DNA of 64,000 bases, from NCBI GenBank assembly GCA_963971575.1, contig OZ020611.1, positions 27,263,279 to 27,327,278 on the forward strand, in the 5' to 3' direction. Positions 1 through 64,000 of the stretch are shown here, in pieces. How positions within the stretch are numbered: the first letter of the stretch is position 1; the number at the start of each line of letters is the position of its first letter. The stretch comes from Liopterus haemorrhoidalis (taxonomy: Eukaryota; Arthropoda; Insecta; Coleoptera; Dytiscidae). The translations under genes were made by a program, and so were the position numbers. A model generated the notes under the pieces. That model saw only the letters and a program-made list of their open reading frames with translations, ran no database searches and was not told the DNA's origin.

Positions 1-163
1 AAGAAAGACGTAACTGCACAGATTAAAACTCCAGAGAGAAGCACAAATGTTCAATCCTATAGAACATCATACAATGAAAGGTTGAAATGGAAATGCAGGA
101 CCTGGAGAAGAAGAATCATCTAGTTTGGTAATCTGAAGAAATGGTTTTGAGTTACACCTGGGA

Positions 164-1222
164 GCAGTCCACTGAAAGCACTAACGAAAATTCGTCGGCC
201 ATCCGTTAGTGCCTCGTTAGTGCCTGTTAGTGCTTCATTAAAATTTGTAGCCACCCTAACCGTTTTTGAGATATTCAGCATTCAAAAAAATAAGCGTGAA
301 GTTAGCAGTCCACTGAAAGCACTAACGAAAATTCGTCGGCCATCCGTTAGTGCCTCGTTAGTGCCTATTAGTGCTTCATTAAAATTTGTAGCCACCCTTA
401 CCGTTTTTGAGAATTTGAGCTTTCAAAAAATCGACCGTGAAGTTAGCAGTCCACTGAAAGCACTAACGAAAATTCGTTGGCCATCCGTTAGTGCCTCGTT
501 AGTACCTGTTAGTGCTTCATTAAAATTGGAAGCCATCGTAACAGTTTTTGAGATATTGAGCATTCAAATAAATAAGCGTGAAGTTAGCAGTCCACTGAAA
601 GCATTAACGAAAATTCGTCGGCCATCCGTTAGTGCCTCGTTAGTGCCTGTTAGTGCTTCTCTAAAATTTGTAGCCACCCTAACCGTTTTTGAGAAATTGA
701 GCTTTCAAAAAATCGACCGTGAAGTTTACAGTCCACTGAAAGCACTAACGAAAATTCGTCGGCCATCCGTTAGTGCCTCGTTAGTGCCTGTTAGTGCTTC
801 ATTAAAATTGGAAGCCACCCAAACCGTTTTTGAGATATTGAGCATTCAAAAAAATAAGCGTGAAGTTAGCAGTCCACTGAAAGCACTAACGAAAATTCGT
901 CGGCCATCCGTTAGTGCCTCGTTAGTGCCTGTTAGTGCTTCATTAAAATTTGAAGCCACCCTAACCGTTTTTGAGAAATTGAGCATTAAAAAAAATTAAC
1001 GTGCAGTTTGCAGGTCATGAAAAGCACTAATGAAAATTCATCGGCCAACCGTTAGTGCCTCGGTAGTGCCTGTTTGTGCTTCATTAAAATCGAAATCCAC
1101 CCTAACCGTTATTGAGAAATTGCGCATTCAAAAAAATTAACGTGTAGTTTGCAGGTCATGAAAAGCACTAATGAAAATTCATCGGCCAACCGTTAGTGCC
1201 TCGGTAGTGCCTGTTTGTGCTT
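164..1222. repeat. 141-bp tandem repeat (about 7.5 copies)
   Basis: The start of the block GTTAGCAGTCC (or its variant) recurs at 301, 442, 583, 724, 865, 1006 and 1147, an exact period of 141 bp. Each unit has internal short repeats of the type GTTAGTGCCT. Units alternate between two variants (…AAATAAGCG… and …AAATCGACC…) and the last two units are a third, more diverged type. Because 141 is divisible by 3, one plus-strand frame stays open from 220 to 999 and reads as a 47-residue repeat. I treat this as a by-product of the period, not as evidence of a gene: there is no other coding signal, and the last units lose the frame. Confidence 0.93.
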
Positions 1223-2482
1223 TTGCGTTTGTGTTTGGGATGCCCATAATATATCCATAAACAATTTAAACAGATATTCCGGGGTGCTAATAACCAAGCA
1301 GTTGAAGCATACCTAAATAAAAATGTTTATAAAAATATAAAACATATTATTATGATCATAAATCAGTGACAAATTTACTTATCAGCCATTGAAGGATTAC
1401 ATATGTGTAAAAAAAATATAGTTTATACCAATTTTGAACTGTTTTATATATCAACTTACACAGCGCAACATATTACTCCTATGGAATAAAATACTATGAC
1501 ATGAAAAAATGCTATGACTTTTTTTGTGAAATTTCTTTATATTTCATTAAAAGCACCTAATGCAAATTATTTGACTGTTCTATTTTTATTCATTGAAAAG
1601 TGTTACATAGTTTAATTGAGTTGGCAATTTAATTTAAAACACATATCGCAATTAAATATTTCTCTCTTGTTGAAATATTCCTTTAAAACTCATGTTTACA
1701 ATTTATTCATGATTGAAAAATGAAAAATTCATAGTGGATACATTTTTAATTGTATATAATTTTTCCACCGATGTGTTTCCATCGATATAAAATTACTCAA
1801 TGAAAATTCAAGTTGGAAGATTTAAAAAATAAATTTGTATTTACGTCTAAATTTAATCAATCTCTCTTAATATATAACTTCTGCAAATGGGCACAAAATA
1901 TTTAAATTAATTTTTTAAGGGTTGCATCGATTAATCAGCAAATAATCGGTAAACGGCGATATCAGCCATTTTGCCGATTAATCGGTATCGGCTTTTTGGC
2001 CCATTAACCAGTTTTGATAATCGGCCATTCTTATTTATATTATTATTGTAAGACGCATCTTCTGGAGCAAGAAAATCATTGGTGACAGAGAAATTTGAAA
2101 AACATTGGATTCAACAGGTACTGAATCAATGGGTGCGTTTTGTTGGTGGCTTGTTAGAAGTACTAGAATTGATGCGCCAGAAAATGACAATTTTGATCGT
2201 GGAGTAAACATGGAGTGACATTTCCATGGGTTTAGGTCATATTGGTCGTAGAATATCCAAAGTCTGCGCGTGAAAACAAATGTATTTCATCGAAATAAAT
2301 AATCTAAATGATAAATGCAGAAGATAAAAACTATATATTTGAAGCAAATATTCTAGAACGTAATGTTCTAGAACGAATAATTGAATTGTACATATATTTT
2401 ACGTTTAGATTTAACAATACTATATTAAAATTATATAGGTATTTATTTTTTGAATTAGATGGTTACGTCCGTAAAATATAAT
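1223..2482. other. AT-rich stretch without gene
   Basis: No frame of note. At about 1925-2035 there is a short run of related motifs (AATCGGTA, CGATTAATCGG, AATCGGCC), probably a degraded repeat end. I see nothing else. Confidence 0.6.
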
Positions 2483-2552
2483 AAGATGAGGAAGTAATGG
2501 TATTCGGAATGGTCAGAAATTAAAATTAAAACAATATTTTAACTTCGCTAAC

Positions 2553-2581
2553 GTTTCGATTTAATATTAAATCTTCATCAG
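2553..2581 (-). ncRNA. hammerhead ribozyme-like core, minus strand
   Basis: Mirror image of the core at 2732-2760, on the other palindrome arm: GTTTC at 2553-2557 and TCATCAG at 2575-2581 read on the minus strand as CTGATGA…GAAAC with the same stem II. Same reservations apply. Confidence 0.4.
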
Positions 2582-2731
2582 AGCTAGGTTAAAAAGTCAC
2601 AAAATAAAATAAATTGGTCTGATAAATAAAATAGATCGTCCACATACTGTGCTTAGATCGTCACAGTATGTGGACGATCTATTTTATTTATCAGACCAAT
2701 TTATTTTATTTTGTGACTTTTTAACCTAGCT

Positions 2732-2760
2732 CTGATGAAGATTTAATATTAAATCGAAAC
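2732..2760 (+). ncRNA. hammerhead ribozyme-like core, plus strand
   Basis: CTGATGA (2732-2738) is followed by one extra A, a perfect 7-bp hairpin GATTTAA/TTAAATC with a 2-nt loop, then GAAAC (2756-2760). CUGAUGA, stem II and GAAA are the conserved hammerhead core. Flanking TTTTAAC upstream and GTTAAAA downstream could pair as the outer helix. The extra A before stem II and a poor helix III make self-cleavage uncertain. Hammerheads are known in Penelope-like elements and other animal repeats. Assignment is by motif only. Confidence 0.4.
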
Positions 2761-2830
2761 GTTAGCGAAGTTAAAATATTGTTTTAATTTTAATTTCTGA
2801 CCAGTCCGAATACCATTACTTCCTCATCTT

Positions 2831-3952
2831 ATGGTATTTATTTTAGGACACAAAATGATAAAATACCTAAAAGTGAAACTTATTTTGAAGCAGTAATACG
2901 AATATTTATTTCTAATACATTTAAAACCCAAATGAAAACAACTGCATTCAAATATTACTTTTCATCTCCATCACACTTATTCATTCCAGTTGTTCAACCT
3001 CAAATCATCGGATGAGTAGATTAAAATGAGAATATTGTCGCAACAAAACGCGTATTCTGATTAAATCTAAACCAGAATTGGCACAACAAAACTCACCCAA
3101 TAAAAAAACTTTTTAAATTACACAAGTTTTTTGTACCAATTTTTCTATTTTGCTTTTTCATGCCTTTTAAAATAATAAATTTGCATTATATAATCAAACA
3201 ACATCCCTCGATTAGGGAATTTGATACGCGAATGTAGTTATTGGGTGGATTTGTTTGACAGTTTATTATTTTCAAGGAAACTATAAATTATGTTTTGTAT
3301 ATTTTGCAGATTATTGTACCAATATAGTAGTATTACTAATTTTACGAAATAAAATGTTTAGTGTCATAATGAATCTAATTATAACACACAATTCAGTTTT
3401 ATAATGACTCTCTTATGAATACCAAATAGAAAATCTAGTATAATTCAACGATATTTTTAAATTGGTTATTATAACCAAACTTTTATCTGTCACTTCAACT
3501 TGTTAAGTTGGTAGTGAGAAGTAATAAAGGCCGAAGGTGTTGCATACCTATTTTTGTTGCTATTTACTTCAGAAGGTACTTTTAAAAATTTGAATGACGT
3601 CAGAAGTTTGAAAGTGCACTGAGATGTATAATATAAAACAGCCTTAACAATTGCTGGTGTTGCATTATGGCTCAGTTACACGATGCAAGTAACTTGCACA
3701 AGTAAGTACTTGCACCAGTCACTGGCATCGTGTAGAAGACGTACATGCAGTACTGGTGCCAGTACTTGCACAAGTATCTTATGCAAGTCAAGTGAATAGA
3801 AGCCGTTCCTATTTACTGGCACAAGTAGCCGTGCAGGTGACTATTAAAAATGACCGCCATGAACAGCTGATTTGTTCTGGCTGATACAAAAACGTTAAAT
3901 ATACTTAAAATGTTCATAACAAAGTGTTCTGAGGACACCACAAGTATATTTA
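2831..3952. other. AT-rich stretch; cluster of CTTGCA/TGCAAG dyads
   Basis: No coding signal. At 3676-3800 the words ACTTGCA, CACAAGTA and their complements recur many times, and ACACGATGC (about 3677) is answered by GCATCGTGT (about 3725). The segment could fold as a hairpin and may be a terminal piece of a small DNA transposon. Confidence 0.4.
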
Positions 3953-4100
3953 TAATAATAATAATAATAATAATAATACTTTATTTAGTATACCAAAGGT
4001 TTCACTTCGTCATTACAATATACACTTATGTACTATGGAGATGATAAAATATAAAACTATATAATTAAAGTACAGTAGGTTTACATACAAAAAAAAAAGT

Positions 4101-4137
<37 letters not shown>

Positions 4138-6018
4138 TAGCAATAATGACTAAGGTAGCCACGTTACTGACTTGAATATAAATGTGTAGTAATTAAAAAT
4201 GATAATGATAATAAAAATAATAAATTAGTAAAAAACAAAGAATTTAAAAAAAAAATCATAAAATAATTTAAAAAGTCATAAAGTTATAATTATAAAATAT
4301 TGGTAATGTTACAGGTTAAAATAATTTTAAAAAATAAATAAAAAATAAATAAATAAAATGAAATAAATAAAATAAAAAATAAATAAATAAAATACATATG
4401 TAGTTAAAAACAAGTTTAAATGTATAATTTGCTAATCTTATTGTCACTCAAATTTAAATTTCAGAAATTCGTCAATTGTATAAAAAATATTTTTACTGAG
4501 AACTTTTTTTATGTTATTCTTAAAACCTGTCTTGTTCATCTGTTTTATATTAGGTGGCAGGTGGATATATAGTTTAATTGTCATGTATTCTAGGCTATTC
4601 TCGCTTATTTTTAGTTTATGGGATGGCGTAGGGATGATATTATTTGTTTGTCGTGTTTCATATTTATTAGGATTCGAGTTGAAAAATTCGTATTCCTTTT
4701 CTTTTGCGTATGTTAAAACATTCAATATGTACACGGACGTTAATGTTAAAATATTCAGTTTTTTAAAATGTTCTCGACACGACTCGTTGAACTTCGCAGA
4801 CATAATTATTCTTATAGCCCTTTTTTGAATTTTGAAAATGATGTCTTTGTATGAACAATTTCCCCAAAAAATTATACCGTAAGATATAATAGAATGGAAG
4901 TGCGCATAGTACACCATGGTTAAAGTTTGAGTGGAGACTTTTGTTTTCAAGTTTCGAATAAAGTAAAGGGATTTATTTAATTTTTTAGAAATATATTGAA
5001 TATGCGACTTCCAATTGAGTCGTGAGTCGAGACAGACACCCAGAAATCTAACGTTTTCGTCGTATTTATATTTTAAGCTAAAATTAATATTTTCTGTTTT
5101 CGATTTGTTCAAAGTTAGCCTGTTTATCTCAAACCAATTTTGAAGCTGATTGTAGTGGTCTTCATTGTCTTGCATTGCAACTTCTATGTCTCGATTATTG
5201 GCGTATATTGTTGTGTCATCCGCGTACAGGCATATTTTATAATTATTACTTGCTTGTACAATGTCGTTGACATATACGAGAAAAAGCAGCGCTGCAATGT
5301 TCAAGCCTTGGCCAACTTCATAGGTGATGGGGAGCGGCTTTGATAAAATACCGTTACTGAAAACAACTTGTGATCTCTCGCTTAGGTAGGATTGGATTAG
5401 CTTAAGGGGTGTACCTCGTACGCCGTAGTACACCAGTTTATCCATAAGGTATTTGTGGGGTACGCAATCAAATGCTTTGCTGAGATCCAGCAGCTTGGCA
5501 CATACATGTTCCCCTCTCTCAAATGCGGATGTTATAAACGCTGTTAATTCGTTTATTGCATTTGAAGTGCTGCGTTTTTTCCTGAATCCAAATTGTTGTT
5601 CAGTAAGGCTATTATTTTTTTCTAAGTAAGACTGTAATTTATTTTTTATTATAATTTCAATAATTTTTGAGAAAATGGGAACTAAGGATATTGGACGATA
5701 ATTCTCTGTCTCCGTGTTATCACCTTTCTTAAAAATTGGGATAACTTTTACTATTTTTAAATTTTGGGGAAATGTACCGGACTCAAAACAAGCGTTAGCT
5801 AGCCTGGCCAGAGGTTCTACTATATAAGGAGCACTGGCTTTGACCAAGCGTGTACTAATGTCATATATATCTGTGCTACTACTATTGCTTAATGACTTTA
5901 TGACTTGTGCTATGGCGTGGTGTGTGACTGGGAGTAAATAAAAACTTTTGTCAGTTTTTGGCTTAAGATTTGCGTTTAGAATATTTGATTTTATAAATAG
6001 TTTTTGGTGGAGCTTCAT
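3953..6018 (-). mobile_element. 5'-truncated non-LTR retrotransposon (LINE)
   Basis: Read on the minus strand, this is an RT frame (6018 to 4444), an AT-rich 3' untranslated region, an AATAAAG near the end, and a (TAT/ATT)n microsatellite tail at 3953-3980. Microsatellite tails of this kind mark the 3' end of many Jockey/CR1-group LINEs. The 5' end stops within the RT protein: the endonuclease domain and first frame are missing, the usual result of incomplete target-primed reverse transcription. Similar tails with partial 3' sequence occur at about 52745 and 56297 in the same orientation. Confidence 0.8.
4444..6018 (-). pseudogene. LINE reverse transcriptase, C-terminal 524 codons (5' truncated)
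   Basis: A single open frame of 524 residues encodes the RT part of a LINE ORF2 protein, which copies element RNA into DNA at the nicked target. Visible blocks are FKKGD…NYRPISLVPIFSK (about 96-118), QQFGFRKKRST (141-151), LLDLSKAFDCVPH (176-188), the active-site YADD (265-268), and the C-terminal FLGVCLD / YFIRNLK / SYGIIFWG region (about 325-390). The usual GVPQGSILGPLLF motif is altered to a form with GQGLNIAALLF (236-246), so the enzyme is probably impaired even though the frame is open. No endonuclease domain precedes it. The Met at 6018 is simply the first ATG in the truncated frame. Clade is probably Jockey/CR1 group; I cannot place it better without alignment. Confidence 0.85.
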
Positions 6019-6714
6019 TTTTGTTTACGGGTGTGAAAGACGCACGCAACATAAAATAAGGTTAAACAACGAATAATGTATAGAATATTATACTATATAG
6101 TGTCACGTTCAAATTTGGACAAAGGCCTCCTAAGTTTTTATAATTTATCCTGGCATTCTTTCCACCACAGTACATAACCTTTCTTTGAAAATTCATCTAT
6201 CCATTATGTTTTCTATCTTCCACGGTTTTTCTTGCTATCGTGATTTTTATGTACCCACAAATTCTTGTCATTTTCAAGTTTCCTACAAAACCTTAAATGT
6301 GTGAATATTCACAGTTCACATCAGTTTTTATTTATGTTGTATTTCAGTTATTTGAAATTCAACATGTACTTTACAATGTACTATTTTCAATTTAAACACT
6401 ACAACAACGCCCGTATTCTGCAGTTTTTAAACAGTTTCCGGTTACAAAAACATATTTTTTATGTCTTCAGAGAGTTTACTTCCAAATTTCATAAACTTCT
6501 CTTATTTTGTATGCATCTGCGAACATGTATCAATATTTAAACAATACTTAGCAAAAGATAGTTTACGAACTTTTAGGGATGCGTTAAAGTTTCACCCCAA
6601 TTCGAAGAAAACTGATCGATCAGTAAATATCGGAATAGGGTTGGCTTCTCCACATCAGATTTAATATCAAAATATTCAGATATTGAATAAAATTATAACT
6701 CTGTAGTTTTATTT

Positions 6715-6840
6715 ATTTTTTTTTATTCTAATGGCCTTTTCTGCTTCGGCAACTAACAAGGTCATTTATTATTTTTGAAAATTTTATGCCTGTACGGGTT
6801 TCGAACCCAAGACCTTTGCAACGCAAAACACATGTGTTTC
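6715..6840 (-). mobile_element. SINE 3' part (left foldback arm)
   Basis: On the minus strand there is a box-B-like GGTCTTGGGTTCGAAAC, then a body ending GAAGCAGAAAAGGCCATTAG and an A-rich tail. The 5' half with box A is not evident. The partner copy is in the right arm. Confidence 0.55.
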
Positions 6841-7138
6841 CACTGTGTAAAATTATTCTCATAGAAAAATTAAAAAAATACGGATTTGACGAAGTTAGCT
6901 CTTCTTTGATAGAATCCATCCTTAGCAACAGAATCCAATTCATCTCTGTAAAAAATGCCAAGTCGACTCATCTTCCATCTTGCAAGCGCGTTAAAATTTA
7001 TAAGACAGGAATTCATTGATAGAATAAAACAGATTGTCTGTTAAAAAAAATTATATTTTATTTTCAAAAGTATTGAAATAGTCAGATTTAAGATTATCTG
7101 GCAGTAAATTCATTAAATTTACTGAACAATAGTTCGTA

Positions 7139-7975
7139 CTATTTTCTTGATTTTTGGAGTCTTATATAGGTTGGATAGATTTTGTCTTTATTTCTAGTGT
7201 TGTAGTTATGTACTTGCTCGTGTAATACAAGTTCATTTAAGTTTCTGTGCGCATACAATAGAGAATTATAAATAAAGAGAGAAGGCAGTGTCATAATTTC
7301 CAGTTCAGGGAAACAAATTCTGCAGTCGGTTTCGTAAGAGACTTCGGCCAGAATTCTTACAACGACGAGTTGTAAGGAAAATATTCTTTCTGCCGCAGTA
7401 GAATGTCCCCAGAATAAAATGTCATAGGATGTTTGCAACTGGAACAATGCAAAATAAGTACTGCGAACAATTTTTCTGGAAATTGAGGCCATAAGATTTC
7501 TTAATAGATATACAGTGCTACATAATTTATTGGATAGGGAGCTAGAGTTATGATGCCACTTGGGGTTGAGATGAACACCGAAGAAATTTACGAAACCTGG
7601 GTTGTCAAAATTATGGCTTCTTAATGCAAATAGGAGGTGTTGAGTTTTGCTATCGTTTAAGATAAGGCCGTGTGATGTTTTCCACAGTTTGGCTTTGTTA
7701 ACAACTTCGCTATTTTTACTTATCGTACTTTCAAAGGAATAAGATGTCACTATTCTGTTAGTGTCATCAGCATATATGCTGAATGGAAAGTCGTTTATGT
7801 ATATAATAAATAGTATTGCTGCAAGAATAGACCCTTGTGAAACACCTATCTCGAGTGGAAGATGAGTCGACTTGGAATTGTTTACAGAGACGAATTGTAT
7901 TCTGTTGCTAAGGATGGATTCTATCAAAGAAGAGCTAACTTCATCAAATCTGTATTTTTTTTTTTTATTTTTCAA
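7139..7975 (-). pseudogene. LINE reverse transcriptase fragment
   Basis: The frame runs 8062-7139 (307 codons), but its first ~35 residues read through SINE sequence, so only about 7975-7139 is RT. It shows RFDEVSSSLIESILSNRIQFV, then GVSQGSILAAILFIIYINDF and the catalytic YADD, followed by the C-terminal ILFWGHS / RICFPELEIMTLPSLFIYNSLLYA region typical of Jockey/CR1-group ORF2. The RT fingers (LDLSKAFD) are missing upstream, so this is a truncated, non-functional copy. A second copy of its first ~45 residues is in the left arm on the opposite strand (about 6840-6975). Confidence 0.8.
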
Positions 7976-7984
7976 TGAGAATAA

Positions 7985-8127
7985 TTTTACACAGTGGAAA
8001 CACATGTGTTTTCCGTTGCTAAGATCTTGTGTTCGAATCTCGTACAGGCATGGAATTTTCAAAAATAAGGAATGTCCTGGTTAGTTGTCGAAGCAGAAAA
8101 GACCATTAGAAAAAAAAAAAAAAAAAA
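7985..8127 (+). mobile_element. SINE 3' part (right foldback arm)
   Basis: Box-B-like TTGTGTTCGAATCTC at about 8028, a body ending GAAGCAGAAAAGACCATTAG, and a long A tail at 8108-8126. Counterpart of 6715-6840. Confidence 0.55.
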
Positions 8128-8724
8128 CTACAGAGTTATGATGTGGAGAAGCCAACTCTATTCCGATATTTACCGATCGATCAGTTTTCTTCGAATTGGG
8201 GTGAAACTTTAACGCATCCCTAAAAGTTCGTAAACTATCTTTTGCTAAGTATTAATTAAATATTGATACATGTTTGCAGATGCATACAAAATGAGAGAAG
8301 TTTATAACTTGGAAGTAAACTCTCTGAAGACATAAAAAATCTGTTTTTATAACCGGAAACTGTTTAAAAACTGCAGGATACAGGTGTTGTTTTAGTGTTT
8401 AAATTGAAAATAGTACATTGTAAAGTACATTTTGAATTTCAAATAACTGAGGTACTACACAAATAAAAACTGATGTGAAGTGTGAATATTCACACATTTT
8501 AGGGTTTTGTAGGTAAGTTGAAAATAACAAGATATTGTGGGTACATAAAAATCACGATAGCAAGAAAAACCGTGGAAGATAGCAAACATAATGGAGAGAT
8601 GAATTATCAAGGAATGACTGATGTACTGTGGTGGAAAGAATGCCAGGATAAATTAGAAAAAGCTTGGGAGGCCTATGTCCAGATTTGAACGTGACAGTAT
8701 ATAGTATAATATTCTATACATTAA

Positions 8725-9613
8725 TATTTTATTACTCTTATTATTATTGAAATTGCAAAAAACAAATTCCAAAAAAATAATCAGATGCATTACTAAGTTT
8801 TTTCCGAATTTAACATAAACTGACCCCCAGGTAACATGTTAAAAAACTACTTGTCGTTCCTTAATCTAGGACTAATTAATTTTCCTTAAGAGCTTTCTTT
8901 TGATACCACAGAACACATTTTTTTTGAAATATATATTTTTTTAATGACAGTATTCCTGTAGAACTATTCCGGTTCCCATCAATATACATTACTGACATTT
9001 TTTCAAATTTTTATACCAACCCCTATGAAAAATTAGGTGTGGGCAGTGGCGTGGCGTCCATGGAAGTAAATGATGCACTGCATCCCTTGCTCAATCAAAT
9101 GCAAATATATTTTTGTGAAAAATATTTAGCTAAAAAAATAACTTATTTTATATTTGTTTAAGTAGAATATGGTTATAATAATTCCTTTAAATTAGTCGAA
9201 TGTATAAAGCATGAAATTTGTCGAATATTAAAAAAACACTGAAATAAAACTGTTGGGAGAGCGTTTAAGCTCTAGAATGGGTTACGTCGAGTACGCAGCA
9301 ACGCCAGGGCCTGTGATATAAGCCAGTTTGGATGCACTCAGCTTATTTGAGTTCACCGGCGGTGTTTACGGCTGCTCGGTGTGTTCTGAATTTTACGCAG
9401 CACAGCGATCTATATGGTCGCTCTGAAGCGTTTTTGACGTACGTACGGGTTATTTTTGAGTTTTCATATGTTTATTTCCTTTATGGTCGGATCTGCGAAT
9501 TCGAATAAAAAATAGTATTTATACGCATTTATTAATTTCAGGGTTTCAGAAATGACCGATAAATTCAGACGTATATGAATTAACAATAACTTCTTCGCAA
9601 TACTTTTTTAATA
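8725..9613. other. no gene; possible hAT-type terminus at 9049
   Basis: No frame. CAGTGGCGTGGCG at about 9049 resembles hAT-type termini, but I found no matching partner with a TSD. Confidence 0.4.
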
Positions 9614-9774
9614 TACAGTAATACCCCGACTTACGCGAACTAGGAGTTACGCGGTTTTTGATTTTTTCGTGCCACCCGCTATGTTCAGTGTATCTCTTGC
9701 TGTGATACGTATTGGACGCGTTTCATGCGAACTCTATGCACGATTACGATTCTACGATCGATGAAAGTTAAAGC

Positions 9775-10051
9775 CTGTAATACATGATGCGATTTCTCGT
9801 TTTGAATCTCGTACGATTTATCCTACAAGAATTATTGTATCGTGTACTACAGGATTTTCGTACGAGATCTTGTACGATATTGAAAACCATCCAATATTTA
9901 TGCTCCAGACCTAAAATATTGTATAGAAATGAACAGATATCGACGCAGTAGATTATTGCGCATAGTCACGTGACCGATATCGTTAGGAATAATTATCGTA
10001 CGATAAATCGTACGAGATTCAAAACGAGAAATCGCATCATGTATTACAGGC
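9775..10051. mobile_element. 277-bp MITE nested in the Tigger element
   Basis: Long inverted repeats begin GCCTGTAATACATGATGCGA and end with the complement at 10051. The flanks read TTAA on both sides, which would fit a piggyBac-type TTAA target, though one terminal base is unpaired. Several GTACGA words lie between. Confidence 0.65.
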
Positions 10052-10271
10052 TTAAGACTGTTTTGTTATACGTTATCTAAACCCTTACAAAAATATCCAA
10101 AAATCGTTATTACACCTGTATTAACATGTCAGTCGATACATTTTATCTCAATTATTGTAGCTCTGTATTTTATTAAACACAATATTAAAATAAATAATTT
10201 TATTATAACAATAAGTATAAACTTCCTATAACGTCGATATAATACAGTATTCTTGTTTATGATAATATAAA

Positions 10272-10487
10272 ATGTTGACAGCACAAATTCAAAGAGTATT
10301 TCTTTATAATAGAAATTATGTTGGCAATGCGGAGTCCAAACGAAGTAAATCTTATTCTCCTGCACCTAGTAAGAAAAGGAAAACATTATCTTTGGAATGT
10401 AAACTGAACATTACCCAGGATTTTGATAGCAGAATGACAGAAGGTCTCAGCTCAATTGAAAAGGACTTAAAAATTTTAGAAACATAG
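10272..10487 (+). pseudogene. Tigger/pogo transposase N-terminal remnant
   Basis: A 71-codon frame. The middle, PSKKRKTLSLECKLNITQDF, matches the start of the CENP-B-type helix-turn-helix of Tigger/pogo transposases (KRK-x-L-x-LE-x-KL-x-I). The frame stops soon after and no DDE domain follows, so this is a dead stub in a deletion derivative. The first part of the frame (to about 10333) is shared with the MITE at 11326 and may not be original transposase. Confidence 0.6.
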
Positions 10488-10823
10488 ACTCCTCGCTACT
10501 AAGCAAGGAATGAGAAGAAACTTTCTACGAAGTAATTCGGCGTGAAAAAAATAAGGTATTGTATTGTTAGATTTTATGAAGCCATCGACATCGAAATAAC
10601 TTTTTCACGTAACTCATTAATTTTTTTAATATATTTCATTAATATGTATAAAGAACTGCAAATTTACTAAGTATTTTTCTTCTAAACTATTTTCTTTGTT
10701 AGTCCTTGGTCCCAATTAAACAAAATTTTTATGTATTTATATGCAAAGTTATGACTTATGCGAATTCAACTTAAGCGATTTTCATCGGACCCACCTATCG
10801 CGTAACTTCGGGGTATTACTGTA

Positions 10824-11325
10824 CTTCAATTATACATAGATTTGGGAAAAATATTTTTAGAACTGCTTTTCGCATACAATTTATTTTTGTAAGCTTTAGT
10901 AAATAGTTAAATTGCTCGAAAAAATAAAATCACATGTGCAGGAATGCAAGAATTCCAATATAGAGACCAGCGACCTTTTGCTACAATATTTTTTGCAATA
11001 AACGACAGACGCAAAGGTAATCGAAAAAAATTGCGTCGATAATTTACGTGAAAGTTTTCACTGATTTTTCTATTTTCTTTCTATCAGACACAGGACAAAA
11101 AAGAAACGTAGGTAGTAAAATTTAATATTTAAAATTAATAGTTAGTAATCCTGAAAGATAATAGTTGAAAGGTATTACACAAGAGTTCATTATAGAAAAA
11201 AAGGTTTTATTTACTTTTTATAAGGAAAAATACGGTAATCGCAAATTACATCTACTACTTGCCCAATTAATTATTTGTGGAAGAACAAGAACTTAATTCT
11301 GTGTTCTGGATACATTTGCCTAATA
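10824..11325. other. no gene seen
   Basis: AT-rich, no frame, no recognised repeat. Confidence 0.5.
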
Positions 11326-11923
11326 CCCTTTTTACACTAGAACTTTAAGATCGGATGTTAAAGTGAATGTGTCTTTAAACGCTAATGTGAAACCGTATGG
11401 CCTCGTCTAAATACAAGCGATGTTTAAGATAGAGATCTGCGTCTTAAACATCGTCCGCATTGCCAACATAATTTCTATTATAAAAAAATACTTTTTGAAT
11501 TTGTGCTGTCAATATTTTATATTATCATAAACAAGAATACTGTATTATATCGACGTTATAGGAAGTTTATACTTATTGTTATAATAAAATTATTTATTTT
11601 AATAATGTGTTTAATAAAATACAGAGCTACAATAATTGAGATAAAATGTATCGACTTACATGTTAATACAGGTGTAATATATTCTTTATTGTAGTGTCTT
11701 TATTCTAGAATGAAATGAAATATCCATATTTGTTTATAATAATTCAAAATGTGCGTCTGCGCAGACAGTTCAAAACTGGTAATTTCATGACGGTAACTTA
11801 AGGACAAAATTACTGTAGCTGATGACAGCACCGGAAATTTAAACATCAATTGTGAAAGCATACCGATGTTAAACATCGGTGAACTTTAAGTTCACTCGTC
11901 TTAAAGTTCTAGTGTGAAAAGGG
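11326..11923. mobile_element. 598-bp MITE with TA TSD
   Basis: Termini CCCTTTTTACACTAGAACTT and the complement AAGTTCTAGTGTGAAAAGGG, flanked by TA (11324-11325, 11924-11925). The core, 11454-11678, is the reverse complement of 10107-10333 in the neighbouring Tigger element. No coding capacity beyond that shared piece. Confidence 0.8.
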
Positions 11924-11989
11924 TATAAGCTCAGACGAAGGTTGGAGTATTTCTCTCGTTTTTTGACCTCCTTCAGTAGGGTGACCATT

Positions 11990-12310
11990 TTCTTAAGAAG
12001 GCAATGCGGGACAAAGCAAGAAAAAAAAGGTTGTCACTTTCCAAATATAAGTGAAGAGAAAAAAAAAGGTCCTCCCCTCTAGAATCCAAGCGAAAAGCAA
12101 AAAAAGGTCCTTACCCTATCCTTCAGGAGACATGTTTTTCTCTGCCGGACATGAGAATTCGATGACAAACATCTCTCGTGTTAGGAATGGATTCGGGTTA
12201 CAATTAACGACGAAACCTGATTATGTTTGTAGACCCATGATGTACGTAGAAGGGTCTGCCAAAGTGTGAAAAAAGGTCAACATTGTATCAAACACGAGAT
12301 AGCGCTTACC
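11990..12310. repeat. GGTCCTCAC-type short repeats
   Basis: AAAAAAGGTCCTCCC/AAAAAAGGTCCTTACC words separated by A-rich spacers. They belong to the same family as the clearer array at 23760-23945 and the piece near 49365. Confidence 0.45.
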
Positions 12311-12392
12311 GGGTGCCATATCATGTAGAAATAGATCTCTTCAAAGAAGATAAATTAATGCCCGCTGTTACATTCTCAATGTCTTAAATCAG

Positions 12393-12470
12393 CGTTTCCC
12401 AAACTGTGCGTCGCGGTTCCCTGGGGCGCCGTGTCTAGACTGCAGGGGCGCCGCGAAGGCCCAAGACCTT
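12393..12470 (+). mobile_element. hAT-type left end
   Basis: CAGCGTTTCCCAAACTGTG followed by GC-rich GGGGCGCCG words is a typical hAT terminus. The right end was not found; a family F element follows at 12511. Confidence 0.45.
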
Positions 12471-12510
12471 TTTTTTTGTGTGATCACTTTCTAGTTTAGA
12501 AATGAGGACC

Positions 12511-13445
12511 TTTTTAGGGTTTTGTAGGTATGACCACAAAAAAAAACCTTATAACGTCACTCATGTGTCTGTCGGTCTGTCTGAGTGGTAGAAATTGTAG
12601 CCAAACGACTTAACGTAGAAAGTTAAAATTTGGCATGCTTATATAAATTTTTGACCCACATATAGGAAAAATACTGAGAGTTCAAAAATACACATTTCGA
12701 AATAAATATAAACAAATATGTATTTAATAAAAAAATTAATATTTTTTTAAATTTAGAATGGCATTCCATATGAAACCTCTTAATGCGTGGCAAAAAAAAC
12801 AAATTTTTATTTCTGAAAAATCAAATTTTTTTATTGGATATTTTTGTACATTTTTGTTATTTGGATATTAAAAACTTTTTCCAGCCTATCTCCCAAAGGG
12901 ATTGATTTAAAAATCTGAAGAAAAACTCTGTAATGAACATTAATGGGAACCAGAATAGCTCAACAGGAATTTTTGATCAGATAAGTTTTTCGAAAAGTGT
13001 CGATGTTTTTGTGACTTTGATAATATATATATATATATATTTATTGTGTGGTATTAGGACGTAGATTAAGGACCGATATATAGTTTTTTGTAATTCGTTT
13101 CTTTTAACACGAATTTAGCCAAAAATGTGCCAAAGTTCTTGTCCCGCACCCTTTTTCCCAAATGAGGTTAAACTAAAAATCTGAAAAAATTAAAGTTAAT
13201 ATATATTGATCTGAGCCGAAAACGTACAAGACGAATTTTTTATCAAATTGTTTTTGAAAAATAGGGCAGTTTTTGTGTTTTTAAAAAAATTAATTATTTT
13301 TTTAATTCATGGTAAAATTATGGCTAATAATGTTATGGATTTTTTGTATTTATAGCTAAGATTTTTTGGAATTTAAATAATACTGACAATTTTTATTTTA
13401 TTTTATTTTTTCGTATAAATAAACATTTTTTTAAGATTGCCTACT
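12511..13445 (+). mobile_element. family F element, copy 1
   Basis: Starts TTTTTAGGGTTTTGTAGG, then a short GTCTGTCGGTCTGTCTG run, ATTGTAGCCAAACG, and a series of A/T-rich modules also found in order at 19262, 22026 and 58474. No coding capacity. The right end is probably near the GATAGGGGCCG at about 13450 but lacks a clear inverted terminus. The class is unknown; termini elsewhere suggest a DNA transposon. Confidence 0.65.
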
Positions 13446-13872
13446 CTTGATAGGGGCCGTTATTGTTCAAGTGAAAATACATCACTTTCCAAATATGCTC
13501 CAACGAATAATATGAAGGGGAGCGTTGATCCTTTTCCCCCCTGACACATCGACTAAAATATTCGATAAAACTGTTGTAAACAACTAATTACTCGATTCAA
13601 ATAAGATAAAGTGGAAATCTGACTTCGGTATAACCTTTCACACGAGTCTGTTCGTTCGGTACAAATTGTGGCCAAGCGGCTGATTTAGAGAACTGAACAT
13701 AAGTAAGAAAAATATTAAGACTTCAAAAATATATCCCGCGAAAAATATAAATAAATATGTATGTATCGAAGAAAAAATCAAGTGAAAGTTTTTGATACAT
13801 GGATTAACAATTACATTTTTTATCAACAAATAATGGAATTATTATTTGATATAAACATCAATATCCAACACC

Positions 13873-14156
13873 AGGGGTGTCGAACTGATTTGATCGCAGT
13901 CTATTTAACATACAAAATGATAAGCAGTGACGGAACTTTAAATATACCGAAGGGTTTCTTGACATTTTTTTATAAACAGAAAAGGAGAAGAGAGTATATT
14001 TTACATTTTTAAAAATATTTTTTCCTTAAATAAACTTAAGTGATTTTGATTACCGCTTCAGGGGCCACAAAAAATAAGGTTGAGGGCCGTATGCAGCCCG
14101 CGTGCCTTCGAAATTTGATTTGGCCCTCCCCAAGACAAAATCCTGGCTGCGCCACT
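13873..14156. mobile_element. degraded hAT-like element(s)
   Basis: CAGGGGTGTCGAACT at 13873 is a typical hAT left end. GGGCCGTATGCAGCCCGCG at about 14083 is the kind of subterminal block these carry, and GGCTGCGCCACTG closes at 14156. The two ends do not match each other and have no TSD, so this may be two fragments. Confidence 0.45.
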
Positions 14157-14159
14157 GGT

Positions 14160-15951
14160 GGTCCTATATGTAAATAGGGTAGTAAATAGGTAGTAAATAT
14201 TGGGTAGGTACCCAATATGTGACCTAAAAATTATTAAAATATATAACGTTTACTGTTTTTGCAAGTTTTCGCAATTTTCGTGCATATAGATTTTATATTT
14301 ATAAAAATGGAAAAATCGAGATAAAATATCGGCCTGAAACATCGATATTTCGATTTTCCATGCCAAACATCGCCAGTTTGTTAAGGAACATCGATTTCTA
14401 AAAAATATAAAACATAATCATCTCTATTAGAGGCTCAGAGCTTACCCCTCCTAACATAAAAAACATTATGTTTTTATGTGACGCATTTTTAGTAAAATTA
14501 AACGATTAGATACGTGAGCTCCCACAAGAAAAATTTTTGGTTGCGCGCCTGGTTATAAGTGCCAAAAATATTAGGTTTCAAGTTCTAAGTTGTAATATTA
14601 TATTTTATGTTTATTATGTCTGAGTCTAGAAATGATTATGATTATGATAAACTGTCTAGAAACAGTTTCTTATTACGCTGTGGCTATTTACAAACACGCA
14701 TTAACATTGCAAATAATATTTATTTATAGTGGAATCAATGAATAGATATCTTCCTTGATACGATACTCTATTAATACATTTCGAATAATTACTTCTATGT
14801 TTGAATATAGGCAATAGGGCATTAATATTCTGGTCAGTAAAACACATCGATTTTTCACCAAAATATCGCAATATTTTATAAGATTAGTGGGCTGGTCCGT
14901 AAAGACCAGTCTTAGAGTAAGGAAGATATATTGGAGTAGGACTGAAATTTCATATTAACTAAATTTGAGATAAACAATATGTTTTACCTTAATTTTTTTA
15001 GCTCAACCACGGGTGTGTTTAATATCTTTGTGTGATAATATCTTTTTCTATTTCTGGGCGCTGGAAGTTTATTTGACTTTTGAGTTCTCATAGATTAGTT
15101 CTCCATAATGATCTGACGTGGAAGGTTTTCTCAAGCATCTTTTTGAACAGATTACTTTTTCGAAAGTTATGGAACTTTTTGGATTGTTGACAAAATTATT
15201 TTTGTAGCTGAATGTAGGAATCAGGTGAAAGTTCTTGAAGCGTGGATTAGCAGACGGTAATTAATTTTTTAAAACCTTTTTATTATGTTTAAAAACTTTT
15301 TATGCTTGTTTCCAAAAATGTTGTCCTCAAATCTGTTACTAAGAGAAGTTAGTCTAAAAATTTAAAGTAATACACTATAATGTAAACTGAAATAGTACGA
15401 TTGGAATATTTTATGTGATATTAGAGAAATATAGAATTTTTTATATAATTTATAAAATATTTAAAAAAATATATTTTCATGAAGGGTATGCAGTAAGAGC
15501 TACTAACACTTGTAGCGTTTATATACAGGGTGTACTAAGATAGAGGTACCACGATTTTTCTTGAAAACGTGATGTATGAGCAAATAGGGGAAAAAAAATT
15601 ATTTTTACCAAAGTTTACCAAACAATCGAATGATAGTATTGAAAATTTCTAGATCATACTAGAAGTACAGGATATCCAGAACAACTATGATTTTTTAAAT
15701 GGGAACGTATATAGGATTGTATATGTTTGGATATAACTTTTGAAAAGAGACAACTTTTATAAAATCATTTTTTTAATATATTTTACGGTTGACGAAAAAT
15801 TGTAAAAAATATGAAAAAGGTCGGTAAATAGTCGGTATAACACTTAAGGCTAAAATACGTGAAGTCCAGCTTTCGGTACTTGGTATTTTGGTATCAATAG
15901 ACAAAATTAACTTGAAAAAGTAGTCTGCTAAAAGTTTCCATGAAATGAAAA
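14160..15951. other. AT-rich stretch without gene
   Basis: No frame. ACAGGGTGTACTAAGATAG at about 15526 resembles the ACAGGGTGT end common to insect repeats. Nothing else can be supported. Confidence 0.5.
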
Positions 15952-16074
15952 TGGGTAGGCTGTCTAGCTAAAACAACTGATGGCAGTTGATCTAAACGAA
16001 TTCTAGAGTGCAGACTATGGACAGATAAACGTAGTCGAGAAAAACCGCCCACTCGCTGGATTGATGGCCTAAGG
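15952..16074 (+). pseudogene. LINE ORF2 C-terminal tail fragment
   Basis: One frame with a single stop reads WVGCLAKTTDGS, stop, SKRILECRLWTDKRS and REKPPTRWIDGLR. This matches the tail common to CR1/RTE/Jockey-group ORF2 (WAGHVAR…GRPPTRW.DDL). It is interrupted at 16075 by a hAT left end. Confidence 0.7.
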
Positions 16075-17180
16075 CAGGGGTCGGCAACCAGCGGCTCCGG
16101 AGCCGCATGAGGCTCTTTCAGAAAATATTGTGGCTCTTTGAAAATTGGCTAGTTTTTACTTTAATATAATTTATATTTTAATCTTCAACTTTCTGCCTGT
16201 ACTATACAGGTTTAGTATTGTTGCTCTTTAGGCTGTTTTACAGTGCAATTCATGCCCGGTAATTCCCCGAATTACGTATATTCGCTTTTAATAGAAGTAA
16301 TTTGTTTCCAAAAGGTTATCTGTATTTGTGAATGATTTACGTGCAGAAACATTTTTATATTTTATTAATTTACAAAAACATAAGGACAATAACAACGTTA
16401 TTAATGCATTTTTTTTTTTGCACAAACTATTATTAACATGCCAGAAGCTTTTGGAGAAGGATTACTAGCTTTTTTGACAAAACCAATTGAAGCAGATATG
16501 CAGCAATTATATTTATCACCATTCCCATTGATTAATCAGGTACAATTTGAACTTCAATTATTGGATTTGAAATACAAAGATTTGTGAAATAATATATTCT
16601 TAAAACTTAATTCTGAACTGGAAAGTTTGGAAAGAGAAAATTGCATTTTATCTTCCCAGCATAAGAGGACCGAAATTTACAATCTTCAAAATATAATATA
16701 AAGTTGTTTTCGAAGCTTAGAACCGTCTTCCAAAATCGTTCAATCATTTAAAAAATATTCTTTTGGACTACTGACAATTTTCGGATCCACATATGTATTA
16801 CTGTGAGCAGGTCTTTTCACATATAAAATTAATAGAGAGACAGTAAGAAGTAATCTCTTAATGATCTGAAATTTATGTGCTGCCTTAAGTTAAAGATTAC
16901 TGAATATTCACCAAATATTGCAGTAATATCGAACACTATGTAGGAGCAACCGTCCCATTAAAAAAAAAATATTATATTGTAATATACTGGCAAGTGCAAT
17001 AGGTATCACAAACTAAATGTATAAATAAATATTAATTTATTGCAATACTTGATTATTTTAAAACAAATAACAATTTTTACGTTTTTTTTTTCTTAAATAT
17101 ATTATATATTTTTTAGCGGCTCTTTCATGTTATTGTTTTATTTACAATATAGATTTGGCTCTTTGTAAAACATGTTTTAC
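16075..17180 (+). mobile_element. hAT transposon remnant
   Basis: The left end CAGGGGTCGGCAACC at 16075 and the GGCTCCGGAGCCGCATGAGG block are classic for one hAT group, and AGCGGCTCTTT at about 17116 is the matching right subterminal block. The final inverted terminus and a second copy of the putative TSD GCCTAAGG are missing, so the right end is lost. A decayed transposase lies inside. Confidence 0.7.
16438..16925 (+). pseudogene. hAT transposase C-terminal pseudogene
   Basis: Readable pieces are MPEAFGEGLLAFLTKPIE…YLSPFPLINQVQFELQLLDLK, then LNSELESLE, then FKKYSFGLLTIFGSTYV and, after a frameshift, CEQVFSHIK-like sequence and NRETVRSNL. The last block is the conserved hAT C-terminal dimerisation region (LL.IFGSTY.CE..FS.MK…RS.L). 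Multiple stops and at least one frameshift make it non-functional. It is closest in flavour to transposases that also gave rise to GTF2IRD2/ZBED-like genes; that is inference. Confidence 0.7.
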
Positions 17181-17499
17181 AATGTGACAAATTAAGATTA
17201 AAATTAAAATGACATGCTTTAAATGAAAAATTAAGATATACTAGGTATAAAATTATGCAGGTAGTAGTAGACTATAAATATCTGTTTATATAAATCACAC
17301 GAAGGCGACGCTTCAATGTTTTTAAATTTGTTAAAAAAGGGCCTATTATCATCGGTGCATTATTTAAAGAGCTAGCAAGACGAAAAAATGGTGAGTTTTG
17401 ACCAAGGTTATTCCGAGCAAATGGTTAGTGAATTAAATATTTAATTCGCAGGGTACGAATTGGCGCGTTTAGACTGATATTAGACAACAGCTCCATACA

Positions 17500-18310
17500 G
17501 TCAATTTTATTGACTAGTATTTTAAAAAAAAGCAGATATCAGTGCTTACTCGTCTGTCATAGAGACTCATCATGTTGAAATAGGCGCATTGCGTTAGATA
17601 TGATGTGCTGCAAATTGGATGACGTCTTACTAAATGCGAAATTAATTTTCTTCGTAAAGATTCAAGCCTGTTAATGAATATGTGATATTGAGGATTCCAT
17701 ATCACGCTACAATAACTCAGGTGACTAAGCACATAGGCATTATATAATTTAATACAAGTTAAAGAGTTTTTAAATTTACTGCAAGTTCTCAACACAAAGC
17801 CTAAATTTTTATATGATTTTTTGATTATATAATTTATATGTGTGTTAAAAATTAACTTATTGTCAAAATATACTCCCAGATCTTTAATAGTTGTTATAAT
17901 TTGGCATATAATTTGACTGGGTTGGCATCTAGTACATAGTTATATTTAAATACGTTACGATTTTTTGTGAATGTTATTTGATAGAATTTGAAGTAATTTA
18001 ATTCTAATTTATTTAATATGCAGTAGTAGTGAAGTCTATTAAAATCTGATTGCATTAAAATTGAGTCCTGCAATGAAGTTATTTTTCTGAAAATTTTTAA
18101 ATCGTCGGCATATAGCAATCTTTGAGTGTATGAAGCATTGTCTAATATCATTTATAAAAAATAGAAAAAATAAAGGACCTAAATGGGAGCCTTGGGGTAC
18201 ACCGGAAGCAGAAAAAAAGTCTTTCGAACAGTTGCCATTAAGTGCTACCACCTGTGATCGATTACGAATATAGGAGTCGATCCAACGAATGAGGTGATGT
18301 TATGATTGCA
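17500..18310 (-). pseudogene. LINE reverse transcriptase, frameshifted
   Basis: Three overlapping minus-strand frames add up to one RT. 18251-18039 has VPQGSHLGPLFFLFFINDI, 18151-17894 has YADDLKIFRKI…FNRLHYYCILNKLELNYFK, and 17795-17514 has LSHLSYCSVIWNPQYHIFINRLESLRRK. The order and spacing fit domains 4 to the C-terminus of a LINE ORF2. At least two frameshifts separate them. The upstream fingers, at about 18252-18310, are cut off. It is a different family from the copy at 4444. Confidence 0.8.
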
Positions 18311-19150
18311 GGATTTTTGCAAAATAACAGTGTTGGTGCTAATTATTTGGTTTATTTATAATGAAATGATATTGACTAGTTAAAGATATATTCCTTACTG
18401 GCGTTACCAAGAAGATATGACGGCTCAGAAGGCGCTAAGATGATATGAAATAAACAAATTTTTAAAGTAAAGTATGTGACTATTTGGTAAATTTCAGCCA
18501 AATCAAAGATGGTCGAGCGTGGATCTCATTGACATGGGATGACCCAGTAGAAATTTCATAACTTGTTTTACAATTCGTGATTTACGGATACGTTCATAAA
18601 AATATTAAAACTCGAACATATTTACTGCTGCTTTTCCCGATAGTTTGAAATCAATATAATTACAAAATTTTTATTACGTAGCAAAATAAATTCCAAAACT
18701 AAAACTATATTTTGCAAAAGCAATAAATTTTTGTGATATGTGGAAGTTTGAAGTATATTTATGTAACTTTAGGCAGTTGCATGTCGCAATCAATATGGGA
18801 ACCCTACGTCAACTGTAAAACCGAACGATATTTATGCATTTTCCCAACTTATAGTTTAGTCAATACATTCTTTTATTAACATTTAAAAATAAAATCTCTT
18901 TCGATTTTCTTTAATAAATCAATAGTGTCTAGACTAGATATTTGCCATTAAAATATGATAATACCTGAATATGAATTAGAGCTTAATGGTACTCTACTTC
19001 GAGATTATAATTATAAATTGGTTATCGATTATTTTCTCACGCGGTGTATAAATGTCACTGTATTAACACTAAATTCGAATAAAACTGAATGGAAAATGTG
19101 AATTCATAAATTTTAGTATTTCGTAGATATTTATAGTCTGTGTCAAATAA
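18311..19150. other. no gene seen
   Basis: AT-rich, no frame and no recognised element. Confidence 0.5.
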
Positions 19151-19260
19151 GAAGTGAGTCGATAACGCTGCGAACCGAGTAAGATTTACACAGGACAATT
19201 ATATTTTAGCGGAAAAAAAAATACAACTATGGCATGGGTGTAGTAACTGGGTCAGTCAGT
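19151..19260 (+). repeat. dispersed repeat, copy 1
   Basis: CGCTGCGAACCGAGTAAGATT and GGCATGGGTGTAGTAACTG recur, in order and on the same strand, at 50512-50620. Confidence 0.65.
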
Positions 19261-19261
19261 G

Positions 19262-19638
19262 ATTTTTAGGGTTTTGTAGGTATGACCACAAAAAATCCTT
19301 GATATCGTCACAAATGTCTGTCTGTCTGTCTGTCTGTAGGGTAGAAATTGTAGCCAAACGGCTGATCATAAAAAGTTGAAATTTGGCATACTTGTACAAA
19401 TTTTTGTGCCACATATAGGAAAACTTAAAAAAGATCAAAAAAATACGCGGGATAAATATAAACAAATATGTATTTAATGGAAAAGTAAATATTTTTTTTA
19501 AATTTTCAGTGTGGTATCAAATGAAAACTCTTAATGCGTGTATTTGCGTAACAATTTTTTATTTTTGAATTATTATTTTTTTATTGGATTAATTCAAAAA
19601 TGTTTCGAAAAACTTTTGCCCTCCACCCTATCTCCCAA
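19262..19638 (+). mobile_element. family F element, copy 2 (left part)
   Basis: Begins TTTTTAGGGTTTTGTAGG, then (GTCTGTCT)n and ATTGTAGCCAAACGGCTG, colinear with copy 1. It stops at CCCTATCTCCCAA where mariner sequence begins. Confidence 0.7.
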
Positions 19639-19724
19639 TGAGAACAAGAAAAAGTCGTTAGGAAATAAATCAGGTGAATACGGACAATTAGACATTAATT
19701 CGATGTTTTTCTCCTTCAACTAAT

Positions 19725-19767
19725 CAATTGTTTGACGTGCTGTGAGGGACAGCACGTCAAACAATTG
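19725..19767. repeat. perfect 19-bp hairpin in mariner copy A
   Basis: CAATTGTTTGACGTGCTGT, loop GAGGG, then the exact complement. Mariner copies B and C have only one arm here, so this is a local inverted duplication. Confidence 0.85.
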
Positions 19768-19887
19768 CATTGTCATGTTAAAGAATGATGCGACGTTTTT
19801 GGTTGTTTTTCTTGATTTTGTCGATGACTTCGAGCAAACAAATTGTTGTATACCATTCAGAATTAACTGTTCTCCGATCATCTAAAG

Positions 19888-20334
19888 CAGGGGTACTCAA
19901 CCTTTTCATACCTACCGCCCACTTTAGCATCTTTATTGGTAGACAAATTTTCATTCCGCCCACCTGTTGTATAATAATAATAACTTACCAAATACTTTCG
20001 CAAAATTTAGCTGCAAAAATCTTTATAAAACAATTTACTGCATCATCTCTTATTATTAAACACAACAAATATACATAGAAATTGTATATTTTGAGAAATT
20101 TAACTATAAACAGTAAAGAATTTTATGAAAGCTTAATGAAAATGTTTTTCAATAATGCTATGAATTTTTTTTAAGTAATACTTTAAAAAAATTCCATTTT
20201 AATGTCTTTAAAAGGTCAATTAAATTAAAGAAAAAAAAACGGAAAGTAGCCATCATTGGACAAAACCCCTACCGCCCACCAAAAAATTCCAACCGCCCAC
20301 TAGTGGGCGGTAGGGACCAGGTTGAGTACCACTG
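19888..20334. mobile_element. 447-bp hAT MITE in mariner copy A
   Basis: Ends CAGGGGTACTCAACCT and GGTTGAGTACCACTG, and a perfect 8-bp TSD ATCTAAAG (19880-19887, 20335-20342). Internal ACCGCCCAC words are repeated near both ends. No coding capacity. Confidence 0.92.
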
Positions 20335-21125
20335 ATCTAAAGAAATGGTTGCGACATATCCAGTAGAACCGAAGAAAAAGCGTTCATTTTCTTGGAAGTG
20401 CTTCGCGAACGAACAACTTTTGTGGGTTTCGGCTCATCCTAGAAGACCCAAACAGTCTATTGTTGCTTAGTTTCGGGTTCATATGAATAAATCCAAGTTT
20501 CATCATCTGTAACGATGTTGTATACAGATCTTGCAGTGCCTAGGTTGAATTTTTTTAGCATTCCCTTACATCAATCAACATGAGTCTTTTTTTATCCTTC
20601 GGTCAAATTATGCGGAATCCATCGGGAACAGATCTTTTTCACAGCTAAATGTTCATGCAAAATCGAATGCATTGCAGTGTGCGATACGTCAAAAAATGCC
20701 TCTATCACGGTAAGTCACATGCCGATCTTTTTGAATCATTTTGCGCATAGCATTGATGTTTTTTTGAATCGCAACCGCTTTTGGTCGACCTTCACGATAT
20801 TCATCACTAACGAACGCACGGCCACGACGAAATTCCGCAAACCAATTGTCTTCTCTGATGGTGCTTCATTACCAAAAGATGAACGAAGCGAATATATGCA
20901 TTGTTGTTGAGTTAGGCCTTTACTAAAATCGTTAAGAGTCATCCAACGAAAACCTTCACGAGTAATATCCATTTTTCAAAAACTTGATTTTTTTAAACGG
21001 TCAATTTATAACTGATTTCACAATAACAAATATCAAATTTTACTAATATAGTAATGACACATTTCAATATTGCCATCTAGTGGTCGTTTGTTAAAACATA
21101 CCATAAAAGGTAACTCTCGTATGAG

Positions 21126-21275
21126 TTTATCTTATAAGCGGATTAAATATGTGTGCCAAATTTTAACACTTTAGGTCCAGCCGTTTGACCACAGTTTTTT
21201 CCATACAAATAGGCAGACAGAAAAGTAATGGTATAAAGGTTTTTTGATTATTCCTGCAAAACCCTAAAAATTAAA
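21126..21275 (-). mobile_element. family F terminus, minus strand
   Basis: Read on minus: TTTTTAGGGTTTTGCAGG, CTGTCTGCCTATTTGTATGG, GTGGTCAAACGGCTGGA. It directly abuts the 5' end of mariner copy A. Confidence 0.65.
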
Positions 21276-21279
21276 CACA

Positions 21280-22025
21280 AAATATTAAAACACATCCTAT
21301 TGCGAAAATGTACTCTCATTGTTTTCAATTTTGTTTTATGTCATTTTCTGCGTCACTTTATCTTGGCAGTAGGTCTAGGTCTTGGAGACAATAGAACGGT
21401 ATTACACCTCCTTCCCGACTGCTCCAGGAAAGTTGTTTTATCTTGATGTTTCTATGTATTCATTTATTTATTCTGCGGTCGACGGCAAACTGCATTAAAT
21501 GAATAATAGAATCATCGTATTGAGTTTTCTAAAAATGTTCAAATGCTTTTCGCAGTTGCGAACGAATTTTTGAATAGCTGTTCAGTAGATATATAAAAAT
21601 AGTAAAATTAGATTTTCTGTCATTGCGGTAACTAATATAAATGATGCACAAAAGTGTACATACATAAATTAATCAATGGCACATCTTGTTAAATTATGTG
21701 CAGCGCCAAGTCAATTTTAATACCTGAATTAAGAACGAAAGACTGTATCTTCCCGTAAATTGAGGTGTACTAGTTAGTGCGAAAGTAATTTTTTTCTCAC
21801 GAAAGTGATGAATGGAATCGATTAAACAAAATATAAAATAGGAAACATTGGCAAATTTAATATTTCGCTTTTAACTTGTAATATGAGATAGAACAGTATT
21901 TCCCAATCTGTGGTACACGTACCACTACTGTACCTTAAATAATCCTTGATGGTACGTGAATAAAAGACTTCTTGTATTTCTCCTCAATATCTTTATATTG
22001 CACATTTTTATGGGCGGTACCGACA
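21280..22025. other. no gene; lone hAT-type left end at 21893
   Basis: CAGTATTTCCCAATCTGTGG at about 21893 is a hAT-type end with ACGTACCACTACTGTACC beyond it. No right end or TSD found. The rest is unannotated AT-rich sequence. Confidence 0.45.
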
Positions 22026-22222
22026 TTTTTAGGGTTTTGACGGGTTGACCACAAGAAAAAACCTTATAACGTCACTCATGTATTTGCATGTCTGTCTCTA
22101 CGGAGAAATTGTAGTAAAACGGATTAACATAGACAGTTGAAATTTGGCATGCTTATACAACTCTTTGAACCACATATAGGAAAAATACTGAGATTTCGTA
22201 AAAACATATCTCGAGATAAATA

Positions 22223-22609
22223 CAGTGAATTTTTTTATCCTGTAATATAGGAATTATCGTTACTATGGTAGTTGTAATCTGACAGCAATGTAAAATTTAG
22301 TTTCTTTTAATATAGGCGATTTAACATTGCCGGTCGCTATGGCGTAGTGGTCAGATCATTTGACTGCTAACCGTGGGGACTCGGGTTCGAATCCCGGTGA
22401 TGGCATGGCTGTTTGTATTTGTCATAAAAATTAATAAAGTATCCAAAATAAAAATAACAGAGTAGCTGGCTAAAGGTCCATATATATTAGGACAAAAGAG
22501 CCAAAAAATAATTTTAAAAAAAATCATTGCTGTCAAAATAATTAAATAATTACTAGGGAAACCATGTATAATAATAATTTCAATATTGCAGGATAAAAAA
22601 AAATCACTG
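22223..22609. mobile_element. 387-bp MITE (TA TSD) carrying a SINE
   Basis: Ends CAGTGAATTTTTTTATCCTG and CAGGATAAAAAAAAATCACTG-like complement, flanked by TA (22221-22222, 22610-22611). The inverted repeats extend inward to CTGACAGCAATG/CATTGCTGTCA. The centre holds a tRNA-derived SINE. Confidence 0.8.
22329..22520 (+). mobile_element. tRNA-derived SINE
   Basis: Box A is in GGCGTAGTGGTCAG (22341-22354) and box B in GGGTTCGAATCCC (22383-22395). The head resembles a tRNA with anticodon GCT but continues into GGCATGGCTGTTTGTATTTG and an A-rich tail. The continuation and nesting argue against a functional tRNA gene. Confidence 0.7.
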
Positions 22610-23644
22610 TATAAATGAAATAATAATAATAATAATAATAATACATTTTTTTAGTGGCATATCAAATGAAACCTCTTTAAAGGGGCAACAAGCAAATTTT
22701 TATTTTTGATAAATAAATTTTTTTTATAGAGTTTTGGCCAAACGTATGTCAAAAAACTCTTGTTCCCCACCCAATGCCCCAGAAGGGTTGATCTACAAAT
22801 GTGAAAAAAATCTACATAATGTACATTGATAGGAACCAGAATAGTTCAAGAAGAATTTTGGATCAGGTTAGTTTCAAATATCGATTTTTTTTGTGTTGTT
22901 GGAAAAAATATATATATTTTTTAAATGTATGTATGGTATCAAAAGAAAGCTCCTACGACTTACAATAAGGAACAAAAAGTAGTTTTTTAAAATTCGTTTC
23001 TTCGATTTTAGCAAAAAAATGTGCTAAAAAAAATCTTGTCCCGCCCCCTTTTAATCAAAGAGGTTAAACTAAAAATCTGAAAATTATCAAAAATATACAT
23101 TGATCTTAGCTGGAAATGTACGAGAGGAATTTTTGAGGTGTTGCTGGAAAATATTTGAATTTTTGTGTTTTTGACAAAATTTATTATTTTTTAATTAAAG
23201 GCTAAAAATGTTATGGATTTTTTGTATTTATGGCTAAAGTAGAATATGTCTCTTTTTAAAAATAAAAACATAATAAAAAAAATGTCAACAGCTGAGAATC
23301 ATGTGTGTAAGGAGTCTATAGAGTTCCACTTACTGTAATACGCCACGATTCAACCTATTGTTTGAATTAGCTTAGATTTTGTTTTTAAGGTATCAAATAC
23401 CAATCAAAATTTTTAGTAGTGAAATACTTATAAATCAAGTAACACATTGTTAATAATGAGAAATACTATAATATAGAACATACAATACTATATAAAGACA
23501 TAATATAGAAGATAAAAAAAAAATAGATATAAAAATCTCTTTAGAAAAATAACCAAAATAATGTTTATTTTAAAGACAGGGATCAATAGTTTTTCCCATA
23601 TGGTTGGAATACATGTAATATATTAATTTAACATAAGTTTAAGC

Positions 23645-23998
23645 AGGGCCGGCGCGCGAGTCTTTGGCGCCTGTAGGCAAGACTTAATTGAGCGCTCCCA
23701 GGCAGGGCGTAACTAGTTTTTTTCGAGCCCCGGGTAAGATTTTGTAAATGTTCTGGAAAAAAACGAGTTCTTACTTCTAAAATATTAGTGATGACAAAAA
23801 AAGGTCCTCCTCACTTTTAAATATTAAGTGATGACCTAAAAATAAAAGTCCTCACTTCTAAATTTCAAGTGATGATCAAAAAAAAAGGTCCTCACCTTCA
23901 AATTTCAAGTGATGACTTAAAAACATAGGTCCTCACTTTGGCCAGAACAACTTTTGAAGGCCCCCTCCCCCTGGACTCCCCACTAGCGCCGCCACTGC
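23645..23998. repeat. ~45-bp tandem repeats flanked by hAT-like ends
   Basis: AAAAAGGTCCTCACTTCTAAATTTCAAGTGATGAC-type units (shown in variants) recur about four times at 23765-23945. CAGGGCCGGCGCGCGAG at 23645 is a hAT-like end, and CGCCGCCACTG closes near 23997. The two ends do not match. Confidence 0.6.
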
Positions 23999-23999
23999 T

Positions 24000-24955
24000 A
24001 ATAAACATGTCGGCACTTAAGTGTCTTTTTTAGAAATACATTATTTTTTATCATTTAATAAATTACTCTAATTGGATGATTATAATGAATTTATTTATGA
24101 AATTTTATTTCTCTAACAATACCAAAATTATCTCTCTTACATTGGTAAGTGCCGGATATTGGAATTTTGCAAGTATTTCATATTATAAAGAATTTAAAAC
24201 TTTATTTTTTGAATTTAATTTAAACTCGGAAATGCTTTTTTGTGAATATTATCTCATGTAAAAAACAGCAAATGACGGTTCAGTTGTTGTCAAAGGGAGA
24301 GATATACGGGTAGAGTGTCAATAATATTTTTTAAATATTAAATTCAACTGAAAATACTTTGAAGTATTTTTGTGATTTATAAATTATTTACATATGACAA
24401 ATTTACTGAATAACATCAAATATTTATAATTCAAGGAGTTGTAAACCTCGCCACGTTGCTGTCCAGGTTTTGGATGATGTTTTCCATTCTGTCAAAAACA
24501 GCCAACAGATTAAATTACCATGTAACGCTTAGCTTATTTTAACATAATAATAACAATAATAAAGCCACCAAGCTGTGAATTACAAGCGCAATCTGTCGAT
24601 GGCATGGTTGGATTATGCAAAGGACACCATCCCACACGCTTTAATTTTAAGAGTATTGCGAATAGGGTTGTTAGGTCTCATAAAACGTATTCTACTTTCT
24701 TTATTTTCGGTCGAATAATAAAAATGAAACGCTGACATTTTGAGGTGTACACCAACAAAGATTTTTATGGCAATAAATAATAAATTTATATTTAATGCTC
24801 ATTTAAGTAAATAAATATGTGTATATAAATTAAGAACTTAAGAAATGGTATAAATCATATTTTGTTGTAGTATAATTTTATTAAATTATAATACCATGTC
24901 AAGTTATTTTTTTTTCGGTGAAACGGTCAACCCGTCGACGCCCGAACCCAACACT
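24000..24955. other. no gene seen
   Basis: AT-rich; the longest frame (61 codons, 24076-24261) has no recognisable feature. Confidence 0.5.
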
Positions 24956-24958
24956 AAA

Positions 24959-25400
24959 TCGAGTCTATTCTGTATCTTTTGTGATTAAAAATATTTGGTT
25001 AAAAATAATGGTTAAAAAGTAACATTTTAACTAGGCGTTAAAATTTTAACCTTGTTTCTTATTCTGTATCTTAGGTTATAACCCAAGCGTTAAGTTCTAA
25101 CTTTTTAACCTTATAAATATTTACTTGCAATATATCGGGATATCTTTTGGTTCTTCACGGATTTTCAAAAAAAAAAAAAACATTTGTAAAACGAGATATT
25201 CCGTAGAAATTTTAAACAAATGAAAATATTTTAAAATGTTTCTTCAGATAAATCAAAAGGATCACTCATATTACGCAGTTGCCTTTGTTTAAGTCTGATC
25301 TTCTAAAAAGCATTTGTATATATTTTTTATTCACCTGTATAAATTTTTCACTTATTAACCTCTTTTTGTTCAATTTGTTCTAGTAATAATTGTTTTAGTA
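24959..25400 (-). pseudogene. PIF/Harbinger transposase N-terminal fragment, copy 1
   Basis: The minus strand reads QRQLRNMSDPFDLSEETF, stop, then FICLKFLRNISFY. The DPF.L.E..F…F.LSK pattern is the start of PIF/Harbinger (HARBI1-like) nucleases. The same segment lies inverted at 63560-63850. The outer part (24959-25100) is rich in GTTAAAA/TTAACC words, and TCTATTCTGTATCTT is shared with 63310. Confidence 0.6.
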
Positions 25401-25576
25401 CTAATAAACAGAGCTTGATAATGCACGATTGAACGAAACTAGTCACAGTAACTCTAATAAAGATTATACAAAATTAACATTATATTTATTCGGTGGAAAT
25501 CCAAGAAAAACCCCTACAACTCCTATTACATAACCATCAATAATCTTATACATTCAATAATTCACATCAGTTTTTA

Positions 25577-26170
25577 CCGACCGCCAACATACATAAGGGA
25601 GGTATTGTGATCATACTGATTTTGACATTTCGAGATTTAGATGGATCTCCACGAATTGAGGTCCCTACATAACGTTTTGACTATTTTTAGCATGATGTCT
25701 GTCGGTCTGTCTGTCTGTCCGTCCGTCTGTCTGTCCGTCTGTCTGTCCGTCTGTCTGTCCGTCTGTCTGTGTACACGTGCAGAGCAAATTTGGCTAAAAG
25801 GATTTTTATGAAACTTCATATTTAAGCTTTTGCCATCAATGGCACGAGTTGATCAACTTTTGGTAAAAATCGGTTGACTAAAAATGGGAGTTTACTCGTA
25901 TCGATTTTAAGATTTTTGTGAACATTTCACAACAGAAAAATTTATTGAACTAAAGTTGCTATAAAAGCAAGAATTAATAACTTTTATTTGAGACGTTTTT
26001 TGATACTCAATTTTTTCATACTTGTATGTAACGTTTCCATGGTCATGATAAATAATATCTCTGTTAGAAAATATTAGGCCAAGTTATTTCTACTCTGCTG
26101 CTAGAATGTATTTTATATAAGTACTTTATGACGGCGGTCGGTCCTGTGGTGGCCACAGCTGATTTTTTAA
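25577..26170 (+). repeat. ACCGACCGCC-ended repeat, copy 1
   Basis: ACCGACCGCCAACATACATAA at the left and GGCGGTCGGTCCTGTGG at the right form a short inverted end. The body (GGATCTCCACGAATTGAGG, GTGTACACGTGCAGAGCAAA, AAAATCGGTTGACTA) is shared in order with 57040-57505. It includes a (GTCTGTCC)n microsatellite at 25694-25772. Confidence 0.7.
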
Positions 26171-26565
26171 TATTAAATTTTTGAAGCTGATGCAACCTTT
26201 GAGTTTCCTATACAGTATTTTATATTTCTTCTTTGGACACTGTCAATCCAGTTTACTTTTGTTAATTGTCAGATCTTTCTCTGTATCCCGTATACCAATA
26301 CTCGTTAGGTTTTCGGTTAGCTGATCTCTTTATCTCTTGCGAACTCCTCCCGCAGGTCGACGGGTGTTCTATCCTTCCCATATCTTCTTTACCATTCGGT
26401 TTTTCTTTATCCTCAACGACTAATAGTCAACGACTCTGTTCTTGTGTTTCAATTACGATTAATTTGAATTGACTACAATTTCGTAAGTTTTGTCTTCTAA
26501 AATTGTGATGTGTTGTCGATCTCGCTTTTTAAAGGTTAATATTTCAGAGTTATACATAAGTATGA
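26171..26565. other. no gene seen
   Basis: Nothing recognised. Confidence 0.45.
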
Positions 26566-26573
26566 AACTGTAC

Positions 26574-27408
26574 CAGTGTTGTAATGTATCTAGTTACAAG
26601 TATCTAGATACAAATTAGATACTTTTTGTAATATGTATCTGTATCGGTATCTAGATATTTAAATTTAAGTATCTTGTATCTGTATTTCAGATACTTTGCT
26701 CGTTACTTTATTTTTATACCGTGATACCGAGCTGATATAATCGTTTAATTATAAATTGTTATTTTGAATATTTTATTTTTGTTAGTATTGGTGATATTCT
26801 CACTCATTTTTCATAGCTTTTGAACGGCTGTAAAAATAGTAGGTATAAAATGCAACGCTTAAGGAAAATGGATCATTATTAATGAAAACTAAGTTTTTTG
26901 ATAAATATTGTTGCTATTTTGATGACCAATTTACTAAAACATATAAAAAATTATATCGGCACAAATAGTTTGGGAATGGACCGTGGTTTTGTGAGGCCGT
27001 GGGCAAAACAAATTAAGGCCCTTCAAAAGTATCCAGTGATTTAAAGTACACTTTGATATTTTTTTTGAGGCATTTCAACACTTGAGGGCTGGCTCTAGAA
27101 GTAGAATAGTGTTTTACCTTGAATTAAGAGGGCTTTTTGTGACGTTATGGTCATTTTTGAACAGCCTGTACAATGCTCATTAACATGCACTGTTTGTTTA
27201 ATTATAATGCGTTGTTAATTGTTCATTATATGTATTTAAGTAAAAATAAATTTCTTAAACATGTTTTTCTATGGTATTTTAATTTTTCAGTGCTTTTTCA
27301 AAAGTATTTAGCTGTAACTAGATACAATTTTTTTGGTATGTATCTGTATCTAGATATATTTTTTCTGTATCTGGATATTTTTTTTAAAATGTATCTATTA
27401 CAACACTG
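26574..27408. mobile_element. 835-bp hAT element, non-coding
   Basis: Ends CAGTGTTGTAATGTATC and ATTACAACACTG, with a perfect 8-bp TSD AACTGTAC (26566-26573, 27409-27416). Both subterminal regions contain many GTATCTAGATAC-type words, plausible transposase-binding repeats. No transposase is present. Confidence 0.93.
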
Positions 27409-27416
27409 AACTGTAC

Positions 27417-28420
27417 ATTATCGGTAGATGAAAATTCCATGGTGTCCATAATTTGAACCCGCATCTCTGTGAGTTTGTATTGAACACAGATGTGTTCAAT
27501 ACAAAATCACCTTACCACGAAAGTACGGAAATTCTTATTTTAGTGCACAACTATTGATACACGAATCTAATATGAAATTTTTAATACCATTGTTCCAATA
27601 TTTCTGATTATCTGATGAATCATCTAAAAATAAAATGAGAGTAAACGAATAAATCAATAATATACAGCGTTATTTCTAATAAATGTTTTATTATCAAAGA
27701 TGTAATGGAATTTTTTAACGATGATTCGTAAATTCGTAAACCATATTTCATTTTACACTGAAATTTCATGGAATTGCCTTTCCCGATCAAAAGTTTGTAA
27801 TTAGTTTTTATTAGTCTATTTGTTCTATTAATCATGATGGATGATATTTTCAAAATTGATGATCATTTTGTTTCGAGAAAAACGTAGATTTATCTAGATC
27901 AGTACTGTCCAACTTCTCTAAGATCAAGGGCATTTTTTTCGAGGGAAAAACAATGAATAACACATGTGATTGAAAATTCAACTCAATGCCAATTTAATGT
28001 GCCGATCGACTTAAAATTGTTTTATAAACTTTATAGAATTAGCAAGTTGAAGATTGGAAATCAATAAAAGTAATATAACTTTACAATTTTTTTTTTTTAT
28101 AGGATGGAATACAGATATTTCTTTTAAATTTTAAGTAAAAATTGAGGTGGCAGGCTACTAACATCTTAATCCCCTTAAGTTCCAGCCCGAGACGTTTGAC
28201 ACGAGAAATAGGGTTACTGAGTCTACACCACACGGTCGGCTAGTACTTATAACAACATTAACTTCTTAGTTAAGCAAATCTCTTTAATATATTAAGTGAT
28301 TATTTTAACTAAAAGATTTTGCATACCACATATATTTGTTTTTACAATAAATTGATATATATTTTTATAAGTATTCAGTGTCTTAACTTCATGAATTATA
28401 AATTATAACTGGAGATACAC
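27417..28420. other. no gene seen
   Basis: AT-rich. The inverted word AACACATCTGTGTT-like at about 27482-27500 is a small hairpin. Nothing else recognised. Confidence 0.45.
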
Positions 28421-28687
28421 TTGAATGCAGCTAAAAAGCCTTTGATCTTTTCCGACAGTTTCCCGAAACTAGTAACATTGTCAAACGACATAGTTAAGTC
28501 GTTAATTATGTTATTGACTACAAAAAACGATTTCTATTCTGTCATTGAGACTGAATTTATTTTATGTTCCGACGAGACAACCCTTATTACTAGATCACTG
28601 TATCTAGAACACTTGAAACATGTTGCAAACAGGGTGACCAGGTCTCTGGGTTTAAACATAGTTTTTTCAGGCTCCGGGTTACGCTAA
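28421..28687 (+). pseudogene. possible LINE RT scrap
   Basis: An 88-codon frame with CSDETTLITRS, which resembles the [YF]ADDTTLL active site with the aspartates partly lost, followed by LEHLKHVANRV. This is weak; it could be a chance frame. Confidence 0.25.
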
Positions 28688-28828
28688 TTTTATCTAAAAT
28701 TAATATAAATGGTTTATAGCAATGAAAATAACATAGCTACGTTTCATATAATCATCGCAAAACTCGCGCGCAGTCTGCGTATATCTAATTCTTTCTATTT
28801 CCGATCATGTCAACGGTTATAGACGATT

Positions 28829-28836
28829 AGTCGAAT
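28829..28836. repeat. 8-bp TSD, left copy (AGTCGAAT)
   Basis: AGTCGAAT, repeated exactly at 46179-46186 around the 17.3-kb composite. Confidence 0.85.
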
Positions 28837-29477
28837 CAGTGTTGCCAACTCCGTATAATGAAATAATCGTACGCTGTAGCGAAAATTATCGTATTTTCGT
28901 AAAAGTTATCGTACACCCGCGGGACGGGATAGTAGAGTAATAAAATTTTTAAAATTTCATTTTTATTCACTTATCACTACATTTTTATTATAATTTATTA
29001 TTGAAAGGAAATACGTACACAAATTATCTATAGGCTATTTTCAACATTTAGGCGAAACTAAATGGGATAAATTTTGAAAAAATAAATAAATGGGGAATCC
29101 CCGTTAAATGAAATGCAAAACATGTACGTAGTAAGATACGTCCTACGTACCTTATTTAGTAAGGTACAAACTTTGTCCTATATCTTATCAGTTGCGCTGC
29201 TTTTTAGAACTACTTTCTGTAGACGCAGAACAGGGCAAGTTAAGCATTTTCAAAAATCTTTGATTCAAGATAAAATATTGTTTGTTACGGCCTATTCTAG
29301 CTGACAACACTGCTTATAAAACTACCTTAACGTAACCTACCTTAACGTACAAAAACTTATGCTATTCTCACTAAAGGATACAGTATTGTGTATTTGTGCG
29401 AAACAACTGACTAGCCTCCTGACAATCTACTTAAAAGTAGCCGTTCTTGCTACAGAAATATAAATTAACATCTGAAT

Positions 29478-30422
29478 AGGGGATAGGCATGATTTTTTTT
29501 TATTTTTTTATTATATTCCTCTTGTTGTATATAAACATAAAAAACAGTTTTTAATTTTTTTTTTTTTAATTTGAAGGCTTTAAAAAATCAAAAATGTATG
29601 TAGCGCGCGAAAACGACGTGTGACGTCATAATCCTTTCTAACTGACGCATGAGACTACTAGCCAATCCAGCGAACGGTTGTTTATGCAGCGAACATAGTC
29701 GGTTGTGAATTATTTGTTTGTGTAACTTTTATAGGTTATGTAAAGGAGAGTGATTTTAATTAAAATAAAGTTTAATTCTATAAAAACAATTTATACATGT
29801 TTACCGAATTAAATTTTATATTAAAATATGGAAGATCCAGGGCCCCAGTACTTCGAAACATTATCGAAAATATTGTTCAGTACTGATGTGCACAATTAGT
29901 TCAACTAGAAATCCAAAAAAACTATTTATATCATTACCTAATGGCGAAAAACAACAGAAAAGGCGAAATTTGTGGCTGAAAACTATGAGGCGAAATAAAA
30001 CCGATATTTCAGAAAAAAGTAAACTTTATGTTGTGTGCATAAATGCATCAATGTTGGGTAAATTATCACTCTGAGCCCTAACAAAATCTTTATCTGCCAT
30101 TTTAATAGTAAATACGTGAAAAATTGTTTAAAAACAAATACAAAACTCTCGAACAATACAATACACACACGTGTGAAGATTATGTTGTAGCTGTCTGTAT
30201 CTGTGATGTGAAAACCCTATCGTTTGACGTCATACTCAGTCGTTTCTACTCGGCAACCTTCGCCCCGTGCTCGGAATATTTCAAATTTACAATATTTTAA
30301 TTAAAAAATTTGGCTATAATGTTAATTAAAATGTGATTTTTGTTTTGTTAGGTGACATAACTAACATTAACATATCAAAATAATGTAGTTTTAAGGAAAT
30401 ACAAATTTTATGCGTATCCCCT
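29478..30422 (+). mobile_element. 945-bp element present in one arm only
   Basis: Inserted between …CATCTGA and TTCTCG…; the two other copies of the site (36303-36312 and about 40911-40918) are uninterrupted. Termini AGGGGATAGGCAT / ATGCGTATCCCCT match at 12 of 13 positions, and comparison with the empty site gives a 2-bp AT duplication. It contains a THAP-like fragment. It must have arrived after the arms were duplicated, or the empty arms derive from a copy without it. Confidence 0.85.
29829..30072 (+). pseudogene. THAP-like zinc-finger fragment
   Basis: Starts MEDPGPQYFETLSKILFS, then shifts frame into MCTISSTRNPKKLFISLPNG… with NLWLKTMRR and a later VVCINAS. The spacing C…PKKLF.S.P….R..WL..(M)RR…VC resembles the N-terminal half of a THAP domain (C2CH, DNA-binding, found in P-element-type transposases and some host proteins), with the first CxxC and the final CxxHF motif imperfect. 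The protein stops after 62 codons. Similarity is by eye only. Confidence 0.4.
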
Positions 30423-31022
30423 ATTCTCGTATTCTGTCAAAAACTTTTAGGTTATGTCATTTTGACACATGGGAATAATCACATTCTTTTGCATTTTGGA
30501 GTATGAATACTTCATTAGAACCTGGAAATTACAGACTATTAGCGTGTATTACGTATATAAGGAACATACTTACAACTTGTAATAAAATACAATGTTGACA
30601 TTCGTGATTTTTAACGCCGATAAGAAAGAATGTTGTCATTTTTGATAACTGTCTGAGTCACGTGGTTTTGCCCACGTGAGTCTAGTGTCCATCAGACAGT
30701 TGTAGGAAAGGTGGAAGTGGTGAAGGGGGGGCATATATAATGGAATGTTATATGCCATTTTGTCTCTTCAATGTCGTAATTCAAGAAGTATAGAGGTTCC
30801 CTAAGGGGTGGAGACTCAGTAACACGTGCCAAATTTTAATCCACAAGTTTTTGTGAAAATTATTTGAGAAGATAATGCTGGTTCACCTGTGGATTCGCTA
30901 AGCGGAAAAGGCACGTGATACATCATGTTTTGGGAATGCAAAACGCGACTTACGTCGGAATTAGGAGTTTTCTACCCCTAGATGGCAATTGAGTTACGAC
31001 GTTTCGCCACTAAAACACCGAG

Positions 31023-31114
31023 GTATGTTTCTTTTATACAGTATTACCCGCTAATCAGTTTTGAATAATCCAGTGTTCTAATGTAAAGTATTTCTTTGTA
31101 TTTTGTAAATTTAG
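31023..31114 (+). other. 92-bp GT-AG intron in the LTR element
   Basis: Donor GAG|GTATGT and acceptor TTTGTAAATTTAG|TGG. The copy at 36906/36907 joins the flanking bases exactly (ACCGAG-TGGCAAC), showing precise removal. The minus-strand copy retains it at 40216-40307. Intron status is supported directly by comparison of copies. Confidence 0.9.
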
Positions 31115-32054
31115 TGGCAACATGGACGGGCCTAAGTTGAGTATTCTTTCTCGAGCGAGGATCCTGCTTTCGAGATTATACTGTCCCCCACGTGTAAGGG
31201 TTGAAGAGCCGATTTTGGAGCGATCCGTGGAAGATGTAGCGTGAAAATTATTGTATCAATTGAGACCTGTTGCTACAGGGTGTTGCGAGAATTACTGTGT
31301 TTCAGCTGAGTATACTTTGGAAATGTTTGAAATTTTGTAACAGAAGCGACTCTGCCCTATTAACGTATTGGAATTCCCGTTTGGGGATGTTTTTGTGATT
31401 CTTAACGTTAATAGTGTAGGGCTGCGTCTGGTACACCCTTATGAGTTATGGCCATGATTATTAAGTGTGTGTTATTATTTGTACTGTATTATTAGCTGAA
31501 ATGCATTGAGGTTTCTCAAGTTTTGTTGTATCTTGAGATATTTTTGAGTTATTGAGATATGTTTTTGGATTTATTGAGTACGCTGTTGCGTGTACGGGTG
31601 GACTGTGTCGTCACCGTATTATTTTTGGAGGTACAATAATTTTTGTTCACGAATCGCTCATTTTTATTGTTGCCGCGTAATGTAAATTCAGTCTGTCCGT
31701 AAAGTATATTTTCCTTGATAACTGGAGGTTGTGAATTAGCTTTCAAACACGCAGGTTACTCCTTACTTTGAATACTTACTGGTCAAGTATTCGTGTTACT
31801 TGCTGTTCACGTTATCGAGGATCGGGTTTGTATTATTTTGGGAGGAATTAACGTTAACTTCAATCGGGCAGAACCTCAGCCACAAGCATCGTTTTTTTTT
31901 ATTTATTTTTTTTTGACCAGTCTTCCTTAATTTTTTTTTGTCTCGATTTTTTTTTTAAATTTTGATCATTTCCGTTGAGTCAGTGGGTAGGGTGGTGCGT
32001 CATTTTTTTTGGCATCTCGCGGAGATTTTTTTGTTGACGTATCACGGGTTTTTA

Positions 32055-32070
32055 AGAGTAAAAGGGGATA
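32055..32070 (+). other. terminal polypurine tract
   Basis: AGAGTAAAAGGGGATA immediately precedes the LTR start TGTGGAG. Plus-strand DNA synthesis of LTR elements is primed here. It is the same at 39260-39275 on minus. Confidence 0.75.
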
Positions 32071-33143
32071 TGTGGAGTCAGTCTCTTGACAACGATGGAT
32101 TCTTGAATCAACGCGACTTCGTTGCCAATAGACGGATTGGGATTTCAATAGTATTAAGGCGAGAGAATTGTAGTAAAAATTTAAATCGGGTTTTGAACAA
32201 GCGCTGGCTTTCCGATTCTAAAACTCTTCCGGATTTTTCCTAACGGTATTGCCAACCGGAATACCGTTACCATTTTTCAACGTAATTATTCACTGTAGTA
32301 TTTTTTATATTAAGTATAATTTATTCCTGTGCAAAAGTTCACGCAGCCCTAGGGCAGTTGTAGCATAAGTAATCCAATCACATGTTACTGGGTATTTATA
32401 CCGCATTACAAGTAATTCAGTTGTTAGTTTAAATTGTAATTAATTACCGGTTAAAGATTCAGTTGTTTAATTTCCTTTGGCCATTTGTGAGTACTTAGTT
32501 TTCTAAATTTTGGATTTAACTTAGATATTTTGCCCGTAGATTAAATAATTTATTTTTTTTGTATTAACTTTGTCGTACTCCGAACTAAAAAGGGAATATT
32601 CAACTGGTCATTGATCTTGTAATTCTTAATATTTTGGTTATAGATTTTGCGTATTGAGTATTCATTTAGTGAATAATTGATTTTGTTTATAGATTTTGCG
32701 TATTGAATATTCGTTTAGCGGATATTATTTATTTTGTTATTGCTATTTGTTAGTTACTGATTATTTTTGTTAATAAATTTAGTTATTGAGAATTTTGGTG
32801 TTTCTATCACGAGAACTCTATTCCTTCCCCTGGGGTTTTATTTTTCTTCCAGAATTTAGGGCAATAGAAGCGAAGTGACTGGCGCCGTATAAATTTTAGG
32901 CCGCACATAGGTATGGATAATTAAAGGACCACCCTGCATAGTCACATCTACCTCTAGACTGGGCTGGCGGCCTTCTACCTTGCCCTGGACAGCTGATAGC
33001 CGCTGGAGTCACTTCACAGTGGTTACGGAATTCATATTTTTCCCCATTTAGGTTTTTAGCGACCGATCAGAGAGCTGAGCGGACGCTGGCGTATGCCAAC
33101 TATATAACGCTGGAGTCTGGCCGTAATATACGTTATATATTTC
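32071..33143 (+). repeat. LTR copy R1 (1073 bp)
   Basis: Starts TGTGGAGTCAGTCTC, ends CGTTATATATTTC. It carries an 8-T tract (in …AATTTA(T)8G…), as in R4. Inside is a TATTTATA box at 32393 with an initiator-like TCAGTTG about 25 bp downstream and an AATAAA at about 32773. After R1 comes inverted leader, not the PBS. Confidence 0.88.
32393..32423 (+). promoter_or_regulatory. LTR promoter: TATA box plus initiator
   Basis: TATTTATA at 32393-32400 and TCAGTTG at 32417-32423, spacing typical of insect core promoters. The same pair occurs in every LTR copy (for example 45302 and 45326). It would start transcription of the retroelement inside the LTR. Confidence 0.6.
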
Positions 33144-33314
33144 TTGATTCCTTCTCAGCAAACGCCTAAATCCACAAACCTCAAGTCAGAATATGTAACG
33201 TCCTTTTCGGCAAAGGCCCGAAATACATAACGTTCCTTAACAAATCGAGCCCCACATTGCTTAACAAATGTGAGCTCCACGTTAGTTTGGCCCCACGTTG
33301 GGCGCCAGTTGGGC
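33144..33314 (-). repeat. inverted leader fragment between R1 and R2
   Basis: The reverse complement of the PBS and first ~160 bp of leader (34387-34546), ending GGCGCCA at 33307, then GTTGGGC (33308-33314) repeated from just upstream before R2 begins. The 7-bp repeat and the overlap with the R1 end suggest template switching or end-joining. Confidence 0.85.
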
Positions 33315-34386
33315 TGTGGAGTCAGTCTCTTGACAACGATGGATTCTTGAATCAACGCGACTTCGTTGCCAATAGACGGATTGGGATTTCAATAGTATTA
33401 AGGCGAGAGAATTGTAGTAAAAATTTAAATCGGGTTTTGAACAAGCGCTGGCTTTCCGATTCTAAAACTCTTCCGGATTTTTCCTAACGGTATTGCCAAC
33501 CGGAATACCGTTACCATTTTTCAACGTAATTATTCACTGTAGTATTTTTTATATTAAGTATAATTTATTCCTGTGCAAAAGTTCACGCAGCCCTAGGGCA
33601 GTTGTAGCATAAGTAATCCAATCACATGTTACTGGGTATTTATACCGCATTACAAGTAATTCAGTTGTTAGTTTAAATTGTAATTAATTACCGGTTAAAG
33701 ATTCAGTTGTTTAATTTCCTTTGGCCATTTGTGAGTACTTAGTTTTCTAAATTTTGGATTTAACTTAGATATTTTGCCCGTAGATTAAATAATTTATTTT
33801 TTTGTATTAACTTTGTCGTACTCCGAACTAAAAAGGGAATATTCAACTGGTCATTGATCTTGTAATTCTTAATATTTTGGTTATAGATTTTGCGTATTGA
33901 GTATTCATTTAGTGAATAATTGATTTTGTTTATAGATTTTGCGTATTGAATATTCGTTTAGCGGATATTATTTATTTTGTTATTGCTATTTGTTAGTTAC
34001 TGATTATTTTTGTTAATAAATTTAGTTATTGAGAATTTTGGTGTTTCTATCACGAGAACTCTATTCCTTCCCCTGGGGTTTTATTTTTCTTCCAGAATTT
34101 AGGGCAATAGAAGCGAAGTGACTGGCGCCGTATAAATTTTAGGCCGCACATAGGTATGGATAATTAAAGGACCACCCTGCATAGTCACATCTACCTCTAG
34201 ACTGGGCTGGCGGCCTTCTACCTTGCCCTGGACAGCTGATAGCCGCTGGAGTCACTTCACAGTGGTTACGGAATTCATATTTTTCCCCATTTAGGTTTTT
34301 AGCGACCGATCAGAGAGCTGAGCGGACGCTGGCGTATGCCAACTATATAACGCTGGAGTCTGGCCGTAATATACGTTATATATTTC
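33315..34386 (+). repeat. LTR copy R2 (1072 bp), 5' LTR
   Basis: As R1 but with a 7-T tract. Directly followed by the PBS, so it functions as a 5' LTR for 34387 onward. Confidence 0.9.
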
Positions 34387-34404
34387 TGGCGCCCAACGTG
34401 GGGC
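34387..34404 (+). other. primer-binding site, tRNA-Lys type
   Basis: TGGCGCCCAACGTGGGGC is complementary to the 3' end of insect tRNA-Lys(CUU) including CCA. It follows the LTR directly. Equivalent sites: 37992-38009 (+), 42808-42825 (-), 43898-43922 (-, longer match). Confidence 0.85.
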
Positions 34405-36113
34405 CAAACTAACGTGGAGCTCACATTTGTTAAGCAATGTGGGGCTCGATTTGTTAAGGAACGTTATGTATTTCGGGCCTTTGCCGAAAAGGACGTTACA
34501 TATTCTGACTTGAGGTTTGTGGATTTAGGCGTTTGCTGAGAAGGAATCACATATTTTGGATGTCCGAGATGAGAGGGGCCGTTTTTGAGAAGACCATATT
34601 TTTATTTCAGTTTGGAGCTGTTTGGATTTTTTTGTGTAATAGGAAAATATGGGTCTTATATTGATTGGTTGTATTCCTTTTGTTCCTAAACCCAACCCTA
34701 AAGAGTTCTCGTAATATGAAATTTAATTTATTTGTTTGAAAAGTTGATTGGATTACTTTCGCTATGTTATTCGTCGTTTATGTTGCTATGATCTGTTCGG
34801 TATTTGGACGACATATTGTACACATTGTTTAGATTTTGAGTTAGTCTCAGTTGATGAGCTAAATAGTTTTTTGTTGTAAGAGTGAGTAAGTTACTGTGTC
34901 TGAGTTGTAGTAACATTGAGTGAGAGGACTCTAATGTATATCCCTGTGAAAATTTTGTGTTGCATTGTATGGCAACAATTGTTGGTAGAATTGTAATTGC
35001 AACATTGGTTATGTTGAATTATATTGGTGACAAGCCGAGTGACTCGGTTGTCAAATGGGTTTAGTGTCTGGTAGAGACATTTGTATTGGTGAGCCAGTTT
35101 AGGGCGAACCATTGAGATTCACACGGGATTCGCTTAGCGGAAAATTAGTTTACTCATATTTACGGTATTATGTACCGAGCTGGTTTATCCAGGAGAATCA
35201 CTCAACGGTTAGAGTATTGGAGAAGAACAGTAGACTTGCTCCGCGATTTTTGTTGTACAATATTTGATTCCTGGTTAGGAAATATTTTGGACGTGACCTA
35301 GAGTACACGGGTCAGGACCGAATCAGATCTAGTAAGTTGAATATAGAGAAATTCATTGTTGTTAATGCGTTTGTCAGATCGTTTTTGAGTTAAGTAGGAA
35401 TTGTCGTAGCGGACGTGTCAGTTGGTTGTCGTTTTGAGAAATCCCGTATTTTTGGGTGAGATATTTGAGATAGCAAGTTAGAATTGCAGTTATTAGTGCG
35501 TTTGTGAATAACGCTTTGTATTTTGAGTGAAGTTAAGTACGTAGAAGTGAGTGTAGGCAGTTAGGTCGGTACGCGTGTCAGTTAGGCTTTCTTTTTGTGT
35601 GAGATAGATTCCCTTCGTGAATGGTTTAGTTAAGATTATGAGTGCGTTGCATAGATTTAGCTAGTTCGTAGTTGTATAAAGTTAGTTAGGAAATAGTGGA
35701 ATCCAACCTTTTTTTTGTAGGGCGCCGACTGCCGTTAGTTTTTCGTTGGAGCTTATCCGCAGTGTGCGCGACGTCAAACCTACTCGTCCTCCTTGCCTTG
35801 TTGGCAATATTATCACCTCCATGGCCTGTTGGTGATAATACCCGTCTGTGCGCTTTGCACATTAGCACCTTGTCTTCGTTGTCTGCAGCAACTACCTTGC
35901 CTCCCGTGGCTGTTTCCGCGTCTTCGCGAACGCCACCCCTAATTAGTTAGGAATTCCGTGTGTTCCACTATTTAGGATGTAAGTAGGATAGAATTGTAAA
36001 TAGTTTATTGATAGTTTTTTTTTTTTTTGAGCGATTGTTTCGTGCGAATGCAATTTAGTATAAAGATACGGGGTCTTTAGAGACCCGCGTCTCTTTTTAA
36101 GCAAAGGGGGAGT
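34405..36113 (+). mobile_element. 5' internal region of the LTR element, non-coding
   Basis: No gag, protease, RT, RNase H or integrase motif in any frame. The longest frames are 73-84 codons; the 84-codon plus frame at 35696-35950 is hydrophobic (LLVLLALLAILS) but resembles nothing known. A perfect 10-bp hairpin TATTATCACC/GGTGATAATA lies at about 35809-35841. It ends with a second polypurine tract. Nearly identical to 41099-42807 on minus. Size and lack of genes fit a LARD-type non-autonomous LTR element. Confidence 0.75.
36100..36113 (+). other. internal (central) polypurine tract
   Basis: AGCAAAGGGGGAGT, followed by TGTTACGG. It lies in the middle of the element, like central PPTs of some LTR elements. 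The left edge of the whole array (29283) begins with the base right after this tract. Confidence 0.55.
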
Positions 36114-36919
36114 TGTTACGGCCTATTCTAGCTGACAACACTGCTTATAAAACTACCTTAACGTAACCTACCTTAACGTACAAAAACTTATGCTATTCTC
36201 ACTAAAGGATACAGTATTGTGTATTTGTGCGAAACAACTGACTAGCCTCCTGACAATCTACTTAAAAGTAGCCGTTCTTGCTACAGAAATATAAATTAAC
36301 ATCTGAATTCTCGTATTCTGTCAAAAACTTTTAGGTTATGTCATTTTGACACATGGGAATAATCACATTCTTTTGCATTTTGGAGTATGAATACTTCATT
36401 AGAACCTGGAAATTACAGACTATTAGCGTGTATTACGTATATAAGGAACATACTTACAACTTGTAATAAAATACAATGTTGACATTCGTGATTTTTAACG
36501 CCGATAAGAAAGAATGTTGTCATTTTTGATAACTGTCTGAGTCACGTGGTTTTGCCCACGTGAGTCTAGTGTCCATCAGACAGTTGTAGGAAAGGTGGAA
36601 GTGGTGAAGGGGGGGCATATATAATGGAATGTTATATGCCATTTTGTCTCTTCAATGTCGTAATTCAAGAAGTATAGAGGTTCCCTAAGGGGTGGAGACT
36701 CAGTAACACGTGCCAAATTTTAATCCACAAGTTTTTGTGAAAATTATTTGAGAAGATAATGCTGGTTCACCTGTGGATTCGCTAAGCGGAAAAGGCACGT
36801 GATACATCATGTTTTGGGAATGCAAAACGCGACTTACGTCGGAATTAGGAGTTTTCTACCCCTAGATGGCAATTGAGTTACGACGTTTCGCCACTAAAAC
36901 ACCGAGTGGCAACATGGAC
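36114..36919 (+). mobile_element. 3' internal copy lacking intron and PPT (processed copy)
   Basis: Colinear with 29283-31022 (without the 945-bp insertion), then jumps exactly over the 92-bp intron, continues TGGCAACATGGAC, and then goes directly to LTR R3. A further 943 bp, including the terminal PPT, is missing relative to the unspliced copies. The intron loss is precise; the second deletion has no splice-site bases at its ends. Confidence 0.88.
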
Positions 36920-37991
36920 TGTGGAGTCAGTCTCTTGACAACGATGGATTCTTGAATCAACGCGACTTCGTTGCCAATAGACGGATTGGGATTTCAATAG
37001 TATTAAGGCGAGAGAATTGTAGTAAAAATTTAAATCGGGTTTTGAACAAGCGCTGGCTTTCCGATTCTAAAACTCTTCCGGATTTTTCCTAACGGTATTG
37101 CCAACCGGAATACCGTTACCATTTTTCAACGTAATTATTCACTGTAGTATTTTTTATATTAAGTATAATTTATTCCTGTGCAAAAGTTCACGCAGCCCTA
37201 GGGCAGTTGTAGCATAAGTAATCCAATCACATGTTACTGGGTATTTATACCGCATTACAAGTAATTCAGTTGTTAGTTTAAATTGTAATTAATTACCGGT
37301 TAAAGATTCAGTTGTTTAATTTCCTTTGGCCATTTGTGAGTACTTAGTTTTCTAAATTTTGGATTTAACTTAGATATTTTGCCCGTAGATTAAATAATTT
37401 ATTTTTTTGTATTAACTTTGTCGTACTCCGAACTAAAAAGGGAATATTCAACTGGTCATTGATCTTGTAATTCTTAATATTTTGGTTATAGATTTTGCGT
37501 ATTGAGTATTCATTTAGTGAATAATTGATTTTGTTTATAGATTTTGCGTATTGAATATTCGTTTAGCGGATATTATTTATTTTGTTATTGCTATTTGTTA
37601 GTTACTGATTATTTTTGTTAATAAATTTAGTTATTGAGAATTTTGGTGTTTCTATCACGAGAACTCTATTCCTTCCCCTGGGGTTTTATTTTTCTTCCAG
37701 AATTTAGGGCAATAGAAGCGAAGTGACTGGCGCCGTATAAATTTTAGGCCGCACATAGGTATGGATAATTAAAGGACCACCCTGCATAGTCACATCTACC
37801 TCTAGACTGGGCTGGCGGCCTTCTACCTTGCCCTGGACAGCTGATAGCCGCTGGAGTCACTTCACAGTGGTTACGGAATTCATATTTTTCCCCATTTAGG
37901 TTTTTAGCGACCGATCAGAGAGCTGAGCGGACGCTGGCGTATGCCAACTATATAACGCTGGAGTCTGGCCGTAATATACGTTATATATTTC
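36920..37991 (+). repeat. LTR copy R3 (1072 bp)
   Basis: As R2, 7-T tract. Followed by PBS and 194 bp of leader. Confidence 0.9.
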
Positions 37992-38186
37992 TGGCGCCCA
38001 ACGTGGGGCCAAACTAACGTGGAGCTCACATTTGTTAAGCAATGTGGGGCTCGATTTGTTAAGGAACGTTATGTATTTCGGGCCTTTGCCGAAAAGGACG
38101 TTACATATTCTGACTTGAGGTTTGTGGATTTAGGCGTTTGCTGAGAAGGAATCACATATTTTGGATGTCCGAGATGAGAGGGGCCA
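37992..38186 (+). repeat. leader fragment at the centre of the palindrome
   Basis: PBS plus leader as in 34387-34580, cut at GAGAGGGGCC and joined to the inverted LTR R4 with a GCC overlap (leader …GGGGCC; LTR side GCCAGAAAT). Confidence 0.85.
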
Positions 38187-39259
38187 GAAATATATAACGT
38201 ATATTACGGCCAGACTCCAGCGTTATATAGTTGGCATACGCCAGCGTCCGCTCAGCTCTCTGATCGGTCGCTAAAAACCTAAATGGGGAAAAATATGAAT
38301 TCCGTAACCACTGTGAAGTGACTCCAGCGGCTATCAGCTGTCCAGGGCAAGGTAGAAGGCCGCCAGCCCAGTCTAGAGGTAGATGTGACTATGCAGGGTG
38401 GTCCTTTAATTATCCATACCTATGTGCGGCCTAAAATTTATACGGCGCCAGTCACTTCGCTTCTATTGCCCTAAATTCTGGAAGAAAAATAAAACCCCAG
38501 GGGAAGGAATAGAGTTCTCGTGATAGAAACACCAAAATTCTCAATAACTAAATTTATTAACAAAAATAATCAGTAACTAACAAATAGCAATAACAAAATA
38601 AATAATATCCGCTAAACGAATATTCAATACGCAAAATCTATAAACAAAATCAATTATTCACTAAATGAATACTCAATACGCAAAATCTATAACCAAAATA
38701 TTAAGAATTACAAGATCAATGACCAGTTGAATATTCCCTTTTTAGTTCGGAGTACGACAAAGTTAATACAAAAAAAATAAATTATTTAATCTACGGGCAA
38801 AATATCTAAGTTAAATCCAAAATTTAGAAAACTAAGTACTCACAAATGGCCAAAGGAAATTAAACAACTGAATCTTTAACCGGTAATTAATTACAATTTA
38901 AACTAACAACTGAATTACTTGTAATGCGGTATAAATACCCAGTAACATGTGATTGGATTACTTATGCTACAACTGCCCTAGGGCTGCGTGAACTTTTGCA
39001 CAGGAATAAATTATACTTAATATAAAAAATACTACAGTGAATAATTACGTTGAAAAATGGTAACGGTATTCCGGTTGGCAATACCGTTAGGAAAAATCCG
39101 GAAGAGTTTTAGAATCGGAAAGCCAGCGCTTGTTCAAAACCCGATTTAAATTTTTACTACAATTCTCTCGCCTTAATACTATTGAAATCCCAATCCGTCT
39201 ATTGGCAACGAAGTCGCGTTGATTCAAGAATCCATCGTTGTCAAGAGACTGACTCCACA
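38187..39259 (-). repeat. LTR copy R4 (1073 bp), 3' LTR
   Basis: 8-T tract like R1; mirror of R1 (coordinates sum to 71330). Confidence 0.9.
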
Positions 39260-40215
39260 TATCCCCTTTTACTCTTAAAAACCCGTGATACGTCAACAAA
39301 AAAATCTCCGCGAGATGCCAAAAAAAATGACGCACCACCCTACCCACTGACTCAACGGAAATGATCAAAATTTAAAAAAAAAATCGAGACAAAAAAAAAT
39401 TAAGGAAGACTGGTCAAAAAAAAATAAATAAAAAAAACGATGCTTGTGGCTGAGGTTCTGCCCGATTGAAGTTAACGTTAATTCCTCCCAAAATAATACA
39501 AACCCGATCCTCGATAACGTGAACAGCAAGTAACACGAATACTTGACCAGTAAGTATTCAAAGTAAGGAGTAACCTGCGTGTTTGAAAGCTAATTCACAA
39601 CCTCCAGTTATCAAGGAAAATATACTTTACGGACAGACTGAATTTACATTACGCGGCAACAATAAAAATGAGCGATTCGTGAACAAAAATTATTGTACCT
39701 CCAAAAATAATACGGTGACGACACAGTCCACCCGTACACGCAACAGCGTACTCAATAAATCCAAAAACATATCTCAATAACTCAAAAATATCTCAAGATA
39801 CAACAAAACTTGAGAAACCTCAATGCATTTCAGCTAATAATACAGTACAAATAATAACACACACTTAATAATCATGGCCATAACTCATAAGGGTGTACCA
39901 GACGCAGCCCTACACTATTAACGTTAAGAATCACAAAAACATCCCCAAACGGGAATTCCAATACGTTAATAGGGCAGAGTCGCTTCTGTTACAAAATTTC
40001 AAACATTTCCAAAGTATACTCAGCTGAAACACAGTAATTCTCGCAACACCCTGTAGCAACAGGTCTCAATTGATACAATAATTTTCACGCTACATCTTCC
40101 ACGGATCGCTCCAAAATCGGCTCTTCAACCCTTACACGTGGGGGACAGTATAATCTCGAAAGCAGGATCCTCGCTCGAGAAAGAATACTCAACTTAGGCC
40201 CGTCCATGTTGCCAC

Positions 40216-40307
40216 TAAATTTACAAAATACAAAGAAATACTTTACATTAGAACACTGGATTATTCAAAACTGATTAGCGGGTAATACTGTATAAAAGAA
40301 ACATACC
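40216..40307 (-). other. intron retained in the minus-strand copy
   Basis: Mirror of 31023-31114; begins (minus) GTATGT and ends TTTAG. Confidence 0.88.
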
Positions 40308-42825
40308 TCGGTGTTTTAGTGGCGAAACGTCGTAACTCAATTGCCATCTAGGGGTAGAAAACTCCTAATTCCGACGTAAGTCGCGTTTTGCATTCCCAAA
40401 ACATGATGTATCACGTGCCTTTTCCGCTTAGCGAATCCACAGGTGAACCAGCATTATCTTCTCAAATAATTTTCACAAAAACTTGTGGATTAAAATTTGG
40501 CACGTGTTACTGAGTCTCCACCCCTTAGGGAACCTCTATACTTCTTGAATTACGACATTGAAGAGACAAAATGGCATATAACATTCCATTATATATGCCC
40601 CCCCTTCACCACTTCCACCTTTCCTACAACTGTCTGATGGACACTAGACTCACGTGGGCAAAACCACGTGACTCAGACAGTTATCAAAAATGACAACATT
40701 CTTTCTTATCGGCGTTAAAAATCACGAATGTCAACATTGTATTTTATTACAAGTTGTAAGTATGTTCCTTATATACGTAATACACGCTAATAGTCTGTAA
40801 TTTCCAGGTTCTAATGAAGTATTCATACTCCAAAATGCAAAAGAATGTGATTATTCCCATGTGTCAAAATGACATAACCTAAAAGTTTTTGACAGAATAC
40901 GAGAATTCAGATGTTAATTTATATTTCTGTAGCAAGAACGGCTACTTTTAAGTAGATTGTCAGGAGGCTAGTCAGTTGTTTCGCACAAATACACAATACT
41001 GTATCCTTTAGTGAGAATAGCATAAGTTTTTGTACGTTAAGGTAGGTTACGTTAAGGTAGTTTTATAAGCAGTGTTGTCAGCTAGAATAGGCCGTAACAA
41101 CTCCCCCTTTGCTTAAAAAGAGACGCGGGTCTCTAAAGACCCCGTATCTTTATACTAAATTGCATTCGCACGAAACAATCGCTCAAAAAAAAAAAAACTA
41201 TCAATAAACTATTTACAATTCTATCCTACTTACATCCTAAATAGTGGAACACACGGAATTCCTAACTAATTAGGGGTGGCGTTCGCGAAGACGCGGAAAC
41301 AGCCACGGGAGGCAAGGTAGTTGCTGCAGACAACGAAGACAAGGTGCTAATGTGCAAAGCGCACAGACGGGTATTATCACCAACAGGCCATGGAGGTGAT
41401 AATATTGCCAACAAGGCAAGGAGGACGAGTAGGTTTGACGTCGCGCACACTGCGGATAAGCTCCAACGAAAAACTAACGGCAGTCGGCGCCCTACAAAAA
41501 AAAGGTTGGATTCCACTATTTCCTAACTAACTTTATACAACTACGAACTAGCTAAATCTATGCAACGCACTCATAATCTTAACTAAACCATTCACGAAGG
41601 GAATCTATCTCACACAAAAAGAAAGCCTAACTGACACGCGTACCGACCTAACTGCCTACACTCACTTCTACGTACTTAACTTCACTCAAAATACAAAGCG
41701 TTATTCACAAACGCACTAATAACTGCAATTCTAACTTGCTATCTCAAATATCTCACCCAAAAATACGGGATTTCTCAAAACGACAACCAACTGACACGTC
41801 CGCTACGACAATTCCTACTTAACTCAAAAACGATCTGACAAACGCATTAACAACAATGAATTTCTCTATATTCAACTTACTAGATCTGATTCGGTCCTGA
41901 CCCGTGTACTCTAGGTCACGTCCAAAATATTTCCTAACCAGGAATCAAATATTGTACAACAAAAATCGCGGAGCAAGTCTACTGTTCTTCTCCAATACTC
42001 TAACCGTTGAGTGATTCTCCTGGATAAACCAGCTCGGTACATAATACCGTAAATATGAGTAAACTAATTTTCCGCTAAGCGAATCCCGTGTGAATCTCAA
42101 TGGTTCGCCCTAAACTGGCTCACCAATACAAATGTCTCTACCAGACACTAAACCCATTTGACAACCGAGTCACTCGGCTTGTCACCAATATAATTCAACA
42201 TAACCAATGTTGCAATTACAATTCTACCAACAATTGTTGCCATACAATGCAACACAAAATTTTCACAGGGATATACATTAGAGTCCTCTCACTCAATGTT
42301 ACTACAACTCAGACACAGTAACTTACTCACTCTTACAACAAAAAACTATTTAGCTCATCAACTGAGACTAACTCAAAATCTAAACAATGTGTACAATATG
42401 TCGTCCAAATACCGAACAGATCATAGCAACATAAACGACGAATAACATAGCGAAAGTAATCCAATCAACTTTTCAAACAAATAAATTAAATTTCATATTA
42501 CGAGAACTCTTTAGGGTTGGGTTTAGGAACAAAAGGAATACAACCAATCAATATAAGACCCATATTTTCCTATTACACAAAAAAATCCAAACAGCTCCAA
42601 ACTGAAATAAAAATATGGTCTTCTCAAAAACGGCCCCTCTCATCTCGGACATCCAAAATATGTGATTCCTTCTCAGCAAACGCCTAAATCCACAAACCTC
42701 AAGTCAGAATATGTAACGTCCTTTTCGGCAAAGGCCCGAAATACATAACGTTCCTTAACAAATCGAGCCCCACATTGCTTAACAAATGTGAGCTCCACGT
42801 TAGTTTGGCCCCACGTTGGGCGCCA

Positions 42826-43897
42826 GAAATATATAACGTATATTACGGCCAGACTCCAGCGTTATATAGTTGGCATACGCCAGCGTCCGCTCAGCTCTCT
42901 GATCGGTCGCTAAAAACCTAAATGGGGAAAAATATGAATTCCGTAACCACTGTGAAGTGACTCCAGCGGCTATCAGCTGTCCAGGGCAAGGTAGAAGGCC
43001 GCCAGCCCAGTCTAGAGGTAGATGTGACTATGCAGGGTGGTCCTTTAATTATCCATACCTATGTGCGGCCTAAAATTTATACGGCGCCAGTCACTTCGCT
43101 TCTATTGCCCTAAATTCTGGAAGAAAAATAAAACCCCAGGGGAAGGAATAGAGTTCTCGTGATAGAAACACCAAAATTCTCAATAACTAAATTTATTAAC
43201 AAAAATAATCAGTAACTAACAAATAGCAATAACAAAATAAATAATATCCGCTAAACGAATATTCAATACGCAAAATCTATAAACAAAATCAATTATTCAC
43301 TAAATGAATACTCAATACGCAAAATCTATAACCAAAATATTAAGAATTACAAGATCAATGACCAGTTGAATATTCCCTTTTTAGTTCGGAGTACGACAAA
43401 GTTAATACAAAAAAATAAATTATTTAATCTACGGGCAAAATATCTAAGTTAAATCCAAAATTTAGAAAACTAAGTACTCACAAATGGCCAAAGGAAATTA
43501 AACAACTGAATCTTTAACCGGTAATTAATTACAATTTAAACTAACAACTGAATTACTTGTAATGCGGTATAAATACCCAGTAACATGTGATTGGATTACT
43601 TATGCTACAACTGCCCTAGGGCTGCGTGAACTTTTGCACAGGAATAAATTATACTTAATATAAAAAATACTACAGTGAATAATTACGTTGAAAAATGGTA
43701 ACGGTATTCCGGTTGGCAATACCGTTAGGAAAAATCCGGAAGAGTTTTAGAATCGGAAAGCCAGCGCTTGTTCAAAACCCGATTTAAATTTTTACTACAA
43801 TTCTCTCGCCTTAATACTATTGAAATCCCAATCCGTCTATTGGCAACGAAGTCGCGTTGATTCAAGAATCCATCGTTGTCAAGAGACTGACTCCACA
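42826..43897 (-). repeat. LTR copy R5 (1072 bp), 5' LTR
   Basis: 7-T tract like R2; mirror of R2 (sum 77212). Confidence 0.9.
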
Positions 43898-43922
43898 AAT
43901 GTGAGCCCCACGTTGGGCGCCA
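43898..43922 (-). other. short leader with extended tRNA-Lys PBS
   Basis: Reads GAGCCCCACGTTGGGCGCCA on plus, which equals the last 20 nt of tRNA-Lys including CCA. Other leaders diverge after 18 nt. The junction joins R5 to R6. Confidence 0.75.
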
Positions 43923-44975
43923 GAAATATATAACGTATATTACGGCCAGACTCCAGCGTTATATAGTTGGCATACGCCAGCGTCCGCTCAGCTCTCTGAT
44001 CGGTCGCTAAAAACCTAAATGGGGAAAAATATGAATTCCGTAACCACTGTGAAGTGACTCCAGTGGCTATCAGCTGTCCAGGGCAAGGTAGAAGGCCGCC
44101 AGCCCAGTCTAGAGGTAAATGTGACTATGCAGGGTGGTCCTGTAATTATCAATGTCGATGTGCGGCCTAAAATTTATACGGCGCCAGTCACTTCGCTTCT
44201 ATTGCCCTAAATTCTGGAAGAAAAATAAAACCCCAGGGGAAGGAATAGAGTTCTCTTAATAGAAACACCAAAATTCTGAATAACTAAATTTATTAACAAA
44301 AATAATCAGTAACTAACAAATAGCAATAACAAAATAAATAATATCCGCTAAACGAATATTCAATACGCAAAATCTATAACCAAAATCAATTATTCACTAA
44401 ATGAATACTCAATACGCAAAATCTATAACCAAAATATTAAGAATTACAAGATCAATGACCAGTTGAATATTCCCTTTTTAGTTCGGAGTACGACAAAGTT
44501 AATACAAAAAAAATAAATTATTTAATCTACGGGCAAAATATCTACGTTAAATCCAAAATTTTAGAAACTAAGTACTCACGAGTGGCCAAAGGAAATTAAA
44601 CAACTGAATCTTTAACCGGTAATTAATTACAATTTAAACTAACAACTGAATTACTTGTAATGCGGTATAAATACCCAGTAACATGTGATTGGATTACTTA
44701 TGCTACAACTGCCCTAGGGCTGCGTGAACTTTTGCACAGGAATTATATACTTAATATAAAAATACTACAATGATTAATTACGTTGAAAAATGGTAACGGT
44801 ATTCCGGTTGGCAATACCGTTAGGAAAAATCCGGAAGAGGGCTAGAATCGGAAAGCCAGCGCTTTTTCGAAACCCGATTTAAATTTTTACTACAATTCTC
44901 TCGCCTTAATACTATTGAAATCCCAATCCGTCTATTGGCAACGAAGTCGCGTTGATTCAAGAATCCATCGTTGTC
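43923..44975 (-). repeat. LTR copy R6, diverged variant
   Basis: Same LTR with a set of substitutions shared with R7 (for example CATCGACATTGATAATTACA on plus in R7 where R1-R5 have a different version). Truncated by about 18 bp at the LTR start. Confidence 0.88.
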
Positions 44976-44982
44976 TGCAGCA

Positions 44983-46047
44983 TGTGGAGTCAGTCTCTTG
45001 ACAACGATGGATTCTTGAATCAACGCGACTTCGTTGCCAATAGACGGATTGGGATTTCAATAGTATTAAGGCGAGAGAATTGTAGTAAAAATTTAAATCG
45101 GGTTTCGAAAAAGCGCTGGCTTTCCGATTCTAGCCCTCTTCCGGATTTTTCCTAACGGTATTGCCAACCGGAATACCGTTACCATTTTTCAACGTAATTA
45201 ATCATTGTAGTATTTTTATATTAAGTATATAATTCCTGTGCAAAAGTTCACGCAGCCCTAGGGCAGTTGTAGCATAAGTAATCCAATCACATGTTACTGG
45301 GTATTTATACCGCATTACAAGTAATTCAGTTGTTAGTTTAAATTGTAATTAATTACCGGTTAAAGATTCAGTTGTTTAATTTCCTTTGGCCACTCGTGAG
45401 TACTTAGTTTCTAAAATTTTGGATTTAACGTAGATATTTTGCCCGTAGATTAAATAATTTATTTTTTTTGTATTAACTTTGTCGTACTCCGAACTAAAAA
45501 GGGAATATTCAACTGGTCATTGATCTTGTAATTCTTAATATTTTGGTTATAGATTTTGCGTATTGAGTATTCATTTAGTGAATAATTGATTTTGGTTATA
45601 GATTTTGCGTATTGAATATTCGTTTAGCGGATATTATTTATTTTGTTATTGCTATTTGTTAGTTACTGATTATTTTTGTTAATAAATTTAGTTATTCAGA
45701 ATTTTGGTGTTTCTATTAAGAGAACTCTATTCCTTCCCCTGGGGTTTTATTTTTCTTCCAGAATTTAGGGCAATAGAAGCGAAGTGACTGGCGCCGTATA
45801 AATTTTAGGCCGCACATCGACATTGATAATTACAGGACCACCCTGCATAGTCACATTTACCTCTAGACTGGGCTGGCGGCCTTCTACCTTGCCCTGGACA
45901 GCTGATAGCCACTGGAGTCACTTCACAGTGGTTACGGAATTCATATTTTTCCCCATTTAGGTTTTTAGCGACCGATCAGAGAGCTGAGCGGACGCTGGCG
46001 TATGCCAACTATATAACGCTGGAGTCTGGCCGTAATATACGTTATAT
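44983..46047 (+). repeat. LTR copy R7, diverged variant
   Basis: Forms a ~1.05-kb palindrome with R6 around a 24-nt centre (44976-44999). The right end CGTTATA(T) meets hAT host sequence TGTTGTACC; TGTT here matches the four bases before 29283. Confidence 0.88.
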
Positions 46048-46178
46048 GTTGTACCAATTATCGTACATTAGTCAAAATTATCGTATTTTACGTACGATAA
46101 TGAAAACTGTATCATACATCGTACAAAGATTCAAATTATCGTATGTGTACGATAATTATCGTACGGTTGGCAACACTG

Positions 46179-46186
46179 AGTCGAAT
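46179..46186. repeat. 8-bp TSD, right copy (AGTCGAAT)
   Basis: Exact repeat of 28829-28836. Confidence 0.85.
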
Positions 46187-46199
46187 ATATAGAATTTTA

Positions 46200-46545
46200 C
46201 GAGTCTATATTGATCCTCATTTGATATGGGACCTTCACGTTAAGTCACCTTACGATCACCAATATGTGACAATTCTTTATTTTTTTGTATTAAGAACATA
46301 TTATTCGTAGACGGCAATCCCCATATTATTACCCCATAAATTAAGTGACTTTTAAACAGTGCACAATATCATCTTTACAATATTAGTTTAAACATCAAGT
46401 TTAATTTTTCGTACACGGTATATTGTTTTAGATAACTTATTCCCAAGTTGTACTGTATGACACATGTACAAATTTAGATTCTGGTCTAAATTTAGACCTA
46501 AAATTTTTATTGATGTTGAACCAAAATCTAATTTATTGTGTCTTT
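46200..46545 (-). pseudogene. LINE RT C-terminal fragment
   Basis: The minus strand reads KLDFGSTSIKILGLNLDQNLNL…LGNKLSKTIYRVRKIK, then after a frameshift LFKSHLIYGVIIWGLPSTNNMFLIQKK. These match the FLGV.LD…KLS..IY.IR and YG..FWG…..IQK blocks at the end of Jockey/CR1-group RT. Frameshifted and truncated. Confidence 0.7.
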
Positions 46546-46548
46546 TGT

Positions 46549-46700
46549 CGGCCTTGGTAGCGTAGAGGTGGCGCTCCTGCTTCACAAGCCAAAGGTCCCG
46601 GGTTCGAATCCCGCTCAGGGTATGGATATTTGTGAGCCACACTGTAATTGGGACATTTAGTCCTGTTCTGTGGTTTAAAAATATAAAAATAAAATAAAGA
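46549..46700 (+). mobile_element. tRNA-derived SINE
   Basis: Box A region GGTAGCGTAGAGGTGG and box B GGGTTCGAATCCC (46600-46612), then GGGTATGGATATTTGTGAGC and an A-rich tail. Same style as the SINE at 51570 but a different head. Confidence 0.75.
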
Positions 46701-47617
46701 GAAAATTAATTTATCTGTTTTTGTAAAGTTTAATAGTAATTTATTACTATTACACCAATTTTTTGACTCTGCAATTAATTTACTGTAATCTAGTTTGTGA
46801 AAAAATAGATATTACTCGTGAAGGTTTTCGTTGGATGATTTTTTACGATTTTAGTAAAGGCCTAACTCAACAACAATGCATAGATTTGCTTCGTTCAACT
46901 TTTGGTAATGAAGCACCATCAGAAAAGACTGTTTACAATTAGTTAGTAGAATTTCGTCGTGGTCGTGCCTCCGTCAGTGATGAATCTCGTGAAGGTTAAC
47001 CAAAATCGGTTGTGATTCCAGAAAACATCGATGCTGTACGCAAAATGATTGAAGAAGATCGGCATGGGACTTACTGTGAGATAGAGGCATCCTTTGGCAT
47101 ATCGCACACTGCAATACATTCTGCATGAACATTTAGCTGTGAAAAAGATCTATTCCTGATGGATTCAGCATAATTTGACCGAAGCTCAAAAAAAGTCTCG
47201 TGTTGATTGGTGTAAGGGAATGTTAAAAAACTTCAACCTAGGCACAGTAAAATCCGTAAACATCGTTACAGGTGACAAAACTTGGATTTATATATAGGGG
47301 AGATGTGGGGACGGTGGCACAATTGGTACAGTGGAACATTTGAAATATCTTTGAAATATAGAATATTTTCATGTCTGTTTGGGTATATATAGGCCCCTCT
47401 GGTACTGAGAAATTATACTATCCACATTTTGAGTCTATAAATTTAAGTCCTGCCATTTATAATGAAAATGTTGATTTGAGATTGACAAACTAAAGTTTAT
47501 CGTAACAAGAAATTTTTTATTTGAACGACACACAACTAAATTAGTAAGAAAATTTGTATTACATGTTGTAAATTGGTCATTTGTCTACAGTGTAAAGCAA
47601 TTACTAATGTTCTAAAC

Positions 47618-48048
47618 CAGGGATGAGCAACCCGCGGTCCGCGGGCCGCATGCGGCCCGGAGTACTTTTTCGTGCGGCCCGTCAAAACTTTTGTCTGTCA
47701 AATTTCAAAAATGGCCATTAAATTACAGAAGATACATATATATTTTAAAGCATAAATAAGAGCAATATAGAGCAATTGGTTGCAAAGAAGCAATGCCAAA
47801 CTTCTCATTAAAATTTGTTTATGATTTTTTCCCCATAATAATTATCTTTGACTGTTTTTTTATACCTAGCATTTCTATTATATGTTTTATTTGTGTATTT
47901 TTTTAAAAATAATTTTGTTATTTTGTTAATAAATAGATAATTTGTGTTTATCATCTTGTGTTCATATTTTAATAAATTTCGTATGCGGCCCGCAGGAAAA
48001 TTTTAAATTTCTAGTTGGCCCGTAGTAAAAAAAGGTTGCTCATCCCTG
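47618..48048. mobile_element. 431-bp hAT MITE
   Basis: Ends CAGGGATGAGCAACC and GGTTGCTCATCCCTG; perfect 8-bp TSD TTCTAAAC (47610-47617, 48049-48056). GC-rich CGCGGTCCGCGGGCCGCATG block near the left end and GCGGCCCGC near the right. Confidence 0.95.
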
Positions 48049-48314
48049 TTCTAAACTATATCATTTATTATATTTGATAAAATGTTCGTGAAAATAGGGT
48101 TAGGCTAACAGTGGCACACGTATTATGTGGATACAGTGGTACAGTGAGTCACTGTACCCACGTACGTGGGTACGAGTTAGAAGAACAATTCCAAACTGCG
48201 CAAAATAAAAAAGATCAGAAAATTAAAAGATATTCTTGTAAGTTCAGACACGTCTGATACTGATGTCAATATTGAGAGAATTCAAACTCAGATGATAATG
48301 TTGACTTATGCCTT

Positions 48315-48557
48315 TTGCAATATGCCTTAATATTTGAAGGACACTGCAAGAATAAAATGAAGAGCCATTCTATAGGGGAAATCATAGAAATAACGACTGA
48401 CGATATTGTTTTAACATATCTCCGACGGCTGACTCTACTCTTTAAATTTATTAAAACAAATAAAAATTACACATTTAAAAAATCAGAGCTGATAAAAGTT
48501 TTACCATCTCCTGCTCCGTCTGATAGCACAAAACATCGTTTAGACGCTTTGATTTGA
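48315..48557 (+). pseudogene. pogo/Jerky-type transposase C-terminal remnant
   Basis: An 80-codon frame with DDIVLTYLRRLTLLFKFIKTNKNYTFKKSELIKVLPSP (given in parts: DDIVLTYLRR, KFIKTNKNYTF, ELIKVLPSPAP). Many insect Jerky/pogo-like proteins end with V.YLRR…FVFP…V…I…LP.P. The core FVFP is degraded to FKFI. The rest of the transposase is missing, consistent with internal deletion. By-eye similarity only. Confidence 0.4.
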
Positions 48558-49212
48558 AATATAATTAACATTAAAATAAAAACTATCAAAACTTACTGCT
48601 TCCAAGGAACTTGCCAAAGTTTATTTTTTTATATTAATAATAATAATAAAATAATAAATTTATTTTATATATTCATTTTTATATTGTTCCAAAAAATTTG
48701 ATTTTTTATTAATTTTGCAGTACCTTCAGATGATTTATTTTGAAAGACATTGAATTGAAGTTTCAATAAAAATTATTAATACATATACAGATTTTTTGGA
48801 TACCTATTATATTGACTGTTCCACTGTATCCCTAATGCTGTTTCACTGTACCCTCACGTATAGGTACAGTGGCACAATTGCAGAGGTCAACAAAAATATT
48901 AATTATAAATGGCACGTGATGAGGACATTAATTTTTAAGAGGTTATTTAAACAACGACATAATAAGTATTAAGTGGCGAAAAAATTTATTTAAAAAATTC
49001 AAAATTGAAGATGTTATGTACAGAAAACCAAAATGTGTGCCACCGTCCCCACATCTCCCCTATATGAACCGGAAACTAAGCAACAATCTACTGTTTGGGT
49101 CATCCAAGATGAACTGAAACCCACAAGAGTTTTTCGTTCACGAAGCTCTTCCAAGAAAATGATCGCTTGTTTTTTCGGTTGTACTGGACATGTCGCAACC
49201 ATTCCTTTAGAG

Positions 49213-49507
49213 CAGGGTCTTCAAACTTTTTCGAGTCGAGGAAGCCTTCACAGACTAACAATATTCCGTGGAACAAAAAAAAAAAAAAATAAATAATAAT
49301 AATAATAATAATATCATAAGGTTAATACCTATGTAGGGTGACCAGATTTCAGTTAGTGATGAGCCAAAAAAAAGGTCTTCACTTCTAAACTTCGCGAGGG
49401 GCAAAAACAAAAGGTAGTATAAGCTGACCCCCAAGTAATTTGTATTAAGTTTAAGAAAAAGCTCGTGGAACCCCAGGGTTCCATAGAACACTGTTTGAAT
49501 ATCGCTG
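49213..49507. mobile_element. 295-bp hAT element in mariner copy B
   Basis: Ends CAGGGTCTTCAAAC and GTTTGAATATCGCTG; perfect 8-bp TSD CTTTAGAG (49205-49212, 49508-49515). Contains a GGTCTTCACTTC piece of the 23.8-kb repeat family. The insertion point corresponds to that of the MITE in copy A. Confidence 0.92.
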
Positions 49508-49742
49508 CTTTAGAGGATCGGTGAACAGTTAATGCTGAATGATATAAAACACTTTGTTTGCCACAAGTCATCGACAAAATCAGGAAAAACAACTAAAAAT
49601 GTCGCAGCATTCTTCATTATGACAATGCAAACTCCAATACAGCACGTCAAAACAATTAATTATTTGAAGGAGAAAAACATCGAATTAATGTCTAATTGTC
49701 CGTTTTCACCTGATTTATTTCCTAACGACTTTTTTTGTTTCC

Positions 49743-49999
49743 TTTGGGAGATAGGGTGGAGGGCAAAAGTTTTTTGACACATTTTGGAATTCATCTAACA
49801 AAAAAAAAATATTTTTCAAAAATAAAATATTGCTTGTACATACACGCATTAGGAGGTTTCATTTGATACACCACTCAAAATTTAAAAAAAATTATTATTT
49901 TTCCATTAAATACATATTTGTTTATATTTATCCCGCGTTGTATTTTTTTATCTTTCTATAGTTTTTCTATATGTGGCATAAAAAGTATGCCAAATTTCC
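49743..49999 (-). mobile_element. family F fragment, minus strand
   Basis: TTTGGGAGATAGGGTGGAGG to AAGTATGCCAAATTT, the reverse of the copy 2 region at 19375-19638. Joined to mariner at its left edge as in copy A. Confidence 0.7.
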
Positions 50000-50275
50000 C
50001 ACACAGAACGTCAAACAATTGATTATTTGAAGAAGAAAAACATCGAATTAATATCTCATTGCCCGTATTCACCTGATTTATCCCCTAACGACTTTTTTTT
50101 TGCTCCCCAATGTCAAACGAAAAATGCATGGACAGCAATTTTCATCATCTGTTGAAGCCTTTGAAAACCATGTTTTTGAGATACTAACTTCAAAGTGGAA
50201 AAATAAATATTGGTTTGAACGCATGCAAAAGTATATAAATCTTAAAAGCGAATATTTTGAAAAGCAATAAAACAG
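50000..50275 (+). pseudogene. mariner C-terminal fragment
   Basis: Repeats the ACGTCAAACAATTGATTATT…CCTAACGACTTTTTTT part of copy B, then continues through QRKMHGQQFSSSVEAFENHVFEILTSKW…WFERMQKYINLKSEYFEKQ-like sequence (frames vary) to the stop near 50270. This is the proper C-terminus that copies A and B lack. Confidence 0.7.
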
Positions 50276-50511
50276 TTTGTTCCAAAAAAAAATTTTTTTT
50301 CTTAGGTTTTGTAAATACTTTAAAGGTAGCCTCGCATACGCAAAAGAGTAGTTTAGAATAAAGAAACGATTATTTTGTTTTCTACTTGAAACTTTATAGT
50401 TTCTTTCTTTGTATCTCACTTATCGTTTACGATACAGCAAAAATATACGAAGCACAAAACGTACGAAGTACGGGTGCTCTATTGTCTATTTCAAATTAGA
50501 AAAAAGTAGAT

Positions 50512-51275
50512 AGCGCTGCGAACCGAGTAAGATTTACACTGGACAAATACAGTACAGCGGGAAATTTAAAATAAGTTATAACTAGGGCATGGGCGTAGTA
50601 ACTGAGTTAGCAAGTGATTTTTTTTTAATATAAAGAAGGTTAATAAGATATTGAAATAAACTAGGCAGATAATGCACTTACGTTATTTATACGACATAAA
50701 TTCAGTTTAATGGCAAATTTGAAAAAATTAATTTTAAAAAATTATCTACTATATACAATAAATGGAGAGATTTGGCTAAAAGAGTTTAAATAAAGTAATA
50801 AAACAAACAATATATCTTCAGAGCTAAAGTTTCTTATTTAAATATTTATTGTAAATAAAAATTAAAAATATATGTATATATGAAGGTCTAAAAATTACCA
50901 ATAACTTCTTCTTTGGGCACTACCAAGTTATAACTAGGGCATGGGCGTAGTAAGTGAGTTAGCAAGTGATTTTTTTTTAATATAAAGAAGGTTAATAAGA
51001 TATTGAAATAAACAAGGCAGATAATACACTTACGTTATTTATACGACATAAATACAGTTTAATGGGTAATTTGAAAAAGTTAATTTTTAAAAATTATCTA
51101 CTATATATAAATAGAGGCATTAGGCTAAAAGAGTTTAAATAAAGCAATAAAACAAACAATATATCTTCTAGAGCTAAAGTTTCTTATTTAAATATTTATT
51201 GTAAATAAAAAAATATGTATATATGAAGGTCTAAAAATTATACCAATAATTTCTTCGTTGGGCACTATCAGCTGG
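50512..51275 (+). repeat. 352-bp tandem duplication
   Basis: TTATAACTAGGGCATGGGCG at 50576 recurs at 50928 and the two units (about 50576-50927, 50928-51275) match closely to their ends (ATGAAGGTCTAAAAATTA). The preceding 60 bp are shared with 19151-19260. No coding content. Confidence 0.88.
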
Positions 51276-51569
51276 GCTGTCTTTTGGCCTCACATTAGTC
51301 CTCTATCTTGGTCTGTTAATTGTCAAGTGTAAAAAAATATTTATATATCAGATAACCTAAAAAATATATAACTGCGTAAAAACCAATTACATGGAGATTT
51401 TTCTCCATAAAATCTACGCCAAGAATATAAATAAAAGTCTAAATTTGTAAATAATAACAAAATATGCGAAAAAAATAAAATAATATAAATAATATATATT
51501 TCCAATGCACGACACTGAACATCTGTCAACTTGGACTAAAAACAATATTTTAACAGTATAATAGGGATG

Positions 51570-51901
51570 CGCCGACCTCAGTAGTGCAGTGGTAGCATCC
51601 CTGCTTCTTGTGCTGAAGGTCCCGGGTTCGAATTCCGGCTAGCGTATGGATATTTGTATTTGTCCTTTTCACCTCATCCTCATTTAAAATAATAAAAAAT
51701 AAATAAAAATTAAAAAAAAGCATCATTTCATAAATATATCACCGCTACCAACCCGGACTAGGTCACCGTGAGAGTTGTAGACCTGAAACTTCACTCTTCG
51801 GAGTGAAAGGCTCGTGCCCAACATAAAAGTAGCAGTACGGTAGTGAAAACTACGGCTCGGTGAGACTATTGTGGGACGTTTATGGGCTGAAGATGATGAT
51901 G
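51570..51901 (+). mobile_element. complete tRNA-derived SINE with 12-bp TSD
   Basis: Head with box A (CAGTAGTGCAGTGGTAGC) and box B (GGGTTCGAATTCC), GCGTATGGATATTTGTATTTG, a GC-richer body (GTGAGAGTTGTAGACCTGAA, CTTCGGAGTGAAAGG), and a (GAT)n tail. Exact TSD ATAATAGGGATG at 51558-51569 and 51902-51913. Confidence 0.9.
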
Positions 51902-52023
51902 ATAATAGGGATGACGTTCTAAACCAATCCGAAGCAAGGACAAGCAGCTCCTATTTTCTTATACACATTTTTCTAAGGTGACATAGAGCATAGCTAGTGT
52001 TTAATGAAAATATTAAATTAATA

Positions 52024-52345
52024 TAAATCTCGAGTAAGTATGACGCCAAGCGTTGGTTAATTTGTTTGTTTGCACATGCTGTTTACAATGTATTTCATTT
52101 ATGAACCTATTACCGATATTCGAGTTTCACCAAGCAAAATGATCAATAACTCAATATATTTTGAATATACGATTTATGTCCTGATGAATACTGTAACTTT
52201 TTGATTACACAATTTTCTCGTATGGTACCTAAGTATGTATACGAAAATAAAATAACCTAAGCTGCAATATTATGAAATTAGGTGTATAAATCTCCGGTGA
52301 GTATATGACGCCAAGCGCCGGTTAATCTGTCAGTGTGCACATGGA
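52024..52345 (+). repeat. two direct repeats, ~255 bp apart
   Basis: ATAAATCTCGAGTAAGTATGA…CCAAGCGTTGGTTAAT (52024-52085) and ATAAATCTCCGGTGAGTATATG…CCAAGCGCCGGTTAAT (52284-52345) are variants of the same block followed by GTGCACATG-type sequence. Unknown role. Confidence 0.55.
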
Positions 52346-52744
52346 GTCGCGACGACGTACTAGCGTCCATATGCCGCAGTCAAACGACGTCTCTCGTTGC
52401 TAATACTTGTGCTGAAGCCGCTCGCTTAACCACGTGTATAAACTCGCAAACAGTGTAGTGGTTACAAAATTTATTTAGTGCATTAGTGAATTTGGTTTAA
52501 ATCCCAACAGGATTATTTTATGGTTATTGTAGGATGAAGGTAACTAAATTTATGAATTATATTTTTTGAATAGACAATAGAAAATTGATAAATACAAATT
52601 TTTAGATAGTTTGAGGTTTCTATTTGAATATTTAGCTCTTCGCGAACCAGTCAACGAAATTTTTGAGCGCGACCTTTTTAACTAGCTCGAACGTAGCTGG
52701 AATTACGAGGGAAATTCAAAATTGACTTGCACTTTATTTTTTTC

Positions 52745-52966
52745 TGAACATAATTAATAATAATAATTTATTTATACGGTAATAGATTTTAACATATAAA
52801 TACAAAAGTACATTGTATATATACAAATGTACAAAGAAACATTTTTACAAAAGTAAAAAAACATGAACCACAAAATTTGACAATTAAATTTTATAAACAT
52901 AATCAAAGAACTATTGCAAAATAGGCGCGCGCCCAATATTTTGATGAGGGGGATCAGAAACATTCT
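52745..52966 (-). mobile_element. LINE 3' tail-like fragment
   Basis: AATAATAATAATTTATTTATACGG at the left is the reverse of a LINE 3' end with ATT-repeat tail, like 3953. No RT sequence remains. Confidence 0.4.
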
Positions 52967-54106
52967 TACGAGGGCTATCTTTTAAGTTTATGCAAAAACT
53001 AAGAAGGAAAAAAATTTTTTTGGAACAACTGTTTTGTTGATGTTCAAAATATTCGCCTTTGAGATTTGTACACTTTTGCCTGCGTTCAAACCAATTCTCG
53101 AAACATTTTTTCCATTCTGAAGTTGGTATCTCAAAAACATAGTTTCAAAAACAAGATTTCAACAGTTCTTGAGGTGTGAAAATCGCTGTCCACTCACTTT
53201 TTGTTTGACATTAGGGAACAAAAATAAGTTGTTAGGGGATAAATCAGGTGAATACGGGCAATGAGTCTTTAATTCGATGTTTTTCTCCTTCAAATAATCA
53301 ATTGTTCTCCGATCCTCCAAAGGAATGGTTGTGACATGTCCAGTACAACCGAAAAAACAAGCGATCAGTTTCTTGGAAATGCTTCGTGAACGAACAACTT
53401 TTGTGGGTTCCGGTTCATCTTAGTAGACCCAAACAGTGGATAGTTGCGTAGGTCCGGTATATGGATAAATCCAAGTTTCGTCACCTCTAACGATGTTGTA
53501 TACGGATTTTGCAGTACCTAGGTTGATTTTTTTAACATTTGCTTGCACCAATCAACACGAGCCTTTTTTTGAGCTTCGGTCAAATTATGCGGAATCCATC
53601 TTTTTCGGGAACAGATCTATTTCACAGCTAAATGTTCATGCAAAATCTAATGTATTGCAGGCTGCGATATGCCAAAGGATGCCTCTATCTCACGGTAAGT
53701 CACATGCCGATCTACTTCAATCATTTTGCGCACAGTATCGATATTTTTTTGAATCACAACAGATTTTGGTTGATCTTCACGAGATTCACCACTGACGGAT
53801 GCACGATCACGACCAAATTCTGCAAACCAAAAACCAATTGTAAACAGTATTTTCTGATGACGCTTCATTAACAAAAGTTGAACGAAGCGAATCTAGGCAT
53901 TGTTGGTGAGTTAGGCCTTTACTAAAATCATCCAACGAAATCCTTCACGAGTAATATTAATTTATTACAAACTTGTGTTCTTTTAAACGCTCACTGTCCT
54001 CTACTCGGTCAATTTATAAGCTGACACTGATTTCACAATAACAAATGTCAAATTTTACGAATATAGTAATGACACATTTCAATATTGCCATCTAGTGGTC
54101 GTTCAT
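52967..54106 (-). pseudogene. mariner transposase copy C, nearly full length
   Basis: Minus-strand mariner with its 3' inverted terminus at 52967 (TACGAGGGCTATCTTTTAAG on plus), matching the 5' terminus of copy A. A piece in frame at 53874-53647 reads AEFGRDRASVSGESREDQPKSVVIQKNIDTVRKMIEVDRHVTYREIEASFGIS, in two halves the linker and second helix-turn-helix. The catalytic Asp regions are recognisable but the frame is broken by indels and a duplicated ACCAAAAACCAAT stretch. No element interrupts it. The 5' terminus is replaced at about 54106 by the following repeat. Confidence 0.78.
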
Positions 54107-55012
54107 GAACGAACCGGCTCACTGAGCCGGCTCAGTACACTGACCGAAGTGACACGGTTCACCAAATTGAAATGAGCCGGCTTACGGCTCATTGTATAGT
54201 TTCAAGTTTCAAGAATACGATAGGTCGGGCGATTGTGAACTGTGACCGGAGTGATCCGGATCTGGGTCGATGTCATGTTGAACTTCGCGAGAACTTGGCT
54301 TGTAATGTATTATCATAAAGTGTATTTTGTCATCAATTTGTAGGGCAGTTTATTTGAAACTAATCGGCTTAGTCTGTATTTTCTTACAACCATACTATAT
54401 AAAAATATTAAAAATATTGCCCAAATCCCAGAGGTCCGATTTATAAGGGCAATAAACATCGCCATAAACTTAACACATCTGGTTTAAAATACAGTAGCTA
54501 CATAAAGTGAATTGTTTGTTTCAAAAATGTTAGATAAGAGTCGGGGCTAAACGACGTTCTACCTACGACCGAACGACCGGCAACTGACTGACCTGTGTCT
54601 CGGGATCATGTTTAAAAGAACCGGCTCTAAGCAAGAGTCGGTTCTAAGCGACGTTCTACCTACGACCGAACGACCGACCGACCTGTGTCTCGGGATCATG
54701 TTTACAGTTCATATATTGCAAGAACCGGCTCTAAGCAAGAGCCGACTGTAAACGACGTTCTACCTACGACCGAACGACCGACCGACCTGTGTCTCGGGAT
54801 CATATTTACAGTTCATATATTGCAAGAACCGGCTCTAAGCAAGAACCGGCTCTAAGCGACTTTCTACCTACGAACTAACGACCGTCCTGTGTTTTGGAAA
54901 CATGTTTACTTAACCGGATCACTGAGCCGGATCAATGAACCGGCTCAACAAACTGAACAACCTCCACTGATCCGGTTCCGCAAACTGAGCCGAAATTCCC
55001 ATCTCTAGTCTG
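54107..55012. repeat. AACCGGCTC-rich repeat element with ~100-bp tandem units
   Basis: GAACCGGCTCACTGAGCCGG words at both ends. A unit GACGTTCTACCTACGACCGA…CCTGTGTCTCGGGATCATGTTT recurs at 54553, 54650, 54754 and 54858 (spacing 97, 104, 104). The right end GAAATTCCCATCTCTAG reads on minus as CTAGAGATGGGAATTTCGG, a hAT-like end. The left end is not matching. Confidence 0.7.
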
Positions 55013-55179
55013 CAGTAAAGTAGTTCTATATTCATTATAGTGGGCATTTTAGCTAATGTCATAAATAATTTAAACTTGACTGTATCAATATATATTGGAT
55101 CCTACAATTCCATATATAAATATCAATACTATATAAATATTGTCAGTTTTATTACGGATGGAGTCCAACAATATTTTAA

Positions 55180-55605
55180 ATTCGATTGTATATAATTATT
55201 TAATTTCTTTTCAATGAAGGTGTAAAATCGATTAAGATTCATCAGAGATTTCAAAAACAGTTTGAAGAAGAGCGTTTATCACTCAGAAACAATCTTTGAT
55301 TGGTACAAATCCTACCAGGATGGATGCAGTCGCGTGTCTTACTTGCCGTATGCTGCCCGTCCAGCATTTGCCGTGAAACCTGGGAACCTTTGAAAAGTTG
55401 ATCAGCTCATCCGGAGCAATAAGTGAATATTTGTGAAGTGGCTGGGATTTTAAGCATTATTAATGTTAATTCTTGACAGGCAAGCGATTTGACTCTAATG
55501 AAGAAGTGATGGATGTAGTATCGTCAACCAAAACGGGAATATGGAAGCTACTTGAACGATGGGACAACTGTATTTTAAAAGGGAGTTGTTACTCAGAAAA
55601 TGTAT
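55180..55605 (+). pseudogene. mariner (irritans-type) with central deletion
   Basis: N-terminal piece: ETIFDWYKSYQDGCSRVSYLP and AARPAFAVKPGN, matching …WHKRF.DGRE.VEDLPR.GRPSTS… of mariners. Then 55473-55605: TGKRFDSNEEVMDVV and LLERWDNCILKGSCYSE, matching the C-terminal RFDS.EEV… and L.ERW.KC…GDYFE. The catalytic centre between them is gone. Confidence 0.6.
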
Positions 55606-55899
55606 ATATAATATTAATTCATAATTTGTATCGACCAGAAAAAAATAAAATGCAAGGTCAAATCTGATCCGTCCTCGTATCTTCTTAAATACTGTATTTT
55701 TAACAACAGCTCTATAATCCATTCACGATGTCTCCGCATCTGAGTAGACCATGCTATTCATTTATTTTTTTGACCCCTATGCAACTACCCCAGCAATGCC
55801 GAAATCTGTTGTTCTCAATACCGGTAACATTGTAACAAAGTTTTTAAACAATTGAAAGTAACAAAATAAATCATACAATTTACCTTTTGATCTCTAGAA

Positions 55900-56217
55900 C
55901 AGTGTTTCTCAACAGGTGGTCTGCGGACCACCGGTGGTCCGTAGAAAAATTTTAGTGGTCCGCGAAAATTTTAGTACGTATTTTTTGCAGTTTTTTTTTG
56001 TTATTTTTATGCACATTTTTTATATAAATAATTTATATTTTGTTTATTTTCTGTAAACTTTCTGTGGTTTTCTAGAAATAAAATAAATGTATTTACTTAG
56101 CACATTAAATATATTTGTTTTCTTGCAAAAAATGCATCAAAAATAATTATTAGTGGTCCGCGTTAGAAAATTATATATTTTACTGGTCTGCGGTGCGTTT
56201 TTGGTTGAGAAACACTG
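55900..56217. mobile_element. 318-bp hAT MITE
   Basis: Ends CAGTGTTTCTCAAC and GTTGAGAAACACTG; 8-bp TSD CTCTAGAA/CTGTAGAA (7 of 8 match). Subterminal GGTCCGCG and GGACCACCGGTGGTCCG blocks. Confidence 0.9.
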
Positions 56218-56296
56218 CTGTAGAATACATTTTATGTGCTCAAGTACAGTATTTACCGACCTGAGCCTTTGCATTGCACGCTGGGTGTACATTGTA

Positions 56297-56490
56297 CGAA
56301 AATAATAATAATAATAATGTCTTATTTTGCCTTAAAAATTCCGTACATGTATTAAAGTCAAAGTTTTACAGAGAAGGTACATTTTAATTATAAGTACAAA
56401 TAAAATAATGATTAATTACCAATTATAAAATTTAATAACAATTATAACAAAATTTGGATAAAATATAAATTAAGCTATGGAATTAGACAA
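56297..56490 (-). mobile_element. LINE 3' end fragment
   Basis: ATAATAATAATAATAATGTC at the left edge is a LINE ATT-tail read on minus, followed by AT-rich 3' untranslated sequence continuing beyond the SINE at 56765. No RT visible. Confidence 0.5.
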
Positions 56491-56505
56491 AAGGCTTATG
56501 TTTTT

Positions 56506-56749
56506 TTTTTTTTAATTATTTATTTATTTTACATCGGCCTATTTCTGCAACGAGGCTAATCGCCGATGCCAGGGGGCGAGCTCCTACACCTGGATGAGGG
56601 GTGAATGATTGTGAAAATGAGATTAATGTAAACATATTATTCTCGCCAAAATAATATCACCAACGAAGGAGTCTCGAACCACCGACCGTCCAGTTCAGAC
56701 TAGCAGTCTAAAACCGGCCGACTTAATGCGCTCGGCCACTCCGTTGGCT
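56506..56749 (-). mobile_element. tRNA-derived SINE (Ser-like head) with 15-bp TSD
   Basis: On minus: CCAACGGAGTGGCCGAGCGC (box A), a Ser-like arm TTAGACTGCTAGTCTG, GTCGGTGGTTCGAGACTCC (box B), body and poly-A tail (T run at 56501-56514 on plus). TSD AAGGCTTATGTTTTT at 56491-56505 and 56750-56764. It is inserted in the LINE 3' fragment. Confidence 0.9.
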
Positions 56750-56843
56750 AAGGCTTATGTTTTTGCAAGAAGTATTAGATAAATATTTGGAAAGCTGCAT
56801 TGAAAGAAATCTTCAACCGAATGTAAGGTATTTTTCAGCAAAA

Positions 56844-56880
<37 letters not shown>

Positions 56881-56962
56881 CTTAAATGATGTGATATTGC
56901 TTAATGGTTTTGAAGCAATAGGTAACAGATTATAAAATTTACAGGCATTGTAACTAAAGCTT

Positions 56963-57505
56963 TTTACCGGTCGCCAACATATATAAGATAGATTTTCAAT
57001 AGATCTCCACGAATTGATGTCCCTACTTAACGTTTTCAGTATTTACCGACCGCCAACATATATAAGGGATGTATTGTGATCATACCGATTTTGACATTTC
57101 GAGATTTTGATGGATCTCCACGAATTGAGGTCGTTACATAACGTTTTGACTATTTTTAGCATGATGTCTGTCTGTCTGTCTGTCTGTCGGTGTACACGTG
57201 CAGAGCAAATTCAGCTGAAAGGATTTTTTATTTAACTTCATATTTAAGATTTTGACATCAATAGCACGAGTTGATAAACTTTTGGTAAAAATCGGTTAAC
57301 TAGAAATGGGAGTTTACTCGTGTTGATTTTAAGATTTTTGCGAATATTTCACAACAGAGAAATATTTCGAAAAAAATTATTTAACAAAAGTTGCTATAAA
57401 AGCAATAACTAACAACTTTTATTTGAAACTCTGATGCTAGAATGTATATTATACAAGTACTTTGTAATGGCGGTCGGTCCTGTGGTAACCACAGCTGATT
57501 TTTTC
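56963..57505 (+). repeat. ACCGACCGCC-ended repeat, copy 2
   Basis: A partial first unit (56967-57035) is followed by the fuller copy from ACCGACCGCCAACATATATAA (about 57050) to GGCGGTCGGTCCTGTGG (about 57470). Colinear with 25577-26170; includes a short (TCTG)n. Confidence 0.7.
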
Positions 57506-58445
57506 AAATAAGGCGGTATGTGAGTTTTTTGTCTGGTATTATGCACGTGCGAAGAATTGTTTTAAATAAATAAGTAAAATTACAAAAATATAAATACTTG
57601 GAGCAGTTAGTACTTCTATAAAAATTTACATTAAAAACTAATGACATTCTTCCAGTTTTACTTGTATATATTTTTTTTTGTACAGTTAATATACAGGGAA
57701 ATATATTAAATAAAATCAATTTTACGCTGCGTTAACCCCCCAGAGGTTACCAGTTTCTTATACAATATTAACCATCTGAAATAAAATTCATAACAATCTA
57801 TACATAATTTAGCACCGAATTTTTATCTGTCTAATAGGATATTTTTAATTGTAGAAAAATATATTTTAAAAATATTGTCGCTCAATACCTTAATAAGAAA
57901 CATTAAAAAATATTGTCTGTAGTTTTTTAAATATATTTATGGGTTTCAATAACTTTTATATTTATATAGTTTTGTGTTGAAATTTTCAAGTAATACGTCA
58001 ACATTATTTCAACTATACTATTTTCGAAAATATTATACTTGATGATAATTGAATGCCACTTGGTGCATGTATTCTTCAAGAAAATTAAATCATTTATGCC
58101 CGTAACACCTATATTGAGAACCACAGCAGATTGAAAATGGCGGCAAAAATAGATTACCAAGTACAATAACTATACAGCAAAAAACTCATAAGTGTTAAAG
58201 TTCATTATCAGTTTGGTTAAAATTTTAGTGTTAAAATTTTCATTAAAAAAAGTAAAAAGTTCACTATTTTTAATCAAATTTATTGAGATAGTGTTATTTT
58301 TATAAAATATTACTTTTTCAGTCTTAATATTAACACTACTTTAACGGTATTTATTTTCTAACACTATAATTTAACCAGTATGTAAGTGTAAACTTTACAC
58401 TAAAATTAACCAAGAAAGAAGTGTAAATAATTAACACGAAAAGCG
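57506..58445. other. no gene seen
   Basis: AT-rich. The last 250 bp contain many GTGTTAA/TTAACAC words but no clear element boundary. Confidence 0.45.
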
Positions 58446-58525
58446 AGGGACTTCATGGTACACTAAAAGTTCATTTTTAGGGTTTTGTAGGTAGGACCAA
58501 AAAACCCTTATACCGTCATTTTGTC

Positions 58526-58591
<66 letters not shown>

Positions 58592-59602
58592 TCGGTAAAA
58601 ATTGTAGCCAAACGGCTAAACCTAGAGAGTTGAAATTTAACATGCTTATACAACTCTTTGACCCGCACATAGGAAAAATGCTAAAACTTCAAAAAAACAT
58701 ATCCCCCTAGAAATATAAACAAATATATGCTCATCGAAAAAAAAATATTTTTTTTTAATTCTGAGTAGGGTATAAAATGAAAGCCCTTGGTACGTGGATT
58801 AACGATCAAATTTTTATTTTTGCAAAATAAATTATTTTGAAGCGATTTTTGCCAATATTGTGCAAAAAATTTTTTGTCCCTGTAGCCCAGATGGTTTAAA
58901 CTAAAAATCTGAAAAAATTCTAAGTAATGTACATTGGTGTGAACCGGAATAGTTCAACAGGAATTTTTGATCAGATTAGGTTTTTGGAAAAAAACGCATT
59001 TTTTGTGATTTTTGGCTAATAATGTACACAAGTTATAGCTTTGTAACACGCCACACTGTAACGTGTATGCTGGTCTAGAGGTATTAGACGCTGATTTTTC
59101 ACCCAAATAACCCGATCCGAAAGGGATCGAACCCTGTGAGAAGAAGAGACTATATTATTTTTTGTTTCTTTTTTTTTAATTTTTATATTGTTTAAATTAT
59201 TTTTTCAAAATTCTAGTTATATTTTGGCAAATGTTGCATTTAATTTTTAAAAGCGTAAATTTAATAGCCAGTGGAAATTGTTTAAATTATATTTTAATTC
59301 TGTTTCAATGTACACGAAATCAGAGGGGCGGAACTTATACCAACCAATGGAAGCCAAAGGCGCAATTTTTGTAATTCTTAATGAACCTTGCTATATAAAA
59401 TAAAAGAAATACTGCACATATTTAGAAACCTAAATAACGGTATTAGGCGTTCGAATTAAAATTAACAAAAAAAAAAATTTTAATATAAAATTTGTTTTCG
59501 CATCCAAAATAATCATCATTCACTTACTAAATACCTGCAAAACCCTGAAATGTGTGAAAATTCATACTTCACATCAATTTTTTAGTGTACCATGAAATCC
59601 CT
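58446..59602. mobile_element. 1157-bp element enclosing family F copy 4
   Basis: Outer inverted ends AGGGACTTCATGGTACACT (58446) and the complement ending at 59602 with one mismatch. Family F starts inside at 58474 (TTTTTAGGGTTTTGTAGG), has a long (TCTG)n at 58527-58592, and ends at about 59560 (ACCTGCAAAACCCTGAAA). No TSD identified for the outer ends. Confidence 0.65.
58527..58592 (+). repeat. (TCTG)n microsatellite
   Basis: About 16 pure TCTG units. Confidence 0.95.
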
Positions 59603-61675
59603 TTAACACTACTTTTTTTAGAGTGTGTAAGTAGTTTTCACAACAGAACAAAATAGCTAGAAACATTTATAGAATGCAGCTTTAGCTACAATTTGCCTCA
59701 TAGTACGCAATTATGCGTCGACTGGTTAACAAGATTGTGCCTATAATGCTTTTGCTTATTTGCAATTACATAACAGTTTTTTTACAATTAAAAATATTTT
59801 ATTAGATAGATAAAAATTCTCTGCAAATTTTGATTTATAGGGTTGTGCGGGTTGTTAAGAAAATTTATACTATTTTTTAAAAATATTTTCCATGGCTACC
59901 AACAAAATTGCCACCTTGACATACTCAGATGATGAAACATCGTGAATGGACTATATTTATTACATAACATTATTAAAATAAATAATAGGTTCCCAACTCC
60001 TAGATGGTATAGAGGCAGAGAAGGTAAGTTCTCCGTTTCTAGACCGCCGGTCATAGATATGAAAGCCACGTGGTCAGTGTGACGTTACGACCGGTTCTAT
60101 TATCCCTGGATAAACAGTATAATATTATTTATGTATCCTAACTGTTTTGGCATTTATGTGAAATAAAATTTTACAGTTAGCCCAATAATTAGTATTGCTA
60201 TAAATTTGATTATAAACAAATGGAATGGCGCATTATATGGGAGATTTCATAATGTACTTATTTAAAGTTTATATTTATAGCATAAAAAATTTTACCATTT
60301 TCCGCTATTCACGAAAATATAAAGTATAGTGTATAAATATTATAGCTTATAAAATTTCTAATTATTTTAATGCAGTGCACTACTAAATTTAATAGTTAAC
60401 GACTTTTTGTAACAACGTCATTTCACTTATAATGTGCCTTTATGTAGTATTTTTATTTAAAATTGGTACTTAAGTATATACTATACAATACAGAGAAAAG
60501 AAATTAAAATTATTAACGATTATATCTTGCACCTGATTTTTGTAAGCATATTGTTGCGTATAGATAGGGATGATTCTAGGCACTTGGCCAACTGTGGCCA
60601 AGATTAAGACTCGTATCACCTATTAGTCTGTCCACAACTGAATGAATCATATAAAGTACATTTACCGTAACTTTGAAATGACGTCACAGTTGAAAAACTC
60701 ACCTTGTTGCCAATTCGTAAACTGTCAAAAAAAGTTAGGTTATATCGAACAACTTCTAAAAATATATTGAAAACCTATATTTCCTATGGAGGAAATGAAT
60801 TAATGTAAATTATGCTGCACAGCAGTTCGTTCTAACCGATTTGTCGCGAAATTTATGGTTTATATTATATTAAGTGTGTAATGTAGTATTTAAAAAAAAA
60901 TAAATAAATTTCAGTGTAAACGAATCATGAGAAATATTTGTTTTTAGAAATGTGTCGTGTTCTTTTAATACTTTTTATACAATTTACTTTAATTTTTCGC
61001 CTGGTGTCACATTGACACAGCGGGTTCGGGAAGCAAACGCGGAGTGTTCTGAGTCACACTGTTTAACTCCAGACCGCTCGAATAAACGCGTTTAGACTTT
61101 TTCTCGAACGCTCCGAGCTTGCTTCCTGAACTCACTAAATGATATCGGAAAGCAATGATAAAGAGTCAAATTTTTTATTATTCGAATTTTTGAATTTCCG
61201 ATGTTAGATACAATTTTGTTTCGAATAATGAATATTCCAGTATTATTTCCAGTCAAACAGTTTATTGCCGCTAGCTGCAAGTGTAAATTTCATGAGTATG
61301 CTAAAATTACTTTTCGTTTGCATCTGATGATAATAAACCGTTCTACGTAACAGACCTGTAGGTTAAAATTACTCAAAAAAAGTACGTAACAAATGGAAAT
61401 AGAACATATTTTATTAATCATTTATAATATTTGTTTATCGACCAAGACACAAAATTAAATATTGTTTTTGTTCACTTACATTACAAATTATAAAACCTTT
61501 TAAAATATGCAAACACAATATACAGATAAAAGTAAGTGATAGAAATATCACCCATCATATTTGACATCTATTACTCGGTCTGACGTTTTTGACAAGTGTC
61601 AAATGCCAAGAAAATCTTAACCCAATATTCAGGTGTAAATTTAAAATTTCCCCGTGGCGATATTTATTATAAAAA
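59603..61675. other. no gene; imperfect hairpin at 61020-61125
   Basis: No coding signal. GGGTTCGGGAAGCAAACGCG at 61021 pairs imperfectly with GCTTGCTTCCTGAACTC at 61117, making a ~30-bp stem. Otherwise unannotated. Confidence 0.45.
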
Positions 61676-61706
61676 TTGATGTGAAGTGTGAATTTTCACA
61701 CATTTC

Positions 61707-61992
61707 AGGGTTTTGCAGGTATTTAGTAAGTGAATGGTGATTTTTGGGATGCCAAAACAAATTTTATAATACCATTATTTAGGTTTCTAAATATATGCAT
61801 TTTTTTTTGTATATAGCAAGCTTCATTAAGAATTTTAAAAATTGCGCCTATGGCTTCCATTGGTTGTTATAAGTTCCGCCCCTCTGATTTCGTGTACATT
61901 GAAACAGAATTAAATTATAATTTAAACAATTTCCACTGGTTATTAAATTTACGCTTTTAAAAATTTGGTCATACCTACAAAACCCTAAAAAT
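61707..61992. mobile_element. short family F-type element (~285 bp)
   Basis: Starts CAGGGTTTTGCAGGTA and ends TACCTACAAAACCCTAAA, i.e. inverted termini. Its body is the reverse complement of 59265-59545. The hairpin GTGTGAATTTTCACAC just outside the left end is also present beside the other F ends at 6300, 8490 and 59560. Confidence 0.7.
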
Positions 61993-62870
61993 GGACAAAA
62001 ATGTTTGGTCCTGTGATATTCATTATAACTGGTACCCATAGTACATTAAATAAAACTTAATATAACAATATTCAACTTTTATTTAGTCAATTTATATACT
62101 ACATCGTAACAGTTTATCTAATTTTTGAATAAAATATGAGTTTATATAATTTTTATAAAGGTTTTGTAATATTAATTATTAAATAATTAATTTTTAATGC
62201 GCTATTTTTAATTCGCATCTCTTCTTGTAACCAATTACCGTTTGTTTGAATGCCTGAAAAAGCATTTTTAATCATAAGAAATTCAAAACATAAACTAATT
62301 GCTACAACTTGGATTATGTGGAGTAACATTCTTGTGATCTTTATTATCATTGTCATCAATTATTTTTTCAAATAATACACCATTAAAATGAACTGAGATA
62401 TTGTGAAGCACGGCAAAGGTATAAGTGATTTTTGTAGCTTTCAGTACTGTGTCTCAACAAATACCAAAACTGCTCTTCAATACTCCATTTAATTCCTTTC
62501 TATAAAATTTCTTGAACTTGCGTCTGGTAATTCAAAGGGGTTATTTGTATCACAAAGATGACGAATGACCATTCTTACTCTACTGTAAAGAATTCACTTT
62601 AAAGAGTAATATAAACTTTGAATTTTGTCTTATAATAATTAATATTTCTTACTATCTTTTATTTTATTCAATTTCTTTTAATAACATGACATTTACTAAA
62701 ATAAGATCAGCCATTTTTGCAAATTAAACACCAGCGTTAATGATTTGGTAGGCGCTTATTATAACCGCATGCCAATGTTCTACAGAACGTTATTTGGCTA
62801 TTTTAACGCCGCCGCGTTAAAACTTTAACACAAATATGCTTAGAGAGTTTAATGGTGTTAAAAAAATTAA
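61993..62870. other. no gene seen
   Basis: AT-rich; frames up to 68 codons without recognisable content. Confidence 0.45.
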
Positions 62871-62876
62871 TGTCAG

Positions 62877-63095
62877 TTATTGACTTCTAGATTTTATTAT
62901 CTTGCTTAGAGAATAGACCCGACTAACGGTTAATCGGGTTGCATCATATTTGATTGAATCCCTATCATCTTTTAAACGCCCGAACCAATTAAAACACGCT
63001 GTTTGAATCGGAACATCTTCTCCAAAAGCTTTTTTCAACTGTAAAAGTGTTTCTGTCGCCGCCTTTCTATGATTTATTTTATTCATAACATCATC
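62877..63095 (-). pseudogene. mariner N-terminal fragment (different subfamily)
   Basis: A 69-codon minus frame: INHRKAATETLLQLKKAFGED, then ACFNWFGRLKDDRDSIK. This matches the first helix-turn-helix of irritans-type mariners (K.A.ET...L..AYGE…...FEW..RFK.GRE). No catalytic part follows. Confidence 0.6.
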
Positions 63096-63307
63096 ATGTT
63101 GCTCATTTTTCGTACGAAATTATAGATTCATATATAATTAAAATTCATCTTTACTGTCGCTTGCAGATTTATGTAAAACGAATGTATTCGTCTTGAGGGA
63201 AAGAGAAAAGAACCAATACCAATGATGAAGATCTGTCGGATCTACAATTAATTCTTGTATGATATTGTTTTAACGTCCGATAATATCGAGCAACTTTCTC
63301 ATATACG

Positions 63308-63850
63308 GGTCTATTCTGTATCTTAAAAAGTTAAAAATTAACCTCAAGGTCGAAGTTAAAAATTTTTAACCACACTTTACAATATTTTGTTATCCTGTAA
63401 CTCTTTGACGTTTAAATTTTAACCTCGATGTGGTTAATTCAGTAGGTTATAATCGGAATTTTAACTCCAGCCAAATACATGGCGTTAACTTTTAACCAGC
63501 TGTAATTTTAACCTCTAAACGTCAAATAGCCAGAAAAAATGCATTTTTAGAATTAATCATGGCAAGTCTGTTTATTTTAAACCAATTATTACTAGAACAA
63601 ATTGAACATCAAGAGGTTAATAAATAAAAAATTAATATAGGTGAATAAAAAAAATATAAAAATGCTTTTTGAGATCAGTTCCAATTAAACAAAGGCAACT
63701 GCGTGATATGAGTGACCCTTTTAATTTACCTGAAGAAACATTTTAAAATATTTTCATTTGTCTAAAACTTGTACGGAATATCTCGTTTTACAAATGTTGT
63801 TTGAAAATCCGAGAAGAACCAAATGACCCAATATATTCCAAGTAAATATT
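63308..63850 (+). pseudogene. PIF/Harbinger fragment, copy 2
   Basis: Plus frame QRQLRDMSDPFNLPEETF, stop, FICLKLVRNIS, the same fragment as copy 1 inverted. Upstream 63308-63540 is rich in GTTAAAA and TTAACC words and begins TCTATTCTGTATCTT, probably the element terminus. DDE region not seen. Confidence 0.6.
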
Positions 63851-64000
63851 TCAAACTTTAAAATTGTGATATATTTATAAATTTTGGTTTCTCTGTTTGT
63901 TTGTTGTAAAAATAAAAATAAGGTAAACATAACCTGAAAATAAAAGTATCTTAATACAGAAAGAAAAGAGATAAAAAATATTGATACATTTGCATGTTAT

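Follow-up and report, generated by a model that had tools for sequence, protein, structure and literature searches.

A multi-piece LTR retrotransposon array in the beetle Liopterus haemorrhoidalis and its probable origin from captured cDNA

Introduction

Non-autonomous LTR retrotransposons of the LARD/TRIM type possess LTRs, a primer binding site (PBS) and a polypurine tract (PPT), and lack coding capacity. A central polypurine start is reportedly a special point in the cDNA of Ty1, to go by the title of the 2006 work of Garfinkel on central-flap circles and autointegration.

Reverse-transcribed DNA may also enter chromosomes through break repair. In yeast, captured Ty1 pieces show a hotspot at the 3' LTR and, in cells without Nuc1, increase most outside the LTR, particularly from the PBS to PPT2; nearly 4,000 of about 33,000 insertions combine two to four fragments, mostly mitochondrial (PMC10802722, in its account of captured fragments). 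For mouse zygotes, a single break that had taken up several pieces of retrotransposons, with microhomology of 1-5 bp, has been described, as has the capture of spliced mRNA (PMC4516963, in its treatment of repair products). For HIV-1, the part of PMC5618025 concerned with cDNA ends reports that the last tRNA ribonucleotide remains on the U5 end, and that unintegrated two-LTR junctions may have PBS sequence after U5, or an insert of 112 nt of gag.

The array described here resembles Ty1 capture, as far as the account in PMC10802722 extends, in consisting of LTR element fragments, in what may be cDNA-only bases at its LTR ends, in its PBS and central PPT landmarks and in combining several fragments; however, the yeast breaks were experimentally induced, whereas the array is nearly 17 kb long, is apparently natural and includes one complete element and inverted pieces. 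With the mouse products presented in PMC4516963 it shares multiple LTR retrotransposon pieces and short microhomology joins, and spliced RNA was captured there, but those retrotransposons were truncated at both ends and the breaks were made by Cas9. Its joins of U5, primer-site or internal insert, and U3 are akin to those of HIV-1 two-LTR circles, although the circles treated in PMC5618025 are unintegrated, while the array joins lie within assembled chromosome sequence and one insert is inverted.

Results

Layout of the array

The window, a 64-kb stretch of Liopterus haemorrhoidalis contig OZ020611.1, contains an array of nearly 17 kb (29283..46047) made of seven pieces, S0 to S6, of one LTR retrotransposon family in both orientations. 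Direct and inverted repeat searches and self-BLAST reproduced the layout described in an earlier note, namely seven LTR copies in the order +,+,+,-,-,-,+ with joins that agree within a few bases.

In element coordinates (e), S0 (29283..33144, +) comprises the 3' half and 3' LTR (e2799-e5712; LTR 32071-33144, +), begins with the base following the trailing AGT of a second polypurine tract and ends in U5 plus one T. S1 (33145..33308, -) is the 164-bp inverted leader (e1235-e1072) that the earlier note saw as a link, one end of which is the LTR/primer-site edge. S2 (33315..36906, +) spans e1-e3591, with 5' LTR (33315-34386, +), primer site, leader and second PPT, so that, as had been claimed, the element's 3' part precedes its 5' part in the left half. 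S3 (36920..38185, +) covers e1-e1266, with an LTR (36920-37991, +), the primer site and the start of the leader. The right arm is indeed canonical on the minus strand: S4 (38186..43897, -) is a complete element (e1-e5712), the only one in the array, with LTRs at 38186-39259 and 42826-43897 (both -). S5 (43923..44975, -; e18-e1072) and S6 (44983..46047, +; e1-e1066) are LTRs. The earlier count of two 5' and three 3' internal regions holds for the complete 5' regions of S2 and S4 but omits a 194-nt 5' stub in S3, and its three 3' regions are two complete (S0, S4) and one partial (S2). Self-BLAST of the window found no further copies of the element, and no array flank duplicated inside the array in matches of at least 60 bp. 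In a homologous-protein search that served to place the host, at least 120 hits were listed, and those with an organism in their name are from insects.

Over 7,937 aligned bases, pieces of the main LTR type are free of substitutions relative to S4; this holds for S0 and for S2 individually, S2 having one difference in T-run length. The LTRs of S5 and S6 carry 25 substitutions relative to the S4 LTR and none relative to each other over their common length, and derive from a second, diverged source. These two pieces form a 1051-nt perfect inverted repeat, yet an LTR end and primer site present in S5 are absent from S6, and 17 nt of S6 are absent from S5. Matches to MIR8643 and mir-549 at their centre fell below the gathering score and lie on a perfect hairpin; we do not believe them. 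A T-run near e483 consists of 7 Ts in each of the three 5' LTRs (S2, S3, S4), whereas the two 3' LTRs (S0, S4) have 8, as do S5 and S6; this run is the one difference within the S4 LTR pair. The description of a palindromic array of a single element is therefore correct as to the two orientations, but the arms are not mirror copies, and S5 and S6 bring in LTRs of the diverged source.

Features of the element

S4 has the hallmarks of an LTR retrotransposon: LTRs (e1-1072 and e4639-5712), a PBS by the 5' LTR and a PPT by the 3' LTR. The PBS, TGGCGCCCAACGTGGGGC (34387..34404, +, in S2), is identical in its letters to published tRNA-Lys1,2 sites (18 nt; 17 nt), a comparison with published PBS sequences rather than with the host's tRNA. 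A candidate tRNA-Lys gene in the window (51575) was considered as a test of the PBS and set aside, as it looks like a tRNA-derived repeat and, by eye, its 3' end mismatches the PBS.

PPT1, the 3' polypurine tract (32057..32070, +), lies directly before the S0 LTR, and a second, internal tract, PPT2 (AAAGGGGG followed by AGT, e2788-e2798), occurs at 36103..36113 (+). The pattern TTTTTAAG-N(0-4)-AAAGGGG has exactly these two sites in the element and four matches in the window, two copies per site; 100 shuffles gave none. S0 begins 3 nt past the G run of PPT2, the same spacing as that from PPT1 to the LTR. We make no claim for a second LTR beginning at TGTTACGG after PPT2, a candidate for which no partner copy was found.

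The earlier description of the element as non-coding is upheld: of 39 stop-to-stop pieces with a length of 48 aa or more, taken from both strands of the full element, none reached the curated cut-off of any Pfam family (best E-value 0.011). The element is a non-autonomous LTR retrotransposon without genes; it resembles the LARD/TRIM type in its LTRs, PBS, PPT and absence of coding, and differs by the second internal PPT and a putative intron. Two patterns of 24-28 nt (LTR start; PBS plus leader) had no viral-contig match, a result that is uninformative for an insect-like element.

Differences between copies

A 945-bp insertion in S0 (29478..30422, ends AGGGGATA/TATCCCCT) is absent from S2 and S4; it shows an apparent 2-bp AT duplication and a short THAP-domain ORF (THAP E=3.6e-5). 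S0 and S4 also carry a 92-nt putative intron with GT-AG ends (GAG/GTATGT...TTTAG/TGG; 31023..31114, +, in S0, and 40215..40306, -, in S4, the latter placed via element coordinates) that S2 lacks. Its GC content is 26% vs 46-47% in the flanks, and 9.4% of element windows are equally AT-rich. When microhomology deletions were modelled in the element, 908 of 127205 (0.7%) could be placed as GT-AG, and 39 (0.03%) showed strict splice signals. The loss in S2 has GT-AG ends, yet a 2-nt AG microhomology also permits a repair reading. Just beyond S2, 13 nt (36907..36919, +) equal the sequence immediately past the putative intron, the match being 15 nt with AG included; they may be either a spliced cDNA end or templated filler. 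Since the stretch is missing from S2 and kept in S0, a common template for these two pieces would require the 13 nt to be filler.

Joins and segment ends

The short overlaps reported earlier are present, GTTGGGC occurring twice within 33297-33314 and GCC being common at 38183-38185. The joins show short microhomology or templated filler, as in end joining, with two fillers matching beyond chance and a third not. The latter, TTGGGC (33309..33314), repeats 7 nt nearby when the preceding G is included, but 13239 of 20000 random fillers did equally well or better. AATGTGA (43898..43904) forms with its flanks a 12-nt antisense match to the leader (43895-43906), equalled by 74 of 20000 random fillers; a 10-nt counterpart exists in the window outside the array. 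When 8 nt of S5 are added to TGCAGCA (44976..44982), the resulting 15 nt (44968-44982) agree with e2562-e2576 in the element interior, a match equalled by 5 of 20000 random fillers. Beside the S5 LTR, a copy of the primer binding site (43905..43922, -) extends for exactly 18 nt before departing from the element.

Nine of the 14 segment ends lie at most 1 nt from a reverse-transcription landmark (binomial P = 4e-20 for uniform ends); the other five fit none. The 17 landmark positions, picked after the data had been seen, represent the TG at which U3 starts, the end of U5, the edge of the primer site, the point where its 18-nt copy stops, and PPT2. Both intact U5 joins (S0, S4) have one T beyond the LTR/primer-site edge; it recalls the tRNA ribonucleotide left on the U5 cDNA end of HIV-1 (PMC5618025), but may simply be part of the LTR. 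No integrase signature was found at the array: its outer ends have no 4-6 bp target-site duplication flush with the LTR ends, where the identity is GTT (3 nt) only, and TTGT is common to both ends at a distance of 1 nt from each. Inspection of the join contexts revealed no matching flanks around S4.

Discussion

The segment map, the lack of substitutions between the main pieces, the position of ends at landmarks and the two templated fillers argue for a probable origin in which several cDNA molecules or intermediates of one non-autonomous LTR element, together with LTRs of a sister copy, were end-joined and captured at a break without integrase. Reverse-transcription products of the element, some of them unfinished, would have existed as extrachromosomal molecules, to which the sister-copy LTRs were added. 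The pieces would have been linked end to end by microhomology-mediated, templated joining, a pattern ascribed to DNA polymerase theta, which may have acted here, and a chromosome break in the germline would have taken them up. S0-S1-S2 may represent a two-LTR circle, its 3' LTR joined to its 5' LTR via a 170-bp insert, that opened at the central plus-strand start (PPT2); such an opening would place the 3' half before the 5' half and leave e2799-e3591 covered by both. Among the origins entertained in the earlier note, this joining of cDNA products before or during genome entry is the best supported; a template switch, which the note also raised, may account for single joins.

The T-run split speaks against this origin: complete reverse transcription is expected to leave the two LTRs of a molecule identical, and, barring a run-length error, the runs of 7 in 5' and 8 in 3' LTRs suggest that one DNA molecule was copied. 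They favour a DNA-level rearrangement, in which, after insertion, template switching during replication or cycles of breakage and fusion duplicated and inverted an integrated element along with its neighbour, as does the perfect S5/S6 inverted repeat; the templated fillers are compatible with replication switching too. We nevertheless regard this history as unlikely, given that no array flank is duplicated within the array in matches of at least 60 bp, that most ends fall at LTR, primer-site or PPT2 landmarks, that S5 and S6 each carry sequence missing from the other, and that the intron-like stretch is missing from S2. The difference between the arms at the putative intron and the position of ends at landmarks weigh against the later simple inverted duplication raised by the earlier note, even though the T-runs speak for DNA-level copying. 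We also rejected a simple palindrome or read-through artefact because copies carry sequence their counterparts lack: S5 and S6 have private stretches, S2 is without the stretch of S0 and S4, and S4 is without the S0 insertion.

Assembly errors usually fuse long identical overlaps. Stretches of more than 1 kb do recur identically several times here and T-run lengths vary among copies, so that copies from separate places, or chimeric molecules, might have been wrongly combined; yet the joins are 0-8 nt with templated filler, and amplification chimeras are not expected to favour reverse-transcription landmarks. An assembly or library artefact is thus quite improbable as the source of the short joins, although the order of segments with more than 1 kb of identical sequence in common could reflect mis-assembly. 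Integrase-driven self-integration of cDNA followed by capture, also proposed in the earlier note, would account for the U3 TG end that meets an interior position (S2/S3) and the U5 ends that meet inverted leader at e1235 and e1266. It is very unlikely in our judgement, as the U5 ends keep an additional base, three joins contain filler, and inspection of the join contexts found neither a U3 and U5 join pair at interior sites 4-6 nt apart nor paired processed LTR ends with a target duplication inside the element. In this the array is unlike Ty1 autointegration (Garfinkel 2006), whose signs were not found.

Retrotransposon cDNA capture is already known in yeast and mouse, and the array looks like an unusual natural variant of it. 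The known cases, as presented in PMC4516963 and PMC10802722, concern induced breaks, whereas the array is apparently natural and multi-piece; readable ends in such an array would expose several steps of reverse transcription, and the repair pathway, at one locus. More tentatively, and with some doubt on our part, the locus might be a natural, inherited snapshot of reverse-transcription intermediates, in which templated end joining sealed together plus-strand pieces from the central PPT, an LTR that kept its 18-nt tRNA copy, a minus-strand leader with its end at the primer site, and a two-LTR circle that had opened at the central PPT with an overlap of ~800 nt. If so, a gene-less insect element would use a central plus-strand start, and one event would have taken in both spliced and unspliced templates. 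For Arabidopsis, hairpins formed by the LTRs of nested or tandem insertions have been discussed as triggers of silencing (PMC11624286, in its remarks on such insertions); judging from its arrangement, the inverted LTRs of the array could likewise yield hairpin RNA that silences the family.

Organization of the array

The array (29283-46047) is described here in element coordinates, in which e1 is position 43897, where the complete minus-strand copy begins, and e5712 corresponds to 38186. From left to right, its seven pieces run from S0 (e2799-e5712, plus), S1 (e1235-e1072, inverted), six filler bases (33309-33314), S2 (e1-e3591 with a further 13 nt, plus) and S3 (e1-e1266, plus) to the complete element S4 (e5712-e1, minus), seven filler bases (43898-43904), S5 (18 nt of primer site, then LTR e1072-e18, minus), a second seven-base filler (44976-44982) and S6 (LTR e1-e1066, plus). 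The order of these segments is less certain than their joins, because identical stretches exceeding 1 kb recur.

The LTR, beginning TGTGGAG, is approximately 1,072 bp long and is preceded by a 3' polypurine tract; another tract, matching it in composition (PPT2), lies at e2788-e2798. The primer site reads TGGCGCCCAACGTGGGGC, the letters printed for a tRNA-Lys1,2 primer site in an excerpt of PMC1084362, while its first 17 nt are those of the human foamy virus site in an excerpt of PMC3386198. Judged from the letters, this match suggests which tRNA primes, rather than kinship of the element with these viruses. No Pfam family reached the cut-off in any of the 39 open pieces of at least 48 aa, nor in a 40-codon frame behind a putative intron.

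Relative to S4, segments S0, S1, S2 and S3 showed no substitutions across the 7,937 base pairs aligned, so that their divergence is at most 0.04% (95% upper limit); length differences were confined to two T-runs. S5 and S6 differ from the S4 LTR at 25 positions common to both, and from one another nowhere across their shared length.

Segment ends, joins and putative splicing

We set 14 segment ends against 17 positions, namely landmarks fixed by reverse transcription ±1 nt. Counting from the segment map and junction contexts, nine matched: the left end of S0 (PPT2), the right end of S0 and 3' end of S4 (U5 plus T), the right end of S1 (LTR/primer-site edge), the 5' ends of S2, S3, S4 and S6 (U3 TG) and the 3' end of S5 (18 nt of primer site). 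No landmark coincided with the remaining five, namely S1 e1235, the far end of S2, S3 e1266, S5 e18 and S6 e1066. Because the landmark list was compiled once the map was known, the probability computed for nine matches in 14 has descriptive value only. With the six LTR outer ends excluded, three of eight remaining ends lay on landmarks (P = 2e-7).

Two fillers extend to longer matches within the element: 44976-44982 to 15 nt (equalled by 5 of 20000 random fillers) and 43898-43904 to 12 nt (74 of 20000), against matches of 8 and 10 nt, respectively, in the window outside the array. Filler 33309-33314 is unremarkable, 13239 of 20000 random fillers being as good. Templated insertions of this type are described, in an excerpt of PMC2895639, as frequent in Drosophila alternative end joining, with a large share due to Pol theta. 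At the outer ends of the array GTT is shared flush and TTGT one base off; no clear 4-6 bp duplication was found there.

The putative intron measures 92 nt, opens with GTATGT, closes with TTTAG and lies between GC-richer flanks. It is present in S0 and S4, and an ATG follows seven bases past it; 9.4% of same-sized element windows are equally AT-rich. S2 lacks precisely these 92 nt and then continues for 13 nt up to the S3 join. Loss via spliced RNA is the simpler reading, but the 13 nt may instead be templated filler, since the flanks of the 92-nt stretch have AG in common.

Neighbouring features

Within S0, and only there, lies a 945-bp insertion (29478-30422; ends AGGGGATA/TATCCCCT, apparent AT duplication) containing a short THAP-domain frame (29784-30071); it therefore arrived after the array or along with S0's template. 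MIR8643 and mir-549 matches at the S5/S6 centre (44908-45067), below gathering score, most likely stem from the near-perfect hairpin.

Elsewhere, a tandem array of 7.5 141-bp units (163-1222) accounts for a long open frame at 151-996. Two reverse transcriptase frames (RVT_1) occupy the minus strand at 4447-6024 and 7142-8080, the former with relatives of non-LTR type. Of the 120 matches listed for it, most have no organism in their name; those named include Callosobruchus, Homalodisca, Graphocephala and Cryptotermes, in keeping with an insect host. Two tRNA-like stretches in similar surroundings (46551-46622 and 51575-51646) are probably members of a SINE family of tRNA origin, not genes. A 0.5-kb repeat, presumably mariner transposase by its appearance, occurs at 46787-47296 and, with 85-86% identity to that copy, at 20487-20989 and 53458-53973.

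Interpretation

In the permuted left half, S0 followed by S2 amounts to a 3' LTR linked to a 5' LTR via a 170-bp insert, a join resembling the two-LTR circles with inserts in an excerpt of PMC5618025. This unit is bounded by PPT2 on one side and, on the other, by a site some 800 nt past it, the arrangement to be expected if two plus strands had overlapped at a central start. We infer that S0-S2 may be a two-LTR circle with a central plus-strand start; however, this sits badly with a spliced S2 and an unspliced S0, unless the 13 nt are filler.

The segment ends on landmarks favour reverse transcription as the source of the pieces, and the templated fillers favour end joining. One T-run speaks against independent cDNAs, being T7 in 5' LTRs and T8 in 3' LTRs; this pattern suggests a common DNA ancestry of the copies instead. 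In the open-licence literature covered (search listings and excerpts of PMC1084362, PMC3386198, PMC4516963, PMC10802722, PMC4751563, PMC12312487, PMC11624286, PMC2895639 and PMC5618025), we came across no account of a comparable LTR-element array in nature; an excerpt of PMC10802722 does mention mitochondrial DNA insertions, likewise natural, that consist of several fragments and in some cases contain Ty pieces.
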